NCBI RefSeq assembly: GCF_023062595.1
Contig: NZ_JALLAN010000005.1
Location: 124,001 to 188,000, forward strand
From: Arthrobacter rhizosphaerae
GTDB lineage: Bacteria > Actinomycetota > Actinomycetes > Actinomycetales > Micrococcaceae
Direction of reading: 5' to 3'
DNA length: 64,000 nt
This document shows positions 1 to 64,000 of the stretch, one piece after another; the first letter of the stretch is position 1, and each line of letters opens with the position of its first letter. A model generated the notes under the pieces. It searched no databases. It saw nothing but the letters and a program-made list of their open reading frames with translations, and had not been told where the DNA came from. Made by a program: the position numbers and the translations under genes.

Positions 1-3000
1 GCGGAGACCCAGGAGCCCCAACCTGAGACGACGAGGATAAGAGGAGGATTTGCGCCGTCGCCCTGATTGCTCAAGCGGACAGACATCTCGTGGGCAACGC
101 GTTCCAGCACGCGGACTCCGCGACGAAGTTCATGAAGGCCGGCCACTGCACCCACGCATGGCAGCTCGGACATTTCACTCAATGAGCCGGCGGAGTCCAG
201 AACGTAAAAATGCGCTTCCCTTGGGATCTCCAGCATTTGTCGCAGGATCAGGTGCATCGCATCGTCCGTACCTGCTGACGTCGTTCCCACCAGCCCAAGA
301 TGACCGTCAACCGAGGGATCCCATTTCAGGGCTGTAACTATCTGCTGTTCGGGAAAGTCAACCCACCCGAGCTCCACCAGGCAGCCGGGGTCCGGACCCG
401 GGAACGGAAGAAATTCAGGTAGCGCCGGCATCACCGGTGCACGGACGGGCGCACCACCAAGATTTGTCCAGAGGGAACAAGCCTGGCGGATGAGTGGAGC
501 GGCGGCGTCCGCCGGAGTGATCGATACTTTTGCAGTATCGCGCTGCCCTGGAACCGAGCCGGGCGCGGCTAGGACATCAAGGGTTGTTGCGACAGTCAGG
601 TCGCAGCCAACCGGAGCTGTCGTTCCCGTCAGCGCAGCCGTCTGGAATTCTTCGGGTGGGTCAGTTCCGCGGGCAAGGAAGGCCCGGCCAGGGTGCCCCA
701 CCGGGATCCTGGCAGCCGCACCTGAGTTGATGATGTCGGCTGATTCCAGTTCTGACTGCACCCGCAGAGCGATGCTGGTGGTTACATTCGCGCGGATATC
801 AGCTGTAATCGCACCTTGTGGGCGCTGGGTGGCCATGATGAGGTGCAGGCCGAGGGACCGGCCGATGGCAGCAATTCTCATGAGTTCGCGAAGTGCTTCC
901 GGAGCGTCCTCGACCAGCATTCTGAACTCGTCAATAACCAGCACCAGATGGGGTAAGTCCTGCATCTTTCCGGTGGTTGCGGCCCGGTAGCTTGCGAGAT
1001 CAGGGGTTTCAGCCCGGGCGAGGAGTTCTTCACGGCGGCGAATTTCCGCACGCATGGAGACTAGAAATCGATGAAGTTCATGCTGAGACAGATCCGTCAG
1101 CAAGCCGACGCAATGCGGCAACCCGGTCAGTGGCCCGAGCCCGGAACCGCCCTTAAAATCCACGAAGAGGAAGTTGACGCGTTCGGGCGGAAACGACAAG
1201 GCAAGGGAAACCGTCAGGCTGCGGAGCAGTTCGGACTTACCTGAACCGGTGGTACCGGCTACCAGCAGGTGCGGGCCGTCTGCCTGCAGGTCAAAGAGGC
1301 GCGGACCGAAGGCTCCCACGCCAAGGCTGACGGGGAGACCTGGCTTTCCCCGGGATTCGTCCCAGCGCCGGGCAAGTTCGGCATCCGAGAGCGTAAGCAC
1401 ATCTCCCAGCGAACACGTTTCCGGTACACGTTGCCGGGCAGCATTATCCCGTGGCTGGCTGGAGGCGAGCTGTCGGCAGAAGTTATCGAAAACCACAGCA
1501 GAAACGCGGTCCGCTACAAAATCAAAGCTGCCTGCGGCACTCGTCAACCGAGCCATGCCTCCGCTTAAATCGATATGCGGGCCATCCATGTCCTTCGAAA
1601 GTTCGCTGCCTGCGCCGGAACACTGAAAAACTTGCCAACCGTTAGTCACTGCCACGGAAACGACTGTGTCAATGTCGCCTGAACAGCGGATATCTTCCAG
1701 AATGATCAGCACTCCATGAAGGAATCCCTGACCTGGACCATCAGAAAGACGGGCCAAACAGGCAGCAGCCCCCGTCATCAGGGAGACCTGTGCGAGAAAC
1801 CGGGCAGCGAGGGGGAGTTCCCTGGCTGCACCCAGGATCAGCACGCGGGTTCCGCTGCCAAGGGGAAAGGCTGCGAGCTGCATGATCACGGACCTGACAA
1901 GACCCGCCACGGCTTCGTCAGGCCCTTGCACACGGCGCGTTCCGGGACCCGGTTCAAGCCTTACCGCGACAGCTTCCAGTAGGGGCGGGCGAAATCCGGG
2001 GTCAATTGGGTCAGTCCGTACATTTGCGGGTTGAGTGGCCAGTCCAAGCCGTAGCCAGATGCCGTCATTCCCGACCGGTGCGGGCATTACCTGGGGACTG
2101 GAGAACCGTGTTTGGAGAACAAGGTCGGCAGCTGAAGGCGCGGACCGCCGTCGTCGGTCCTGGTCTTCTTTCACGGCAGCATGAACTGCCCTTTGCAGCT
2201 CGCGGCGCTGACTCCTGCCGGACATGAGGGGCACCAGGACGGAAACGGCTGAGACTGCAGTAAATGCCAGAAACATCCACATACCTGTAATCAAGGCGAG
2301 GCCTACTCCGATGGCAATTGGGAGGCCGGCAGAGAGGATCAACGTCCCGCGGCTTCCGGTTTCGGCTTTCCTTCCTACAATCAAGGGCTCGGCAACATTG
2401 CTGCCAGCTGCTGCAGCATCAATGCGTTGTTCCGTAAGGGAGCCGCCGAAGACGATGCTTAGCGTTGAGTGGCCGCAGCGTATTACCGAGTCGGTGGAAA
2501 CCGGCGAGCTCTTCACCCTCTTGTCATCGACGGTTGTTCCGTTCACACTGCCGAGGTCGGTGATGGTGACGTTTGCCTCTGACACCTCCAACCGGGCATG
2601 CTCCCGGGACATCTCGGCATCGGCGATGAGGATCTCTGTGCCGCTACGGCCAATGCGGACGGAACCCCGGCCCAGCGGCACAACAGCGCCTGCACCGGGG
2701 CCGCCATGGATCGCCAGCATCAAACCGGAGGACGACCTTTCCGGGTTCCTGGAAAAGGGCGGTGAGATAGTTCCGTCCACCAGGACAACCCCCGAGACAA
2801 GTGGCGGAACACCAACGATCATGCCTGCAATTGGAGACCCTCCAGCAGTGAGGGCAAGCGTGCCATACTTCCGGGAGACGGCGTCCTGCAGCTCCAGTCC
2901 GCTGCATCCCGGCGGTGCTGAGATTGTCAGTTCTACACAGTCTCCGTCCTCACCGGGCCGCGTCCCGGGGTCCGGGGACCGGGCCAATGTACATTCGAAC

Positions 3001-3005
3001 CTCAT
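1..3005 (-). CDS. FHA domain-containing FtsK/SpoIIIE-type ATPase (EssC/EccC-like), partial
   Basis: This reading frame is open from an ATG at 3005 to the window edge, so about 1000 residues are visible and the C-terminus is missing. The start is preceded by a GAGGGAG ribosome-binding sequence. A forkhead-associated domain lies at about residues 95-180 (RIGRS, SREHARL and SVNGT motifs), followed by two hydrophobic helices at about 225-262. An FtsK/SpoIIIE ATPase domain has a Walker A GTTGSGKS near residue 585 and a Walker B LVLVIDEF near 690. A second, degenerate ATPase-like domain begins near residue 905, where the P-loop reads GTTSAGTDD without the GK. This layout (FHA, membrane, tandem FtsK domains) is that of type VII secretion ATPases. 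No WXG100 gene is visible here, so a role in secretion is inferred. It diverges from glf. Confidence 0.85.
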   Translation of the reverse strand, partial: MRFECTLARSPDPGTRPGEDGDCVELTISAPPGCSGLELQDAVSRKYGTLALTAGGSPIAGMIVGVPPLVSGVVLVDGTISPPFSRNPERSSSGLMLAIHGGPGAGAVVPLGRGSVRIGRSGTEILIADAEMSREHARLEVSEANVTITDLGSVNGTTVDDKRVKSSPVSTDSVIRCGHSTLSIVFGGSLTEQRIDAAAAGSNVAEPLIVGRKAETGSRGTLILSAGLPIAIGVGLALITGMWMFLAFTAVSAVSVLVPLMSGRSQRRELQRAVHAAVKEDQDRRRRSAPSAADLVLQTRFSSPQVMPAPVGNDGIWLRLGLATQPANVRTDPIDPGFRPPLLEAVAVRLEPGPGTRRVQGPDEAVAGLVRSVIMQLAAFPLGSGTRVLILGAARELPLAARFLAQVSLMTGAAACLARLSDGPGQGFLHGVLIILEDIRCSGDIDTVVSVAVTNGWQVFQCSGAGSELSKDMDGPHIDLSGGMARLTSAAGSFDFVADRVSAVVFDNFCRQLASSQPRDNAARQRVPETCSLGDVLTLSDAELARRWDESRGKPGLPVSLGVGAFGPRLFDLQADGPHLLVAGTTGSGKSELLRSLTVSLALSFPPERVNFLFVDFKGGSGLGPLTGLPHCVGLLTDLSQHELHRFLVSMRAEIRRREELLARAETPDLASYRAATTGKMQDLPHLVLVIDEFRMLVEDAPEALRELMRIAAIGRSLGLHLIMATQRPQGAITADIRANVTTSIALRVQSELESADIINSGAAARIPVGHPGRAFLARGTDPPEEFQTAALTGTTAPVGCDLTVATTLDVLAAPGSVPGQRDTAKVSITPADAAAPLIRQACSLWTNLGGAPVRAPVMPALPEFLPFPGPDPGCLVELGWVDFPEQQIVTALKWDPSVDGHLGLVGTTSAGTDDAMHLILRQMLEIPREAHFYVLDSAGSLSEMSELPCVGAVAGLHELRRGVRVLERVAHEMSVRLSNQGDGANPPLILVVSGWGSWVS

Positions 3006-3115
3006 GGTCTCCCTCGCTTATATAACGATGATGTGATCCACGTTATGGGCCCTGAGCAGGAGAGATGAGGCGCCGGCTGCCCTATGTGGACAACCACTTG
3101 AAAACAGGACGATGA

Positions 3116-6450
<3,335 letters not shown>

Positions 6451-7332
6451 ATGGCGGTCACCATGGTGGATATCCCCGATGAACTGACGCGGCCTGGAAA
6501 GGGCCGGGGGTTGCTTGACGTTTATGATCACCGCTTCCTGCTAAAGCTGTTGGTGCGGAAGGAAATCAAGGTCCGTTACCGGGGATCGGTGCTGGGGCTG
6601 CTGTGGTCCTATGTCAAGCCGCTGATGCAGTTTTTGATCTATTTTGTGGCTTTGGGCATCTTCCTGAACCTTCAGCGCGGCACCCCGAATTACGCCATCT
6701 ACCTCTTCGCCGGAATCGTGCTGGTGAATTTCTTCACGGAGTCTCTGGGAAATGCGACCAGGTCCATTGTGGATAACCGGGATCTCATCCGGAAAATCTA
6801 TCTTCCGCGGGAGCTGTTCCCGGTTGCGACAGTTTGGGTGTCCGCCGCGCATTTCCTGCCCCAGCTTGTAGTGCTTGTTGGAGCCTGCCTTATAGGCGGC
6901 TGGTCACCATCCATTCTGCAGCTGACTGCCGCCCTCCTCGCTTTTATCCTCGTCGCTGTTTTGGCCACAGGGCTTGGACTCGTCTTCGGGGCAGCGAACG
7001 TCTACTTCCGGGACTCGGAAAACATTGTGGACATGATCCTCATGGTTGTCACCTGGGCATCCCCGGTGCTTTACGTATGGACCATGGTGGAGCGTGTTAT
7101 GGGTCCCTGGTACTGGATCTATCAGCTCAATCCCATGACGGTTGCAGTGGAAGCCTTCCACTATGCCTTCTGGTATCCGACATTGAAGGACGATCAGATG
7201 GCCACGGCCTCCATGCCCCCCGATCTGGTTACCATCTGGCTTCCCCTAGCGTTTCTGATTTCGTTCATTGTGCTGTTCATCGGACAGTTCATGTTCCGCC
7301 GCCTCGCCGTCCACTTTGCTCAGGAGCTTTGA
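6451..7332 (+). CDS. ABC-2 type polysaccharide export permease (Wzm-like)
   Basis: This 293-residue protein has the N-terminal amphipathic segment and about six membrane helices of the Wzm/RfbD/TagG permease family, with the family-typical block LVRKEIKVRYRGSVLGLLWS near the N-terminus. It should form the membrane channel that exports a completed undecaprenyl-linked glycan. The ATG directly abuts the stop of the upstream transferase; a second ATG at 6463 is possible. The ATPase partner starts one base after the stop. The context (galactofuranan synthesis) suggests the same polymer is exported. Confidence 0.92.
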   Translation: MAVTMVDIPDELTRPGKGRGLLDVYDHRFLLKLLVRKEIKVRYRGSVLGLLWSYVKPLMQFLIYFVALGIFLNLQRGTPNYAIYLFAGIVLVNFFTESLGNATRSIVDNRDLIRKIYLPRELFPVATVWVSAAHFLPQLVVLVGACLIGGWSPSILQLTAALLAFILVAVLATGLGLVFGAANVYFRDSENIVDMILMVVTWASPVLYVWTMVERVMGPWYWIYQLNPMTVAVEAFHYAFWYPTLKDDQMATASMPPDLVTIWLPLAFLISFIVLFIGQFMFRRLAVHFAQEL

Positions 7333-7333
7333 T

Positions 7334-8089
7334 ATGACTGCACTGGGCCACGTCGCCATCAGTTGTTCCAATCTGCGCAAACAGTTCGTACTGCGCCACA
7401 CGCGCTCCATGAAAGAGGCCGTGGTTTGGCTGATCAAGGGCAGGAAAGGGGACCTATCCAAGAAGTTCCTTGCGCTGGACGAAGTGTCCTTGGAAGTCCG
7501 GCAGGGCGAGACGGTTGCCCTCCTTGGACTGAACGGATCAGGAAAGTCAACGCTGCTCAAGCTGATTTCAGGTGTTCTTCAACCGGACGGCGGCTCCGTG
7601 CTGACGCGCGGTCGCGTGGCCGGCCTCATCGAGGTGGGCGCCGGATTCCATCATGACCTCAGCGGCCGGGATAATGTGTACCTCAACGGTGCCATTCTCG
7701 GCATGACCGAGAAGCAGATTGACGAAATGTTCGATTCCATCGTTGAGTTCTCAGAGATCGGGGAATTCATCGATACGGAGGTCAAGTTCTATTCCTCGGG
7801 TATGTACTTGCGCCTGGCCTTTTCCATCGCCGTGCACACCGATCCGGAAGTGTTTCTCATCGATGAAATTCTGGCCGTCGGAGACGAACCGTTCCAAAGA
7901 AAGTGCATCGCAAAAATCAAGGAGCTCGCCGAGAAGGGCAAAACGCTCTTTGTCGTGAGCCACGACCTTGATCTTGTTTCGACCGTCTGCGAACGCGGTG
8001 TGCTTCTGGAGCATGGCAAGATCATCCTGGACGGTGAAGTGCACGACGTCGTAGCGGAGCTCAGGAGCCGTTCGGCTGAGCCTCACTGA
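7334..8089 (+). CDS. ABC polysaccharide exporter ATP-binding subunit (Wzt-like)
   Basis: This 251-residue ATPase energizes export through the upstream permease. Walker A GLNGSGKS is near residue 65, the signature region YSSGMYLRLAF near 153, and Walker B FLIDEILAVGD near 174. It lacks the C-terminal carbohydrate-binding domain found in some Wzt proteins, so it resembles the short TagH/RfbE-like form. I chose the ATG at 7334 because AGGAG sits at 7322-7326; a longer open frame starts at 7268 inside the permease gene but has no such site. Confidence 0.94.
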   Translation: MTALGHVAISCSNLRKQFVLRHTRSMKEAVVWLIKGRKGDLSKKFLALDEVSLEVRQGETVALLGLNGSGKSTLLKLISGVLQPDGGSVLTRGRVAGLIEVGAGFHHDLSGRDNVYLNGAILGMTEKQIDEMFDSIVEFSEIGEFIDTEVKFYSSGMYLRLAFSIAVHTDPEVFLIDEILAVGDEPFQRKCIAKIKELAEKGKTLFVVSHDLDLVSTVCERGVLLEHGKIILDGEVHDVVAELRSRSAEPH

Positions 8090-8136
8090 TCCCCAGTTTG
8101 GGAACTGACCGACACACCCGACCAAAAGGAGTTACG

Positions 8137-11100
8137 TTGCTGGGAGGGCTGCTCAGAGCACTCGGCAAGCGGAAAGCTATCGTGTGGCTGTGCGGAGCAG
8201 CGGCCATTTTGGTCGCCGTCGCCTTGATTGCCGGCATGCTGGTGGACGTCAAATCCCTGCACGTCGTTTCCCTAAGGACCAACGGCTCTGCCTTGCCGCT
8301 TGGCATCCCGATGAAGGACGCTGCCCTGAGCTGGCAAAGTGAAGCGTCCTCCCGGAACACTGTCCAATCGGCTTATGAGGTGCGGGTTGCAACCACCGAA
8401 GATCGTCTGGAAAGCGCTGACCAGTGGAAGTCCGGCCGAATCGAATCTTCAGAACAGGTCAACATCGCATACGCCGGACCCGAGTTGGCATCGCAGCACC
8501 GCTACTACTGGCAGGTGCGGATCTGGGACTCCGCCGGCCGCCAGAGCGGTTGGAGCGAAGCTGCCTGGTTTGAAACGGCATTGCCGGCCGACGGCTGGAA
8601 TGGGCAGTGGATTGGGGGTGCGGACCCAGGCGCGGACCTGTCCCAATGGCGGGATTACCGGGTCAGCGTTGACTTCAGACTGGACGATATTGCCATGGGG
8701 TTGTACCTGCGCTCAAAGGATCTGAACAACGGATACATGTGGCAGCTTTCGGTAGCCGACGGAACTCCCAAGCTTCGTGCCCATATCAAGAAATACAGTT
8801 CCTACTCAGTTCTGCGGGAGAAGGACATCTCACAATTCGTGACGAGCGAATCGCTTCGCTTGTCCTTTCACAATTTAACAGTTGAAGCAAAAGGCAGTTC
8901 GTTTGTCACGAAGCTTGACGGTACTGAAATTGACCGTCTTGAGGATGCTTCCTACGGCGAGGGATACGTCGGGTTTCGGCAGGCCACGCTGCATCAGGGA
9001 CCGGAGACTGCGTCCATCCGCAACATCGTGGTCACGTCCGACAACGGGAATACTTTGTTGGAATCGGACTTCAATTCGGGCCCTGCCCCCTTCACTGAAG
9101 CAACTACGGAAGGCGGTCTGCTCAAACTCGCGGCACCGCTGGACGTCCTGCATGATCCCCGGCCGCCCCTGCCACTGCTCCGGAAAGAGTTCAACGCCGG
9201 CCAACGGGTGGTGTCCGCCAGATTGTATGCCACGGCACGTGGCCTTTACGAGGTCAGCATCAACGGACAGGTAGTGGGGGACCGCAGGCTGGCGCCTGGC
9301 TGGACGGACTATTCCAAACGGATTCACTATCAGACCTATGACGTCACAGGCCTGGTCAAAGAAGGCGGCAATGTCCTGTCCGCAATGTTGGGTGATGGGT
9401 GGTACAGCGGGAACGTTGGCGGATTCGGATCGATGCTTTACGGTTCGAGGCCCTCTTTCCTGGGCCAACTCCGAATTGATTTCGCTGATGGGACGCATCA
9501 GACTCTTTCCACAGATTCCACCTGGCAGATGCTTCCCGGACCATTGGTTCAGGCTGATCTGATCATGGGCGAGACCTTTGACGAACGCAGAATGCCCCAA
9601 GGCTGGCAAGACGTGGGCTTCAACAACCCCACGGTCCGAGCAGCAGAAATCGTGGCCTCACCAGCAGGCGCAGCACTGGAACCCCAGCCCGACGCACCGG
9701 TACAGAATGTCCAGGAACTGCAGCCCATCGGACGCACGGAGCCGGCACCGGGTCAGTGGATTTATGACATGGGGCAGAACATGGTGGGTGTGCTTACCAC
9801 CAAGCTGCGTGGCAAGCCCGGTCAGACAATCCGGATTCGCTATGGTGAAATGCTGAACAAGGACGGGACGCTGTACACAGCAAATCTCCGCAGCGCGAAG
9901 GCCACGGACCGATACACTTTCGGGCCGGACGGCGAGGTGGATTTCACCCCGAAGTTCACCTTTCATGGGTTCAGATATGCCGAGATCACCGGGACTGATG
10001 AGCCGCCGTCGGCAGATCAGGTTTCCGGCCAGGTGTGGAGCAGCATTCCGTCAGACACGGGTTCGCTTTCAACTTCCAGCGGGATGCTGAACCAACTCCA
10101 GAGCAATATCACCTGGAGCCAGCGCGGGAACTTCCTGTCGATTCCCATGGACACACCAGCAAGGGACGAGAGGCTTGGCTGGACTGGGGACATTGGGGTA
10201 TTTGCCCCCACGGCGACATACAACACCAATGCGCTGAACTTCCTCAGCAAGTGGCTGGGCGACCTTCGTGATGCTCAACTGCCCGGTGGAGACTTTCCTG
10301 GCACAGCACCTAGCCTCTGTGGCTGCTTCGCAGGAGGTGCCGGATGGTCCGACGCCGCTGTGACAGTTCCCTATTCCCTCTGGCAAACCTACGGGAATCT
10401 GAACGTCATCCGCGACAACTACGCGATGATGAAGAAGTTCATGGAGTACCGGCTGAATTCCGTCAATCCATCAGGGGCAGTTGTACACGGTCCGTACGGG
10501 GACTGGCTTAATCTGGACGATCCGACCGACGCGGGATTGATTGGCACGGCTTATTTCGCCTACACTGCGAGGTTGCTGGGGGAGATGGCGGAGGCAATCG
10601 GTGAGACGCAGGATAGTCTTTCGTTTGCTTCTGAGGCCGAGAAGGCCAAGAGCAACTTCGTGCGTCTGTATGTCAAGGGCGACGGCTCCCTGGTCCACGA
10701 GAGCCAGGGCGCATATGCCATCGCTATCGGGATGGACCTGATGCCGGAAGAACTTCTGGCGCCAGCAGGCAGTCGCCTGGTATCCCTGGTGAAGCTGCGT
10801 GACGATCACCTCTCCACCGGATTCCTGGGAACGCCGTGGCTGCTGGAGGCACTGAGCAGGTCCGGACACCAGGACATTGCCTATAGAGTCCTTAACCAGA
10901 CCACCTATCCCTCGTGGGGATATGAAGTCGAACAGGGTGCCACGACCATGTGGGAGCGTTGGGATGGGGTGAAACCCAACGGTGACTTGGGCGATCCCCG
11001 CTTGAACTCCTATAACCACTACGCATACGGCGCCGTTGGGGCCTGGATGTACCAAAATATCGCTGGCATATCCCCATCCTCCCCTGGGTACAAACGTTTT

Positions 11101-11394
11101 GTTATAGCGCCAAAAGTTGGAGGCGGGCTTAGCCAGGCATCGGCTCATTTTGACTCTGTTTACGGACGGATTGAGTCGAGCTGGCGTCTGGCGGGGGATG
11201 TGCTGGATATGTCTGTCTCTGTACCGGCGAATACCACGGCCACGGTACATCTGCCTGCCGATAGGGCAGCGGAAGTTACCGAAGGCGGATCCGAGCTGCC
11301 AGACACGGACGTAAAGGTGCTTTCCGAAGTGGGTGCCGAGGTCATAGTGGAGCTTGGATCCGGGCACTACGAGTTCAAGATCGTAAGCCAGTGA
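8137..11394 (+). CDS. Membrane-anchored GH78 alpha-L-rhamnosidase
   Basis: This 1085-residue protein begins with a hydrophobic helix (about residues 14-34) that should act as an uncleaved signal anchor and place the enzyme outside the cell. It has a fibronectin-like N-terminal domain and then a concanavalin/LamG-like insert at about residues 168-325. The GH78 beta-sandwich and (alpha/alpha)6 barrel follow. The barrel carries the family motif DERLGWTGD near residue 677, with the catalytic acid region, and TTMWERWDG near 937. The TTG at 8137 is preceded by AAAAGGAG. The family removes terminal alpha-L-rhamnose from glycans. Its place 47 bases after the exporter ATPase, in the same direction, suggests it trims or remodels the exported polymer; that is an inference. 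Confidence 0.9.
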   Translation: MLGGLLRALGKRKAIVWLCGAAAILVAVALIAGMLVDVKSLHVVSLRTNGSALPLGIPMKDAALSWQSEASSRNTVQSAYEVRVATTEDRLESADQWKSGRIESSEQVNIAYAGPELASQHRYYWQVRIWDSAGRQSGWSEAAWFETALPADGWNGQWIGGADPGADLSQWRDYRVSVDFRLDDIAMGLYLRSKDLNNGYMWQLSVADGTPKLRAHIKKYSSYSVLREKDISQFVTSESLRLSFHNLTVEAKGSSFVTKLDGTEIDRLEDASYGEGYVGFRQATLHQGPETASIRNIVVTSDNGNTLLESDFNSGPAPFTEATTEGGLLKLAAPLDVLHDPRPPLPLLRKEFNAGQRVVSARLYATARGLYEVSINGQVVGDRRLAPGWTDYSKRIHYQTYDVTGLVKEGGNVLSAMLGDGWYSGNVGGFGSMLYGSRPSFLGQLRIDFADGTHQTLSTDSTWQMLPGPLVQADLIMGETFDERRMPQGWQDVGFNNPTVRAAEIVASPAGAALEPQPDAPVQNVQELQPIGRTEPAPGQWIYDMGQNMVGVLTTKLRGKPGQTIRIRYGEMLNKDGTLYTANLRSAKATDRYTFGPDGEVDFTPKFTFHGFRYAEITGTDEPPSADQVSGQVWSSIPSDTGSLSTSSGMLNQLQSNITWSQRGNFLSIPMDTPARDERLGWTGDIGVFAPTATYNTNALNFLSKWLGDLRDAQLPGGDFPGTAPSLCGCFAGGAGWSDAAVTVPYSLWQTYGNLNVIRDNYAMMKKFMEYRLNSVNPSGAVVHGPYGDWLNLDDPTDAGLIGTAYFAYTARLLGEMAEAIGETQDSLSFASEAEKAKSNFVRLYVKGDGSLVHESQGAYAIAIGMDLMPEELLAPAGSRLVSLVKLRDDHLSTGFLGTPWLLEALSRSGHQDIAYRVLNQTTYPSWGYEVEQGATTMWERWDGVKPNGDLGDPRLNSYNHYAYGAVGAWMYQNIAGISPSSPGYKRFVIAPKVGGGLSQASAHFDSVYGRIESSWRLAGDVLDMSVSVPANTTATVHLPADRAAEVTEGGSELPDTDVKVLSEVGAEVIVELGSGHYEFKIVSQ

Positions 11395-11444
11395 AGTCTT
11401 CGCGCCATCCGGACCGCCTGGGTGGTGAGGCAGTCTGTCTGTGA

Positions 11445-12068
11445 TCAGATATCGGCTTTCCGGGCGAGGGATTCGACGGCGGCCTTGCCTGAGGTTCTGT
11501 CCCAATCAGGGGCAGAGGCAGGGACGGCAATAAGAAAGCGGAACACCTTGTTTCCGGACACGACTGCCAGGACATACTCGTTGGTGCCGCTGAGGCTGTT
11601 CATCGCGAATTTGGCCCGATCACCGAGACCAGTCACGTCTTCCGGCTCCATCATCAATTCGAAGTGGTAGCTGCCCGCCAGCAACTCAGCCGACGGGTAT
11701 GTGGAAACTTCAGCGACAACGGCGTTGGTCGTGTTGCCGCTCTGATCAAGGGGGTAGATGCAAGATTCCTTTGTGACTCCGGCTGAATCCTGAACGCCAG
11801 AGGGCTGTCCTGGCTGCAGCGTGGAGGCACGGGCGCCCAGCGCCTCTCCTATTTCCGGCGGCCCGATGACCTCGCAGGCGGTCACTTTTGAACTGGGCAC
11901 CACGGTTCGACCGTCACGCGCGACATCCGGAGGCTTCGTAGAGGCCGAGGATGAGGGTGTCTGGGGAATTTGGGTCGGGTCGGTGCAGGAAGTCAGGCAT
12001 ATCAGAGCCGCCAGTAGGGCGGGGGGCGTTGCATGCATCCAGCCATGCGTTGGCCTACCGAAAGACAT
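11445..12068 (-). CDS. DUF3558-like lipoprotein
   Basis: This protein of about 207 residues has a short N-terminal hydrophobic stretch ending in the lipobox LTSC (Cys near residue 28), then a Ser/Thr/Pro-rich linker. The compact domain has paired cysteines (ACEVIG and ESCIYP), which resembles the actinobacterial DUF3558 family of lipoproteins. No catalytic function is known to me. The ATG at 12068 has GGGAG nine bases upstream and overlaps the end of the L,D-transpeptidase gene by 14 bases, so the two are probably co-translated. A start at 12038 would still keep the lipobox. Confidence 0.65.
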   Translation of the reverse strand: MSFGRPTHGWMHATPPALLAALICLTSCTDPTQIPQTPSSSASTKPPDVARDGRTVVPSSKVTACEVIGPPEIGEALGARASTLQPGQPSGVQDSAGVTKESCIYPLDQSGNTTNAVVAEVSTYPSAELLAGSYHFELMMEPEDVTGLGDRAKFAMNSLSGTNEYVLAVVSGNKVFRFLIAVPASAPDWDRTSGKAAVESLARKADI

Positions 12069-14025
12069 CTGCGACAACTCCCATAACGATACGGTCACCT
12101 GGAACGGAGCGTGTCATGAAACGAACGACGTCACCCTCATTCATGGCGATGCAGCCCCAGCTCGGTGCCCGGTTGGCATGGAGAAAAATGGCAAAACCAG
12201 CGTCCATCACGATTGCGGAATCCGGCGGCCGGTTGTAATTAATGACCACGCCCTGCCGGTAGTCGTGGGATGGCCTTGTTGCGTAATACCACATGTTCTC
12301 ATCCGGGAAAATGTCCGCGCTCGACTCAAAGTACTTGTTGTAATTAGCGTTCAGTCGACCGCCCCACCGTGAGAACTGATTGAGCGTCTGATAATTGAGC
12401 GCTGTTCCAGGATTGCCCAAGCCGAAGGCATCTGTCACGGTATACGAACCGGTTGGAGAATACTTGTTAATCGTCGGGCCGGAGGGGACGCCGGGGCGGG
12501 CGAAGCCGGACTCACCTGCCTGGGCCCACGTGGACCATTCGTAAACATAGCGGCCGCCTGAGTTAACACACGTAACGGACGTTACTGGGCTAACAGCATA
12601 ACCCTCTGCAATCGCGAAGGTGACGCGCTGGGCCCCGCCCGTTCCATAGTTCACCGATCCGCGGTTGATGGCTTCGCAGTAGCCGCTGGGCGAGATGTAG
12701 ATCTTTGCTCCCGCAGTGGGACTCCAGCCCATTGAGCCATTTTCGAACCACTGCTGGCAGCCGGTTGCCCAGCACTTCTCTGTCTCGGTGGGATAACCCA
12801 ACGAGCCAGCGGGGCCGCCACGGGCAAGCCAGGTCCCTCCGATCGCCCCCCAGATGGGGTGGGAGCCGGCGGCGGGTGACCAGAACAGTTTTCCGCCTTG
12901 GAAGGACTGGGTGCAGCCCCCGTTGCGGAGTCCGCAGGTTTCGGCGCCGGTGGGGTAGCGCAGTCCGCCTGCCTGGGCGCCGTGGTTGAGGTATGCGACC
13001 CGGTTGGCGCCCCAGACAGGGACGGATCCTGTGGCGGGTGACCAGTAGAGCTGGCCGCCTTGGAAGCTCTGGGTGCAGCCGCCGTCGCGGAGGGCGCAGG
13101 TTTCGGCGCCGGTGGGGTAGCGCAGTCCGCCTGCCTGGGCGCCGTGGTTGAGGTATGCGACCCGGTTGGCGCCCCAGACAGGGACGGATCCTGTGGCGGG
13201 TGACCAGAAGAGCTGGCCGCCTTGGAACGTCTGGGTGCAGCCGCCGTCGCGGAGGCCGCAGGTTTCGGCGCCGGTGGGGTAGCGCAGTCCGCCTGCCTGG
13301 GCGCCGTGGTTGAGGTATGCGACCCGGTTGGCGCCCCAGACAGGGACGGATCCCGTGGCGGGTGACCAGAAGAGCTGGCCGCCTTGGAACGTCTGGGTGC
13401 AGCCGCCGTCGCGGAGGCCGCAGGTTTCGGCGCCGGTGGGGTAGCGCAGTCCGCCTGCCTGGGCGCCGTGGCTCAGGTACGCGACCCGGTTGGCACCCCA
13501 GACAGGATTGGCGCCCACAGCTGAGACCCAATAGATGTCGCCCTTTTGGAACGTCCGGAGGCAGCCGTCGTCGGCCAAGCCACACTGGATTTCGGCCGTT
13601 GCGGGGCCCAGGGTTCCTGCCGCTCCACCGAGCGAGGACCACAATGACTCAATGCTGGATTCCGAGCCTGGTGGCGGCGCCACGTCCGCAGCCTGTGTTG
13701 TCAGTGGTTCCCCGGCGTCCGATGTTGTCTTTTCGGGTGCGGCAGTAGGCGTGACGACCGGCGCTGCGAAGGTACCCGGGACAGCTGTCGGATCAGCCGA
13801 AAGCATTGGCGCTGGAGTCTTCGTCACGGGCTCAGTCGCCGTCGGGTCGGCCGATGGTGTCGCTGAAGGCGCAGCGGGCGTCGTGGCAGACAATTCGTCT
13901 TTTGACAGTTTCGGTTCAGGTGGTGCCTGGTTCGCTTCAGCGAAACCCATGGACGTGCACATCAGACCCAGCACAAACAACAAACTGAAGGCGGACCTTG
14001 CAGTAATGCTTCCTAAATTTGCCAA
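12055..14025 (-). CDS. LGFP-repeat protein with C-terminal YkuD-type L,D-transpeptidase domain
   Basis: This secreted protein of about 656 residues has a signal peptide, then a Pro/Thr/Ala-rich linker to about residue 125. Six LGFP-type repeats fill about residues 130-440, and a C-terminal domain has the L,D-transpeptidase active-site pattern: His in FLHANRAP and Cys in SWGC, nine residues apart (about 616 and 625). Such domains cross-link or modify peptidoglycan stem peptides. Four of the repeats read L-R-Y-P in place of L-G-F-P and are nearly identical in DNA. The TTG at 14025 follows GGGGGAG; another TTG at 14037 lacks a ribosome-binding site. The Cys and His make an active enzyme likely. 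Attachment of the repeats to wall glycan is inferred. Confidence 0.8.
   Translation of the reverse strand: MANLGSITARSAFSLLFVLGLMCTSMGFAEANQAPPEPKLSKDELSATTPAAPSATPSADPTATEPVTKTPAPMLSADPTAVPGTFAAPVVTPTAAPEKTTSDAGEPLTTQAADVAPPPGSESSIESLWSSLGGAAGTLGPATAEIQCGLADDGCLRTFQKGDIYWVSAVGANPVWGANRVAYLSHGAQAGGLRYPTGAETCGLRDGGCTQTFQGGQLFWSPATGSVPVWGANRVAYLNHGAQAGGLRYPTGAETCGLRDGGCTQTFQGGQLFWSPATGSVPVWGANRVAYLNHGAQAGGLRYPTGAETCALRDGGCTQSFQGGQLYWSPATGSVPVWGANRVAYLNHGAQAGGLRYPTGAETCGLRNGGCTQSFQGGKLFWSPAAGSHPIWGAIGGTWLARGGPAGSLGYPTETEKCWATGCQQWFENGSMGWSPTAGAKIYISPSGYCEAINRGSVNYGTGGAQRVTFAIAEGYAVSPVTSVTCVNSGGRYVYEWSTWAQAGESGFARPGVPSGPTINKYSPTGSYTVTDAFGLGNPGTALNYQTLNQFSRWGGRLNANYNKYFESSADIFPDENMWYYATRPSHDYRQGVVINYNRPPDSAIVMDAGFAIFLHANRAPSWGCIAMNEGDVVRFMTRSVPGDRIVMGVVADVFR
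12880..13510 (-). repeat. 162-bp tandem repeat array encoding LGFP units
   Basis: Near-identical 54-codon units recur at exactly 162-bp spacing; for example the same string begins at 12961, 13123, 13285 and 13447. Units differ at only a few bases, such as one GGL/GAL codon change and QLF/QLY. The array lies inside the L,D-transpeptidase gene and keeps the reading frame. Confidence 0.95.
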
Positions 14026-14190
14026 AATCTCCCCCAAAAGACTTACACGCGTAGGGCGCCTACTGCTGATTCAACTTCCGTCGGGAGCCGACGCAGCAAT
14101 TCATAGTGTAACGGCGGAAAGGGCTTTATGGACCCTCAATTTTCCGCGCCATGCATTCTCTTTGGCGAAATGTTTTCGGGCCATCACGTT

Positions 14191-16185
14191 CTATTCGTCG
14201 CAGGCCGAAACCCGGTAAAGAATTGCCTTGCCAACCCTGGCGACTTGCTCAATCCCCGGAGCCGCATCGAGGTTTTCCAAGCCGGGGTACTTGTGCGCGC
14301 CGCCGTGCACCTCATTGTCGCCGAAGTCGAGCACATGCCTGCTGTTTATTCTCCGCAGCGCTTCACACACGGCGGGATCTGAATCCACCCTGTTTAATCG
14401 CTTCATAACGATTTCAGCGTCTGGTCCGGGAGTGCCTTGGGTGTGGGGCAGGAGGGCAGGGCGACCTGTGTAGGCATAAACAAGGGAAGCCCCTGTCCAA
14501 GGGGAGCCTATGACCGTTTCACCCTCTGGAACAAACTGCGGGACCTGCAGGAGCAAGTCGTGTTCGTCGGTTGAAAGCAGCGGCGAATCGGTTCTGAGCT
14601 GAAAGTTCCGGGCGGCGTTCCCGACCTCAATACCTACGGTGCGGAACTGGGTTACTGCGACAGTGCCAGCCAGCAGAACGAGCGGGAGCAGCAGGCTCGC
14701 TCCATGTGTACGATCTAAGCGGAGCAGCCGGAGCCTCTTGTCGCGCAAAGCGTATGAACGCAGTTGTGACAGCAGCCAGAGCCCCCCGACTACTGCCAGA
14801 GGCAGGGTCACAATGGGCATGAGGGCAGCGATACGGTAGCTGTCGTTGTACCACCCGCCGGCAACGAATGAGCGGAATCGGCCAAAGGCCATTCCACTGA
14901 CAACGACATAAAGCCCAATGCCGATGACAAAGCTCGCCGTTGCCCGGCCAAACTTGCGATCCCGATAGGCTGAATAAAGCCCGACAATCACCAGAACCGA
15001 AAAGAAGATGGGCATGGGGCGGCCCATTGCTGCACCCGTGAGCGCCTCGCCGAATGCCCTTGCGAGGGTTTGATGTGCCGCCCACGTCGCGCTTGCCGGG
15101 TCGGGCCGCATGTACTTCCAAATGAAATAAATGGAGATGGCAGAACCAAGTGCGGCAAGGAGGGGATAAAGCATGCCCCGGAATCCGTCGGCGCGGTTGG
15201 CACTGAACCAGCGGAACCATCGAACCGCAAGCCACGGAAGACCAAACGCCAGGAGTGCGAGCAGCGAGGAGGGGTGGGCCATCATCAATCCGGTCAGGGC
15301 TACAGCGAAGAGCATCCACGGCCGTATCGCCTTTCCGTCCCGGCCTTGGTCATTTCGTATCGCCGTTATCAGAACGGCAAGGACAGCGGGAAGAGCAGCC
15401 GTCGCCAACAATGTGGGGTACAAGACACCGAAGTCGACCATGAGGTAGGGGAACTGACTGAAACCTGCCGCCCCTACCGCTGTAAGGGCACGGGCGGCGG
15501 TCCTCACGCCGACGATGCTGTCCACGAGGAATACCGCCCCGGCGGGCCACAGTACACAACAAATTACGAGGTTGGCAGCATTAATGGCCTCAGGAATCGC
15601 AGATCCGGCCAGCTGCGACACCAAAGCAACGTAATCGTGCCATGCAGCCGGATACATAGCCCACTGGTTTTGGGGATCCACGAGTTGGCCCACCGTCAGA
15701 GATGATCCATTTCCTGAGTCCACTATGTAACGAACCGAATTCAGGTGATAAATGTCATCGAAGGTCTGGGAGATACTTCCAGGGTTCCCGAAGATAGTGA
15801 TCATCCGCCAGAAAATCACCGCCCCCGCAAGAAGGAGGAAACCGAGGGTCCATAGCCCACGCGGATTTCTTGCCAGCAGCTTTAATGCAGCACGTCCACG
15901 TGCAGGCTCGGTGGCTACATTGCTGACACCCCGTTTGCGGTTCCGAAAAGCCAGCGACAAGAGGCAGGCCGCCGCACTGGCGACTAAGAGCGCCCACAGA
16001 GAGAACTCGAGCTGGAGGAGACCGGCAATGACAGCTGAACCGGAAATTAACGTTATGCCGACCGGGCCGGCCAAGGCCCACGCAGCCATGCCTCTGGCAC
16101 CAAGGAGCAATGAAACAAGCAGACCTGGAACTACTGCCAGCAGAAGGGCTGATGCAATCGTCGGGAGAAAGCCGATCCAGATCAT
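14191..16185 (-). CDS. DUF6541 family polytopic membrane protein, probable GT-C type
   Basis: This 664-residue protein has about a dozen membrane helices and a soluble C-terminal part, the layout of GT-C glycosyltransferases. After the first helices comes a conserved outer-loop block ISQTFDDIYHLNSVRY with acidic residues and a His, then SGNGS. The C-terminal domain has a GSPWTGASLVYAYTG segment and ends with a paired Cys region. It is a clear paralogue of the next gene upstream, sharing these blocks in the same order. I recognise the family only as DUF6541; transfer of a sugar from a polyprenyl-phosphate donor is an inference from topology and from the neighbouring polysaccharide genes. Confidence 0.75.
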   Translation of the reverse strand: MIWIGFLPTIASALLLAVVPGLLVSLLLGARGMAAWALAGPVGITLISGSAVIAGLLQLEFSLWALLVASAAACLLSLAFRNRKRGVSNVATEPARGRAALKLLARNPRGLWTLGFLLLAGAVIFWRMITIFGNPGSISQTFDDIYHLNSVRYIVDSGNGSSLTVGQLVDPQNQWAMYPAAWHDYVALVSQLAGSAIPEAINAANLVICCVLWPAGAVFLVDSIVGVRTAARALTAVGAAGFSQFPYLMVDFGVLYPTLLATAALPAVLAVLITAIRNDQGRDGKAIRPWMLFAVALTGLMMAHPSSLLALLAFGLPWLAVRWFRWFSANRADGFRGMLYPLLAALGSAISIYFIWKYMRPDPASATWAAHQTLARAFGEALTGAAMGRPMPIFFSVLVIVGLYSAYRDRKFGRATASFVIGIGLYVVVSGMAFGRFRSFVAGGWYNDSYRIAALMPIVTLPLAVVGGLWLLSQLRSYALRDKRLRLLRLDRTHGASLLLPLVLLAGTVAVTQFRTVGIEVGNAARNFQLRTDSPLLSTDEHDLLLQVPQFVPEGETVIGSPWTGASLVYAYTGRPALLPHTQGTPGPDAEIVMKRLNRVDSDPAVCEALRRINSRHVLDFGDNEVHGGAHKYPGLENLDAAPGIEQVARVGKAILYRVSACDE

Positions 16186-16213
16186 TTAATAAAGTTTCCT
16201 GCCTGAGGTCTGA

Positions 16214-18214
16214 TCACCAGCATGCTTTCACCTCGTAGAGGCTTGCTATTCCCACAGATGCCACCCTTGAGAACCCCTTAGAGGAGGGGATATATCGCAG
16301 GCCGTCATATTGCCCGTCCCGCGGATAGCCGAAATCAAATACCGGTTGATAGGAATAGATGACGTAGCGAACGTTCAGCCTGCGGACCGCCGGACAAACC
16401 TCCGGATTGACCGCCGCTTCGTTCAGGTGCCTCGCTATTAGCTCCCTGTCAGGATTCATGGGAACGAACATGTGCCCAAAAACCATCTTCGTGCCGGAAA
16501 CGTAGTAAGCAAGGGCACTTCCGTCCCAGGGATCGCCTGCGACAGCGGTGCCGGCGGGAACTATGCTTGGCAGCTTCTCGAACAGAGCCTGCTCGTCAGC
16601 GGACATCATGCGGGCATTCCTGTCGATATTGAAGTTGGCGCCTGCTGACCGGATACCTGCCGCAACGGTAAATGCCTGGGACCCGGCGAAAGTCACGCCA
16701 AGTAGTACAACAGCGCCCAGAACCATCAGCTGCTTGGAGCGAGTGTCGTTGGAACGCACGAATGTGATTTTTTCTGCTGCTGCATCCGTGAGGAAATCCA
16801 GCGCTTTGACTGCACCAATGGCTGCCAATGGAGCCCAAGTCAGCACGAGCGAGGCGGCCACCCTGTTGTAGTCGTCGTACCAGGAACCTGTCAGGAACGT
16901 GCGCAGCAGCCCCGTCGGAAAGCTGGCGGAGGCGAGGAAGAGCAAAGAGACGATGATGTGCGAGACAGCAAACCACCTCTGGCGTTTGTTGCGCAGCAGT
17001 GACAGGAAACCGATCGCGATCAGGATCGCGACGAAGAAGGAAGGAAAACTGTTCAGGGGAGCCGCCCACAGCAGCTCCCCGATTGCTTGCGCGGGGGTTT
17101 CAGTTGGCACGGTGAACTCGACCTCGGTCAATGGCACCGGCCGCAGGAGCGCCCATACCCCTGCAGCGCTGCAAACCAGCAGGATATTAGCGGGCAGCCT
17201 TGCCTGCAGAATCGAAAGAGGGAACCGCTGGGGTTTCCGGAGTGCTCGCGGAATGTCGAACAGCCTGTTCTCCGCCGAGAGGATGAGCGGCAGGGCGATT
17301 GCCAGAATCATCAGCATTCCGCTTGGCTGGGTGAGGAAGATGCCGGGAACGCAGCAGAGCAGGAGCCACACAGCCAGGGGTGTGCGTAGAGTGTCGCCGC
17401 TGTTGGAACGCTTGAAATAGATCATGATCAGTCCCACGGCGGGAAGCGTCGTGGCTATGGAGAGGAAACTGGGGTACAGGACCCCCCAATCGAGCATGCG
17501 GAAGGGAAAGATGCCGAAGCACGATGTGAGAATTCCACCAGCAATGAGGACCAACCGGCCATTGCCCGTAAGTTGCCTCAGGAAAAAGATGACGCCGCTT
17601 GGCCACACCAACCCGCCAATCACCAGGTTCACGGCATTCACGGATTCAGCTATGCCGGCTCCGCTGCTGCCTGCAACCATGGCGACGACAGAATGCCATG
17701 ATGCCGGGTAGATGGATGGAGCACCATTAAGACCTATTGACGGTGCGAACGCCGAACCGTTGCCGCTCTCAAGCATGTAGCGAACGGCATTCAGGTGGAA
17801 AACACCATCGGTTGTCTGGGAGATCATTGTGGGCGAGTGGAATACATTGATCAGTTGGATGCTAATGATGACGGCTGGTATGGCCGTAGCCAAGGCGATC
17901 CAGAGACCGTTCTTCCGCACGCCGGCTTTAGCCAGGGGCGGAATGCCCTTGGGGCGGAAGACCCGGCTCAGGCCGAAGGTGGCTGCTGCAACTGCCACCG
18001 CTACAAAGAGAAGAGACCACCACGCCCAAGGAATGCCTGCGTACGAGAGAGCGAGAGCACCAATGTCCACGATTGACAGGGTCAGGAGGGGCCCCAGCCC
18101 CCACGCCAGCGCTTTGGAACCACCTGCCATTCGGGCCGTGAGGTATCCCGGCCCAAACATCACGGCTATCGCAACAAGCGCGGGAAGTAAGACCGCCAGC
18201 CAGCTGGAATTCAT
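16214..18214 (-). CDS. DUF6541 family polytopic membrane protein, paralogue of the adjacent gene
   Basis: This 666-residue membrane protein shares length, topology and motifs with its downstream neighbour. These include ISQTTDGVFHLNAVRY, SGNGS, YPASWHS, GDPWDGSALAYYVSG and VCPAVRRLN, so the pair arose by tandem duplication. The two genes are separated by only 28 bases and read the same way, so they form one transcript. An Asp and His in the first large loop are kept in both copies, as expected for a catalytic site in a GT-C-like fold, but no biochemical role is known to me. Confidence 0.75.
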   Translation of the reverse strand: MNSSWLAVLLPALVAIAVMFGPGYLTARMAGGSKALAWGLGPLLTLSIVDIGALALSYAGIPWAWWSLLFVAVAVAAATFGLSRVFRPKGIPPLAKAGVRKNGLWIALATAIPAVIISIQLINVFHSPTMISQTTDGVFHLNAVRYMLESGNGSAFAPSIGLNGAPSIYPASWHSVVAMVAGSSGAGIAESVNAVNLVIGGLVWPSGVIFFLRQLTGNGRLVLIAGGILTSCFGIFPFRMLDWGVLYPSFLSIATTLPAVGLIMIYFKRSNSGDTLRTPLAVWLLLCCVPGIFLTQPSGMLMILAIALPLILSAENRLFDIPRALRKPQRFPLSILQARLPANILLVCSAAGVWALLRPVPLTEVEFTVPTETPAQAIGELLWAAPLNSFPSFFVAILIAIGFLSLLRNKRQRWFAVSHIIVSLLFLASASFPTGLLRTFLTGSWYDDYNRVAASLVLTWAPLAAIGAVKALDFLTDAAAEKITFVRSNDTRSKQLMVLGAVVLLGVTFAGSQAFTVAAGIRSAGANFNIDRNARMMSADEQALFEKLPSIVPAGTAVAGDPWDGSALAYYVSGTKMVFGHMFVPMNPDRELIARHLNEAAVNPEVCPAVRRLNVRYVIYSYQPVFDFGYPRDGQYDGLRYIPSSKGFSRVASVGIASLYEVKACW

Positions 18215-18285
18215 TTTTTAGTGATCTGTCCTGTTGCTAGAAGTATCCCCGCTGCCGAGTTGACGCCTGTTTTACTGCAGGGACA

Positions 18286-19158
18286 CTACCGGATGAGCGA
18301 AAGCAAGTATTCTCCATACCCGCTCTTTATCAAGGGTTTGGCCCGCACGGCGAGCTCTTCGTCCGTCAGGAAACCTTGCCGCCAGGCGATCTCTTCCGGT
18401 GCCCCGACCTTGAGTCCCTGACGCGACTCGATCGTCCGGACGAAATTAGAGGCGTCGTTCAAGTCGCTGACCGTCCCAGTGTCCAGCCATGCGGTCCCGC
18501 GCGGCAGAATTTCCACGCGGAGCCTGTCCTGCTCCATGTAGATCCGGTTCACGTCAGTAATTTCCAGTTCACCCCGGCTGGAGGGTTTCAGGGATTTCGC
18601 TATTTCAATAACGTCGTTGTCATAGAAATACAGGCCTGGCACGGCGAAGCTGCTCTTCGGAACGCTTGGCTTTTCCTCCAAGGAAAGCACTTTTCCGTCC
18701 GGACTGAATTCGACCACACCATAGGCGGACGCATCCCGTACCTGATAACCAAAAATCGCTCCGCCGTCGATGTCATGGAACCGTGAGAGCCGCTGGCCCA
18801 TTCCAGGGCCGTAGAAGATGTTGTCACCGAGCACCAAGGCCACGGAGTCATCCTGTATATGTTCGCTGCCGAGGATGAAGGCCTGGGCAAGGCCGTCCGG
18901 CGACGGCTGCACTGCGTAGCTGATGTTGACACCGAACTGGTCTCCGTCGCCGAGGACCCGGTGGAACGCCTCGGCATCATGGGGAGTGGTAATGACCAGG
19001 ATGTCCCTGATCCCTGCCAGCATCAACGTGGAGAGGGGGTAGTAGATCATCGGTTTGTCATACACCGGCACCAATTGTTTGCTGACGCCAAGGGTGATCG
19101 GGTGCAGCCGGGAGCCGGTGCCACCGGCCAGGATTATTCCACGCATGCCCTCTATCAT
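18286..19158 (-). CDS. rmlA: Glucose-1-phosphate thymidylyltransferase
   Basis: This enzyme makes dTDP-glucose from glucose 1-phosphate and dTTP, the first step to dTDP-L-rhamnose. The nucleotide-binding motif [13 protein letters not shown] is at the N-terminus, and the blocks [15 protein letters not shown] and LGDNIFYG are typical of RmlA. At about 290 residues it has normal length. The ATG at 19158 has GGGA about ten bases upstream; the family more often starts at the equivalent of the ATG at 19146. It diverges from rmlB, and with rmlB and the rmlCD fusion it completes the rhamnose donor pathway in this window. Confidence 0.95.
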
Positions 19159-19191
19159 CGTCTGCAATCCCGGCTACGCCAAACCAGTGGG

Positions 19192-19197
19192 TAGGCT
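19192..19197 (+). promoter_or_regulatory. -10 box of rmlB, probably a leaderless transcript
   Basis: TAGGCT ends six bases before the rmlB ATG, so transcription would begin at or next to the start codon. No ribosome-binding sequence lies in between, which fits a leaderless mRNA. Confidence 0.5.
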
Positions 19198-19200
19198 TAG

Positions 19201-20202
<1,002 letters not shown>

Positions 20203-20203
20203 G

Positions 20204-21619
20204 ATGACGTTGGAGTTTTCAAAACCACTCAAGGCAACCCCAACACCCATCCCCGGCGTTGTTGTTTATGACCTTCCCGTGCACGGCGACAACCGTGGCT
20301 GGTTCAAGGAGAACTGGCAGCGGGAAAAGATGCTGGCCCTGGGGTTACCCGATTTTTCGCCGGTCCAGAACAACATCTCCTTCAATGAGAAGACCGGAAC
20401 GACGCGCGGCATCCATGCGGAGCCCTGGGACAAGTTCATTTCCGTGGCGGCAGGACGCATATTCGGTGCATGGGTGGACTTGCGCGAAGGACCGAGCTTC
20501 GGCAAGGTCTTCTGCACGGAACTTGATCCCAGCCGCGCGATCTTTGTTCCACGGGGAGTTGGCAATTCATTCCAAACTCTCGAAGACAAGACTGCCTATA
20601 CCTATCTGGTGAACGATCATTGGAGCGAGGCGGCCCAGAGCCAGTACACGTTCCTCAATCTGGCTGATGCTACAGCCGATATTCCCTGGCCCATTCCCCT
20701 CGAGCGGGCTGAGCTGTCCGAAAAGGACAAGAACCATCCCTTCCTGGATGAGGTCAAGCCCATGGCTGGACAAAAGATCCTCGTCCTGGGGTCGGACGGA
20801 CAATTGGGGAAGGCGCTGCGGGAACTTTACGACGGCGACCCCCGGGTTGAGTTTGCAACGCGCAAGGACCTGGATATCTCCAATGAATCGGCGCTGAAGT
20901 CACGGAATTGGAAGGGCTACTCGACCATCATCAACGCAGCTGCCTACACGGCAGTTGATCTGGCGGAAACGCCGGCTGGCCGGGCCGCGGCCTGGCAAAC
21001 GAACGTCAGCAGCGTCGCCAGGCTGGCCGCCGTCGCGATTGAATACGGATTGACGCTTGTTCATATTTCTTCAGATTATGTTTTCGACGGTTCGAAGGAA
21101 GTGCACTCCGAGGACGAGGTTCCCAGTCCTCTGGGTGTTTATGGCCAGACCAAGGCAGCGGGCGACGCAGCAGCAGGCATGGTCCCGCGTCACTACATCA
21201 TCCGAACCAGCTGGGTCATCGGCGAGGGAAGCAATTTCGTGCGGACGATGGCCACCCTCGCAGAACGCGGTGTGGAACCGCGCGTTGTAAATGATCAGTT
21301 CGGCAGGCTCAGCTTCACGCAGGACATCGCCGCCGGCATCAGGCACCTTCTCGACACGGAGTCCGAATTCGGAACCTACAACCTCAGCAGTGATGGTCCA
21401 CCGCAGAGTTGGGCTGATATTGCCGGTGACGTCTTCGAGTTCTGCGGCCGAAGCCGGGACAGCATCACCGGAGTGAGCAGCGACGACTATCTCAAAGGCT
21501 CAAAAGCCGCTCCTCGCCCCCGCAACAGTACGCTGTCGCTGGACCGCATCCAGTCCACAGGCTTCTTCCCCGGGGAGGGTGCAAAGCGCCTGAGGGAGTA
21601 CCTGGCGGCCGACAGATAG
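20204..21619 (+). CDS. rmlCD: Bifunctional dTDP-4-dehydrorhamnose 3,5-epimerase/reductase (RmlC-RmlD fusion)
   Basis: One 471-residue chain joins two steps of rhamnose donor synthesis. Residues 1 to about 185 are a cupin like RmlC, with RGIH (the catalytic-base His position), DKF and the strand VDLREGPSFGK. Residues from about 190 to the end are RmlD, with the NADPH motif LGSDGQLG, SSDYVFDG and the YGQTK catalytic pair. In the cupin part the usual HYQ reads HAE, the AHGF block reads GNSF and the TDYY block reads NDHW, so the epimerase domain belongs to a variant subgroup. The ATG at 20204 is set by the stop of rmlB at 20202; an earlier in-frame opening lies inside rmlB. Confidence 0.9.
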   Translation: MTLEFSKPLKATPTPIPGVVVYDLPVHGDNRGWFKENWQREKMLALGLPDFSPVQNNISFNEKTGTTRGIHAEPWDKFISVAAGRIFGAWVDLREGPSFGKVFCTELDPSRAIFVPRGVGNSFQTLEDKTAYTYLVNDHWSEAAQSQYTFLNLADATADIPWPIPLERAELSEKDKNHPFLDEVKPMAGQKILVLGSDGQLGKALRELYDGDPRVEFATRKDLDISNESALKSRNWKGYSTIINAAAYTAVDLAETPAGRAAAWQTNVSSVARLAAVAIEYGLTLVHISSDYVFDGSKEVHSEDEVPSPLGVYGQTKAAGDAAAGMVPRHYIIRTSWVIGEGSNFVRTMATLAERGVEPRVVNDQFGRLSFTQDIAAGIRHLLDTESEFGTYNLSSDGPPQSWADIAGDVFEFCGRSRDSITGVSSDDYLKGSKAAPRPRNSTLSLDRIQSTGFFPGEGAKRLREYLAADR

Positions 21620-21667
21620 GCGCGCACCGCGAAAAGTGGTCTCAGAAGTCATGCAATAATTGGACCC

Positions 21668-22333
21668 GTGAGTCGAACCTGGATACTTATACCAATGTAC
21701 AACGAGGCCACGGTGGTCGGATCCGTAATCGAGGGCCTTCTGCCGGTTTTCCCGAACGTCGTCTGCATCGATGACGGAAGCTCTGACGGCTCACCCGAGG
21801 TTGCGGCGGCGGCCGGGGCGACTGTCGTTCAGCACCCCATAAACCTGGGTCAGGGCGCCGCGCTTCAGACAGGTATCTCCTACGCACTCCAGGATCCGCA
21901 GATGGAGACTGTTGTAACGTTCGACGCGGATGGACAACACCGTGTCTCTGACGCCCAGCTGATGGTGGAACGGATCCAGAATGGTGAAGCGGACATTGTC
22001 CTGGGATCCCGGTTCCTCGATGACCGGACAAAGCTGACGCCTGCGAAACGCCTGGTCCTCAGGACAGCAGCTGCCCAGATGCGCATCTCCACCGGGATGG
22101 ACCTGTCCGATGCCCATAACGGCCTCCGGGCTTTCAACAGGCACGTGGCATCTCGAATAGATCTGACACAGAACCGGATGGCGCACGCTTCCGAATTCGT
22201 GCATCAGATCGCCAAGATGCAACCTCGTTACGTCGAGCATCCAGTCGAAATAATCTACACGGACTACTCCAAAGCCAAGGGGCAGTCGCTGCTGAACTCC
22301 GTAAACATACTGGCCGAACTGCTGCTGAAGTAA
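21668..22333 (+). CDS. Family 2 glycosyltransferase (polyprenyl-phosphate sugar synthase-like)
   Basis: This 221-residue GT-A enzyme has the nucleotide-binding start IPMYNEATVVGSVI, the acidic motif CIDDGSSDGS, the TFDADGQH metal site, and GSRFLDD, as in DPM1-like enzymes. It lacks C-terminal membrane helices, which are probably supplied by the DUF2304 protein that follows 12 bases later. Such pairs usually charge polyprenyl phosphate with a sugar for use by GT-C enzymes outside the membrane, such as the DUF6541 proteins upstream. The GTG at 21668 gives the expected N-terminus. Confidence 0.88.
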   Translation: MSRTWILIPMYNEATVVGSVIEGLLPVFPNVVCIDDGSSDGSPEVAAAAGATVVQHPINLGQGAALQTGISYALQDPQMETVVTFDADGQHRVSDAQLMVERIQNGEADIVLGSRFLDDRTKLTPAKRLVLRTAAAQMRISTGMDLSDAHNGLRAFNRHVASRIDLTQNRMAHASEFVHQIAKMQPRYVEHPVEIIYTDYSKAKGQSLLNSVNILAELLLK

Positions 22334-22345
22334 AGTGAGATTTCC

Positions 22346-22702
22346 TTGATTATCGTAGTTCAGATCGTCCTTGTTCTTTCGGTTATACTCGCGTCGCTGG
22401 TGTTGATGCGCGGTGGTTCAAATGCACGGCATTTGGCCATACGACGGATTCTCCTTCTCACGTTCGCCGTCGCAGCTGCATTATCAATTTTCTTTCCGGA
22501 AATTCTTACTAACGTCGCCCACGCATTCGGGGTCGGCCGTGGCACTGACTTGGTTCTCTACGCCACCATTGTCAGCTTCTTCGTCTTTATGTCGACGACG
22601 TATCAACGGTTCCGCCATCAGGAAACCGCTCTTACCAAGCTCGCTCGCCGGATCGCCATCGACGAAGCTGAAAAGCCTTGGGAGAAAAAAACCGCCGTAT
22701 GA
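22346..22702 (+). CDS. DUF2304 membrane protein
   Basis: This 118-residue protein has three hydrophobic helices and a charged C-terminus, the DUF2304 layout. Genes of this family commonly sit directly after a DPM1-like glycosyltransferase, as here, and probably anchor it to the membrane. It starts with TTG at 22346, with GTGAGA upstream. Its stop overlaps the next start as ATGA. Confidence 0.75.
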   Translation: MIIVVQIVLVLSVILASLVLMRGGSNARHLAIRRILLLTFAVAAALSIFFPEILTNVAHAFGVGRGTDLVLYATIVSFFVFMSTTYQRFRHQETALTKLARRIAIDEAEKPWEKKTAV

Positions 22703-23736
22703 TTACAGTTGCTTCCTATGGCCCCAGCGGCAGCAGCGCCCGGGTACGCATTCATGACTGGTTAACATATCTGGGGATTTCACCCTCCCGGAACTTTGAC
22801 TATGTCGGGGGAGCGAACAACAGCTTCACTACCCTCGCCCAGAATATTCCTGCTGTTGTCCGTGCAGAGTTGGAGCTCAGGAAGCTGGCGGGGTGCGCCT
22901 CCACCGATACCCTGCTACTGAGCCGGGAGGCGTCACCGCTGAGCAACGGTGGCATCGAAACCAAGCTTCTTCGAAACGCCGCACTTTCGGTGTACGACTT
23001 CGACGATGCCATTTTCCACAACGCGGCCCCGTTCCCTTACAACCTTTATCCCAAAGACAAGATCTGGGTTCGATCAGTCACGGCCGCCGACCGCGTCATT
23101 GCAGGCAACGATTGGCTGGCTGAGGAGTCCGCGAAGCACAATTCCTCCGTGACCATGATTCCGAGCTGTGTCAATCCGGACGACTATGCCCGGAAGACCA
23201 GTTACGCGCTCAATGAGGTGCCGGTTCTCCTCTGGATGGGCTCACCGGCAACGGAGCCGTTCTTGCAGGAACTCGCGGAGCCCTTGTTGGACGTCAACCG
23301 GAAAATCCCGATCAAGCTTCAGGTGGTCAGCGCAGGGGACCGCAGTTTTGGTCCGTTGGATGCGATCATAGAGCGGATTCCGTGGTCTGCGGCCACCTTC
23401 GGAAAGCACATGGCCTCGGCGGACCTGGGAATTATGCCCTTGCCCGACAACGCGTTCACCCGCGGTAAGTGCGCGTACAAGATCCTGCAATATGGTGCGG
23501 CAGCATTGCCGGTTATGGGAAGCCCTGTCGGCACGAATCGCCTCGTTTTGAATCAAATGGGAGCCGCGGCGCCGAGCAGCCAGGAGCAGTGGAAGTCAGA
23601 CATCCTGGACTTCATTCGTTCCAGTGAGACCGAGCGCAAGGACCTTGGAAACCGTGCGCATGAGGTCGTTGTGGAGAAGTACAGCTTCGCCGCCTGGGCC
23701 AGCGTCTGGCGCGAAACGATCGGCCTCAAGCCCTAG
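22699..23736 (+). CDS. Glycosyltransferase (GT4/GT1-like)
   Basis: This 345-residue protein has a two-domain GT-B pattern: an N-terminal half with SSARVRIHDWL and SVYDFDDAIFHN, and a C-terminal half with VLLWMGSPATEPFL, a glycine-rich strand and KCAYKILQYGAAALPVMGS, close to the nucleotide-sugar block of family 4 enzymes. The ATG at 22699 overlaps the DUF2304 stop as ATGA, which fixes the start; an in-frame TTG at 22678 would add seven residues. The donor and acceptor sugars are not evident. It ends convergently, overlapping the flippase-like gene by 11 bases. Confidence 0.85.
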   Translation: MITVASYGPSGSSARVRIHDWLTYLGISPSRNFDYVGGANNSFTTLAQNIPAVVRAELELRKLAGCASTDTLLLSREASPLSNGGIETKLLRNAALSVYDFDDAIFHNAAPFPYNLYPKDKIWVRSVTAADRVIAGNDWLAEESAKHNSSVTMIPSCVNPDDYARKTSYALNEVPVLLWMGSPATEPFLQELAEPLLDVNRKIPIKLQVVSAGDRSFGPLDAIIERIPWSAATFGKHMASADLGIMPLPDNAFTRGKCAYKILQYGAAALPVMGSPVGTNRLVLNQMGAAAPSSQEQWKSDILDFIRSSETERKDLGNRAHEVVVEKYSFAAWASVWRETIGLKP

Positions 23737-24913
23737 AAGGCGCAGCCTCTGCCACACTTCCATCGCGAGCCACCAGCCCGGCGAGGCGCAGCCAGAGCAG
23801 GCCGGAACACAACGCTGCTATTGCAAAACCCCAAATCGCTCCCGCCAGGCCAAGTGCCGCCAGCCCTGCGAACGGCAGTGCAATAGAGACAATCGTTTGG
23901 AAGATTCTCCCTTGGAGCAACCTTCGGTGACTGGCATGGGATCGGGCTGAGATGTAGTAAAAGTGGCCGATGAAGTTCGCTAGTACGAAGACGGACGTGG
24001 GCGTCGCGAATTCGACGAGAGCAACGAGAGTCTCTCCGCCGATCTTGAGCGGGCCAACCACCAGGACCAGAACTGACCAGCAAACCGCAGCCATAAACGT
24101 GCCGGCAAGCAGGACGGAGACGATCCATCTGCCGCTGGACGTGCGCCTCGGAGAGAGGACTGAGAGGGCCGGCCTCAGGGGATCCAGAACGAATTGCACG
24201 GGTGTGGCCACGCTCGAAACAGCACGGTAGGTGGCATACGACGTGACGCTCATGAATGGTGCAATCGCTAGTGGCGCCCAGCTCGCTCCGGCGTCCATCA
24301 GCAGTGAGTCGCCCAGCAACGGCTTGATGGTCTCACGCCTCACTTTGACCCACGTGAGTAGGCCGTAGCTGGCTGAACGCGGGCGGAGGCCGTAAAACGC
24401 GCTTCCGGCCAGACCACTGAGGGCCCAAGCGTACGTGATGGCAGGAGTCCAGTCGAGAAGGGCCAGCCTAAAGATGACTACGCCTGCCACAAGCGTAACG
24501 ACTGTCGTGGCGTCCGACATCAGGGATTTCGCGGCTCCGCCCAAAACCGTCTCCTGATAGCGGCTGCCCACCCTGTAGAGCGTGGCGAGGACTGCAACAC
24601 CAGCCACAAAGCCCAGCCAGCCGTCCTGGAAGAGCCCGCCCGCAACTGTTCCACCGACGAGTCCAACGAGGATTGCCAACTGCAACTGGACCCAGCGGAA
24701 TGTGTCCCGGTCAGCGCCTTGATCCTTGGTGCGGGACCAAGAGTCACAAACGAGGGAGAGCGCGAGGGACCATCCGAGAGCGAAGATCAGGTAGACGATA
24801 GAAAAAATACCAAAATCCGCGCGGCTCATCAGGAGGAGTGCGCTGATGGGAACCGCCGAATTGCTGACGGCGCCAAAAAATACCGAAGCCAGCACTGAGA
24901 GCTTGGATCGCAT
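23726..24913 (-). CDS. Flippase-like polytopic membrane protein (Wzx/MATE-like)
   Basis: This 395-residue protein has about ten to twelve hydrophobic helices evenly spread along the chain, little soluble sequence, and conserved small and polar residues in the helices. That is the layout of polysaccharide flippases (MurJ/Wzx superfamily). It is shorter than most Wzx proteins. It follows the GT4 gene by six bases in the same direction, so the two are probably one transcript. Moving a lipid-linked glycan across the membrane is inferred from fold and neighbours. Confidence 0.65.
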   Translation of the reverse strand: MRSKLSVLASVFFGAVSNSAVPISALLLMSRADFGIFSIVYLIFALGWSLALSLVCDSWSRTKDQGADRDTFRWVQLQLAILVGLVGGTVAGGLFQDGWLGFVAGVAVLATLYRVGSRYQETVLGGAAKSLMSDATTVVTLVAGVVIFRLALLDWTPAITYAWALSGLAGSAFYGLRPRSASYGLLTWVKVRRETIKPLLGDSLLMDAGASWAPLAIAPFMSVTSYATYRAVSSVATPVQFVLDPLRPALSVLSPRRTSSGRWIVSVLLAGTFMAAVCWSVLVLVVGPLKIGGETLVALVEFATPTSVFVLANFIGHFYYISARSHASHRRLLQGRIFQTIVSIALPFAGLAALGLAGAIWGFAIAALCSGLLWLRLAGLVARDGSVAEAAPSRA

Positions 24914-24919
24914 GGGTTC

Positions 24920-26071
24920 CTACCTCGATCCCTGGGCCAGCTCCGATGCCAAAGTCTGGTACTCCCGGGCCCTCTCACCCCAGTCGAATTTTTCCAGAAG
25001 TGAGTCGTCTATCCGGGGTGCGGGGCTCCCGAGCAATTGCTTGACGGCATCAGCCCAGCCTGCTTCGTCAGCAGCATCGCGCAGGATGACGGGGGCACCC
25101 AGTGAGGCTAAGAACTCCGCAGCGGCCTGACGTGTGCTGACAACGGATGCTCCCGCCGCAATTGCCTCAAGGAGCGTCGTTTGGAACCCTTCAGCCAAGG
25201 TCGTCGGATTTAGGAGAATACTGTCTTTGAGGATTTCCCGGAACTGGCTGGAATTCATGAAACCGTGAACGGTAATACTGTCCCCTGCTGCGGAGGCACG
25301 CGCATACTGTTCTACTCGTTCCCGATCGGTTCCGTCGCCGACAATGTGCGTCTCAAGGTCCGGATATTTATCGGCAAGTTCCGAGGCAACGTCTATCACG
25401 CGCTCCCAGCCTTTTCCGGGGACGAGCCGGCCGAGAAAAACGAGCTTCCGCGGCGCCTCCAAGGATTGTTCGGCAGGGCGGAAGACCTTAGTGTGAATAG
25501 CGTTGAAGAACAAGGTGCTGGGTACGTTCGCCAAGCGCCTGACAAAAGGCTCCGTAGCTGATGATATGGCCAGGACCAGGCTTGCGCGGCGCAGGCTGTA
25601 TCGTCCGAACGTAACATCAACCAGCCGGCTGCCTGCTGCCACAAGTGGGGAGACACCGCGCACGAAATCTGAGCCGTGCTCTGTAAGGATTACAGGAGCC
25701 CCCAAGCGGCGGGCAATCCGGATTCCGATGAATGTGAAAGGAAAGAACCGGGTGTGGACGGAGATCACGTTCACTCCCTTGTCGCGGAAAAGACGTGTCA
25801 TTTTGCGGGTTGCCCCGGGAAATGGCCATGACAAGACCCCGCCGATGGCTGGGGTTCCCGCCACTTCAATGATCTCCATACCGGGGAACGTCTCCCTGCC
25901 GTGGACAGGGCCGAGGGTGGCAACAGTGACCTTCGCACCGAGATTCACGAGCTCCTTGGCCAAGGCCAAAACGTGCTGTTCAACGCCCCCGACGTGCGGG
26001 GGAAAATTGTTGACCACAAATCCGACGTGAAGAGGGAACGGCTGATCAGCCAGTGGTTCGGTGTTCGTCAA
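24920..26071 (-). CDS. Family 4 glycosyltransferase
   Basis: This 383-residue GT-B enzyme begins with the loop VVNFPPHVGGVEQHV, which is close to the classic GGxE/H acceptor-side motif. Its C-terminal domain carries KLVFLGRLVPGKGW and a nucleotide-sugar block LLNPTTLAEGFQTTLLEAIAAG with the ExFG-like EGFQ and the second Glu. These are standard for retaining GT4 enzymes such as mannosyl- and glucosyltransferases. It is co-directional with the flippase-like gene and lies among wall-glycan genes; its substrate is unknown. Confidence 0.9.
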   Translation of the reverse strand: MTNTEPLADQPFPLHVGFVVNNFPPHVGGVEQHVLALAKELVNLGAKVTVATLGPVHGRETFPGMEIIEVAGTPAIGGVLSWPFPGATRKMTRLFRDKGVNVISVHTRFFPFTFIGIRIARRLGAPVILTEHGSDFVRGVSPLVAAGSRLVDVTFGRYSLRRASLVLAISSATEPFVRRLANVPSTLFFNAIHTKVFRPAEQSLEAPRKLVFLGRLVPGKGWERVIDVASELADKYPDLETHIVGDGTDRERVEQYARASAAGDSITVHGFMNSSQFREILKDSILLNPTTLAEGFQTTLLEAIAAGASVVSTRQAAAEFLASLGAPVILRDAADEAGWADAVKQLLGSPAPRIDDSLLEKFDWGERAREYQTLASELAQGSR

Positions 26072-26137
26072 AGCGTCGGTCCTTTCGGCTGCAGGAAAGC
26101 CTTGACCTGCAGCAGTTCTGGGTACGCTTCCAGCCTA

Positions 26138-28762
26138 CTATCCGAAATAAGCCCCCGTAGACGGCGTCCAGCGGATGGATCCACCCTGGAACGACTGGGT
26201 GCACACCTCTCCGGAACACAGGAGGTCTGTTGTGGGATAGCCCAAACGGCCTGACTCCGCGCCATGTGCCCCCCACAGCGTCCCGATGGCGCCGCCGGTT
26301 GCATGCGTTCCTGCGGCAGGTGAATCGAAGATGGCCCCGGTCTGGAAGCTCTGTTTGCAACCGCTGCCGACCAGGCCGCACACCCTTGAGTCAACAGGCG
26401 AACCCAGGTAACTGTAGAGCCCGCCAAGCTTCTGCCACATGCTTCCGAAGCGCCCGGCAACAACGAATCGCCCGTCCTTCGCAGTCACTATCTGCCCGGT
26501 CTCAAAGTTCTGTTGGCAGGTTAACCCCGGGAGGCCGCACGCTTCATCCCCGGTCGGGTAGCCAAGTTCGCCACCCTGTCCGCCATTGGACCAGTAGAAC
26601 GTTCTGGCCTGACCAAGGATGCGGCGCAATCCATTGCTCGGCGTCGCATATAGGCTTCCTCCTTGGAAGTCCTGCTGCATGCCGCCGCGGATCAGGCCGC
26701 CGCGCAGATCCGACGTCGGGAAACCAAGTGGGCCGGCATGGCCCCCGCTCTGCCAGAAGGTTGTCCTGACACTAAGCAGGACGGAATGCGTTCCAGAGGC
26801 GGCTGAGTAGTAAAGGCTTCCCCCGTCGAAATCCTGTTGGAGGCCGCCGGCGCTAAGGCCGATCTGTTCAGATGACGGGTAGCCCAAAACGCCCTTGGGG
26901 CCGCCCAAAGAGTCGTAGGCCCGGGAGATCTCTCCTGAGACTGCCAGCATCCTCCCGCCCGAAGTCTTGAGTATGGAACCGAACTGGAACTTCTGCTGGC
27001 AGCCGTCGCCCGGCAGCCCACATATTTCGGAACCGGCCGGAAATCCGAGCCGGCTCGCCGGTCCGCCCAGGGCCCAATAGGTGGATCGGGTCTGTCCCTT
27101 GACAGGAAAGGTGCCATCAACTGATGTGTAGATGCTTCCCCCCTGGAAGTCCTGGACACACCCTTGCCTGATCTGATTACAGGTGTAATCCGAGCTCGGG
27201 TATCCAAGGACCCCATTCTCGTTTCCAAGTGCTGCCCATACCCCTTTGGGCGGTCCCAGAACGGCGCGCGGTGAAGTAGCGGCGCTGCGGTAGATGTTCC
27301 CGGCTTCAAACTGTTGCGCGCATCCGTTGCCCGTCAGGCCGCAAATCTCATTCGCTAAGGGGTAGCCCACAGAATTCTGGCCGCCCAGGGACCAATATTT
27401 GTTGCGGACGGGCGTTGCAACAGGACGAACGGCGCCTGTTGGCGTGATGTACATCGACCCGAACTCAAAATCCTGCGTACAACCGGCCCTCACCAGCCCA
27501 CACGTCTGAGGGGACACCGGATAGCCCAGCGGGCCTCCCTGACCTTGTATATTCCACCAGGCTTTCCTGATGGGGTCGGCGACTACCTTTATACCCCCCG
27601 CTTGGGATCGGTAGATAGTTGCGTAAGCATAGTCTTGCAGGCAGCCGTCCCTGACCAGGCCGCAAACGATTTTGCTGACAGGGGTGCCAAGCCCCCAGTA
27701 CTCCGCGGTGGCGCGGAACTGTTCCTGGAAGTTCTGGGCGAAAGTCTGCAGATCCTGATACGACCCGTTCCAAACGTTGGAGTCCCCAGCCATCGGGCCG
27801 GTGCTGCTGTATTGCCAGATGCTGTAACTGCTCCAGCTGGAGGGAATGGGGCCGGCGTCGTTCGTTGGACTATTTGGATAGGCGGCTACCCACAGCGGAT
27901 AGTCGCCGAACCCCTGCGCACCGCCAGTGCACTGATTCCACCAATTGGTGTTGGTGTAGATAACAGGAAGCCGGCCGGTCATGGAACGGACGGTGTTGCC
28001 GAATTCTTGGACCCAAGCTATGAGCTGCGCCGGCGACATGTCATAACAGGTGTTGCCAAAGTAGAACCCGCTGATGGTGCGGCCTTGGTAGGGGTTGAAC
28101 TCGAAGTCAAGCACCGGCGGGAGAGTGTAGCCGTCGGGGGTCCAACCGCCACCGTTTCGCACGAAGTACCGTGCCTGGTCGGCCCCTGAAGACCAGTTGG
28201 GGATGGCGAAATGGTAGGCGCCCCGGATCATCCCTACGTTCCGTGATCCCGCGTATTGTGATCCGTACGTCTCACTGGCGTAGTAGTTGCCCTCAGTCGC
28301 TTTGACGTACGCGAATCGAGACCCCAGGTTCCATTGATGTTGCCAGTCGACGCTGGGCTGGTGGGCACTAACGTCCAGGCCCTGCACGCCAAAGGTCGGA
28401 CTCCAGGTGCCCTGTGTGACCAATGATTCCGTCGATAAGGTACTTTTCGGGCCAGTCGGATCGACAACAGCGCCGGTTACGCGGGCAGAACGTTGTCCCA
28501 TCTCAGCGCCGCCGTTGGCGACCACCTCGGCCAGGGTGGTTTGAGATGCATCGGGCGGGCCCGAAGCCGAAGGATCGCTCAGTGTCGCCGTGGATGTTGG
28601 ACTTGGTGTTGGTGTCGGCGTGGCAGTTGCAGCTGAGGGTTCCGGTTCGACGGCGGCAGCCGGCTGCATGGTGAAGGCCCCGGCTAACAGCGCAATCGAC
28701 AAGAGGAAGGCCGTTGTCGCTGCCCTGCGGTTATCCTGCGCCCTGACTGGGATCCATTTCAT
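26138..28762 (-). CDS. Secreted GH25 muramidase with about ten LGFP repeats
   Basis: This 874-residue protein has a signal peptide and a linker rich in Thr, Pro and Ser. A GH25 lysozyme domain follows at about residues 120-330, with GLDVSAHQ and LDFEF holding the catalytic Asp and Asp-x-Glu, plus FAYVKATEG and GAYHFA. About ten LGFP-type repeats fill residues 355-874. The enzyme should cleave the MurNAc-GlcNAc bond. The repeats (for example GPLGYP, SRLGFP, GVLGYP) are well diverged, unlike the near-identical set in the L,D-transpeptidase gene. The ATG at 28762 has GGAG seven bases upstream. The repeats probably hold the enzyme on wall polysaccharide, which is an inference. Confidence 0.92.
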   Translation of the reverse strand: MKWIPVRAQDNRRAATTAFLLSIALLAGAFTMQPAAAVEPEPSAATATPTPTPSPTSTATLSDPSASGPPDASQTTLAEVVANGGAEMGQRSARVTGAVVDPTGPKSTLSTESLVTQGTWSPTFGVQGLDVSAHQPSVDWQHQWNLGSRFAYVKATEGNYYASETYGSQYAGSRNVGMIRGAYHFAIPNWSSGADQARYFVRNGGGWTPDGYTLPPVLDFEFNPYQGRTISGFYFGNTCYDMSPAQLIAWVQEFGNTVRSMTGRLPVIYTNTNWWNQCTGGAQGFGDYPLWVAAYPNSPTNDAGPIPSSWSSYSIWQYSSTGPMAGDSNVWNGSYQDLQTFAQNFQEQFRATAEYWGLGTPVSKIVCGLVRDGCLQDYAYATIYRSQAGGIKVVADPIRKAWWNIQGQGGPLGYPVSPQTCGLVRAGCTQDFEFGSMYITPTGAVRPVATPVRNKYWSLGGQNSVGYPLANEICGLTGNGCAQQFEAGNIYRSAATSPRAVLGPPKGVWAALGNENGVLGYPSSDYTCNQIRQGCVQDFQGGSIYTSVDGTFPVKGQTRSTYWALGGPASRLGFPAGSEICGLPGDGCQQKFQFGSILKTSGGRMLAVSGEISRAYDSLGGPKGVLGYPSSEQIGLSAGGLQQDFDGGSLYYSAASGTHSVLLSVRTTFWQSGGHAGPLGFPTSDLRGGLIRGGMQQDFQGGSLYATPSNGLRRILGQARTFYWSNGGQGGELGYPTGDEACGLPGLTCQQNFETGQIVTAKDGRFVVAGRFGSMWQKLGGLYSYLGSPVDSRVCGLVGSGCKQSFQTGAIFDSPAAGTHATGGAIGTLWGAHGAESGRLGYPTTDLLCSGEVCTQSFQGGSIRWTPSTGAYFG

Positions 28763-28966
28763 GCTTTACTCCGGATCAACGCCGTACTCTTCAGGCACGG
28801 ATGCTGGATCCGGCCTCTAGTGTCTATCCCGGGCGAGTGATGTCCGGACGCTCACCCTAACACTGCTGTGCCCTATGGTGCCAGAGTTGCAGTTGGGGTT
28901 GGGGCCTATTCAGCTTTGTCATTTGCTGTCCGCCGAGAGGTTTTCGTGGCCGTCGACGGCGCCACC

Positions 28967-28972
28967 TATGCT
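28967..28972 (+). promoter_or_regulatory. -10 box of galE, probably leaderless
   Basis: TATGCT ends seven bases before the galE ATG at 28980, and no ribosome-binding sequence is present in between, so a leaderless transcript is likely. Confidence 0.4.
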
Positions 28973-28979
28973 AGTCACT

Positions 28980-29999
28980 ATGAAGGTATTGGTTACCGGC
29001 GGCGCCGGGTACATAGGATCCCACACGACGCTCTGTCTTCTTGAGGAGGGCCATGAGGTCGTCGTGCTCGACAACCTTGTGAATTCGAATCCGGAGTCGA
29101 TCAGGAGGGTTGAAAAGCTGACCGGAAAAACGGTCGACTTCAGGCAGATTGACTTGCTTGATGCGGGCGCCGTCGACCGGATCTTTGCTGAAGGCGCGTT
29201 CGACGCCGTTATCCACTTTGCGGGTCTGAAAGCCGTGGGCGAGTCTGTTGAGAAGCCGCTGATGTATTACCAAAACAACGTTGTGGGCACTCTCAACCTG
29301 CTCCACAGCATGGACGCCGCCGGAGTGCGTACCCTCGTTTTCAGCTCGTCAGCGACGGTTTACGGGGCCTCCGAGGATGTTCCGCTCGTTGAAAAGGCTC
29401 CGCTCGATGCGACAAATCCATATGGCCGCACAAAAGAGCAGATTGAGGATATCCTCGCTGATCTGGGCGCCGCGGACGGGAGATGGAGCATTGCCTTGCT
29501 CCGTTACTTCAATCCCGTTGGTGCGCATGAATCCGGGCTGATAGGGGAAGACCCGCAAGGTGTTCCAAACAATCTGCTGCCTTTTGTTGCCCAGGTCGCC
29601 GTTGGCCGCCGGGAGAAAGTGCTGGTATTCGGCAACGACTATTCAACACCGGATGGCACTGGAGTGCGGGATTATATTCATGTCATGGACCTGGCCGCCG
29701 GGCACCTGGCTGCCCTCGGTTACCTCGACGGAAAGAAGGGTGTTTTCCGCTGGAACCTCGGGACCGGCAAAGGCTCTTCTGTACTTGAGGTGATTGAGGC
29801 CTTCGGCCTGGCAGCCGGGCATCAGGTGCCTTACGAATTCGCCGCACGGCGCCCCGGTGATTCTGCCGTCAGCTATGCAGACCCGTCCGCAGCTCTGGCC
29901 GATCTGGGCTGGTCAGCGCGGCGCAATCTTCAAAATATGTGCGAAGACCACTGGCGCTGGCAAAGCAACAATCCTCAGGGCTATTCCGACGCCGGCTAA
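28980..29999 (+). CDS. galE: UDP-glucose 4-epimerase
   Basis: This 339-residue short-chain dehydrogenase interconverts UDP-glucose and UDP-galactose and so supplies the substrate for the UDP-galactopyranose mutase at the start of the window. The NAD motif TGGAGYIGSH, the SSSATVYG catalytic serine/threonine block, the YGRTK pair and the RYFNPVGAH segment are all present. I chose the ATG at 28980 because it gives the standard MKVLVTGG start; a longer frame opens at 28875 and would add an unrelated extension. Confidence 0.96.
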   Translation: MKVLVTGGAGYIGSHTTLCLLEEGHEVVVLDNLVNSNPESIRRVEKLTGKTVDFRQIDLLDAGAVDRIFAEGAFDAVIHFAGLKAVGESVEKPLMYYQNNVVGTLNLLHSMDAAGVRTLVFSSSATVYGASEDVPLVEKAPLDATNPYGRTKEQIEDILADLGAADGRWSIALLRYFNPVGAHESGLIGEDPQGVPNNLLPFVAQVAVGRREKVLVFGNDYSTPDGTGVRDYIHVMDLAAGHLAALGYLDGKKGVFRWNLGTGKGSSVLEVIEAFGLAAGHQVPYEFAARRPGDSAVSYADPSAALADLGWSARRNLQNMCEDHWRWQSNNPQGYSDAG

Positions 30000-30155
30000 C
30001 GCCCGAATCGACAAATCTTCTTCCTTCTGGGACTGCACCTTTCGAGGAGGTTTTCCACAGATGCGGCTTGTGACTTGGCTGACAGGTGTAGCCTCCTCTA
30101 GCTTTAAGCCAATTGCACTGCCTCAGCCGGGGGTGGCAGACGTATTGGGGAATAT

Positions 30156-31379
30156 ATGGACGCGGTCCAGATCGTCGAGGATGAAGTACGGGAGCTTATT
30201 CGCCGAAGGGGACTGGACCCGCTGCGGCAGGCGGGCGAAGTCCGCAGGCTCGTAGAGGCGGCTGTCTCTGATTATGACGAGCGGGCGCTCATGGGACCGT
30301 TGCCACCGATTGGGTCTCTGGATACGGCCAGGCGTTTTGTATTTGATGCAGTAGCCGGTTTCGGGACGTTGCAGCCATTGCTGGACGATCCCACCATCGA
30401 GGAAATCTGGCTCAATGCCCCTAACGAGATTTTCGTGGCGCGCAATGGTGAATCGGAGCTGACATCCCTCAGCCTCTCCGACCAGCAGGTCAAGGACCTT
30501 GTCGAGCGGATGTTGAAGAGCTCCGGCCGACGACTGGACATGTCGTCACCGTTTGTTGATGCCGCGCTTCCTGATGGATCCCGACTCCACGTCGTAATTC
30601 CTGACGTGACTCGAAGGCATTGGGCTATCAATATCCGAAAGTTCATCGTCAAGGCAAGCAGACTGGAGCATCTGGTTGATCTTGGCACCCTGACTCCCCA
30701 GTCAGCACGTTTTCTTGGCGCCGCAGTTTCAAGCGGCTTGAACATTCTCGTCTCGGGCGCAACGCAAGCGGGCAAGACAACTATGCTCAACTGTCTCGCT
30801 GCAAGCATTGGAACACGTGAACGCGTGATCACCGTGGAGGAGATCTTCGAGCTGCAGTTCCCGCTCCGGGATGTTGTTGGACTGCAATGCCGTCAACCGA
30901 ACCTTGAAGGGGAGGGCGAAATTCCTTTGCGCCGTCTGGTAAAGGAAGCACTTCGTATGCGGCCGGACAGGCTGGTCGTCGGCGAGGTCAGGGAGGCAGA
31001 AAGCCTGGACATGCTCATAGCACTCAATTCAGGGCTTCCTGGAATGTGCACAGTCCATGCCAACTCAGCTCACGACGCTGTAACTAAGATCTGCACGCTG
31101 CCACTATTAGCGGGCGAAAACATTTCCAGCGCATTTGTGGTTCCGACAGTGGCGTCCTGTATCGACCTTGTTGTGCACTGCAGCCGCCAGGCCAATGGCC
31201 GGAGGCAGGTCACGGAGATATTGTCTTTGGGCCGGAGGGTGGAAAACGGAGTCATAGAGTCCTCCATGGTTTTCGCAGTGGTCGACGGCCAGCTTCAGCC
31301 GCGGCCCAACTCGATACCTTCTGCGGAAAAGTTTGCTCGTGCCGGCTACGATGTCTCGGCATTGTTGGAGGCGAGCTGA
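30156..31379 (+). CDS. tadA: Tad pilus assembly ATPase (TadA/CpaF)
   Basis: This 407-residue secretion ATPase powers Flp-type pilus assembly or secretion from the cytoplasmic face. Walker A GATQAGKTT is near residue 201, the Asp-box region ERVITVEEIFEL near 225, and the His-box TVHANSAHDA near 300. The N-terminal helical domain (EEIWLNAP, PDGSRLHVV) is typical of CpaF. The usual upstream cpaE/tadZ gene is absent here. The gene is the first of a seven-gene set with 1-20-base overlaps or short gaps. Its ATG has only a weak ribosome-binding sequence. Confidence 0.95.
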   Translation: MDAVQIVEDEVRELIRRRGLDPLRQAGEVRRLVEAAVSDYDERALMGPLPPIGSLDTARRFVFDAVAGFGTLQPLLDDPTIEEIWLNAPNEIFVARNGESELTSLSLSDQQVKDLVERMLKSSGRRLDMSSPFVDAALPDGSRLHVVIPDVTRRHWAINIRKFIVKASRLEHLVDLGTLTPQSARFLGAAVSSGLNILVSGATQAGKTTMLNCLAASIGTRERVITVEEIFELQFPLRDVVGLQCRQPNLEGEGEIPLRRLVKEALRMRPDRLVVGEVREAESLDMLIALNSGLPGMCTVHANSAHDAVTKICTLPLLAGENISSAFVVPTVASCIDLVVHCSRQANGRRQVTEILSLGRRVENGVIESSMVFAVVDGQLQPRPNSIPSAEKFARAGYDVSALLEAS

Positions 31380-32236
31380 TGGCACCGCTTCTGGGGGTGC
31401 TGGCCGGTGCTGGTTTGTTCCTTGTCTGGTGGTCTGCATGGGAAGAATCCGGAGGGCGGGCGGCACGTCTGCCCAGGGCCAGCCGTTTAGACGACCTGCT
31501 CAGAAATGCAGGGATTGAGAAGGTGTCAGGGCTTGGGCTGATAACGACCTGTTTTGGACTTGCGGTTTTCGTTGCTTTGGTGTTCTTCGTTGTGACGCGC
31601 TCGATGCCGATCTCGTGCTGCTTTGGCCTTTTCGGAGGATGGTTTCCCGTTGCCCTGGTCAGGTGGCGGGCGCTCAAGCGAACGGCTGTCCTGCGACAGC
31701 TTTGGCCGGATGTAGTTGACCACTTGCGCTCGGCCATCCGGGCAGGACTGTCGCTCCCCGAGGCCTTGATCCAGCTAGGCGATAAGGGACCCGAAGAACT
31801 CCGTCACCTTTTCCGTGACTTCGGAGCCGATTATCGTTCGGGTGGCCAGTTTGATCCTGCACTTAACCGGCTGAAAGACAGGCTCGCCGACCCGGTCGCA
31901 GATCGGATAGTTGAGGCCCTCAGGCTCACACGCGACGTGGGAGGATCGGACCTCGGCCGGCTCCTGGGGACTTTGTCCGAGTTCCTGCGTGAGAGTGCGC
32001 GAACGCGCAGCGAGCTGGAAGCCAGACAATCCTGGACTGTGAATGCGGCACGGTTGGCCGTGGCCGCACCCTGGATTGTTATGGTGCTGTTGGCAAGCCG
32101 GCCCGAAGCTGTCGCCGCCTACAACACGCCGCTCGGCGCGGCGGTGCTTTTAGGCGGCCTCGTCGTATCTGTGGTGTGTTATTCGATCATGCTGCGGATC
32201 GGGGCACTGCCTCAAGACGAACGCGTTCTGAGATGA
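31379..32236 (+). CDS. tadB: Tad pilus inner membrane platform protein (TadB-like)
   Basis: This 285-residue protein has two N-terminal helices, a cytoplasmic T2SS-F domain (WPDVVDHLRSAIRAGLSLPEAL, ALRLTRDVGGSDLGRLL), and two C-terminal helices. It forms the membrane platform that works with TadA. The start overlaps the tadA stop by one base (TGATG), so translation is coupled. Confidence 0.9.
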   Translation: MAPLLGVLAGAGLFLVWWSAWEESGGRAARLPRASRLDDLLRNAGIEKVSGLGLITTCFGLAVFVALVFFVVTRSMPISCCFGLFGGWFPVALVRWRALKRTAVLRQLWPDVVDHLRSAIRAGLSLPEALIQLGDKGPEELRHLFRDFGADYRSGGQFDPALNRLKDRLADPVADRIVEALRLTRDVGGSDLGRLLGTLSEFLRESARTRSELEARQSWTVNAARLAVAAPWIVMVLLASRPEAVAAYNTPLGAAVLLGGLVVSVVCYSIMLRIGALPQDERVLR

Positions 32237-33174
32237 CGGTGCTGTCAGCGAGTGCGCTCGTTTGTGGATCGGTGCTTGGTGCCGGGCTGTGGTTGCTTTT
32301 GGCTCGTCTTCCCTTTATGCGGCCGCCGACGTTTCTGGAACGCATTGAGCCGCAGCTGAGATCCCAGAATGTCGAGTCCAGGCTTTTGCTGGCGGACAGC
32401 CAGCGCATCTCTCCGTTCGGATTATTGGATCGCATTTTCCGCCCGCTTGTTCATGATGGCCTGGCTTCTCTCAACAGGCTCAACATGGCTTCGTCCGTCT
32501 TGAGCCGTCGAATGACGCAGGCCGGTATCAATAAATCCACTGTGGACTTTCGGGCGGAGCAGGTGCTGTGGGCTATCTGCGGGTTCCTTATTGCCACAGG
32601 CCTTGTGGCCGCGGTGGCTGTGAATGGCAGCTTTTCTCCTTTCCTTTCCGTTGTTGCTGTTCTGGGAAGCGCTCTTTGCGCCTTCCTTTTTCGTGACTAT
32701 TGGCTCGGCGTCCAAATCAAAAGCCGCGAGTCCCGCATGATGGCGGAATTTCCCAGCCTTGCAGAGTTGATGGCGCTTGCAGTGAGCGCTGGGGAGAGCG
32801 CTTCCGGAGCGCTCGACAGGGTTTGCCGCAGCTCCAGCGGGGAATTGTCCAAGGAATTCAGCCGGGTACTTGCCGAAACGAGGGCAGGCAAGCCCCTGGT
32901 CGAAGCGCTGCAGGAATTTTCGGCCCGAACCGATTTGGGGCCCCTCGTGCGGTTCGTGGATGGCATCGTGGTGGCGGTGGAGCGGGGCACGCCACTGGCT
33001 GATGTGCTGCGCGCCCAAGCCCAGGACGTACGCGACACTGCCAAACGCAACCTGATGGAGGCGGCAGGTAAAAAGGAGATCGCCATGATGGTCCCGGTGG
33101 TCTTCGGCGTGCTTCCGCTGACAGTGGTTTTTGCAGTTTTCCCAGGCCTCGCAGCAATCAGCCTGGGCCTTTGA
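32233..33174 (+). CDS. tadC: Tad pilus inner membrane platform protein (TadC-like)
   Basis: This 313-residue protein is the second platform subunit. It carries a T2SS-F domain with MAEFPSLAELMALAVSAGESASGAL and a C-terminal helix in GVLPLTVVFAVFPG. The ATG at 32233 overlaps the tadB stop as ATGA; the longer frame that opens at 32176 is not needed. Confidence 0.9.
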   Translation: MTVLSASALVCGSVLGAGLWLLLARLPFMRPPTFLERIEPQLRSQNVESRLLLADSQRISPFGLLDRIFRPLVHDGLASLNRLNMASSVLSRRMTQAGINKSTVDFRAEQVLWAICGFLIATGLVAAVAVNGSFSPFLSVVAVLGSALCAFLFRDYWLGVQIKSRESRMMAEFPSLAELMALAVSAGESASGALDRVCRSSSGELSKEFSRVLAETRAGKPLVEALQEFSARTDLGPLVRFVDGIVVAVERGTPLADVLRAQAQDVRDTAKRNLMEAAGKKEIAMMVPVVFGVLPLTVVFAVFPGLAAISLGL

Positions 33175-33235
33175 GGATGTTTGGAAAAGAGCCGGATCCC
33201 CGGGTCAATCGGAGACAGCACAGAATGGAAACCTT

Positions 33236-33469
33236 ATGAGCCTCGATAAAATGCGCCGGAATCTGCTGGTGGCAAGTTACGGCTTCAGCAACCGGAAACC
33301 ATCCCGACGTCGGTCAGTTCCCGCCGTGGACAATCCGGAACGCGGCGACGTCCCTGGTTGGGTGATGATCACACTCATGTCTGCTGTCCTGGTGGCCGCG
33401 CTTTTGGCGCTCGCCGGACCCGCGCTTGAAGGCCTGTTCAATCAGGCGATGGACACGGTCGCCAAGTAG
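33236..33469 (+). CDS. Small Flp pilin-like protein
   Basis: This 77-residue protein has a basic N-terminal half, then NPERGD and a single C-terminal hydrophobic helix. That resembles a Flp/Tad pilin in size, in topology and in its place between tadC and the TadE genes. The usual Glu at position +5 after the cleavage Gly is missing (GDVPGWV). It may be the major pilin or a pilin-like minor protein. The ATG at 33236 follows TGGAAACC; a longer frame opens inside tadC. Confidence 0.6.
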   Translation: MSLDKMRRNLLVASYGFSNRKPSRRRSVPAVDNPERGDVPGWVMITLMSAVLVAALLALAGPALEGLFNQAMDTVAK

Positions 33470-33471
33470 CG

Positions 33472-33918
33472 ATGCCCGGGTTGAGGCTGCGGAGCCTGGT
33501 GCCTGCGGACGCTCCGCCCGGGGACGCCACCAGGAGCGCGGACAGTTCCTGGCGGGAACGGGGATCTGCTGTGATTGATTTCGTCCTGGTCGGTGGACTG
33601 CTGACGGTGTTTTTCCTGGCCATCATTCAACTGGCACTGATACTCCACGTTCGTAACACTCTCATCGATGCGGCCGCGTCGGGAGCAAGATACGGGACGC
33701 TCGCAGACAGAAACGCTGATGATGCACGAAACCGTACGGGGAGCCTTATCGAGGGCGCATTAAACGAGGATTTCGCGCAGGACGTGACGACGGCAGAAGT
33801 CACTTTCCAAGGGCTGCGGACACTTGAAGTCACGGTCAAGGCACCACTTCCGGTGATCGGTCTGATCGGACCCCGGGAAGCACTGGAGGTGAAAGGACAT
33901 GCAGCCCTGCAGCCCTGA
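33472..33918 (+). CDS. TadE-like pseudopilin
   Basis: This 148-residue protein has a prepilin-like junction ERGSAVIDF, with an acidic residue at +5, followed by one hydrophobic helix and an extracytoplasmic domain. That is the TadE layout. It starts two bases after the pilin-like gene. It should be processed by a prepilin peptidase that is not encoded in this window. Confidence 0.8.
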   Translation: MPGLRLRSLVPADAPPGDATRSADSSWRERGSAVIDFVLVGGLLTVFFLAIIQLALILHVRNTLIDAAASGARYGTLADRNADDARNRTGSLIEGALNEDFAQDVTTAEVTFQGLRTLEVTVKAPLPVIGLIGPREALEVKGHAALQP

Positions 33919-34438
33919 AACCAGCAATGACGTACGGAATTTCCTGAGGCGGAGCGACCGTGCGGTCCGGTACATCATGGACTGGTGCATTAAAGATTCG
34001 GCGCTCGACGGCGGACAAAATGACGACACCGAACGCGGGAGCGCGGTGGTCGAGTTCACGTTCCTCGCCGTACTTCTGATGGTGCCCCTGGTCTACTTCA
34101 TCATCACGGTCGGCCAGATTCAGGGCGGATCCTTCGCCGTAGTGGGTGCTGCAGACCAGGCCGCGAAAGTGTTCGTCGCGCAGGCTGATCCGGAAAGCGG
34201 TCGCATTGCCGCTGAGCAAGCGGTGATGCTGGCGCTCGCAGATCATGGACATCCTGCGGCAAACGCCCACATGGAAACTGTTTGCCAACCAGCCGACTGT
34301 TCGGCCGCCGGATCTGCCGTTACGGTCACCGTCCATTTGAGCGTCCCGTTGCCTTTTGTTCCCTTCAACGACTCACTCGGGCTTACTGTCAGCGAGCTCA
34401 GTGGCTCTGCTACCCAAATCGTCGGCAGGTTCAGATGA
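33899..34438 (+). CDS. TadE-like pseudopilin
   Basis: This 179-residue protein has the junction ERGSAVVEF with Glu at +5, a hydrophobic helix and a globular tail with two Cys residues (METVCQPADCS) that could form a disulfide. It is a second TadE/TadF-like minor pilin. The ATG at 33899 is preceded by AAAGGAC and overlaps the previous gene by 20 bases; an inner ATG would shorten the long N-terminal cytoplasmic part. Confidence 0.75.
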   Translation: MQPCSPETSNDVRNFLRRSDRAVRYIMDWCIKDSALDGGQNDDTERGSAVVEFTFLAVLLMVPLVYFIITVGQIQGGSFAVVGAADQAAKVFVAQADPESGRIAAEQAVMLALADHGHPAANAHMETVCQPADCSAAGSAVTVTVHLSVPLPFVPFNDSLGLTVSELSGSATQIVGRFR

Positions 34439-34914
34439 ATGGGCAGCGCCGGAAGCACCAGTGCACGCACCCCGTCTCCCCTGACCCTGAAGACGGTCAA
34501 ATTACGGTGCTGACCATCGGCTACGTCCTGCTGGCGCTTCTCCTCACCTCGGTTGTCATGGCAGTGTCCACCGTTTACATCGAACACAAGAAACTGCTGT
34601 CCATGGCTGACGGGGCTTCGGTGGCGGCTGCGGACAGCTACACACTGGGCCAGATGGAAACCAAAGCGGGAACGCCGTCAGCCGTGCTGAACGGCGGAAG
34701 GGTGCGGACTGTCGTCATGGACTACCTGACACAAAATGACGCCTTCACCCGGTTTGACGGTCTTGCCATCGAGCCGCCAACCGGGAGCGCTGACGGGTCC
34801 ACCGCCGTCGTCGTGCTGAGTGCTGCTGTCCATCCGCCCATAGTCAACTTCCTGGTTCCCGATGGCATTGCAATCCAGGCCGAATCCACTGCACGGGCAA
34901 GACTGGCCCGGTAA
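34435..34914 (+). CDS. TadG-like pilus assembly protein
   Basis: This 159-residue protein carries the junction DPEDGQITVLT and one helix. After it comes the block MADGASVAAADSYTLG, which resembles the start of TadG-like proteins and the Rv3660c-associated secreted proteins of actinobacterial Tad loci. It lacks the acidic +5 residue and the von Willebrand domain of long TadG proteins. The ATG at 34435 overlaps the previous stop as ATGA and is the last gene of the pilus operon. Confidence 0.7.
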   Translation: MNGQRRKHQCTHPVSPDPEDGQITVLTIGYVLLALLLTSVVMAVSTVYIEHKKLLSMADGASVAAADSYTLGQMETKAGTPSAVLNGGRVRTVVMDYLTQNDAFTRFDGLAIEPPTGSADGSTAVVVLSAAVHPPIVNFLVPDGIAIQAESTARARLAR

Positions 34915-34963
34915 GCAGAGCAGAGCTGAGGCAACACAAAGCTGGTGGACGAGGCCGATAGCG

Positions 34964-34969
34964 TAGGCT
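34964..34969 (+). promoter_or_regulatory. -10 box of prfB
   Basis: TAGGCT lies nine bases upstream of the prfB ATG, and the GGAGGAACC ribosome-binding sequence fills the gap. Transcription would begin inside or just before that sequence, so the leader is extremely short. Confidence 0.45.
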
Positions 34970-34978
34970 GGAGGAACC

Positions 34979-36094
34979 ATGGCTCAAATTGATTTTTCTG
35001 CAGAAATCCGCGCTCTTCGCGCCATTTACACGTCCATTGAGAATGTCACGGATATTGAAGCACTCAAGGAAGACATCGCTGAACTCAGTGAACGTGCAGG
35101 TGAGCCTGATCTGTGGGACGATCCCGCTGCAGCCCAGGTGATCACCTCAAAGCTTTCCCACCGGCAGTCCGAGCTGGAACGGTTGAACTCGCTGGCTTCC
35201 AGAATCGACGACCTTGAAGTCCTGGTAGAGCTGGGACAGGACGAGGACGACGCCGACTCGATGGGTGAAGCCGCCGCCGAACTCGAATCCATCCGCAAAG
35301 CACTCAAGGAACTCGAAGTGGTCACCCTCCTCTCGGGTGAGTACGACGAACGTGAAGCTGTTGTCACCATTCGCTCCGGCGCGGGGGGAGTGGACGCCGC
35401 AGACTTTGCCGAAATGCTCCTTCGCATGTACCTTCGCTGGGCGGAGCGCCACGGATACCCCACGACAGTCATGGACACGTCCTATGCGGAGGAAGCAGGC
35501 CTGAAGTCGGCCACCTTTGAAGTGAAGGCTCCCTATGCGTTTGGAACCCTGAGCGTGGAGGCCGGCACACACAGGCTGGTGCGCATCAGTCCCTTCGATA
35601 ACCAGGGCCGCCGGCAGACCTCCTTTGCAGCAGTCGAAGTCATCCCCCTGATCGAGCAAACGGATTCGATCGAGATTCCGGACAACGAGATCCGCGTCGA
35701 CGTCTTCCGGTCCTCTGGTCCAGGTGGGCAGTCAGTTAATACGACAGACTCAGCCGTTCGGCTCACTCACATTCCTACCGGCACCGTGGTTTCCATGCAG
35801 AACGAAAAGTCGCAGCTGCAGAACCGGGCAGCGGCCCTACGGGTTTTGCAGTCGCGGCTGCTCCTCTTGAAGAAGGTTCAGGAGGATGCGGAAAAGAAGG
35901 CCCTCGCCGGCGACGTCAAGGCCTCGTGGGGCGATCAGATGCGCTCCTATGTCCTGAACCCGTACCAGATGGTCAAAGACCTCCGGACCGAGCACGAGGT
36001 GGGCAACACCTCTGCCGTGTTCGACGGCGAGATCGACGATTTCATTGACGCCGGCATCCGTTGGCGTACCGACAACCGCAACGCAGAAAAGTAG
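34979..36094 (+). CDS. prfB: Peptide chain release factor 2
   Basis: This 371-residue class I release factor recognises UGA and UAA and hydrolyses peptidyl-tRNA on the ribosome. The catalytic loop [10 protein letters not shown] holds the GGQ, and the domain 2 recognition region and C-terminal helices are complete. The frame runs unbroken from ATG, so the in-frame UGA and programmed +1 shift known from E. coli prfB are absent. GGAGGAACC directly precedes the start. Confidence 0.97.
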
Positions 36095-36180
36095 GCTAAC
36101 CGCCGTCAATCGGGGCCCTCCGCTTGTCGGAATCGAGCGACACGCCCCGCTATTCCCGGGAATTCCAGAATATCCGTGCG

Positions 36181-36186
36181 TATAGT
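36181..36186 (+). promoter_or_regulatory. Possible -10 box of the ftsEX operon
   Basis: TATAGT matches a strong -10 hexamer about 95 bases upstream of ftsE in the 187-base gap after prfB. No clear -35 box is seen. Confidence 0.35.
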
Positions 36187-36281
36187 CGAGAAGCCGGAGC
36201 CCTACTTCCCCCAAACCGAAAGCCCGTGCACCGGCGGCAGAAGTGAGCCGTGTGCCCACGCGCTGCGGGGCAATTAGGGCC

Positions 36282-37079
36282 ATGATCCGATTCGAAAATG
36301 TCACCAAGGTGTACGACCAAAAGGCGCGACCCGCGCTGGATTCGATCACGCTCGAAATCGACCGCGGTGAATTTGCGTTCCTGGTAGGCGCCTCCGGATC
36401 GGGGAAATCGACGTTCCTGCGTCTTGTCCTCAAAGAGGACCGTGCGACGTCAGGAGCCGTCTACGTGGCGGGCCAGAACGTCGCCAACATCTCCAGCTGG
36501 CGCGTTCCCCGGCTTCGCCGCGGGATCGGTGTCGTTTTCCAGGATTTCCGGCTTCTGCCCCAGAAGAACGTCTTCGCCAATGTGGCGTTTGCCATGCAGG
36601 TCATCGGTAAGAGCAGGAGCGTCATCAGGGCGACTGTTCCCGAAGTGCTCAAGACTGTGGGCCTGGAAGGCAAAGAGCGCCGTATGCCCCACGAACTCTC
36701 CGGCGGTGAGCAGCAGCGCGTGGCCATCGCCCGCGCCGTCGTCAATCGCCCAGGGATCCTGCTGGCCGATGAGCCCACCGGAAACCTGGACCCTACGACG
36801 TCCATGGGAATCATGGGAGTTCTGGACAAGATCAACCAGAACGGCACAACGGTAGTGATGGCCACTCACGATGACGACATCGTCAACGAGATGCGTAAGC
36901 GTGTGGTGGAACTCCGGAACGGCGTGGTGATCCGTGATGAGGCCAAGGCGTTGTACACCTCCATGATTCCGATTGTCGGGCAATCGCGGCGGCTCAAGGA
37001 CGCCAGCGGTATTGATGATCTGGCCGGACCCGGACGCGTAAGCCCGGATGGCACATCCTCAGGGGAGGCGATGCAGTGA
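36282..37079 (+). CDS. ftsE: Cell division ATP-binding protein FtsE
   Basis: This 265-residue ABC ATPase partners with FtsX at the division site and controls wall hydrolase activity outside the membrane. It has Walker A GASGSGKS, the signature [14 protein letters not shown] and Walker [16 protein letters not shown]-terminal extension of about 35 residues after the core is common in actinobacteria. The ATG at 36282 gives the usual MIRFENV start. Its stop overlaps the ftsX start. Confidence 0.97.
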
Positions 37080-37987
37080 GGCTCGCATTCATCCTCAGCG
37101 AAATCGGCAGCGGCCTCCGGCGTAACCTCACGATGGTCATTTCTGTCATCCTGGTGACCTTCATATCCCTGACTTTTGTTGGCGCCGCAGGCATGCTGCA
37201 ACTACAGATCAACCAGATGAAGGGCTACTGGTACGACAAAGTCCAGGTGGCCATCTTTCTGTGTAACGAGGGTTCCGCCGCTGCGGGCTGTGCCTCCGGT
37301 CCAGTGACTGACGAGCAACAGAAAAACCTGGAAGCTTTGCTTCGGTCCCCGGCCGTAGCCCAGTACATCAATGAATTCCAGTTTGAATCTAAAGAAGACG
37401 CCTACGGGCATTTCAAAGAGCAGTTTTCCAACTCTCCCATCGTCGATTCAGTGGCTCCAGACCAGCTTCCTGCGTCTTTCCGGATCAATATGAAGGATCC
37501 GGAGAAATATCAAATTATCAGCGAGACATTTGCCTCCCAACCAGGGGTGGAAAGCGTCATCGATCAGCGTAAGATCCTCGAGCAGCTTTTCTCGGTCATG
37601 AACGGGGCATCCGTGGTTGCCGTCGTCATCGCGGCCGTTATGATCGTTTGCGCCATCCTGCTGATCGCCACCACTATCAGGCTGTCCGCCTTCAGCCGTC
37701 GCCGTGAAACGGGAATCATGCGGTTGGTTGGAGCTTCCAAGACAGTCATCCAACTTCCCTTCATTCTGGAGGGAGTCATCGCGGCCCTTATTGGGGCCGC
37801 GTTGGCTTCCGGGACGCTTTGGGCCGTCTCCTATTTCTTCCTTGGCGACTTATCAAAGCAATTTCAGGACACGCCTTTCATTTCACCGGGTCAGACCCTT
37901 GTCCTGGTTCCCGCGCTTTTCGCACTGGGTGTAATCTTGGCGGGAATTTCGTCTCTCTTGACCCTACGCAGATATTTGCGCGTTTAG
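37076..37987 (+). CDS. ftsX: Cell division protein FtsX
   Basis: This 303-residue membrane protein has four helices and a large extracellular loop between helices 1 and 2 (about residues 45-165). The loop contains the pair of Cys in [14 protein letters not shown], the usual feature of actinobacterial FtsX. The GTG at 37076 overlaps the ftsE stop as GTGA. It should pass the ATPase signal to an extracellular hydrolase, most likely the M23 protein encoded next. Confidence 0.96.
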
Positions 37988-38013
37988 GCTGTGCGTACTC
38001 CAAAGGAAAGCTC

Positions 38014-39399
38014 ATGACGTCAATGAACAGAATCTCAATCCCGGCCAAGGCCCGATACCGAGCTCGCGTCATAAGCGCTGCCCTGGCCCTGGTACTGTGC
38101 TCGAGCCTGGCGACGTCTGCACCCGCAGCCTTGGCTGACAACCTTGAGGACCAGCAGGCAGCGTTGGAAGCTGAGGCGGCCCGTGTTCAACAATCGCTGG
38201 AGTTCGTTGACGCGCGCATAGCGCAGGCAGCTGGAGAACTGGTTATTTATCAAGGACAGCTTCCGGGGGCGCAGCAGGCCTTGCTTGAAGCACAGGGCAG
38301 GGTAGCAAGCGCGGTAAAAGAGGTTGAGGCACTTGCCGCGAGGGTGGATCTCGCCCAGCAAAACAAGGCGAAGATCACTGAGCAACTGGAGAGCGATAAG
38401 AAAAAGATCGCCGACACAAAGAAGCTCATCGGACAGATCGCAACGCAGGCCTATAAATCGGGCGGTGTGCCCTCAAACCTCACCCTGCTGTTGGGCGCGA
38501 ACAGCGGGACAAGCCTGACCGACACGATCGACCTGGCCGACCAGGCCATGCGGAGTCAAAACTCCGCTATGGACAAGCTCAGCCAGCAGAACGCCACCAA
38601 CGTGAATTCGCAAGCGCGCCTGCAAGCGGTCGAAGCTGAGATCAAAGATCTTAAAGCCAAGGCAGACGCTGCCCTGGAGCGGGAAAAAGCTGCCCGTGAC
38701 GAGGCTGCCGCCAAGAAGGAACAGGTGGACAAGCTCATCGCTGACACCACGCGGCTCAATGCTGAGCTGCAGGCGGCAAAGCCAGGTATCCAGCAGCAGT
38801 TGTCGAAGGTACAGGCCCAACAGAACGCAGTAGCCAACGAAATCGCCGAGCGGGACCGGAAGCTGCGCGAGGCCTGGGAGGCTGAACAGCGCCGGATCGC
38901 CGAAGCCGCTGCCGCTGCTGCGCGGGCCCAGGGTCAGGTAGTCCAGCCCTACGTCCCCGTCCAGGGATCACCGTCAGCCTTTGGTCTCAGGTCTCCTTTC
39001 TCCGGGGGAGTACCCATCACCTCAGGATTTGGTTGGCGGGCCACTCCTCCTGGAACGGTCGACTTCTACGGAACCGGCGGCTATATGCACACCGGAATCG
39101 ACTTCGGGGCCGGCTGCGGCACCCCCGTGTACGCAGCGGCTGGCGGTACAGTTTTTGCAGCCGGCTGGGGAAACGACGGCGGCGGCAATCACGTCAAGAT
39201 TTCGCATGGTGTGGTGCAGGGCAACTCACTAACAACGATCTATTACCACAACAGCAGCGTGGTTGTGTCAGAAGGCCAGCAAGTCAGCCAGGGTCAGCTC
39301 ATTGCTTACTCGGGCACCACAGGCAATTCAACCGGCTGCCATTCGCACTTCGAAACGTGGTTGAACGGCGCAGCAGTGGACCCCATGAACCTGCTCTAG
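38014..39399 (+). CDS. Secreted M23 (LytM) peptidase with N-terminal coiled coil, probable FtsEX effector
   Basis: This 461-residue protein has a signal peptide (hydrophobic run near residues 17-35). A long heptad-rich coiled coil fills about residues 40-300, and a C-terminal M23 peptidase domain has the zinc ligands in MHTGIDF and CHSHFE. The HxxxD and HxH signatures are both intact, so the peptidase should be active. The coiled coil plus LytM layout matches EnvC/PcsB-like proteins that FtsX regulates, and the gene begins 26 bases after ftsX. The ATG at 38014 has AAAGGAAAG upstream. The FtsX partnership is inferred from layout and position. Confidence 0.9.
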   Translation: MTSMNRISIPAKARYRARVISAALALVLCSSLATSAPAALADNLEDQQAALEAEAARVQQSLEFVDARIAQAAGELVIYQGQLPGAQQALLEAQGRVASAVKEVEALAARVDLAQQNKAKITEQLESDKKKIADTKKLIGQIATQAYKSGGVPSNLTLLLGANSGTSLTDTIDLADQAMRSQNSAMDKLSQQNATNVNSQARLQAVEAEIKDLKAKADAALEREKAARDEAAAKKEQVDKLIADTTRLNAELQAAKPGIQQQLSKVQAQQNAVANEIAERDRKLREAWEAEQRRIAEAAAAAARAQGQVVQPYVPVQGSPSAFGLRSPFSGGVPITSGFGWRATPPGTVDFYGTGGYMHTGIDFGAGCGTPVYAAAGGTVFAAGWGNDGGGNHVKISHGVVQGNSLTTIYYHNSSVVVSEGQQVSQGQLIAYSGTTGNSTGCHSHFETWLNGAAVDPMNLL

Positions 39400-39537
39400 G
39401 CTCAAATCCCGTCACCTGAAATGCCCGTCCGCTCTGCCGTACACTGGAAGGACTTCACGCCCGCTACGCAGCCGGTGCCCGGGCCGCAGCCCACCCCGTG
39501 AAGTTTGTGCAAAATACTAGATCTGAGGAGTTCTACC

Positions 39538-40008
39538 GTGCCTAAAGAAAGTGGCCGCAAGATAGTGGCCACCAACCGCAAGGCCCGGCACGATTACCAT
39601 GTCCTGGATACCTATGAGGCCGGGATTGCCCTGATGGGAACAGAGGTTAAGTCCCTACGGGAGGGCCATGCCTCCATGGTGGACGGGTTCTGTACGTTCT
39701 ATAACGACGAACTCTGGATGGAGGGCATCCACATCCCGGAGTACCACCAGGGCAGCTGGACCAACCATGCCGCGCGCAGGCGCCGTAAGCTCCTGTTGCA
39801 TCGCGAGGAACTCGTCAAGATCTCCCACAAGATCCGCGAGTCGGGGTTCACCATTGTGCCGCTCCAGCTGTACTTCCTGGACGGCCGGGCAAAGGTGGAG
39901 ATTGCTATCGCCAAGGGTAAAAAGGAATACGACAAGCGTCAGACCCTCCGCGAACAGCAGGACACGCGTGAGGCACTGCGGGAAATGCGCTCCAGGAACC
40001 GCCGCTAG
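39538..40008 (+). CDS. smpB: SsrA-binding protein
   Basis: This 156-residue protein binds tmRNA and delivers it to stalled ribosomes. Family blocks include NRKARHDY, YEAGIALMGTEVKSLREG and the basic tail with KKEYDKRQTL. I chose the GTG at 39538 because TGAGGAG lies eight bases upstream. The tmRNA gene itself follows 146 bases later, an arrangement conserved in many bacteria. Confidence 0.97.
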   Translation: MPKESGRKIVATNRKARHDYHVLDTYEAGIALMGTEVKSLREGHASMVDGFCTFYNDELWMEGIHIPEYHQGSWTNHAARRRRKLLLHREELVKISHKIRESGFTIVPLQLYFLDGRAKVEIAIAKGKKEYDKRQTLREQQDTREALREMRSRNRR

Positions 40009-40084
40009 TCCTGGTCTTGGATGCTTCGTCCGAGGCAGTGGTGCGTTGCACCGCCGTCGGGAATCATTCGGACGAAAGGTGCGT

Positions 40085-40090
40085 TACTAT
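40085..40090 (+). promoter_or_regulatory. Possible -10 box of the tmRNA gene
   Basis: TACTAT lies about 65 bases upstream of the mature tmRNA 5' end, consistent with a processed precursor. The rest of the 146-base smpB-ssrA gap shows nothing else. Confidence 0.35.
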
Positions 40091-40154
40091 TGGTAGTCCG
40101 GGAAGATCGGAGCGGATTCCGCGAAGAACCTGACCGGGTTTGAAAACAAAATAT

Positions 40155-40520
40155 GGGGATGATCGGTTTCGACGATGTTAGTCGCGACAGGTGAAGCGGG
40201 CCGAGGATGCAGAATTATCTCGTAAACGCTGTCTGCAAACCAATAAGTGCCGAATCAAAACGCACTGACTTCGCTCTTGCTGCCTAAGCAGTAAGACAGT
40301 CCGTCAGCCCGAGGTTGCTATTGCCCCGGATGCTGGCGTCATTTAGATAGCCACTGCTGTTTGCCTCCGTCATCGGGGTAAACGGGACTCTTAGATGACT
40401 GGGCCCGGATCAGCTACTTGTTTGCAAGAGAGCTGGGGCCGAGAAAATCCGCCGCAAACTGCGCCCGGAGAAGCCCTGACAACACGACATCGGACGGGGG
40501 TTCAATTCCCCCCATCTCCA
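40155..40520 (+). ncRNA. ssrA: tmRNA (transfer-messenger RNA)
   Basis: The 5' end GGGGATG pairs with CATCTCC at the 3' end to form the tRNA-like acceptor stem, and the T arm reads GGGGGTTCAATTCCCCC. The resume codon GCC at 40249 starts a tag coding for AESKRTDFALAA, ending in TAA at 40285-40287. The hydrophobic ALAA end is the usual degradation signal. The full 3' CCA is not encoded, since the discriminator A is followed by CAT. The gene lies next to smpB. Confidence 0.97.
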
Positions 40521-40567
40521 CATATGTGATGAGTCGAGACGTTCTTTACGGACGTCGGGTCATCGCT

Positions 40568-40600
40568 AACACCCCGGTCTTCGGACCGGGGTGTTTTTGT
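40568..40600 (+). terminator. Rho-independent terminator after tmRNA
   Basis: A perfect 12-bp stem (AACACCCCGGTC with GACCGGGGTGTT) with a TTCG tetraloop is followed by a T run. It lies 48 bases beyond the tmRNA 3' end. Confidence 0.95.
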
Positions 40601-40752
40601 TTGCCCGGATAGCAGACATACATGCTGCGGATGGTCGCGCGCCGGTGAGAGCGCCCACTTCGGAGAGTTTCACTTTGGGCGTAGAACGGGCTGGACTACG
40701 CAAGCCCTGATCGTCGTTGAATTAGATAAGGCGAGTCTTAGGGAGGTGCGCT

Positions 40753-41739
40753 GTGGCATCGGTTATCCATCCAAATCCGGACACGGGCGAGGGATCGGAG
40801 GATCCGCTCGATTCCTACTCCGCCACTGTGATCCGCGTGGCAGAGACAGTGACACCCCATGTGGCCGCCATTGAAATGACAGGTAAAGGAAGATCCGGCA
40901 GGTTCCGGGTCGGTGCCGGTTCTGCAGTCCTCTTCACCTCGGACGGGTATTTGCTAACCAATGCCCATGTGGTCAGCGGCACGCAGACTGGCCAGGCAGT
41001 CTTTACGGATGGCAGCAAAACGGAGATCGAAATAGTGGGAGCAGACCGTCTCTCCGACCTCGCCATCGTGAGAGGCAGGGCGCCGGCCGCTCCACCGGCG
41101 GATTTCGGGGATGCAGAGACCTTGAAGGTCGGACAGCTCGTAGTGGCTGTCGGAAACCCGTTGGGTTTGGCAGGCTCCGTGACTGCAGGGGTCGTGAGCG
41201 GACTGGGACGGTCCATACCCATCTGGGCGGGGCGCAACCGCCGAGTGATTGAAGATGTCATTCAGACAGATGCCGCACTCAACTCCGGAAGTTCGGGAGG
41301 CGCGCTGGCTGACGCGCACAGCAGGATTGTGGGCATCAATACCGCCGTAGCCGGTGCGGGCCTGGGACTGGCGATCCCGATCAACGCCACGTCCCGGCGC
41401 ATCATTTCGTCCCTGCTCACGGATGGCCGGGTTCGCCGCGCATACCTGGGCCTGGTCAGCACGCCCGTACAGCTTCCCGTGAGCGCGGTCATGAGGACCG
41501 GTAAACGGGAAGGCTTGCGAATCGTCGAAGTACTCCCGGACTCACCGGCCGAACGCGCGGGGGTGCAGCCCTCTGACGTGCTCCTCAGTGTGGGCAAGAA
41601 GTCTGTGTCCAATGCCGAAAGCCTTCAAAAGCTGATGTTTGCTGAGGCGATCGGGGCGCCGCTGGACCTGGTGGTACTCCGGGATGGAAGGGAACAGCAT
41701 CTCGTTGCGGTGCCAGAGGAAATGACCGACGCCGGCTGA
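40753..41739 (+). CDS. HtrA-type trypsin-like protease with PDZ domain, no export signal
   Basis: This 328-residue protein has the S1C protease triad in LLTNAHVVSG (His), DRLSDLAIVRG (Asp) and NSGSSGGALAD (Ser), followed by a PDZ domain from about residue 225 (IVEVLPDSPAERAGVQPSDVL). It would degrade or refold damaged proteins. Unlike most actinobacterial HtrA proteins it has neither a signal peptide nor a membrane helix, so it appears to be cytoplasmic. The GTG at 40753 follows AGGGAGG, which supports the start. It converges with the next gene, leaving 12 bases. Confidence 0.9.
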   Translation: MASVIHPNPDTGEGSEDPLDSYSATVIRVAETVTPHVAAIEMTGKGRSGRFRVGAGSAVLFTSDGYLLTNAHVVSGTQTGQAVFTDGSKTEIEIVGADRLSDLAIVRGRAPAAPPADFGDAETLKVGQLVVAVGNPLGLAGSVTAGVVSGLGRSIPIWAGRNRRVIEDVIQTDAALNSGSSGGALADAHSRIVGINTAVAGAGLGLAIPINATSRRIISSLLTDGRVRRAYLGLVSTPVQLPVSAVMRTGKREGLRIVEVLPDSPAERAGVQPSDVLLSVGKKSVSNAESLQKLMFAEAIGAPLDLVVLRDGREQHLVAVPEEMTDAG

Positions 41740-41751
41740 TGCCGTTCGGTT

Positions 41752-42120
41752 CTATTCAGACGGGTTGACGTCGGCAATGCCGACGAAGCGCGTCCCGATG
41801 CCATCGAACTCGCTCCTTACGAAACCGGGCGCGGGTGGCGGCACCTCACCCGGGCTGTGGTGGGCGCAGCTGACGTATGTGAAGTCCGGCCACCATTTCT
41901 TGGGCCGCGCGGCCTCGGAATATCCACAGACATCGCACTGAAGATGAACCCACACCGGCCGCTTTCCTGTTCGGTTGGCTCGGGATTGCACCAGCCACGG
42001 CGGCGGGTTGTCGAGTATTTCACGCAGCTCCGCCTCCGAAAGCCGGGAGGGAATGCCGTGGCGCTGGGCCATTTCAAGGGGAACGTCCAGGGCTATTGCG
42101 GCGTCGCGTCTGCTCATCAT
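41752..42120 (-). CDS. Small zinc-ribbon-like protein, function unknown
   Basis: This protein of about 122 residues has an N-terminal helical part with SRLSEAELREILDNPPPWLVQSR. A small Cys-rich segment (LQCDVCGYSEA and YVSCAHH) could bind one metal ion. The NPPPWL region resembles the end of a DUF5997-type domain known from actinobacteria, but I cannot confirm the family. The start at 42120 (ATGATGAGC) is a choice; an upstream GTG at 42159 would add 13 residues. Confidence 0.6.
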   Translation of the reverse strand: MMSRRDAAIALDVPLEMAQRHGIPSRLSEAELREILDNPPPWLVQSRANRTGKRPVWVHLQCDVCGYSEAARPKKWWPDFTYVSCAHHSPGEVPPPAPGFVRSEFDGIGTRFVGIADVNPSE

Positions 42121-42162
42121 CACAGTCAACTTTACGTGAGTCCGGGGTGTCCCGATCACTTC

Positions 42163-42534
42163 TCAGCCAGCCAGGACAATCCCGACCCCGGCAGCAGCCA
42201 GTCCGGCGAGCAGATTGGCGGTTATGTTCAGGAAAGCAGCTCCAAAGCGCTGTTCGCTCACCAACCGGACGGTCGCCGTCGTCCATGAACTGAAAGTGGT
42301 CAAGCCCCCTGCAAGGCCAGTGGCCAAGCCTGTCTGCAGCTCGGGACCCAACCCCAGCCGGCCGCTGATTCCCAGGGACAGGCCGATGATGAGGGAGCCC
42401 GTCACATTTACCAGGAAGGTAGCCCAGGGCCAATGGGAGCGGGAAGCGGCGCGGTGGGCAAACAAAGTGTCAACAGCGAAGCGGAGAAGGGCGCCCGCTA
42501 CACCGAAAAACCCAACGAGCAGCGCAGCGGTCAT
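42163..42534 (-). CDS. crcB: Fluoride ion channel subunit (CrcB/FluC)
   Basis: This 123-residue protein has four membrane helices, with LLRFAVDT, FLVNVTGSLIIG and TTFSSWT blocks typical of FluC channels, which release fluoride from the cytoplasm. It overlaps the other FluC gene by four bases, so the two chains are made together. The pair probably works as a dual-topology heterodimer. Confidence 0.93.
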   Translation of the reverse strand: MTAALLVGFFGVAGALLRFAVDTLFAHRAASRSHWPWATFLVNVTGSLIIGLSLGISGRLGLGPELQTGLATGLAGGLTTFSSWTTATVRLVSEQRFGAAFLNITANLLAGLAAAGVGIVLAG

Positions 42535-42965
42535 TGCGCCCCTCCGGTGAAGTCAGCGGCGGCCTTACCGGCCTTCCATCCGGCCGCGGCGGCGCCAAGC
42601 CCGAGGATAAGGGACAGCCCGAGGTAGAGAACCCACAGTGAATGCTGCCCGTCGCGGATCTGCCTGTCGAGGGCGAAAACAACAGCGGAGAACGTGGTGA
42701 AGGAACCCAGGATGCCCGGACCTAGCCCTGCCCTGAGCCAAAAAGATGTCCGCGGACGGGCTATCCACAATGTAGTCAGGAGGGCCAGGATAAAGCTGCC
42801 GCCTACATTGATGGCCAGGGTTGTCCAAGGAAGGGATCCCGGGTGCTCGGGGAACAGCAGACCCAGCCCGTACCGGAGTTCAGTTCCTGCCAGGCCTCCG
42901 ACAGCGACTGCGAGCCATGCTTTCCAACCCGGAGCCTTGAGGGCGTTTATCCAATAGGAACCCAT
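42531..42965 (-). CDS. crcB: Fluoride ion channel subunit (CrcB/FluC)
   Basis: This 144-residue FluC protein has the family blocks ELRYGLGLLFP, INVGGSFILALL and GSFTTFSAV over four helices. The polar track Asn and the Thr/Ser filter residues are in place. It begins directly after the stop of the DtxR-family gene and ends overlapping its partner. I see no fluoride riboswitch ahead of it. Confidence 0.93.
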   Translation of the reverse strand: MGSYWINALKAPGWKAWLAVAVGGLAGTELRYGLGLLFPEHPGSLPWTTLAINVGGSFILALLTTLWIARPRTSFWLRAGLGPGILGSFTTFSAVVFALDRQIRDGQHSLWVLYLGLSLILGLGAAAAGWKAGKAAADFTGGAQ

Positions 42966-43679
42966 TCAGAGGACCGGGAGCCGGCAGCCGGCGTGAGCGG
43001 TCTCGCTGTGGACCCACAGGGCCGAGGTGATTTCGTCGGCGAGGTCAAACTCGCGGCGCACGTCACCGGAACCTATCCTCACGACGAGCGGCCCGCCGAA
43101 GGGTTTCCGGCCGACTACTTCGACGTTGGCGTCAAGATCAATCTCCTCAGCAGAGAGATAGCGCAGGAGGTCAGGGTTTTCATCGCTGATCCTGGTAATT
43201 TTCCCGGTGTGGCCCTCGTCCAGCTCACTCAGCCGGTGGGCTGGCGGCATTTTGACCGAACCGTCCGCAGCGGGAATGGGATCTCCGTGGGGATCGCGGA
43301 GCGGGTTCCCTAACTTCTCGGCCATGCGCTCGATAAAGGTGTCCGAAACCGCGTGTTCCAGGTGCTCCGCTTCATCATGGACTTCGTCCCAGCTGTAGCC
43401 CAGCTCCTGCACGAGGTAGGTTTCGATCAGCCGGTGCCGCCGGACCATGGAAAGGGCCAGGCGGATCCCATCGTCTGTCAAGGTGATGGCGCTATAGGGC
43501 TTATGGTCAACCAGCCCTTGTTCCTTGAGCTTCCGGACCATCTCCGAAACGGAGGAGTTTGCAACGCCCAGGCGCTGGGCCAGTTGCGAGGAAGTGATGG
43601 GCTTGTCCTGCCACTCCGTAAAGGAGTAGATGACCTTGACGTAGTCCTCGATGGAGGAGGATGGCGCGCTGGTCTTCAC
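42966..43679 (-). CDS. DtxR-family metal-dependent repressor (MntR/IdeR type)
   Basis: This 237-residue regulator has an N-terminal winged helix (ITSSQLAQRLGVANSSVSEMVRKLKEQGLV), a metal-binding and dimerization domain (RRHRLIETYLVQELGYSWDEVHDEAEHLEHAVSD), and a C-terminal SH3/FeoA-like domain. Such proteins repress iron or manganese uptake genes when the metal is abundant. It starts with GTG seven bases after TAGGCT, so it is probably leaderless. Whether it senses Mn or Fe is not clear from sequence. Its two downstream FluC genes are likely just co-transcribed. Confidence 0.9.
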   Translation of the reverse strand: MKTSAPSSSIEDYVKVIYSFTEWQDKPITSSQLAQRLGVANSSVSEMVRKLKEQGLVDHKPYSAITLTDDGIRLALSMVRRHRLIETYLVQELGYSWDEVHDEAEHLEHAVSDTFIERMAEKLGNPLRDPHGDPIPAADGSVKMPPAHRLSELDEGHTGKITRISDENPDLLRYLSAEEIDLDANVEVVGRKPFGGPLVVRIGSGDVRREFDLADEITSALWVHSETAHAGCRLPVL

Positions 43680-43686
43680 GGAACCA

Positions 43687-43692
43687 AGCCTA
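43687..43692 (-). promoter_or_regulatory. -10 box of the DtxR-family gene, probably leaderless
   Basis: On the minus strand TAGGCT ends seven bases before the GTG start, and the gap (TGGTTCC) has no ribosome-binding sequence. Confidence 0.5.
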
Positions 43693-43710
43693 CCGCTATG
43701 TCCCCTAGCC

Positions 43711-44469
43711 TCACGCCTTAAAAGCCTTCCAGGACTGGGTCAGATAGGGGAGACCGACGGCCGCGCCAGGGCGGTGGCCCAGGTGCTCATGAAGGTACCA
43801 CTCGAGATTTGCTGTGACTTTCGCACGGACAGCACTCGAGGCGGCAAGGTAATAGCTGCGGGACTTGGTGAGTTCGAGGATGTCTTCGGGCGTCAGCCGG
43901 TCTTCCCAGCGCGTGAGATGGCTTTCCAGCCCGACGAATTCGGGCCCCACCACGGGCCGAAAGTGCGGTTTGAGGACGTCGCCGGCATGCATGATGCGGG
44001 AAAGCCTGTGCACCCAAGGCACTGAGGTGTCCAGTTGGTTCCAGATGAGCCCCAGCACTCCCTCCGGACGGAGGATCCGGGCAGCCTCTGTGCTGGCGCG
44101 CAGGGGATCGCACCAGTGCCATGCCTGGGCGACAGTTACGACGTCGAACGCGGCGTCCCCGAGGCCGGTGGACTCCGCGGCGGCCTCAATTGCAGTGACT
44201 CCCGGCAGCGCCGTGCGCAGCTGCTCAAGCATGTCCGGGGAAGGATCGACGGCGGTCACCTGCAGCCCGCGTTGGACCAGCAGCGCGGTGTACTTCCCCG
44301 TTCCGGCCCCGACGTCGGCAACGTCACGCGCCGTGGCCGGCACCAGCCAGTCCACGGAGTCGAGAGGGTAATCCGGGCGGACACGGTCATAGTGCTCGCC
44401 GCCGTCCTGGAAAGCCATTCCCAGTTCGCGGCGGCGTTGCTGATGAAGTTTGGGGCCTCCCCGCGCCAC
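43711..44469 (-). CDS. Class I SAM-dependent methyltransferase
   Basis: This 252-residue protein has the Rossmann-fold motif DVGAGTGKYTALL, then AVDPSPDML and the substrate-side segment VAQAWHWCDP, as in UbiE/Trm-type methyltransferases. The substrate is unknown. The GTG at 44469 has GGAGAG upstream. It stands alone between the DtxR gene and the aminotransferase gene. Confidence 0.85.
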   Translation of the reverse strand: MARGGPKLHQQRRRELGMAFQDGGEHYDRVRPDYPLDSVDWLVPATARDVADVGAGTGKYTALLVQRGLQVTAVDPSPDMLEQLRTALPGVTAIEAAAESTGLGDAAFDVVTVAQAWHWCDPLRASTEAARILRPEGVLGLIWNQLDTSVPWVHRLSRIMHAGDVLKPHFRPVVGPEFVGLESHLTRWEDRLTPEDILELTKSRSYYLAASSAVRAKVTANLEWYLHEHLGHRPGAAVGLPYLTQSWKAFKA

Positions 44470-44527
44470 GCGTACTCTCCTCTGGCCGGCTGTTGGTTAC
44501 CCCTTGAATTTACCTCTTCAGCGCCGG

Positions 44528-45949
44528 TCAGTCTTCCGTGCAGGGCGCGGCTCCGGCGGTCCCCGGAGTGTTTGGTGCCCATTCCGGGTAGGTGCGGGTG
44601 TCGTTTGCCGGCACCCAGCGTCCGGCATCCACTACGTAGTCCCAGCCGAGGCCCGTACGACGAAGCTCCTCGATGCCCGCCAGCAGACGCTGGGCATCCT
44701 CGAGACGGGAGCCCAAGCCGAAGCTCGCCCGCAACGATCCTGAGGGCAGGCCCAGACGTTTGAGGAGCGGATGGGCGCAGAAACGGCCGTCGCGGAGCCC
44801 GACGCCGTGCTCCGCGGACAAGTACGCCGCCACAAGGCCCGCGTCGTAGCCCTCCACCGAGAAGTTCACGACCCCGATGGTGCCCGTGGAGGAATCGGTG
44901 TCACTGAAGATCTGGTGAACGGTGACGCCTTCAATTTTCTGCAACCCTTCGACCAGGAAGGAGCGGATGGCGGACTCGTGGGCGTGCCACAGGTCCTGGT
45001 CCAGAGCAGCAATGACCTGGGTGGCCCTGGCAAGCGTCGCGGCGCCCAGAACGTTCGGGGAGCCGCCCTCATGGCGCGCCGGGCCAGTTGTCCAGCTGAC
45101 GCTGTCCAGCCTGGCTTCGCGGACCGCGCCGCCGCCGGCGAGGTGGGGTGTGCCGGCGTCGAGCCAGTCAGGGCGGCCCACCAGAACGCCGGAACCAAAC
45201 GGCGCATAGAGCTTGTGACCCGAAAAGGCGAGGTAATCGACGTCGTCCGCTGCGATGTTGATGCGGCGGTGCGGAGCAAGCTGGGCTGCGTCAACGACGA
45301 TCCGGGCGCCGAATTCGTGCGCCAGCGCGGCCAGTTCGCGAATGGGCAGGATTTCACCGGTGACGTTTGAAGCTCCGGTGACGGCAAGCAGGCTGATATC
45401 ACCTTGCTCCAGCTCTGCGCGAAGGTTCGCGATGGTGCCGGCGAGGGTGCCCTCTGCGACGACACTGCGGTGCGGGACTCCCTGCCACGGCAGAAGGTTG
45501 GCGTGGTGTTCGATGTCGAGGTACAGCACCTCACCGATGTGCTGGCCAGCTGCTACGGGGAGGCATCCGGCCAGGAGATTCAGGGAATCAGTGGTGTTGC
45601 GCGTAAAAATCACGGAATCGTCGGAGCGGCCGCCTACGAAGTCGCGCACAATGCTGCGTGAGTTCTCATAAACGGAGGTGCTGATCTGTGAGGCGTAACC
45701 AGCGCCGCGGTGGACACTCGCGTAATACGGCAGGATCTCGTTCAGGTAGGCCGAGACAACCGAGAGAGCCGGAGCCGACGCGCCATAGTCGAGGTTGGCG
45801 TAGCGGATGTGTCCGCCCTGGATGAGGGGTGCCTGGATTTCCGCACCCGTAACGGCTGCAAGCGGACGACGGGAAACGGAGAGGCCGGCGTGCGGTTCGC
45901 CAAAAGAAGCGTCAGGGGCGGCATCGGGGGAGTAAATGGCAGTAGTCAA
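44528..45949 (-). CDS. Class V aminotransferase, cysteine desulfurase-like
   Basis: This 473-residue PLP enzyme has the cofactor Lys in FSGHKLYAPFGSGVLVG, the block VTGASNVTGEILPI and the Asp and Gln that hold PLP (VVDAAQLAPH), as in SufS/CsdA-type proteins. The C-terminal active-site Cys loop is less clear, so it may be a desulfurase or a related lyase. A SAM-type riboswitch lies upstream, which places the gene in sulfur metabolism. The start is TTG at 45949, with GAGGTCC upstream. An ORF on the opposite strand is a shadow. Confidence 0.85.
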   Translation of the reverse strand: MTTAIYSPDAAPDASFGEPHAGLSVSRRPLAAVTGAEIQAPLIQGGHIRYANLDYGASAPALSVVSAYLNEILPYYASVHRGAGYASQISTSVYENSRSIVRDFVGGRSDDSVIFTRNTTDSLNLLAGCLPVAAGQHIGEVLYLDIEHHANLLPWQGVPHRSVVAEGTLAGTIANLRAELEQGDISLLAVTGASNVTGEILPIRELAALAHEFGARIVVDAAQLAPHRRINIAADDVDYLAFSGHKLYAPFGSGVLVGRPDWLDAGTPHLAGGGAVREARLDSVSWTTGPARHEGGSPNVLGAATLARATQVIAALDQDLWHAHESAIRSFLVEGLQKIEGVTVHQIFSDTDSSTGTIGVVNFSVEGYDAGLVAAYLSAEHGVGLRDGRFCAHPLLKRLGLPSGSLRASFGLGSRLEDAQRLLAGIEELRRTGLGWDYVVDAGRWVPANDTRTYPEWAPNTPGTAGAAPCTED

Positions 45950-46014
45950 GAGGACCTCACTGGGACAGGACCCCTTAGCAGGGATCCGCGCTTGCCGGGT
46001 CCGTTCCGGACCGG

Positions 46015-46097
46015 CCTGGTCGTCACCCGGGGCACCCCACCGCGAATGGAGGGTTGCCGGCCAGCAAACCGGGGTTTAGCGCTGGCACTCGTGACCT
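46015..46097 (-). ncRNA. SAM-responsive riboswitch (SAM-I/IV clan)
   Basis: Read on the minus strand, GGTCACGAGTGCCAGCG is followed by CCCCGGTTTGCTGGCCGGCAA, CCCTCC, CGGTGGGGTGCCCCGGGTGA and a closing GACC. The P1 arms GGTC and GACC pair, and the CCAGCG, GCTGGCCGGC and GGTGGGGTGCCCC segments match the conserved core of actinobacterial SAM-sensing leaders. The switch sits about 65 bases ahead of the aminotransferase start. It should lower expression when SAM is abundant. Confidence 0.8.
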
Positions 46098-46199
46098 GTT
46101 ATCGAGCTTAAGACATTCAGTGAGTCATGAAAAAGTTGATCCGAATGTTAAGCCGATTGTTACGGCGGGTAGAGAAAAGGCCGTTTGGTCGAACAAAAC

Positions 46200-46235
46200 G
46201 ACGGCGGAACACCCGTGGTGGGATGTTCCGCCGTC
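46200..46235 (-). terminator. Rho-independent terminator of hisN
   Basis: A 12-bp perfect stem (GACGGCGGAACA with TGTTCCGCCGTC) lies just after the hisN stop on the minus strand and is followed by GTTTTGTT. Confidence 0.9.
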
Positions 46236-46258
46236 AATAATTCGTCAGCTGGCTTAGC

Positions 46259-47071
46259 CTACAAGAGGTCGTCCAAATCGGGGTTGAGCCGCTTGAGCAC
46301 TTCGGAGTGGAGGATCGAGTTGGTTGCCAGGGCATTGCCTCCGAAGGGACCGTCGGCCCCCTCCAGCGACGTGAACCGTCCGCCCGCCTCGGTCACGATG
46401 GGAACCAGCGCTGCCATGTCGTAAAGATTCAGTTCGGGTTCGCAGGCTATATCCACTGCCCCCTCTGCAACGAGGCAATAGGACCAGAAATCTCCGTATG
46501 CCCGCGTCCTCCAGACCTCTTCAGTCAGTCCCAGGAACTCATTGAGGTTCCCACGCTCCTTCCAGCCACCAAGGCTGGAGTAGGACAACGAAGCGTCCGA
46601 GAGTTCCGAAACGTTTGAGACCCGCAGCCTGGTGGCCGCAGCCAGGGACCGGCCCATGTATGCCCCGGCACCTTTGGCCGCCCACCAACGTTTGCCCAGC
46701 GCGGGCGCACTGACAAGGCCAACGACGGGTTCGCCTTCATCCACGAGGGCGATGAGGGTGGCCCACACCGGCACACCTCTAACGAAGTTTTTGGTTCCGT
46801 CGATGGGATCGATGATCCAGCGACGGGAACCGTGCCCTGAGCTTCCGAACTCCTCACCGAGGACGGCGTCACGGGGGCGCGAGCGGGACAGCTGTCCTCG
46901 GATGGATTCCTCGGCAGCCTTGTCAGCGTCTGTAACCGGTGTCAGATCAGGCTTCGTTTCGATCTGAAGGTCAAGCGCCTTAAAGCGGCTCATGGTCTGG
47001 TCGTCCACGGAGTCTGCCAGGACGTGGGCGAGGCGCAGGTCATCGTTGTAGCTCGAAGCGGGTTGGGTCAT
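46259..47071 (-). CDS. hisN: Histidinol-phosphatase (inositol monophosphatase family)
   Basis: This 270-residue enzyme has the IMPase metal site in GEEFG and DPIDGTKNF and the C-terminal [11 protein letters not shown], and should hydrolyse L-histidinol phosphate. The family also includes inositol and fructose phosphatases. The order aroA-rsgA-hisN is common in actinobacteria, and there hisN is the accepted assignment. It is transcribed after rsgA and ends at a strong terminator. Confidence 0.9.
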
Positions 47072-47149
47072 GGTTCCAAACTACCGTCTCGGCGGCCTTC
47101 AGGCCGGGAAGCCGTGTGGCAACGCCGCCAATATGACCGCAGCGGGTCC

Positions 47150-48265
47150 TTAGGAGACGCTGCCGAGCTCCTTGGTCTCTTGGGCTTCCATGCGCGGATC
47201 TGTGCCGAGGAGGCGTCGGAGCGAAGCGAGCCGTGCGGCGCCCGAAGCACCGGCATGCCCTTCGGCCACCCAGGCATCCACTCCGCAGTTGACGGCTGTG
47301 GTGTCGTGCTTGCAGCCGCGTTCACAAGCCTCGGTCCCAGGCTCTAGGTCCGGGAAGGAGTGCAGGATCCTGTCCGGATCCACGTGGGCGAGGCCGAAGG
47401 ACCGGATTCCGGGTGTGTCGATGATCCAGCTCCCCGTGGGAGCGCCGGTGACTTTCAAGGCAAGGGCCGACGACGACGTGTGGCGGCCGCGGCCCGTCAC
47501 CGCATTCACTCCTCCCGTCGCCCGCTCAGCGCCGGTGAGGGCGTTCACCATCGTGGACTTGCCGACGCCCGAGTGACCGAGCATAACGGTGACCTTGCCA
47601 TCAAGGTGATGGCGCAGCTGCGCGACTGCTTCGCGGTCCAGCCGGGCCGACAGTCCATCATCCGAGCGGGCATCAATACCTGAGGCCGCTGAGTCCGCGG
47701 TTCGACTGATAATGACGGGAAAATCCAGATGGCGGTAGTTGGCCAGCAGTTCTGCCGGGTCCTTGACGTCCGCCTTGGTTACCAGCAGCAGGGGGTCGAT
47801 GCCGGCGTCGTACGCTGCAACGAGCGCGCGATCAATGAAACCAGTCCGCGGCTCCGGATTGGCCGCTGCAACCACGATGACAAGCTGATCCGCATTGGCC
47901 ACCACGGCGCGCTCAATAGGATCGGTGTCGTCCGCACTCCGGCGCAGCAGGGTTTTGCGGTCTTGAATCCTGACGAGTCGTGCAAGCGTATCCGGCTCTC
48001 CTGAAACGTCTCCCACGAGGGAGACAAAGTCGCCAGCCACCACCGGGGAGCGGCGAAGCTCCCTGGCGCGGGCGGCCACCACTGTCCGTTCATCCCCGGA
48101 ATCTTCGCCCACGACTGCCGTGTACCTGCCCCGGTCTACAGTGATGATCCTCCCGGTCACGGCGTCGTCGTGGCTGGGACGGTCCTTGGTGCGGGGGCGG
48201 GAGCCCTTTTTGGACGGACGGATCCGGACATCGGACTCATCCCAGGACTCAGTGCTGCGTGCCAC
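47150..48265 (-). CDS. rsgA: Ribosome small-subunit-dependent GTPase
   Basis: This 371-residue circularly permuted GTPase helps mature the 30S subunit. The N-terminal OB domain includes GRYTAVVGEDS. The G domain has TKAD in G4 and GHSGVGKSTMVNAL in G1, and a C-terminal zinc finger has CERGCKHDTTAVNC. The GTG at 48265 overlaps the end of aroA by 17 bases, so the genes are coupled. Confidence 0.95.
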   Translation of the reverse strand: MARSTESWDESDVRIRPSKKGSRPRTKDRPSHDDAVTGRIITVDRGRYTAVVGEDSGDERTVVAARARELRRSPVVAGDFVSLVGDVSGEPDTLARLVRIQDRKTLLRRSADDTDPIERAVVANADQLVIVVAAANPEPRTGFIDRALVAAYDAGIDPLLLVTKADVKDPAELLANYRHLDFPVIISRTADSAASGIDARSDDGLSARLDREAVAQLRHHLDGKVTVMLGHSGVGKSTMVNALTGAERATGGVNAVTGRGRHTSSSALALKVTGAPTGSWIIDTPGIRSFGLAHVDPDRILHSFPDLEPGTEACERGCKHDTTAVNCGVDAWVAEGHAGASGAARLASLRRLLGTDPRMEAQETKELGSVS

Positions 48266-49673
48266 CGTTGGAAGCCTCTTCTCGGGCGTGCCGTGGTCGA
48301 CGGCTCGCGCCGGAGCCGGAGTCAGGTCCCTGTGCCAGCATATCGGTCCACATCTGCGGAAATTCAGGCATGGTCTTTGCCGTGGTGGCTATATCTTCGA
48401 CTTCCACACCACGTACTGCGAGGCCCAAAATTGCCCCGGCCGTCGCCATGCGGTGGTCAGCGTAACTGTGGAAGACACCCGGATGGAGCGGGACGGGCCG
48501 GATGAGCAGACCGTCCGGTGTTTCCTCTACGTCCCCACCAAGGCGGTTAATCTCGCTGACCAGGGCAGCAAGGCGATCCGTTTCATGGCCCCGCAGGTGA
48601 GCGATGCCGCTGAGCCTGGACGGACCCGTCGCAAGTGCGCACAGCGCTGCAACTGTCGGGGCAAGTTCGCTCGTGTCGCTGAATTCGACGCCGTTGATCT
48701 CCGTCCCGCCGGTGACGGTCAAGGTTCCGTCCTCGAGACTGACAGTCGCCCCGAATGCCGGGAGGATGCTGCGCCACATATCGCCAACCTGCGTGGTGCC
48801 TTCAGGCCAGTTGGGAATCCGTACCGTTCCACCCGTGGCGACGGCGGCCGCGAGGAAAGGCCCGGCGTTGGACAGGTCCTGTTCGATCCGCTGGTCGAAG
48901 GCACTGATGGGGCCGGGGGAGACCACCCAGTGATGGGGTCGGGAATCGTCTACGGAGACGCCAACGCCGCGAAGTGCCGCCACCGTCATATTGATGTGGT
49001 CAAGGCTGGGGACAGGCGGGCCGACGTGTTCCAGGTGCAGGCCTTCGGTAAAGCGCGCTCCCACCAGCAGCAGGGCAGATACAAACTGCGATGAGGCGCT
49101 GGCATCAATGACCAGGTGCCCGCCGCGAACCTGACCGGTTCCTTCAACCTTAAACGGCAGGGACGACGTCGGGCCCTCTGCTTCTCCGCTGACTGTCACT
49201 CCGAGTGAGGTAAGAGCCGTGATGATTGTGCCCATGGGACGCAACCGTGCGTGCGGATCGCCGTCGAAGAGTGTGCCGCCGTTGCGCAGCGCTGCGAGCG
49301 GAGGAACAAAACGCATCACTGTACCCGCCAGGCCGCAATCTATCGACGCTTCCACGGCAGCGTCGGATCCGGTGATGGGCGACACCTCAAGGTCGGGTCC
49401 GAACACGCTGTCGCCGGGGACCTCGGTAATCGTCGCTCCCAGTTGGCGCAGCGCCTGGATCATCAACGCGGAATCGCGAGAGTGGAGAGGGGCGCGGAGC
49501 CGTGAAGGCCCATCCGCAAGCGCCGCCAGGACAAGGTACCTGTTGGTCAGGGATTTTGATCCTGGAACCGCCACAGTGGCGTTAACAGGACGGGCTGCGT
49601 AGGGCGCCGGCCAGTGCTGGCCGGGCTCAGCCGAAAGGGGTGCTGCGTGCGTGGCTGAGGTGGTTCCAGTCAT
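48249..49673 (-). CDS. aroA: 3-phosphoshikimate 1-carboxyvinyltransferase (EPSP synthase)
   Basis: This 474-residue enzyme joins shikimate 3-phosphate and phosphoenolpyruvate in aromatic amino acid synthesis. It carries the substrate blocks PGSKSLTNRYLV, LAGTVMRFVPPLAAL and DHRMATAGAILGL. It has full length, with a short N-terminal extension before VNATVAVPG. It is the first gene of the aroA-rsgA-hisN set. Confidence 0.96.
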   Translation of the reverse strand: MTGTTSATHAAPLSAEPGQHWPAPYAARPVNATVAVPGSKSLTNRYLVLAALADGPSRLRAPLHSRDSALMIQALRQLGATITEVPGDSVFGPDLEVSPITGSDAAVEASIDCGLAGTVMRFVPPLAALRNGGTLFDGDPHARLRPMGTIITALTSLGVTVSGEAEGPTSSLPFKVEGTGQVRGGHLVIDASASSQFVSALLLVGARFTEGLHLEHVGPPVPSLDHINMTVAALRGVGVSVDDSRPHHWVVSPGPISAFDQRIEQDLSNAGPFLAAAVATGGTVRIPNWPEGTTQVGDMWRSILPAFGATVSLEDGTLTVTGGTEINGVEFSDTSELAPTVAALCALATGPSRLSGIAHLRGHETDRLAALVSEINRLGGDVEETPDGLLIRPVPLHPGVFHSYADHRMATAGAILGLAVRGVEVEDIATTAKTMPEFPQMWTDMLAQGPDSGSGASRRPRHAREEASNGGTQH

Positions 49674-49679
49674 ACGGCT

Positions 49680-50228
49680 TTATGCCCCCACTGCATGGTC
49701 AACGGCCTTGCGGACGGTTTTGTCTGCACGCTTCAGCTGCTTGCCTGTGCTTTTCTTGACGTCTGCGGCCAGATGTCCTGCGCTTTTCCGCGCATCTGCG
49801 GCCAGATGTTCGGCACGCCACGCCAGGCTCGGCTTGCCCGCGGTGTCCACTGAAGCCAAGAGGACCCCTCCGGTCAACGTCATGTTCTTCAGCAACTGAT
49901 TGCGGCGTGTCTGGCGGCCTTCCTTGGTACTGATGTCGGCACTGCGCCATTCCACGAAGGCGTTCAAGGCAGAAATGACAGCCAGGACGCCGGCCGCCAT
50001 CCGTGCCGACTTTCCGAGGGCGAAGCAGAGCCCTGCTCCGATCTGGGTACCGCCGATGAGTCGGGCCAGGAGTTTTTCGTCCGCGGGGAAGGGGAGGGAT
50101 TCAGAAGCGCGCCGTAGCAGGGGAGACAACTGTGCGGCAGTATCGTCCGCGTTCTTGAGCTTATCCACGCCAGCAAGGACAAAACTGGATGCCAGCATGG
50201 GCCGGGCGAGAAAACGGACAAAGGACAT
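49680..50228 (-). CDS. DoxX family membrane protein
   Basis: This 182-residue protein has four predicted helices. The DoxX block MLASSFVLAGVDKLKNADDT and GGTQIGAGLCFALGKSARMAAGVLAVISALN are typical. The basic C-terminal tail is rich in Lys and Ala. Its role is not well defined; some relatives act in oxidative stress. The ATG has AGGAGG eight bases upstream, the strongest ribosome-binding site in the region. It stands between aroA and sigR, reading away from sigR. Confidence 0.85.
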   Translation of the reverse strand: MSFVRFLARPMLASSFVLAGVDKLKNADDTAAQLSPLLRRASESLPFPADEKLLARLIGGTQIGAGLCFALGKSARMAAGVLAVISALNAFVEWRSADISTKEGRQTRRNQLLKNMTLTGGVLLASVDTAGKPSLAWRAEHLAADARKSAGHLAADVKKSTGKQLKRADKTVRKAVDHAVGA

Positions 50229-50297
50229 GAATTTCCTCCTGGATGGACGAGCCGCGCAATCTCCGCGGGGGAACCGGTTCTAGTCTTGCACTTTTGT

Positions 50298-50323
50298 GGA
50301 ATATTTGCCTGCCACCTGTCGTT
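50298..50323 (+). promoter_or_regulatory. SigR/SigH-type promoter of sigR (autoregulation)
   Basis: GGAAT at 50298-50302, an 18-base spacer and GTTG at 50321-50324 match the consensus of promoters read by SigR/SigH-type factors. The site lies 117 bases ahead of the sigR start, as expected for a factor that amplifies its own synthesis after thiol stress. Confidence 0.8.
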
Positions 50324-50440
50324 GTGAAATGCAGGCCCGGGTCACTCCGGCCAGGCGCGGCTTGATGGTCTGGCGGTCTGACCGGAAGCAGGGACGTCCC
50401 GCAGATTTATTGACGTCCGCATACAGAGTGGAGATCAAGT

Positions 50441-51355
50441 TTGAGTTTGGTAAAGGACGACGTCAACCTGCTGAGTCCTCCGCAGGGGTGGGAAGCACGC
50501 GCTGGCACCTCCCCTGCCGCATACCCGGGCAAACGGAAGGTGACAGTAGACTTGACTGCAATGAGCACCCTGGATCCGGCCGTAACGGCCATGTATGAGG
50601 CAGCCGGAAACGATGCCACGCCCGCCTCCCTGGCCGCGGCAGAAGCAGGGCCTTCAATTACCCATGTTGAAGATCCTGAAGCCATCGCTGGTGACGAGGC
50701 CGGGCAGCCGTCCCCCGAAACCGAAGTGGATGTCGAATCCGAATCCGCTGAGGAGCGGCGGCTGCGTTTTGAGCGTGACGCCATGCAGTATGTGGATCAG
50801 CTGTACTCCGCCGCGATGAGGATGGCCCGGAACCCGGCCGATGCCGAGGATCTGGTCCAAGAGGCCTATACCAAGGCTTTTTCGGCGTTCCATCAGTACA
50901 AGCCGGGAACCAATCTGAAGGCCTGGTTGTACCGGATTCTGACGAACACCTACATCAACCTTTACCGCAAGAGGCAGCGCGAACCCCTGCAGTCCAATAC
51001 GGACACCATCGAAGACTGGCAACTGGCAAGGGCTGGGTCCCACACCTCAACCGGCCTGCGGTCGGCCGAGGTTGAAGCACTTGACCACCTTCCGGATTCG
51101 GACGTGAAGCGGGCTCTTCAAGCCATACCCGAGGAGTTCAGGCTGGCCGTTTACTTCGCGGACGTCGAGGGCTTCGCGTACAAGGAAATCTCAGACATCA
51201 TGAACACCCCCATCGGGACAGTTATGTCCCGGCTTCACCGCGGCCGGAAGATGCTGCGCGACATGCTCGCGGACTACGCCGCAGAGCGGGGATTTAAAGC
51301 TGCGGGTGAGTCCACCCCGGCGCCCGGAAGTGACACACAGGAGAACAGGAAATGA
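50441..51355 (+). CDS. sigR: RNA polymerase sigma factor SigR/SigH, thiol-oxidative stress response
   Basis: This ECF sigma factor has region 2 from about residue 105 ([33 protein letters not shown] region) and region 4 near 220-275 ([29 protein letters not shown]). The first 100 residues are a long acidic extension rich in Glu, Ala and Pro, which short SigR proteins lack. The TTG at 50441 has GTGGAG seven bases upstream, supporting the long form; a TTG at 50552 or ATG at 50561 would give a shorter one. The rsrA gene overlaps its stop, and the promoter carries a SigR-type site. Confidence 0.92.
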
Positions 51356-51612
51356 GCGACTGCCAAGGATTGGGCGACTGTGATGACGCCCGCATGGAAC
51401 GCATCTACGAGTACCTCGATGGTGCCCTGACGCGTGATGACGTTGCAGAGATCAAGCACCACTTGGATGACTGCCCCGAGTGCCTTGAGCAGTATGACCT
51501 CGAGTGTGTCATCCGCAACATGGTGAAGCGTTCCTGCACGGAGTCGGCTCCTGAAAATCTCAAGAATGCCATCCTGGACCGTATCCACGGGATTCGTCCC
51601 GTGGACGCTTAG
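51352..51612 (+). CDS. rsrA: Zinc-binding anti-sigma factor RsrA (mycothiol system)
   Basis: This 86-residue protein has the redox-sensitive ZAS motif H37-x3-C41-x2-C44 (HLDDCPEC) and further Cys at residues 4, 10 and 62. It should bind SigR in the reduced state and release it when disulfide forms. The ATG overlaps the sigR stop as ATGA. Confidence 0.95.
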
Positions 51613-51630
51613 CGGCCCTCCAAAACAGCA

Positions 51631-51678
51631 AAAGCTTCGGGCCCTGGAAACCATGTGGTTTCCAGGGCCCGAAGCTTT
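51631..51678. terminator. Large bidirectional terminator between rsrA and the bL37 gene
   Basis: A perfect inverted repeat has 22-base arms (51631-51652 and 51657-51678) and a 4-base ATGT loop. It begins AAAGCTTCGGG and ends CCCGAAGCTTT, so either strand ends in a short T run. It serves the convergent rsrA and bL37 genes. Confidence 0.9.
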
Positions 51679-51699
51679 AAGCTTGTTCCAAGCCGTGGC

Positions 51700-51774
51700 T
51701 TAGGTGTTGGGGCGCTTCCCGTGGTTCGCGCCGCCACGCTTACGGTCACGACGTTTACGTGCACGTTTGCTCAT
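51700..51774 (-). CDS. Small ribosomal protein bL37 (24 residues)
   Basis: The reading frame encodes 24 residues, MSKRARKRRDRK followed by GGANHGKRPNT. It is very basic and matches the ANHGKRPN ending of bL37 in mycobacteria, a protein of the large ribosomal subunit. GGAGG lies about six bases before the ATG at 51774. It was too short to be found by common length cutoffs. The gene ends at a strong terminator. Confidence 0.85.
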   Translation of the reverse strand: MSKRARKRRDRKRGGANHGKRPNT

Positions 51775-51866
51775 AGCTGGCCTCCTTACTATCGGTACTC
51801 AAAAGAGCTGCCCTCAAGTCTCCCATAAAGCGGGACATGCCGCGAACTGGCGGACACCCCAGGGCA

Positions 51867-52481
51867 TTACCCCTGCAAAGAATTCTTTATGGCGATCTCT
51901 GCCTGGTCCAGGACTGTCCGGACGGTTTCCAAGGTCACCGGAGTAATGGGATTGGTGCTGGCATGAAGCCTGAGCTCCACCCTGAGTTCGTCCCTGAATG
52001 ACTGGAGCATCATCTCGGCTTCTTTGAGAATGGGGTCATGTCCGGTTGGCCGGCGTTCAGCACGCGCGAACAGGTCGCCGGACCTGGCGCTGGAACGGGC
52101 TGCCTCCGCAGTAGCCGCAAGATCTGCCCTCAGCCCGCGCATGTTGTTGCGGATGTCCGCACGCAGGTTGTCCGCGAGACGCCGGACTGAGGCGGAAATG
52201 TCATTCTCCACATCGGCAAGCTTGTCGCGTCGGCCATTCAGCTCACCGATCCCGGCGATTGTGATGCTGTATTTGGTGCGACGGCCCTGCGTCTCTGTCG
52301 CCACCAGGCCCTCTTCCTCGAGCTTTGCCAGCCGCGGATAAATGGTCCCGGCGCTTGGCGAATAGGTACCGCCGAATCGGTCGCTTAGCGCCTTGATGAG
52401 CTCATAGCCATGTTTGGGGCCGGATTCCAGCAAGGCAAGGAGGTAGAGGCGCAACGCGCCGTGGGCGAAGACCGGAGGCAC
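51867..52481 (-). CDS. PadR family transcriptional regulator
   Basis: This 204-residue regulator has an N-terminal winged helix typical of PadR (LYLLALLESGPKHGYELIKAL, GTYSPSAGTIYPRLAKLEEEGLV) and a long helical C-terminus for dimerization. The GTG overlaps the stop of the upstream DUF4097 gene by one base (TAGTG), so it is coupled to it. It most likely binds the palindrome at 53321-53356 that lies in front of the operon and so controls its own synthesis. The inducing signal is unknown. Confidence 0.9.
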   Translation of the reverse strand: MPPVFAHGALRLYLLALLESGPKHGYELIKALSDRFGGTYSPSAGTIYPRLAKLEEEGLVATETQGRRTKYSITIAGIGELNGRRDKLADVENDISASVRRLADNLRADIRNNMRGLRADLAATAEAARSSARSGDLFARAERRPTGHDPILKEAEMMLQSFRDELRVELRLHASTNPITPVTLETVRTVLDQAEIAIKNSLQG

Positions 52482-53308
52482 TAGACTGCTGCTTCTGAGT
52501 CTGCCGATGACAGGCTGTGCAGGATATAAAGACTGCCTGATACCGAATTGGTTCTGACGAGCATAAGCCGCGAATCAGGTCCCGCGATGGCCTCCACTTT
52601 CCCGGCTGGCTGGGAGTACTGCCGGTCATCGATAGTCACGGCTCCGCTGGCGGACTTGGCGATGATATCCACGCCAACATCCTGGGGCAGACGGACGGTC
52701 AGGTCACCGGAGACGGAGTTAGCGCCAAAATCGCTGGTGAACCCCTTAAGGTCGAAGCTCATGTCTCCGCTGACAGTGTTCGCACGGATGTGGCTGAAGT
52801 GCCCCGATGCTGTCACTTCCCCGGACACGCTCTTGGCAGTCAGGACGCCCGTGTGGTTCCGTGCGATCACCTCACCGCTGACAGTGTTGATATGCAGCTC
52901 GCCTGACGTGGCGTCAGCCATAACGGATCCGCCCACTGTCGCGAGCCGCGTTTGGTTTCCTGTCCCTGACACCAGGCCGTCGCCGCTGACAGTCCCGGCC
53001 TCCACCTGAACGCCCTCCGGCAGGGCAATACTGATAACCACTGAGTTGCTGCTGTTGTGGTTGACGGCGCCCATCAGGTTCTTGAACCAGCCTTGGGCGC
53101 CATGAAGCTGGTGCCTGACTTCCAGCCTGCCGTTCACGAGATTCACTGCGACAGGATCCCCATGAACCTCGGAAATCTCGATCCGGGTCACAGCTTCCTC
53201 GTGGCGAACCACGTCGAAACGCCCGCCGACGATTCCCAGCTTAAGGGAGGTGACGCCGTCGACGTCGATGGTTTGAGGGCCGGTAACGGCCCAGCTGTTC
53301 TCTGACAT
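52481..53308 (-). CDS. DUF4097 family beta-helical protein
   Basis: This 275-residue protein consists of repeated short beta strands such as GTVSGDGLVSG, INTVSGEVIA and ANTVSGDMSF, spaced regularly. That pattern marks the DUF4097 (adhesin-like) fold. There is no signal peptide or membrane helix, so it should be cytoplasmic. The repeat core NTVSG/SVSG recurs about seven times. It precedes the PadR gene with one-base overlap and shares its operator. The ATG has GGAGGAG upstream. Its function is not known. Confidence 0.85.
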   Translation of the reverse strand: MSENSWAVTGPQTIDVDGVTSLKLGIVGGRFDVVRHEEAVTRIEISEVHGDPVAVNLVNGRLEVRHQLHGAQGWFKNLMGAVNHNSSNSVVISIALPEGVQVEAGTVSGDGLVSGTGNQTRLATVGGSVMADATSGELHINTVSGEVIARNHTGVLTAKSVSGEVTASGHFSHIRANTVSGDMSFDLKGFTSDFGANSVSGDLTVRLPQDVGVDIIAKSASGAVTIDDRQYSQPAGKVEAIAGPDSRLMLVRTNSVSGSLYILHSLSSADSEAAV

Positions 53309-53320
53309 GACTCCTCCAAG

Positions 53321-53356
53321 TCGCGATATATCGTGTTAATTACGATATATCGCGAC
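53321..53356. promoter_or_regulatory. Near-perfect PadR operator in front of the DUF4097-padR operon
   Basis: Two perfect 15-base arms, GTCGCGATATATCGT and ACGATATATCGCGAC, flank a 6-base spacer. Each arm is itself palindromic around CGATATATCG. The site covers the expected promoter of the operon on the minus strand, 12 bases upstream of the ATG. Confidence 0.85.
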
Positions 53357-53384
53357 GTACCGGAGTGCAAGGGCAAACGGTCTG

Positions 53385-53984
53385 TTATTCAGGAGTGGGG
53401 AGCCCCAGCCACTGGAACCAGCCTCGGTGCAGCACGAGCCAAGCCATCAGTCCGTAACCCGACTGACCGGGCGTCCCTCCGTTGGCAGCAAGGTCCTGGC
53501 GCCACTGTTCGTGGTTCAGCAAGGGGGAGAACGTATCCACGTAGAGATGCTTACGCCGGGTTGTTACATCGGCGAAGGCAGTATTGAGGTCACTCAACCG
53601 CCTGTTCTGTCCAGGATCAAGCGAGGGCGGTGGTCCGACAACAAAGACTTCGATGTTGTTTTGCGTGGCGGCGTCCAGGATGTTGGCAAGATTGAGCCGA
53701 CTTCTGGCAGTGGAAAGACCGAACTCCACATCGCGGCCGGATAAGCCAATGACGAGCCGGTTCTCATGGTGCTCGCTGAACCGGCGGGCCGCTTCCGCGA
53801 ACCACCGCGATGCAAGGCCTTCAGTTCCTTCCTGGGGGCAGGGGAGGGAGTAGCACTCAACTGCCACGCCGTCTTGAGGAGTGCGGGCCAGAACCCGGCC
53901 CAGCCAACCAAGAGCCCTCGGGTCACCAAGGCCAGCCAGCAACTCATCTCCAACAGCCGCTATACGCAGCTTCCTGTCTTCCAC
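53385..53984 (-). CDS. SGNH/GDSL hydrolase-like protein with altered active site
   Basis: This 199-residue protein resembles the GDSL/SGNH esterase fold (RIAAVGDELLAGLGDPRALGW; a strand-turn near residue 75; a C-terminal block GGTPGQSGYGLMAW). The key positions differ, however. The Ser of GDSL is Glu in GDEL, the block III Asn is not present in GLSGRD, and the block V His is missing. It may be an inactive or re-purposed relative. The GTG at 53984 is the natural start. It lies between the PadR operator and the kgd terminator. Confidence 0.7.
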   Translation of the reverse strand: MEDRKLRIAAVGDELLAGLGDPRALGWLGRVLARTPQDGVAVECYSLPCPQEGTEGLASRWFAEAARRFSEHHENRLVIGLSGRDVEFGLSTARSRLNLANILDAATQNNIEVFVVGPPPSLDPGQNRRLSDLNTAFADVTTRRKHLYVDTFSPLLNHEQWRQDLAANGGTPGQSGYGLMAWLVLHRGWFQWLGLPTPE

Positions 53985-54099
53985 TACTACCTCTTTACCT
54001 CGGCGACGACATCAGGATCTACCCTTGGTCCGACAGACAATTATCGGCCAACTACCAGTGACTCACAGCCGCGGCGGGCGGCGTGTCCATTAAACAGAA

Positions 54100-54142
54100 C
54101 TGCCCGGCCGTGCGTCGGTTGTTTCGACGACCAGCCGGGCAG
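54100..54142 (-). terminator. Terminator of kgd
   Basis: Arms CTGCCCGGC (54100-54108) and GCCGGGCAG (54134-54142) pair, with a second inner stem (CGTCG with CGACG). On the minus strand it lies just after the kgd stop and is followed by TTCTGTTT. Confidence 0.75.
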
Positions 54143-54151
54143 CAAGCGAAC

Positions 54152-57100
54152 CTACTTGCGGGCGAAAGCCTGCTTGAGGAGTGTGTCCTGCTCCGCTGTG
54201 TGGCGTTTCATGGAACCCGCCGCGGTGGAAGCCGACGCGGGACGGGAGACCAGGCGTACCCTGCGGTCCAAAGCGTCAGGAAGGTTCAGGCCCATGAACG
54301 GCCACGGACCCTGGTTGGCGGGCTCATCCTGGGCCCACACCACTTCGGCGTTGGGGTACTTGGCGAGCTCAGCCGCGATCTCTGCATGGGGCAACGGATA
54401 AAGCTGCTCTACGCGGATGATAGCCGTCGTCGTATCTGCGGTCTTCTGCCGGGTGGCGAGGAGATCGTAGTACAGCCGGCCCGAGACCAGCAGCACGCGC
54501 TCGACGGCGTCGCCCTGGAGGTTTTCGTGGTCGCTGATGACAGGCCGGAAGGCTCCGGTGGTGAAGTCTTCCACGGCCGATGCAGCACCCTTCAAGCGAA
54601 GTAGCTGCTTCGGAGTGAAGATGATCAGCGGCTTGCGCGGCCTGCTGTAGGCCTGGCGGCGCAACAGGTGGAAGTGGGACGCTGCCGTGGTGGGGTTGGC
54701 GACGATCATGTTTTCTTCGGCACACATCTGCAGGAAGCGCTCGATGCGGGCAGAGGAGTGATCCGGTCCCTGGCCTTCGTAGCCGTGCGGCAGCATCAGC
54801 ACGAGGGATGAACGCTGGCCCCACTTCTGCTCAGCAGAGGAAATGAATTCGTCAATGATGGTCTGGGCGCCGTTGACGAAGTCGCCGAACTGAGCCTCCC
54901 ACAGCACCAGCGCATCCGGACGCTCAACTGAATAGCCGTATTCGAAGCCCATTGCGGCGTATTCGGACAGCAGGGAGTCGTAGATCCACAGCTTGGCCTG
55001 GTTGTCCGAGAGGTTGCCCAGCGGCAGCCACTCGTTGCCGTTTGCCCGGTCGTGGAAGACAGCGTGACGCTGGACAAAGGTGCCACGACGGGAGTCCTGG
55101 CCGGCCAGGCGGACAGGCACGCCCTCCATGATCAGCGAGCCAAAGGCCGCGATCTCGCCGAAGCCCCAGTCAATGCCGCCCTCACGGGACATCTGTTCGC
55201 GCTTCTCAAGCAGCTGCTTGAGCTTTGCGTGCACCGTGAAACCCTCGGGAATCTCCAGGTGGGCCTTGCCGATCCGTGCCAGCGTTTCCGGGGAAATCGC
55301 CGTCGACGCCGGGGCGTTGGTGCCGAAGTCGGCCTGCTGGGCCTGCGGCCGCTCGATGTCGGACACAGCGGCGGAGTCCGCAGTGATGATCGGGATAGGG
55401 GATGTCTGCGCTGCGTGGGTCTCAGCGAACACACGTTCAAGGCGTTCCTGGTAGTCGCGGAGCAGCTGCTCGGCTTCTTCCTCGGTGATGTCCCCACGGC
55501 CGATGAGCGACTCCGTGTAGAGCTTGCGCACGGAACGCTTGGCCTCGATCAGGTTGTACATCAGCGGCTGGGTCATTGAGGGGTCGTCACCCTCGTTGTG
55601 ACCGCGGCGGCGGTAGCACACCATGTCGATCACGACGTCCTTGTGGAACCGCTGGCGGAACTCGTATGCGAGCTGGCCGATCCGGACCACGGCCTCGGGA
55701 TCGTCACCGTTCACGTGGAACACCGGCGCCTGGATCATCTTGGCGACGTCTGTGGAGTAGGTGGAAGACCGCGAGGAGGACGGCGCCGTGGTGAAGCCGA
55801 CCTGGTTGTTGACCACTACGTGGATGGTTCCGCCCGTGCGGTACCCACGGAGCTGGGACAGGTTGAGGGTTTCAGCCACGACACCCTGGCCGGCGAAGGC
55901 AGCGTCACCGTGGATCATGATGGGCAGCACTGGGAAGATCTCGCCCTGGTCCAGGCGGTCCTGCTTGGCACGGACGATGCCTTCCAGCACCGGGTCAACA
56001 GCTTCGAGGTGCGACGGGTTGGCGGCGAGGTAGACCTTGGTCTCCTTGCCGTTGTCGGAGGTGAACGTACCCTCGGTGCCCAGGTGGTACTTGACGTCGC
56101 CGGAGCCCTGTACGGACCGCGGGTCCTGGGTGCCTTCGAATTCGCGGAACACCTGGGCATAAGTCTTGCCGGCAATGTTGGTCAGCACGTTCAGGCGGCC
56201 ACGGTGGGCCATGCCGATTGCCACTTCGTCCAGCTCGTCGTCAGCGGCATCGGAAATGATGGCGTCGAGCAGGGGGATCAGCGACTCGCCGCCTTCCAGC
56301 GAGAAGCGCTTCTGGCCAACGAACTTGGTCTGCAGGAAGGTCTCGAAGGCCTCGGCAGCATTCAGCTTCGAAACAATCCGGAGCTGCTCTTCGCGGCTGG
56401 GCTTGGAGTACGGGTGTTCGAGCTGGTCCTGGAACCACTTGCGCTCGGCAGGCTCCTGGATGTGCATGTATTCGATGCCGGTGGTGCGGCAGTAGGCGTC
56501 CCGGAGTACGCCCAGGATGTCACGGAATTTCAGCTGCGGCTTGCCGCCGAAGCCGCCAGTGGGCCATTCACGGTCCAGGTCCCAAAGCGTCAGCCCATAG
56601 GTCAGGACATCGAGGTCAGGGTGCTTGCGTTGCACGTACTCCAGCGGATCCGTGTCTGCCATCAGGTGGCCACGGACGCGGTAGGAGTGAATAAGCTGCT
56701 GGATCCTGGCGACCTTGTTGATCTGGTCGGCAGGGTCAATCTGCAGGTCCGGGCTCCAGCGCACCGGCTCGTAGGGGATGCGCAGGGCTTCAAAGATCTC
56801 GTCGTAGAAGTTCTGCGCGCCGAGGAGGAGGGAGTGGACCAGTTTGAGGAACTCACCGCTGCCAGCACCCTGGATAACCCGGTGGTCATAGGTGGACGTC
56901 AGCGTGAGTACCTTGCTGATGGCGTTGTGCGCAATGATCTTCTCGCTGGCACCCTGGAACTCGGCGGGGTAGTCAAGGGCGCCGACGCCGATGATGGCCG
57001 CCTGGCCCTTGGACAAACGCGGAACCGAGTGGACCGTTCCGATGCCACCGGGGTTGGTCAGTGAAACCGTAGTCCCGGAGTGGTCGTCGGCCGTGAGCTT

Positions 57101-57985
57101 GCCGGCGCGGGCGCGCTTGATGAGGTCTTCGTAGGTCTGCCAGAACTCCGAGAAGTTGAGGGTCTCAGCCTTCTTGATGTTCGGCACCATAAGGAGGCGG
57201 GTGCCGTCCGGTTTGGGCATGTCGATGGCGATGCCGAAGTTGACGTGCGCTGGCTGCACCGCTACAGGCTTGCCGTCCACCTCGTCGTAGTAGACGTTCA
57301 TCGAGGGGAACTGGGACAGGGCGCGGATTACCGCGTACCCGATCAGGTGGGTGAAGGAGACCTTGCCGCCCCTGGCACGGGCCAGGTTGGAGTTGATAAC
57401 CACACGGTTGTCGATCAGGAGCTTCGCGGGAATGGCACGGACGCTGGTGGCCGTGGGGACCTCAAGGCTCGTGACCATATTGGAGGCGATTGCCTTGGCC
57501 GGGCCCCGCAGGACGGAGACGACGTCTTCCTCCGGTGCGGTCGGAGCCTTGATGTTCTTGGGCAGCTGGGCCGGAATCGGCGCCGGGCCGCCGGTGGCCT
57601 CAGGCTTTTTGGAGCCGTCGCGGGCAATTGTTGCCGGAGCCTTCTTCGTGGCGGGTGTCGCCTGTGCGGTTTCCGCCTGCTGGGGGGCGGGCTGGGCGGT
57701 TCCTGCCGGCTGGGCGGGGGCACCAGGAGCGGGTGCAGCCGGCGCCGGTGCCGCTGCAGGGGGCGCTACAACTGGAAGTTCACGGGTTTCGGGGTGTGCC
57801 GGAGCAGTAGCTCCGGAGGTCCCGTTGGTGGAAGAACCTTCACCGGCGTCAAAGGATTCAAACAGAGGCCACCACTTGGCGTCGACCGCGTTTTTGTCCT
57901 GCTGGTAACGCTCGTACAGTTCGTCCACGAGCCACTCGTTTCCGCCAAATTCCTCTGGTAGACGGTGGCTAGGCTGCTCTGGCAC
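54152..57985 (-). CDS. kgd: Multifunctional 2-oxoglutarate decarboxylase/dehydrogenase E1-E2 (Kgd/OdhA type)
   Basis: This 1277-residue protein fuses a short N-terminal segment (EFGGNEWLVDELYERY) and an Ala/Pro-rich linker (residues about 70-155) to an E2-type acyltransferase domain (TYDHRVIQGAGSGEFL holds the catalytic His). The E1 thiamine diphosphate enzyme, with the GHNEGDDPSMTQPLMY motif, follows. It oxidatively decarboxylates 2-oxoglutarate in the TCA cycle. I chose the GTG at 57985, giving the standard start PEQPSHRLPEEF; AGAGG lies upstream. A longer frame from 58051 adds 22 residues. The operator TTATTGG-N7-CCAATAA overlaps its -35 region. Confidence 0.96.
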   Translation of the reverse strand: MPEQPSHRLPEEFGGNEWLVDELYERYQQDKNAVDAKWWPLFESFDAGEGSSTNGTSGATAPAHPETRELPVVAPPAAAPAPAAPAPGAPAQPAGTAQPAPQQAETAQATPATKKAPATIARDGSKKPEATGGPAPIPAQLPKNIKAPTAPEEDVVSVLRGPAKAIASNMVTSLEVPTATSVRAIPAKLLIDNRVVINSNLARARGGKVSFTHLIGYAVIRALSQFPSMNVYYDEVDGKPVAVQPAHVNFGIAIDMPKPDGTRLLMVPNIKKAETLNFSEFWQTYEDLIKRARAGKLTADDHSGTTVSLTNPGGIGTVHSVPRLSKGQAAIIGVGALDYPAEFQGASEKIIAHNAISKVLTLTSTYDHRVIQGAGSGEFLKLVHSLLLGAQNFYDEIFEALRIPYEPVRWSPDLQIDPADQINKVARIQQLIHSYRVRGHLMADTDPLEYVQRKHPDLDVLTYGLTLWDLDREWPTGGFGGKPQLKFRDILGVLRDAYCRTTGIEYMHIQEPAERKWFQDQLEHPYSKPSREEQLRIVSKLNAAEAFETFLQTKFVGQKRFSLEGGESLIPLLDAIISDAADDELDEVAIGMAHRGRLNVLTNIAGKTYAQVFREFEGTQDPRSVQGSGDVKYHLGTEGTFTSDNGKETKVYLAANPSHLEAVDPVLEGIVRAKQDRLDQGEIFPVLPIMIHGDAAFAGQGVVAETLNLSQLRGYRTGGTIHVVVNNQVGFTTAPSSSRSSTYSTDVAKMIQAPVFHVNGDDPEAVVRIGQLAYEFRQRFHKDVVIDMVCYRRRGHNEGDDPSMTQPLMYNLIEAKRSVRKLYTESLIGRGDITEEEAEQLLRDYQERLERVFAETHAAQTSPIPIITADSAAVSDIERPQAQQADFGTNAPASTAISPETLARIGKAHLEIPEGFTVHAKLKQLLEKREQMSREGGIDWGFGEIAAFGSLIMEGVPVRLAGQDSRRGTFVQRHAVFHDRANGNEWLPLGNLSDNQAKLWIYDSLLSEYAAMGFEYGYSVERPDALVLWEAQFGDFVNGAQTIIDEFISSAEQKWGQRSSLVLMLPHGYEGQGPDHSSARIERFLQMCAEENMIVANPTTAASHFHLLRRQAYSRPRKPLIIFTPKQLLRLKGAASAVEDFTTGAFRPVISDHENLQGDAVERVLLVSGRLYYDLLATRQKTADTTTAIIRVEQLYPLPHAEIAAELAKYPNAEVVWAQDEPANQGPWPFMGLNLPDALDRRVRLVSRPASASTAAGSMKRHTAEQDTLLKQAFARK

Positions 57986-58101
57986 TTGAAATACGCCTCT
58001 TCCATGAGTTTGATTTCCTCTGGTTTGCGACGTGCGGCAGCACAACACCACAGCACAACAATCGAACCAGTCTCTGCGTCCTATGAACCCAGACCTCTGC
58101 C

Positions 58102-58135
58102 AGTCTAGTGACGATTATTGGTTAACTGCCAATAA
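58102..58135 (-). promoter_or_regulatory. kgd promoter with palindromic operator
   Basis: On the minus strand TAGACT (58102-58107) is the -10 box, and TTGGCA (58127-58132) the possible -35 box with a 19-base spacer. The -35 lies inside the inverted repeat TTATTGG-ttaactg-CCAATAA (58115-58135). A bound regulator would block RNA polymerase. The regulator is unknown. Confidence 0.55.
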
Positions 58136-58158
58136 GGGTGATCCAAATCATGAAGTGA

Positions 58159-59706
<1,548 letters not shown>

Positions 59707-60051
59707 CGGCTGGCGACGCCGAGCGGGTTGCTGGGGCTCCTGTAGACTGAAATCCTTATGGACAGTAAATCTAGGTGCCGGCCTGGGGGCTGTCAGCGGA
59801 GCACGAATCACAACTCCGCCAACGCCACCCGAAGAGCCGGCAAACCCCGTTCACGCGCCCATCGATCTCCGCTGACCAAGTGTCTTGGCGGAATTCAGGA
59901 AACAGGCTCGGCTTCCGCTGACCATCCTCCGCCGGGCAGATTCGTCCGTTTCGATTCGCTGTCATTGCCAGTACCGGGCCGATTGTCGCGCCAAGCGTCA
60001 CTGACAGGTACGGCCCAAAGCTTCCCACTCCGTCATGAGGCTGATTGCTGA
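59707..60051 (+). other. Long structured leader ahead of the CNNM genes, possible riboswitch
   Basis: The 345-base gap has a -10 hexamer TAGACT at 59743-59748, so the mRNA leader is about 295 bases. In it CAGCGGAG (59794-59801) can pair with a local CTCCGCC (59814-59820) or with a distal perfect CTCCGCTG (59867-59874), as in a two-state switch. GCCGGC at 59777-59782 and 59836-59841 can also pair, CCAAG-TGT-CTTGG forms a hairpin at about 59876-59888, and GGGCCG pairs with CGGCCC just before the gene. The segments TAGGTG and CGCCAA weakly recall a magnesium M-box, but the GAGGCTCC signature is missing. A 97-codon frame here is not convincing. Confidence 0.5.
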
Positions 60052-61389
60052 ATGGAGTGGTTACTTCTTGTCGCAGGCTTGCTCCTTATCCTCGGCACTG
60101 GTTTTTTTGTCGCCGTCGAATTCTCTCTGGTTGCCCTTGACCAGGCGACGGTCCAGCGGGCCGTGGACAGCGGCGATACCGGCGCTGTCCCGCTGCTGAA
60201 ATGCCTCAAGTCCCTGTCCACCCAACTTTCCAGCTGCCAGCTGGGGATCACCCTCACCACCCTTCTTACGGGCTACGTGATGGAACCCTCGGTGGGAACC
60301 CTTCTTGAGGTCCCCTTGGCGGCGTTGGGGCTCGCCCCTGCCGCGGTTGCGTCGTTGTCCCTGGTCCTCGCGATGGCATTTGCCACCCTCCTCTCGATGC
60401 TGATCGGCGAGCTCGTCCCCAAGAACATGGCAATAGCCCTCTCTCTTCCGATCGGTAAGGCGCTGGCCCGCCCCCAGCTGGTTTTCACAGCCATTTTCAA
60501 ACCGGCCATCATTGTGCTGAACGGGTTTTCCAATAGGGTCCTCAACATTTTCGGGCTCGAGGCGAAAGAGGAAATCTCCGGAGCCCGCACGCCCGCCGAG
60601 CTGGCATCCCTCGTTCGGCGTTCTGCTGACATGGGAACGCTGGATGCCGGGACAGCCAACTTCGTTGCCCGGACACTAAACTTTTCCGGGCGAACGGCTG
60701 CCGATGTCATGACTCCCCGAATCCGTGTTGAGACGATTGCAGCCGATCAGCCGGTCACCGACATCCTGGAAGCGGCCCGCCGCACGGGGTACTCGCGATT
60801 CCCCATCATCGGAGACTCCCCGGACGATATCCGTGGCCTTGTCCACGTCAAGAAGGCCATCGCCGTTCCGTCCACCCGGCGTAAGAAGCTCGAGGCCGGC
60901 GCCATCATGACCGACGTCCTGCGGGTCCCGGAGACCATACACCTGGATGCGTTGCTCGCTGAATTGCGCGAAGGAAACATGCAGCTCGCGGTGGTGCTGG
61001 ATGAATACGGCGGAACCGCCGGCATCGCCACCCTTGAGGACCTGGTGGAAGAGATCGTTGGAGAAGTCTCCGACGAACACGACAAGGTCAGGCCGGGGCT
61101 GCTTCAAAGTGCTTCCGGTGACTGGTACTTCCCCGGTCTTTTGCGCCCGGACGAGCTCTCCGAGCAGATCCCGGGACTCTCTGTTCCGGATGAGTCGGCC
61201 TACGAAACCGTGGCCGGCTACGTCATGAGCCAACTCGGGCGTATCGCCTCCGTTGGGGACACCGTTGACGTCGACGGCGGGACGCTGACCGTGACGCGGA
61301 TGGACGGCCGGCGGATCGACAGGATCTGCTTCAAACCCGAGCCCGTCCTGGACCGGGAACACGTGGCAGGGCAAGGGGGGACGGCATGA
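60052..61389 (+). CDS. CNNM/CorC-type membrane protein (DUF21, CBS pair, CorC_HlyC)
   Basis: This 445-residue protein has a four-helix DUF21 domain (residues about 1-190), a CBS pair (about 215-335, with DVMTPRIRVETIAADQPV and VVLDEYGGTAGIATLEDLVEEIVGEV), and a C-terminal CorC_HlyC domain (about 350-430). The family exports or controls Mg2+ and related ions in the membrane. Older annotations call it hemolysin. Its ATG directly follows a TGA. The next gene overlaps its stop by four bases. The structured leader ahead may control the pair. Confidence 0.93.
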   Translation: MEWLLLVAGLLLILGTGFFVAVEFSLVALDQATVQRAVDSGDTGAVPLLKCLKSLSTQLSSCQLGITLTTLLTGYVMEPSVGTLLEVPLAALGLAPAAVASLSLVLAMAFATLLSMLIGELVPKNMAIALSLPIGKALARPQLVFTAIFKPAIIVLNGFSNRVLNIFGLEAKEEISGARTPAELASLVRRSADMGTLDAGTANFVARTLNFSGRTAADVMTPRIRVETIAADQPVTDILEAARRTGYSRFPIIGDSPDDIRGLVHVKKAIAVPSTRRKKLEAGAIMTDVLRVPETIHLDALLAELREGNMQLAVVLDEYGGTAGIATLEDLVEEIVGEVSDEHDKVRPGLLQSASGDWYFPGLLRPDELSEQIPGLSVPDESAYETVAGYVMSQLGRIASVGDTVDVDGGTLTVTRMDGRRIDRICFKPEPVLDREHVAGQGGTA

Positions 61390-62456
61390 GCGACTGGGCA
61401 GGAATTCTGTGGCTGGTAGTGCTGCTCCTGGGCAACGCCTTCTTCGTTGCGGCTGAGTTCGCAGTCATGTCGGCCCGCCGCAGCCAGATAGAACCGCTGG
61501 CAGAGCAGGGGTCCAGGCGTGCCCAGACCACTCTGCGTGCCATGGAAAACGTCTCCCTGATGCTTGCCTGTGCCCAGTTGGGGATCACTGTGTGTTCGCT
61601 GCTGATCCTCCTGGTGGCCGAGCCTGCCATTCACCACCTGCTGGCCGAACCGCTGCACGCGCTGGGGGTTCCCGTGGAGGTCGCCGACGTCGGTGCCTTC
61701 ACCGTTGCGCTGCTCGCTGTTACGTTCCTCCACGTGACCTTCGGCGAGATGGTGCCGAAGAACATTTCAGTTTCGGTGGCTGACAAAGCTGCGCTTCTGC
61801 TGGCTCCGCCGCTGATGTTTATTGCCCGTTTGGTAAATCCGGTCATCTGGGCTTTGAACTGGGCGGCAAACCACATCCTGAAGCTGCTCCGGATTGAGCC
61901 CAAGGACGAGGTCACGTCCTCCTTCACACTGGAGGAGGTCCAGTCGATTGTGCAGGAGTCCACACGGCATGGTCTGGTGGATGACAACGCGGGACTCATC
62001 ACCGGAGCTTTGGAATTTTCTGAATACACTGCAGGCGACATCATGGTGCCCCTGGACAAGCTGGTAATGATGAAGCCCGCCGCCACCCCGGTGGACTTCG
62101 AGAAAGCTGTCAGCCGGACGGGCTTCTCGCGCTTTCCGATGGTGGATGACGACGGCATGCTGTCCGGCTATCTCCACATCAAAGACGTTCTGTCGATTCC
62201 CGAAGCAGGGTACCGGTATCCGATAGCGGAAGGCCGCATCAGATCTTTGGCCAACCTTTCTGCGGACGATGAGATTGAGAAGGCAATGTCGGTCATGCAA
62301 CGGACGGGCTCGCATCTGGCCCGGGTGATCGGACCTGACGCGCAGACCCAGGGGGTGCTGTTCCTGGAGGACGTGATCGAACAGCTTGTGGGGGAGATCA
62401 GGGACGCGACCCAGGCAACCGGGATCCGGCGGCTGGGACAGTCGGAGGGCGGGTAG
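61386..62456 (+). CDS. CNNM/CorC-type membrane protein, second copy without CorC_HlyC domain
   Basis: This 356-residue protein has the DUF21 helices (LGNAFFVAAEFAVMSARRS; FGEMVPKN) and a CBS pair (YTAGDIMVPLDKLV; GVLFLEDVIEQLVGEI) but ends before the CorC_HlyC domain that its upstream neighbour has. It probably forms a heteromer with that protein in metal ion transport. The ATG overlaps the upstream stop as ATGA. Confidence 0.92.
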   Translation: MSDWAGILWLVVLLLGNAFFVAAEFAVMSARRSQIEPLAEQGSRRAQTTLRAMENVSLMLACAQLGITVCSLLILLVAEPAIHHLLAEPLHALGVPVEVADVGAFTVALLAVTFLHVTFGEMVPKNISVSVADKAALLLAPPLMFIARLVNPVIWALNWAANHILKLLRIEPKDEVTSSFTLEEVQSIVQESTRHGLVDDNAGLITGALEFSEYTAGDIMVPLDKLVMMKPAATPVDFEKAVSRTGFSRFPMVDDDGMLSGYLHIKDVLSIPEAGYRYPIAEGRIRSLANLSADDEIEKAMSVMQRTGSHLARVIGPDAQTQGVLFLEDVIEQLVGEIRDATQATGIRRLGQSEGG

Positions 62457-62486
62457 TTCCTCCGGCTCGGCTGGCCAGCCCACCCT

Positions 62487-62507
62487 AAATAGGAATCATT
62501 CCCATTT
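62487..62507. promoter_or_regulatory. Palindromic Zur-like operator of the zinc uptake operon
   Basis: AAATAGGAAT-C-ATTCCCATTT is a palindrome with 10-base arms and one mismatch, centred on one base. It lies just upstream of a -10 hexamer TAGACT at 62514-62519, where a repressor would block transcription. Its AT-rich form and position fit a Zur box. Confidence 0.65.
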
Positions 62508-62513
62508 AGCGCT

Positions 62514-62519
62514 AGACTT
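62514..62519 (+). promoter_or_regulatory. -10 box of the zinc uptake operon
   Basis: TAGACT is about 50 bases before the TTG start of the binding protein gene and about six bases after the palindrome. Confidence 0.45.
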
Positions 62520-62567
62520 TCCGGGTTGCTAATCCTCCTGACTCATCGACAAGATCCGAGGCCTACC

Positions 62568-63557
62568 TTGCGTCATTTCGTCCTTCGTCCCTCCCTGGCA
62601 GCCGCTGCTGGACTTGGTCTCCTGCTGACCGGGTGCGCCGGGGCGCCGTCGAGCGCTCCCTCCCCGTCCGCTAACGGGACCATCGAGGTAGTTGCTTCAA
62701 CCAACGTGTACGGGGATATCGTCAGCGACATCGGCGGCGACAAAGTCCATGTCACGTCCATCATCACGCGCACCAGCCAGGACCCTCATTCCTACGAGGC
62801 CACCACGCAGGACAAGCTGGTCATCTCGAAGGCGCAGGTGGTTGTCCAGAACGGTGGCGGCTACGACGATTTCATCCATAAACTCGCCGAGGACAGCAAG
62901 ATCGCCGAGGACAACATCATCACTGCGGTGGATGTCTCAGGCCTGGCACCGGAGGAAGAGGCCGCACCGGCTTCCGAAAGCCCGGCGGGAACGGCGACTG
63001 AGTCCGCTGATGAGCACGAACACGAGCACGGGGAGTTCAACGAGCACGTCTGGTACAGCTTTGACGCCATGTCCAAGCTGGCGGACGCCGTAGCTGCGAA
63101 GCTTTCAACCATCGATTCCGCGTCGGCAGCCACTTTCGAGGCGAACGCCGCGTCGTTCAAGAAGGAGCTCTCCGGGCTGCAGGAAAAACTGGGAACCGTC
63201 AAAGCCAGCGCAGGCGGGGAGCCCGTAGCTATCACCGAGCCTGTTCCCGGTTACCTGCTGGAAGAAGCCGGACTGGTGAACAAAACACCGGAAGAGTACA
63301 GCGCCGCGATTGAAGAAGGTACTGACGTTCCGGCGTCCGTCCTTCAGGAAGCCACCAAACTGGTATCTTCCGGTGAGGTCAAGCTGCTTGCCTACAACCT
63401 GCAGACTGAGGGACCGCAGACCGAGGTGCTGAAGAAGGCTGCCGAGGGCGCCGGGGTACCTGTGGTTGATTTCAGCGAGACGTTGCCCGACGGCAAGTCG
63501 TACCTGGAGTGGATGACCGATAACGTCGAAAACGTTTCCAAGGCGGTCAACAAGTAA
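62568..63557 (+). CDS. Zinc ABC transporter substrate-binding lipoprotein (ZnuA/AztC type)
   Basis: This 329-residue protein has a signal peptide ending in the lipobox LTGC, so it is anchored outside the membrane. It has the TroA fold with NVYGDIVSDIGGDKV and DPHSYEATTQD, plus a His/Glu-rich loop (DEHEHEHGEFNEHVWYSF) typical of zinc binders. The Zn ligands include the His of DPHSYE and of NEHVWYS. The TTG at 62568 follows GAGG six bases upstream; an upstream TTG at 62526 adds 14 residues. The ABC ATPase gene follows. Confidence 0.93.
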   Translation: MRHFVLRPSLAAAAGLGLLLTGCAGAPSSAPSPSANGTIEVVASTNVYGDIVSDIGGDKVHVTSIITRTSQDPHSYEATTQDKLVISKAQVVVQNGGGYDDFIHKLAEDSKIAEDNIITAVDVSGLAPEEEAAPASESPAGTATESADEHEHEHGEFNEHVWYSFDAMSKLADAVAAKLSTIDSASAATFEANAASFKKELSGLQEKLGTVKASAGGEPVAITEPVPGYLLEEAGLVNKTPEEYSAAIEEGTDVPASVLQEATKLVSSGEVKLLAYNLQTEGPQTEVLKKAAEGAGVPVVDFSETLPDGKSYLEWMTDNVENVSKAVNK

Positions 63558-63723
63558 GCTCCGGTACGTCCGGACCGCCGTCCGGCCATCACCGTCGTCA
63601 ATACGTCCTAAGATAATCAGGACAGAGTCACCGCGTGCAGTGCCCGTTGAGTGCCCATCTGGCCAATGACAGGCTTTCGTCCATGGCGGACCCAGACTCA
63701 CCCTGAATTGAGGAACAGACACG

Positions 63724-64000
63724 TTGAAACCGGTAGTGAGTCTGCGCGGCGCCTCCCTTGCCTTTGGAAAAAGGACGCTGTGGGAGAACCTCGACCTCGA
63801 CATCAAGCCAGGCGAGTTCTTTGCTGTCCTGGGTCCCAACGGGAGTGGAAAGACCAGCTTCCTCAAGGTGCTGCTTGGACTGCAGCAGCTTCACTCCGGG
63901 ACAGCCACCTTGGCGGGCAATCCTGTGGAACGCGGGAGCCGGATGATCGGATACATCCCGCAACAGAAGTCCTTCGCGCCGGACACCCCACTTCGGGCAC
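63724..64000 (+). CDS. Zinc ABC transporter ATP-binding protein, partial
   Basis: The frame is open from TTG at 63724 to the window end (92 residues seen), so the C-terminus is missing. Walker A is GPNGSGKTS and the strand GEFFAVL precedes it; the Q-loop region begins near IPQQKSFAPD. These mark an ABC ATPase of the metal-uptake group, and it follows the substrate-binding gene. GAGGAAC lies ahead of the start. A membrane permease gene is expected beyond the window. Confidence 0.9.
   Translation, partial: MKPVVSLRGASLAFGKRTLWENLDLDIKPGEFFAVLGPNGSGKTSFLKVLLGLQQLHSGTATLAGNPVERGSRMIGYIPQQKSFAPDTPLRA

Follow-up and report, generated by a model that had tools for sequence, protein, structure and literature searches.

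A gene for a GH78 alpha-L-rhamnosidase with an anchor-like hydrophobic N-terminus was located in Arthrobacter rhizosphaerae 47 nt past the exporter ATPase gene of a glf-GlfT2-wzm-wzt operon for galactofuranan synthesis and export. The open reading frame, its Pfam domains and the operon genes of the original prediction were all confirmed in the window (the whole 64,000-nucleotide stretch of DNA analysed; Table 1). Orthologs with the same placement occur in two further genomes, and the three genes have one origin. Judged from its sequence, the protein is probably a working, membrane-anchored rhamnosidase, and the polymer made by the glf-GlfT2-wzm-wzt locus is somewhat favored as its target.

Table 1. 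Coordinates of the features discussed, numbered from the first nucleotide of the window
Feature	Position	Strand	Basis
glf, UDP-galactopyranose mutase	3236..4465	+	TIGR00031 337.8 bits (cut-off 303.75); PF03275
GlfT2-type galactofuranosyltransferase, 662 aa	4462..6450	+	PF19320 and PF17994 over cut-off
wzm, ABC-2 polysaccharide export permease	6451..7332	+	PF01061; NF050109 52 bits (cut-off 380)
wzt, ABC export ATPase, start ATG 7334	7334..8089	+	PF00005; NF050108 174.5 bits (cut-off 400); start from sequence
Spacer, 47 nt, with AAAAGGAG at 8124-8131	8090..8136	+	Sequence and site scan
GH78 alpha-L-rhamnosidase, 1085 aa	8137..11394	+	TTG start, open through to TGA
Hydrophobic, anchor-like run, residues 14-36, with R7 and K11-R12-K13 ahead	8176..8244	+	Hydrophobicity
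Ig_Rha78A_N domain, residues 43-149	8263..8583	+	PF25788 1.7e-32; numbering from TTG 8137
ConA-like jelly-roll insert, CBM66-like, residues 155-348	8599..9180	+	Alignment, model, profile and fold comparison
Bac_rhamnosid_N domain	9205..9711	+	PF08531 1e-51
Bac_rhamnosid concanavalin-like domain	9745..10032	+	PF05592 7.9e-28
Six-hairpin catalytic domain	10054..11061	+	PF17389 8e-109
Glu678 codon; putative general acid, counterpart of SaRha78A Glu636 in the alignment	10168..10170	+	Invariant in 27 rows
Glu940 codon; putative general base, counterpart of SaRha78A Glu895 in the alignment	10954..10956	+	Invariant in 27 rows
Bac_rhamnosid_C domain	11065..11286	+	PF17390 9.2e-26
First downstream gene, a small ORF of uncertain exact start that looks lipoprotein-like by eye	11445..12035	-	No Pfam match; 52% relatives in L112 and L119
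LGFP-repeat protein with YkuD domain	12055..14037	-	PF08310, PF03734; 78% (L119) and 70% (L112) relatives
rmlA(-), rmlB(+), rmlCD(+), dTDP-rhamnose supply	18286..21619	mixed	Sequence analysis

Reading frame and selection

The start codon was assigned to TTG 8137 because a good ribosome-binding site, AAAAGGAG at 8124-8131, lies 5 nt ahead of it; TTG 8098, which would give a longer frame, was dropped. The ortholog in genome G085 also starts with TTG and is preceded by AAGGAG. A scan of the 47-nt spacer found no terminator-like or promoter-like site. The enzyme would be produced along with the polymerase and the exporter of the galactofuranan. Between the window gene and the G085 ortholog, pN was 0.205 and pS, which is near saturation, was 0.736, which favors selection on the GH78 protein.

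Base composition was not foreign, with a GC3 of 0.672 as compared with 0.688-0.714 across the four operon genes. The plasmid collection yielded distant GH78 genes only, all 207 records being below 60% identity and the best match (48.6% identity over 96% of the query) being a Streptomyces replicon. The empty-site spacer of locus L112 was compared with both window spacers for an insertion scar, and the only matches were short ones (scores 14 and 16) that looked, by eye, no better than chance; insertion and loss of the gene were therefore not distinguishable.

Domains and active site

Five Pfam rhamnosidase-domain models scored above cut-off in the frame, the catalytic domain reaching 364.4 bits with PF17389 (cut-off 24.5). 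The overall fold is like that of SaRha78A, the GH78 enzyme of Streptomyces avermitilis (3w5m/3w5n; Foldseek E 2.8e-98, 38% identity). We take the active site of SaRha78A to comprise D630, R634, E636, W640, D643, W695, W747, E895 and H916, with Glu636 as general acid and Glu895 as general base. All nine positions were matched in the alignment by window residues D672, R676, E678, W682, D685, W737, W790, E940 and H961; eight were invariant across 27 rows and W682 was at least 90% conserved. GH78 enzymes use an inverting, exo-acting mechanism, and the window protein is predicted to be an alpha-L-rhamnosidase of this kind.

The ConA/LamG-like insert that had been predicted is real. It folded as a jelly roll when modelled alone (pLDDT 88.6), and a profile built from 15 inserts was nearest to the CBM66 of Bacillus subtilis levanase (4azz, E 6.4e-5; next unrelated chain at 0.14). 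Fold comparison with 4azz gave Z 12.7 and an rmsd of 2.5 over 124 residues at 22% identity, although fold alone does not single it out: beta-glucanase jelly rolls reached Z 13.9 (11-13% identity) and galectin-type chains up to 12.5 (5-10%). On the window's insert, Pfam models gave nothing beyond weak matches below cut-off. CBM66 membership criteria include binding of terminal furanose residues.

The window protein differs from SaRha78A in having the anchor-like N-terminus and the CBM66-like jelly roll; the Streptomyces enzymes carry another insert at this position, presumably a CBM67 domain. By phmmer, 3w5m aligned on both flanks of the insert and not over residues 165-346, and insert identity was 8-11% to six Streptomyces rows and 8-16% once all twelve such rows were counted (fold comparison not exhaustive).

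Loss of hydrolase function, with the protein serving as a glycan-binding or transglycosylating wall protein, would fit the CBM66-like module and the LGFP wall protein that stands behind wzt in 5 of 56 congener loci. It is nevertheless hardly probable, given that the catalytic residues, as we take them to be, are kept and the gene is under purifying selection.

The N-terminus

A 23-residue N-terminal run without charged or strongly polar residues scored 2.70 on the Kyte-Doolittle scale over 19 residues, and the structure model has a helix at residues 17-33, where pLDDT is mostly below 50. The basis for the signal anchor of the original prediction is this hydrophobicity together with the absence, by eye, of a cleavage motif. 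Among 17 rows, the window (2.70) and G085 (2.79) proteins scored highest; the ortholog in G278 (2.18) was not set apart, the remaining 14 rows spanning 1.32-2.34 (sister rows L125 2.34 and L135 2.28). The run was thus rejected as a clean mark of the operon forms, and our confidence in a membrane-anchored working enzyme is lowered because it fails to set G278 clearly apart from secreted relatives. An uncleaved N-terminal helix would probably tether the enzyme to the outer face of the membrane.

Distribution and placement of orthologs

Orthologs were searched with a 340-residue N-terminal query at E <1e-60. Of 206 Arthrobacter genomes, counting that of the window, 2 had one; so did 2 of the 395 genomes in a draw from the family and 1 of 23 genomes of a second genus of the same family. 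For the family draws, up to 7 or 5 first-look candidates were scored per genome, and G085 was not among their matches; the counts given are not a total of distinct genomes. Three genomes carried the ortholog in all (G000, G085 and G278). Rarity across relatives had been named beforehand as a result that would count against the idea, and the gene is indeed rare. With a presence in 2 of 206 congeners the gene is accessory rather than part of the core pathway, and galactan export does not require it. The GlfT2 gene, by comparison, had a strong match in 140 of 150 congeners, among the matches listed.

The placement next to wzt held for every ortholog found: all three lie directly behind wzt on the same strand, with gaps of 47, 42 and 3 nt (window, G085 and G278), and encode proteins of 1085-1088 aa. 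They form one clade (99/99) in a tree built from G278, seven GH78 genes of congeners and 26 of the 79 named loci; the listing of relatives covered the 80 best of 500. The three genomes do not group in the glf, glfT2, wzm or wzt trees (quick FastTree, midpoint-rooted and judged by monophyly and path distance), and window and G085 share 68% identity in GH78 and 44% in GlfT2. This constant place, with other operon genes that do not group, indicates a tie to the operon beyond chance. Genome G069 (locus L112) has the gene order of the window without GH78. An association with one wzm type was considered and set aside; wzm is at least 76% identical to the window's in the three GH78 operons, numbers too small for use.

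The wzt of G085 is nearest to that of the window (0.22, tied with L109) and the GlfT2 of G278 is nearest to the window's (0.43; L112 0.44), so joint transfer of operon pieces with the GH78 gene could explain part of the linkage. A wholly accidental linkage, through one chance insertion behind wzt and spread by homologous recombination over wzt without any functional tie, draws on there being three cases only, on a wzt conserved enough for recombination (87-88% identity) and on the proximity of the G085 wzt to the window's. We consider it highly improbable, since the gene is intact and under selection across two genera.

Sister enzymes and scavenging

The sister group of the operon-type clade consists of Microbacteriaceae enzymes from Compostimonas, Subtercola and Lacisediminihabitans (L125, L135, L126 and L127; joint clade 97/98). 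They share the insert domain (41-44% identity in the insert); because the CBM66-like insert is common to these nearest, catabolic-looking relatives, it is no special adaptation. The four sisters differ in length (open frames of 1467-1915 aa), and all three sister tails scanned contain NPCBM_assoc and other C-terminal modules. The shortness of the operon form is not special in itself, as Streptomyces enzymes also lack a long C-terminal tail and are about equally short. Two of three sister loci scanned (L125 and L135) adjoin an ABC sugar importer (PF13407/PF02653/PF00005). No glf, GlfT2 or wzm match was found in the sister loci within the fetched flanks, some of them short. When all 79 named loci were screened by tblastn over such flanks, 25 matched the wzt query; identity was low in all except L129, and the matches are probably other ABC ATPases. 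Since the sisters are longer and two of the three loci lie beside importers, a catabolic-type rhamnosidase was apparently recruited into the operon.

The catabolic look of the nearest GH78 relatives counts against a wall-polymer target. It would suit an enzyme that scavenges external plant or microbial rhamnosides and is expressed by chance from the galactan operon promoter, as would the importers beside L125 and L135, the L-rhamnose isomerase of the host (TIGR02635, above cut-off) and its three other GH78 genes on contig C4. Scavenging is an unlikely reading, though one of some weight. The host already has those three other GH78 genes, and a sugar importer was not seen beside the operon-type gene in the stretches read (the G278 contig stops ~250 nt past the gene). 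Wall genes lie downstream of it in the window and G085, the LGFP-repeat/YkuD gene being a neighbor common to the window, G085 and G069, and a divergent FtsK/FHA-type ATPase (by eye) lies upstream in the window and G278. The small ORF between GH78 and the LGFP-repeat gene had no Pfam match. Furthermore, the operon-type GH78 gene always follows wzt directly, in differing operon backgrounds. That two related bacteria share this rare arrangement is suggestive of an enzyme that modifies the sugar coat of the cell that makes it.

The place behind wzt

The claim that such operons are mostly limited to genes for synthesis and export overlooks how commonly other envelope genes occupy the place behind wzt. 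Sixty congener loci were picked for spread among the 140 genomes in which GlfT2 matched strongly (among the matches listed), with G085 deliberately included. By a crude rule that took the longest nearby frame as the next ORF (56 loci, or 55 counting the other congener loci), wzt was followed by DUF6541 genes in 28 (10 of them on the opposite strand), acyltransferase-type genes in 10, LGFP genes in 5, and others.

Wall rhamnose and the likely substrate

The rmlA, rmlB and rmlCD genes noted near the operon are present, but their proximity was rejected as support for the GH78 role: of the 60 congener loci, 25 have rmlA inside the ~15-20 kb stretch, and 24 of these have no GH78. In some Arthrobacter the wall sugars include galactose and rhamnose according to an excerpt of PMC4786123, in which no wall rhamnose is listed for 4 of 7 strains tabled; an excerpt of PMC3870299 makes no mention of Arthrobacter. 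No rhamnosyltransferase was identified in the operon.

In mycobacteria, galactan is assembled on decaprenyl-PP-GlcNAc-Rha (PMC10951656, in excerpt). An enzyme that cleaved the rhamnose of such a linker or primer could release or recycle wall galactan or a stalled lipid-linked primer, and a GlfT1-like gene does lie elsewhere in the genome (236 bits, cut-off 330). That rhamnose, however, carries galactan at O-4 (PMC7831098, in excerpt), which should keep an exo-enzyme from reaching it before the galactan has been removed. The GlfT1-like gene (L253) stands between WecG/TagA-like and WecA/MraY-like genes, which suggests a GlcNAc-ManNAc-type primer without rhamnose, and nothing in the genome scored above the cut-off of TIGR01556 (rhamnosyltransferase WbbL), nor did anything in the control genomes. 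Linker rhamnose is thus an unlikely target, and we give this reading as a whole very little credence.

For the favored target, the exported wall polymer, terminal alpha-L-rhamnose in side chains or caps would most likely be removed at or after the Wzm-Wzt step. The enzyme would then be a post-export editor whose gene sits at an accessory position of the operon that varies in content.

Comparison with known systems

As in the mycobacterial galactan pathway, Glf, a GlfT2-type enzyme and an ABC exporter are encoded in one operon, with a GlfT1-like gene elsewhere. Glf scored above the equivalog cut-off for UDP-galactopyranose mutase. In contrast to mycobacteria, the exporter subunits and GlfT1 fall below curated cut-offs and the gene beside the GlfT1-like one is WecG/TagA-like rather than a recognised WbbL. 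The curated galactan-exporter names were accordingly not adopted for Wzm and Wzt (scores in Table 1); by context they act like the mycobacterial exporter, and they were not filed as equivalogs.

Glycosidases in Gram-negative exopolysaccharide-export operons clear or tailor polymer, and BcsZ is likewise a glycosidase inside an exopolysaccharide operon. PslG, PelA, AlgL and PgaB resemble the present case in being polymer-cleaving enzymes encoded with a polymerase and exporter. They belong to Gram-negative exopolysaccharide systems, whereas the enzyme described here is a catabolic-type exo-rhamnosidase in a Gram-positive wall-galactan operon of few species. Exopolysaccharide clusters frequently encode such a polymer-cleaving enzyme (PMC9075953, in excerpt). 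No rhamnosidase in a galactan or Wzm-Wzt operon was found among the titles and abstract openings listed from the openly licensed literature.

More speculatively, and we regard this as doubtful, the place behind wzt in Micrococcaceae galactan operons may be a swappable modification slot. The proteins encoded there would restyle the exported wall galactan: acyltransferases, LGFP wall proteins, the multi-span DUF6541 proteins as candidate sugar transferases and, in three lineages, a rhamnosidase with an anchor, recruited from catabolism. The rhamnosidase would erase rhamnose epitopes in a strain-specific way, perhaps to evade phages or lectins recognising wall rhamnose. Wall-glycan tailoring enzymes could be sought at this place behind wzt. 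If the proposed role is true, the principle of a glycosidase within an export operon would be extended to Gram-positive wall galactan, and there would be a direct genetic handle on the varying wall rhamnose among Arthrobacter species.

Operon and placement of the rhamnosidase gene

The window genome is 5.02 Mb in 48 contigs. Its GH78 rhamnosidase gene was found, as originally predicted, directly behind the exporter ATPase (wzt) of an operon with glf and a GlfT2-type gene (table below). The glf product scored above the TIGR00031 cut-off, and the galactofuranosyltransferase matched PF19320 and PF17994. The rhamnosidase gene starts with TTG, AAAAGGAG lies 5 nt upstream of this codon, and no terminator-like site was found on scanning the gap to wzt; the gene is presumably co-transcribed with the operon.

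Coordinates of the features, in window positions unless a locus is named
Feature	Position	Strand	Basis or remark
FtsK/FHA-type ATPase	3-3005, open at window edge; 544-4683 in L230 (locus of G278)	- in both	by eye
Galactan operon, tightly packed: glf, GlfT2-type, ABC-2 permease, ABC ATPase	3236-8089	+	TIGR00031, Pfam
GlfT2	4462-6450	+	
GH78 gene	8137-11394	same as operon	47 nt downstream of wzt
LGFP-repeat wall protein	12055-14037	-	
Two neighbouring DUF6541 multi-span membrane proteins	14191-18214	-	
GT2 enzyme	21668-22333	+	close to PpgS (polyprenyl-phospho-GalNAc synthase), 283 bits vs cut-off 370
LGFP-repeat wall protein	26138-28762	-	
WecG/TagA-like, GlfT1-like and WecA/MraY-like cluster	7039-10107 in L253 (G000:C44:211000-229000, window genome)		GlfT1-like 236 bits, cut-off 330

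Orthologs were searched with the N-terminal 340 residues of the window enzyme. In a family draw of 395 genomes only the window genome and G278, from another Micrococcaceae genus, held one; a smaller draw (295) gave the same two, and G278 was the single holder among 23 genomes of its genus. The expectation that relatives would carry the gene beside wzt stood for position, with all three orthologs directly downstream of wzt on the same strand (gaps of 47, 42 and 3 nt in the window, the congener G085 and G278), but not for frequency, the gene being present in 2 of 206 congeners (the window genome and G085). The next congener match (E 6e-25) covered residues 40-170 only. When 150 congeners were searched with the full-length protein, G085 shared 68% identity and the others at most 43% among the matches listed, those others beginning at residue 281 or later.

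Sixty congener loci were fetched, 56 of them with a query-type wzt. The next gene was GH78 in one (G085) and something else in 55: a DUF6541 protein in 28 (10 on the opposite strand), LGFP in 5, a lipoprotein-like gene in 1, and an ORF resembling no window protein in 21, ten of which were the AT3-SGNH acyltransferase of locus L067 or its relatives. When ten of these next ORFs were searched with Pfam, AT3-SGNH acyltransferases, Peripla_BP_2 proteins and YfhO-type membrane proteins turned up twice each, a UDP-sugar dehydrogenase, a DUF2142 membrane protein and an LGFP protein once each, and one ORF had no family. The locus with the lipoprotein-like gene (L112 in G069) lacks GH78 and otherwise matches the window in its arrangement, with glf, GlfT2, wzm and wzt followed by the lipoprotein-like gene, LGFP, two DUF6541, rmlA and rmlB. 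The nearby rml genes had been proposed to supply dTDP-rhamnose; their proximity proved uninformative when congener loci were compared.

By eye, a large FtsK/FHA-type ATPase is divergent and upstream of glf in both the window and G278, surroundings common to two genera. Of the 60 congener loci, 55 had DUF6541 matches in the stretch surrounding the galactan operon; these proteins are candidates for sugar transferases acting on the wall glycan. Nine of the 60 had LGFP genes close to the operon, and the LGFP repeats may therefore attach to wall galactan here. One of the two flanking LGFP proteins has a YkuD L,D-transpeptidase domain and the other a GH25 muramidase domain with nine LGFP repeats. 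Contig C2 carries a third gene of this kind. The GT2 enzyme could possibly make a donor for outside decoration of galactan.

Strong GlfT2 matches were obtained in 140 of 150 genomes of the genus; the remaining 10, at least two of them incomplete, matched only at E > 1e-10. GlfT2 was split over at least two frames in G018 (L094), G114 (L093), G030, G052, G092, G095 and G131, which may reflect gene breakage, errors in the sequence or an enzyme made in two parts. Four congener loci (L065, L066, L123, L124) had glf and GlfT2 and no query-type wzm or wzt within the fetched stretch; another exporter may serve galactan there.

Domain architecture of the enzyme

Ig_Rha78A_N, Bac_rhamnosid_N, Bac_rhamnosid, six-hairpin catalytic and C domains were detected by Pfam above cut-off in the window enzyme. 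The closest solved structure, by sequence and by fold, was the Streptomyces avermitilis enzyme (fold E 2.8e-98, 38% identity). At the nine positions that form the active site of that enzyme, the aligned window protein has identical residues. Across 27 aligned rows, eight of these putative active-site residues did not vary and the ninth was conserved to 90% or more; the window enzyme is predicted to be active.

The N-terminus has a basic stretch followed by a 23-residue uncharged run, and inspection by eye gave no clear signal-peptidase motif after the run. The N-terminus of the G085 enzyme is similar. The 21-residue run of G278 has a hydrophobicity score of 2.18, not above several secreted relatives, so the proposed signal anchor, with the topology it implies, is likely for the window and G085 enzymes and less certain for that of G278.

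The ConA/LamG-like insert that had been proposed came out as a jelly roll in a model of its own (pLDDT 88.6). It sits between the Ig domain and Bac_rhamnosid_N, and Pfam matches to it were weak, all under cut-off. Its nearest solved relative by sequence profile was the CBM66 of a Bacillus levanase (E 6.4e-5; next unrelated chain 0.14). By fold, CBM66 (Z 12.7, 22% identity) stood near beta-glucanases (up to Z 13.9, 11-13%) and galectin-type chains (up to Z 12.5, 5-10%), so fold alone leaves its family undecided. In six Streptomyces rows the same place holds sequence with 8-11% identity to the window's.

Descent of the enzyme and the operon

A 35-row tree placed the three operon-linked enzymes in one clade (support 99/99), joined next by four large Microbacteriaceae enzymes (97/98). 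The window, G085 and G278 did not group together in quickly built trees (57-62 rows) of glf, GlfT2, wzm or wzt. Identity between G085 and the window was 68% for GH78, 89% for glf, 88% for wzt and 44% for GlfT2. On these trees the rhamnosidase is single in origin and the operons several, which indicates that it was carried to, or kept at, the same place in differing operon backgrounds. Against full independence, the window wzt has that of G085 as nearest, tied with locus L109, and the window GlfT2 has that of G278; parts of the operon may have moved together with gh78. The distribution of gh78 would reflect either a single gain with many losses or transfer. With 44-46% identity between the GlfT2 of the window and that of G085, against 88-89% for the adjacent glf and wzt, the polymerase gene seems to have been exchanged between operons.

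Function of the enzyme

In the best-supported mechanism, the enzyme would be tethered to the membrane next to the exporter and would trim terminal rhamnose from the wall polymer after export. Wall rhamnose is present in some Arthrobacter: A. pokkalii has galactose, rhamnose and mannose, and among seven strains tabled in the same source rhamnose is present in three and absent from four (PMC4786123).

Against trimming, nearly all relatives lack the gene, and the nearest GH78 relatives look catabolic and share the insert domain. Open frames in the four sister enzymes run to 1467-1915 aa, with NPCBM_assoc and other modules in the three C-terminal tails scanned. A ribose-type ABC importer adjoins the gene at two of three sister loci scanned (L125, L135); at L126 the single neighbour scanned was a DEAD-box helicase. 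The operon form was apparently recruited from a catabolic type. The operon enzymes (1085-1088 aa) terminate in the C domain, but Streptomyces forms are about as short, so their shortness is notable only relative to the sister group. Among the fetched flanks of 79 named loci, glf, GlfT2 or wzm occurred only at L129, in the same genome as G085. The host has other GH78 genes for scavenging, since three more lie on contig C4 and an L-rhamnose isomerase is present; we give scavenging of rhamnosides by the operon-linked enzyme about one chance in four.

Linker rhamnose is an unlikely target. In mycobacteria it bears galactan (PMC10951656, PMC7831098), which should bar an exo-enzyme. The GlfT1-like gene of the window genome stands between WecG/TagA-like and WecA/MraY-like genes, neighbours that point to a GlcNAc-ManNAc-type primer; a teichoic-type primer of this kind possibly feeds a mycobacterial-type galactan. 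Apparent ATP synthase genes were seen by eye near this cluster.

Literature searches of openly licensed papers pointed to no rhamnosidase encoded with galactan synthesis or Wzm-Wzt export genes. Glycosidases in polysaccharide operons are already described as a kind (PMC9075953).
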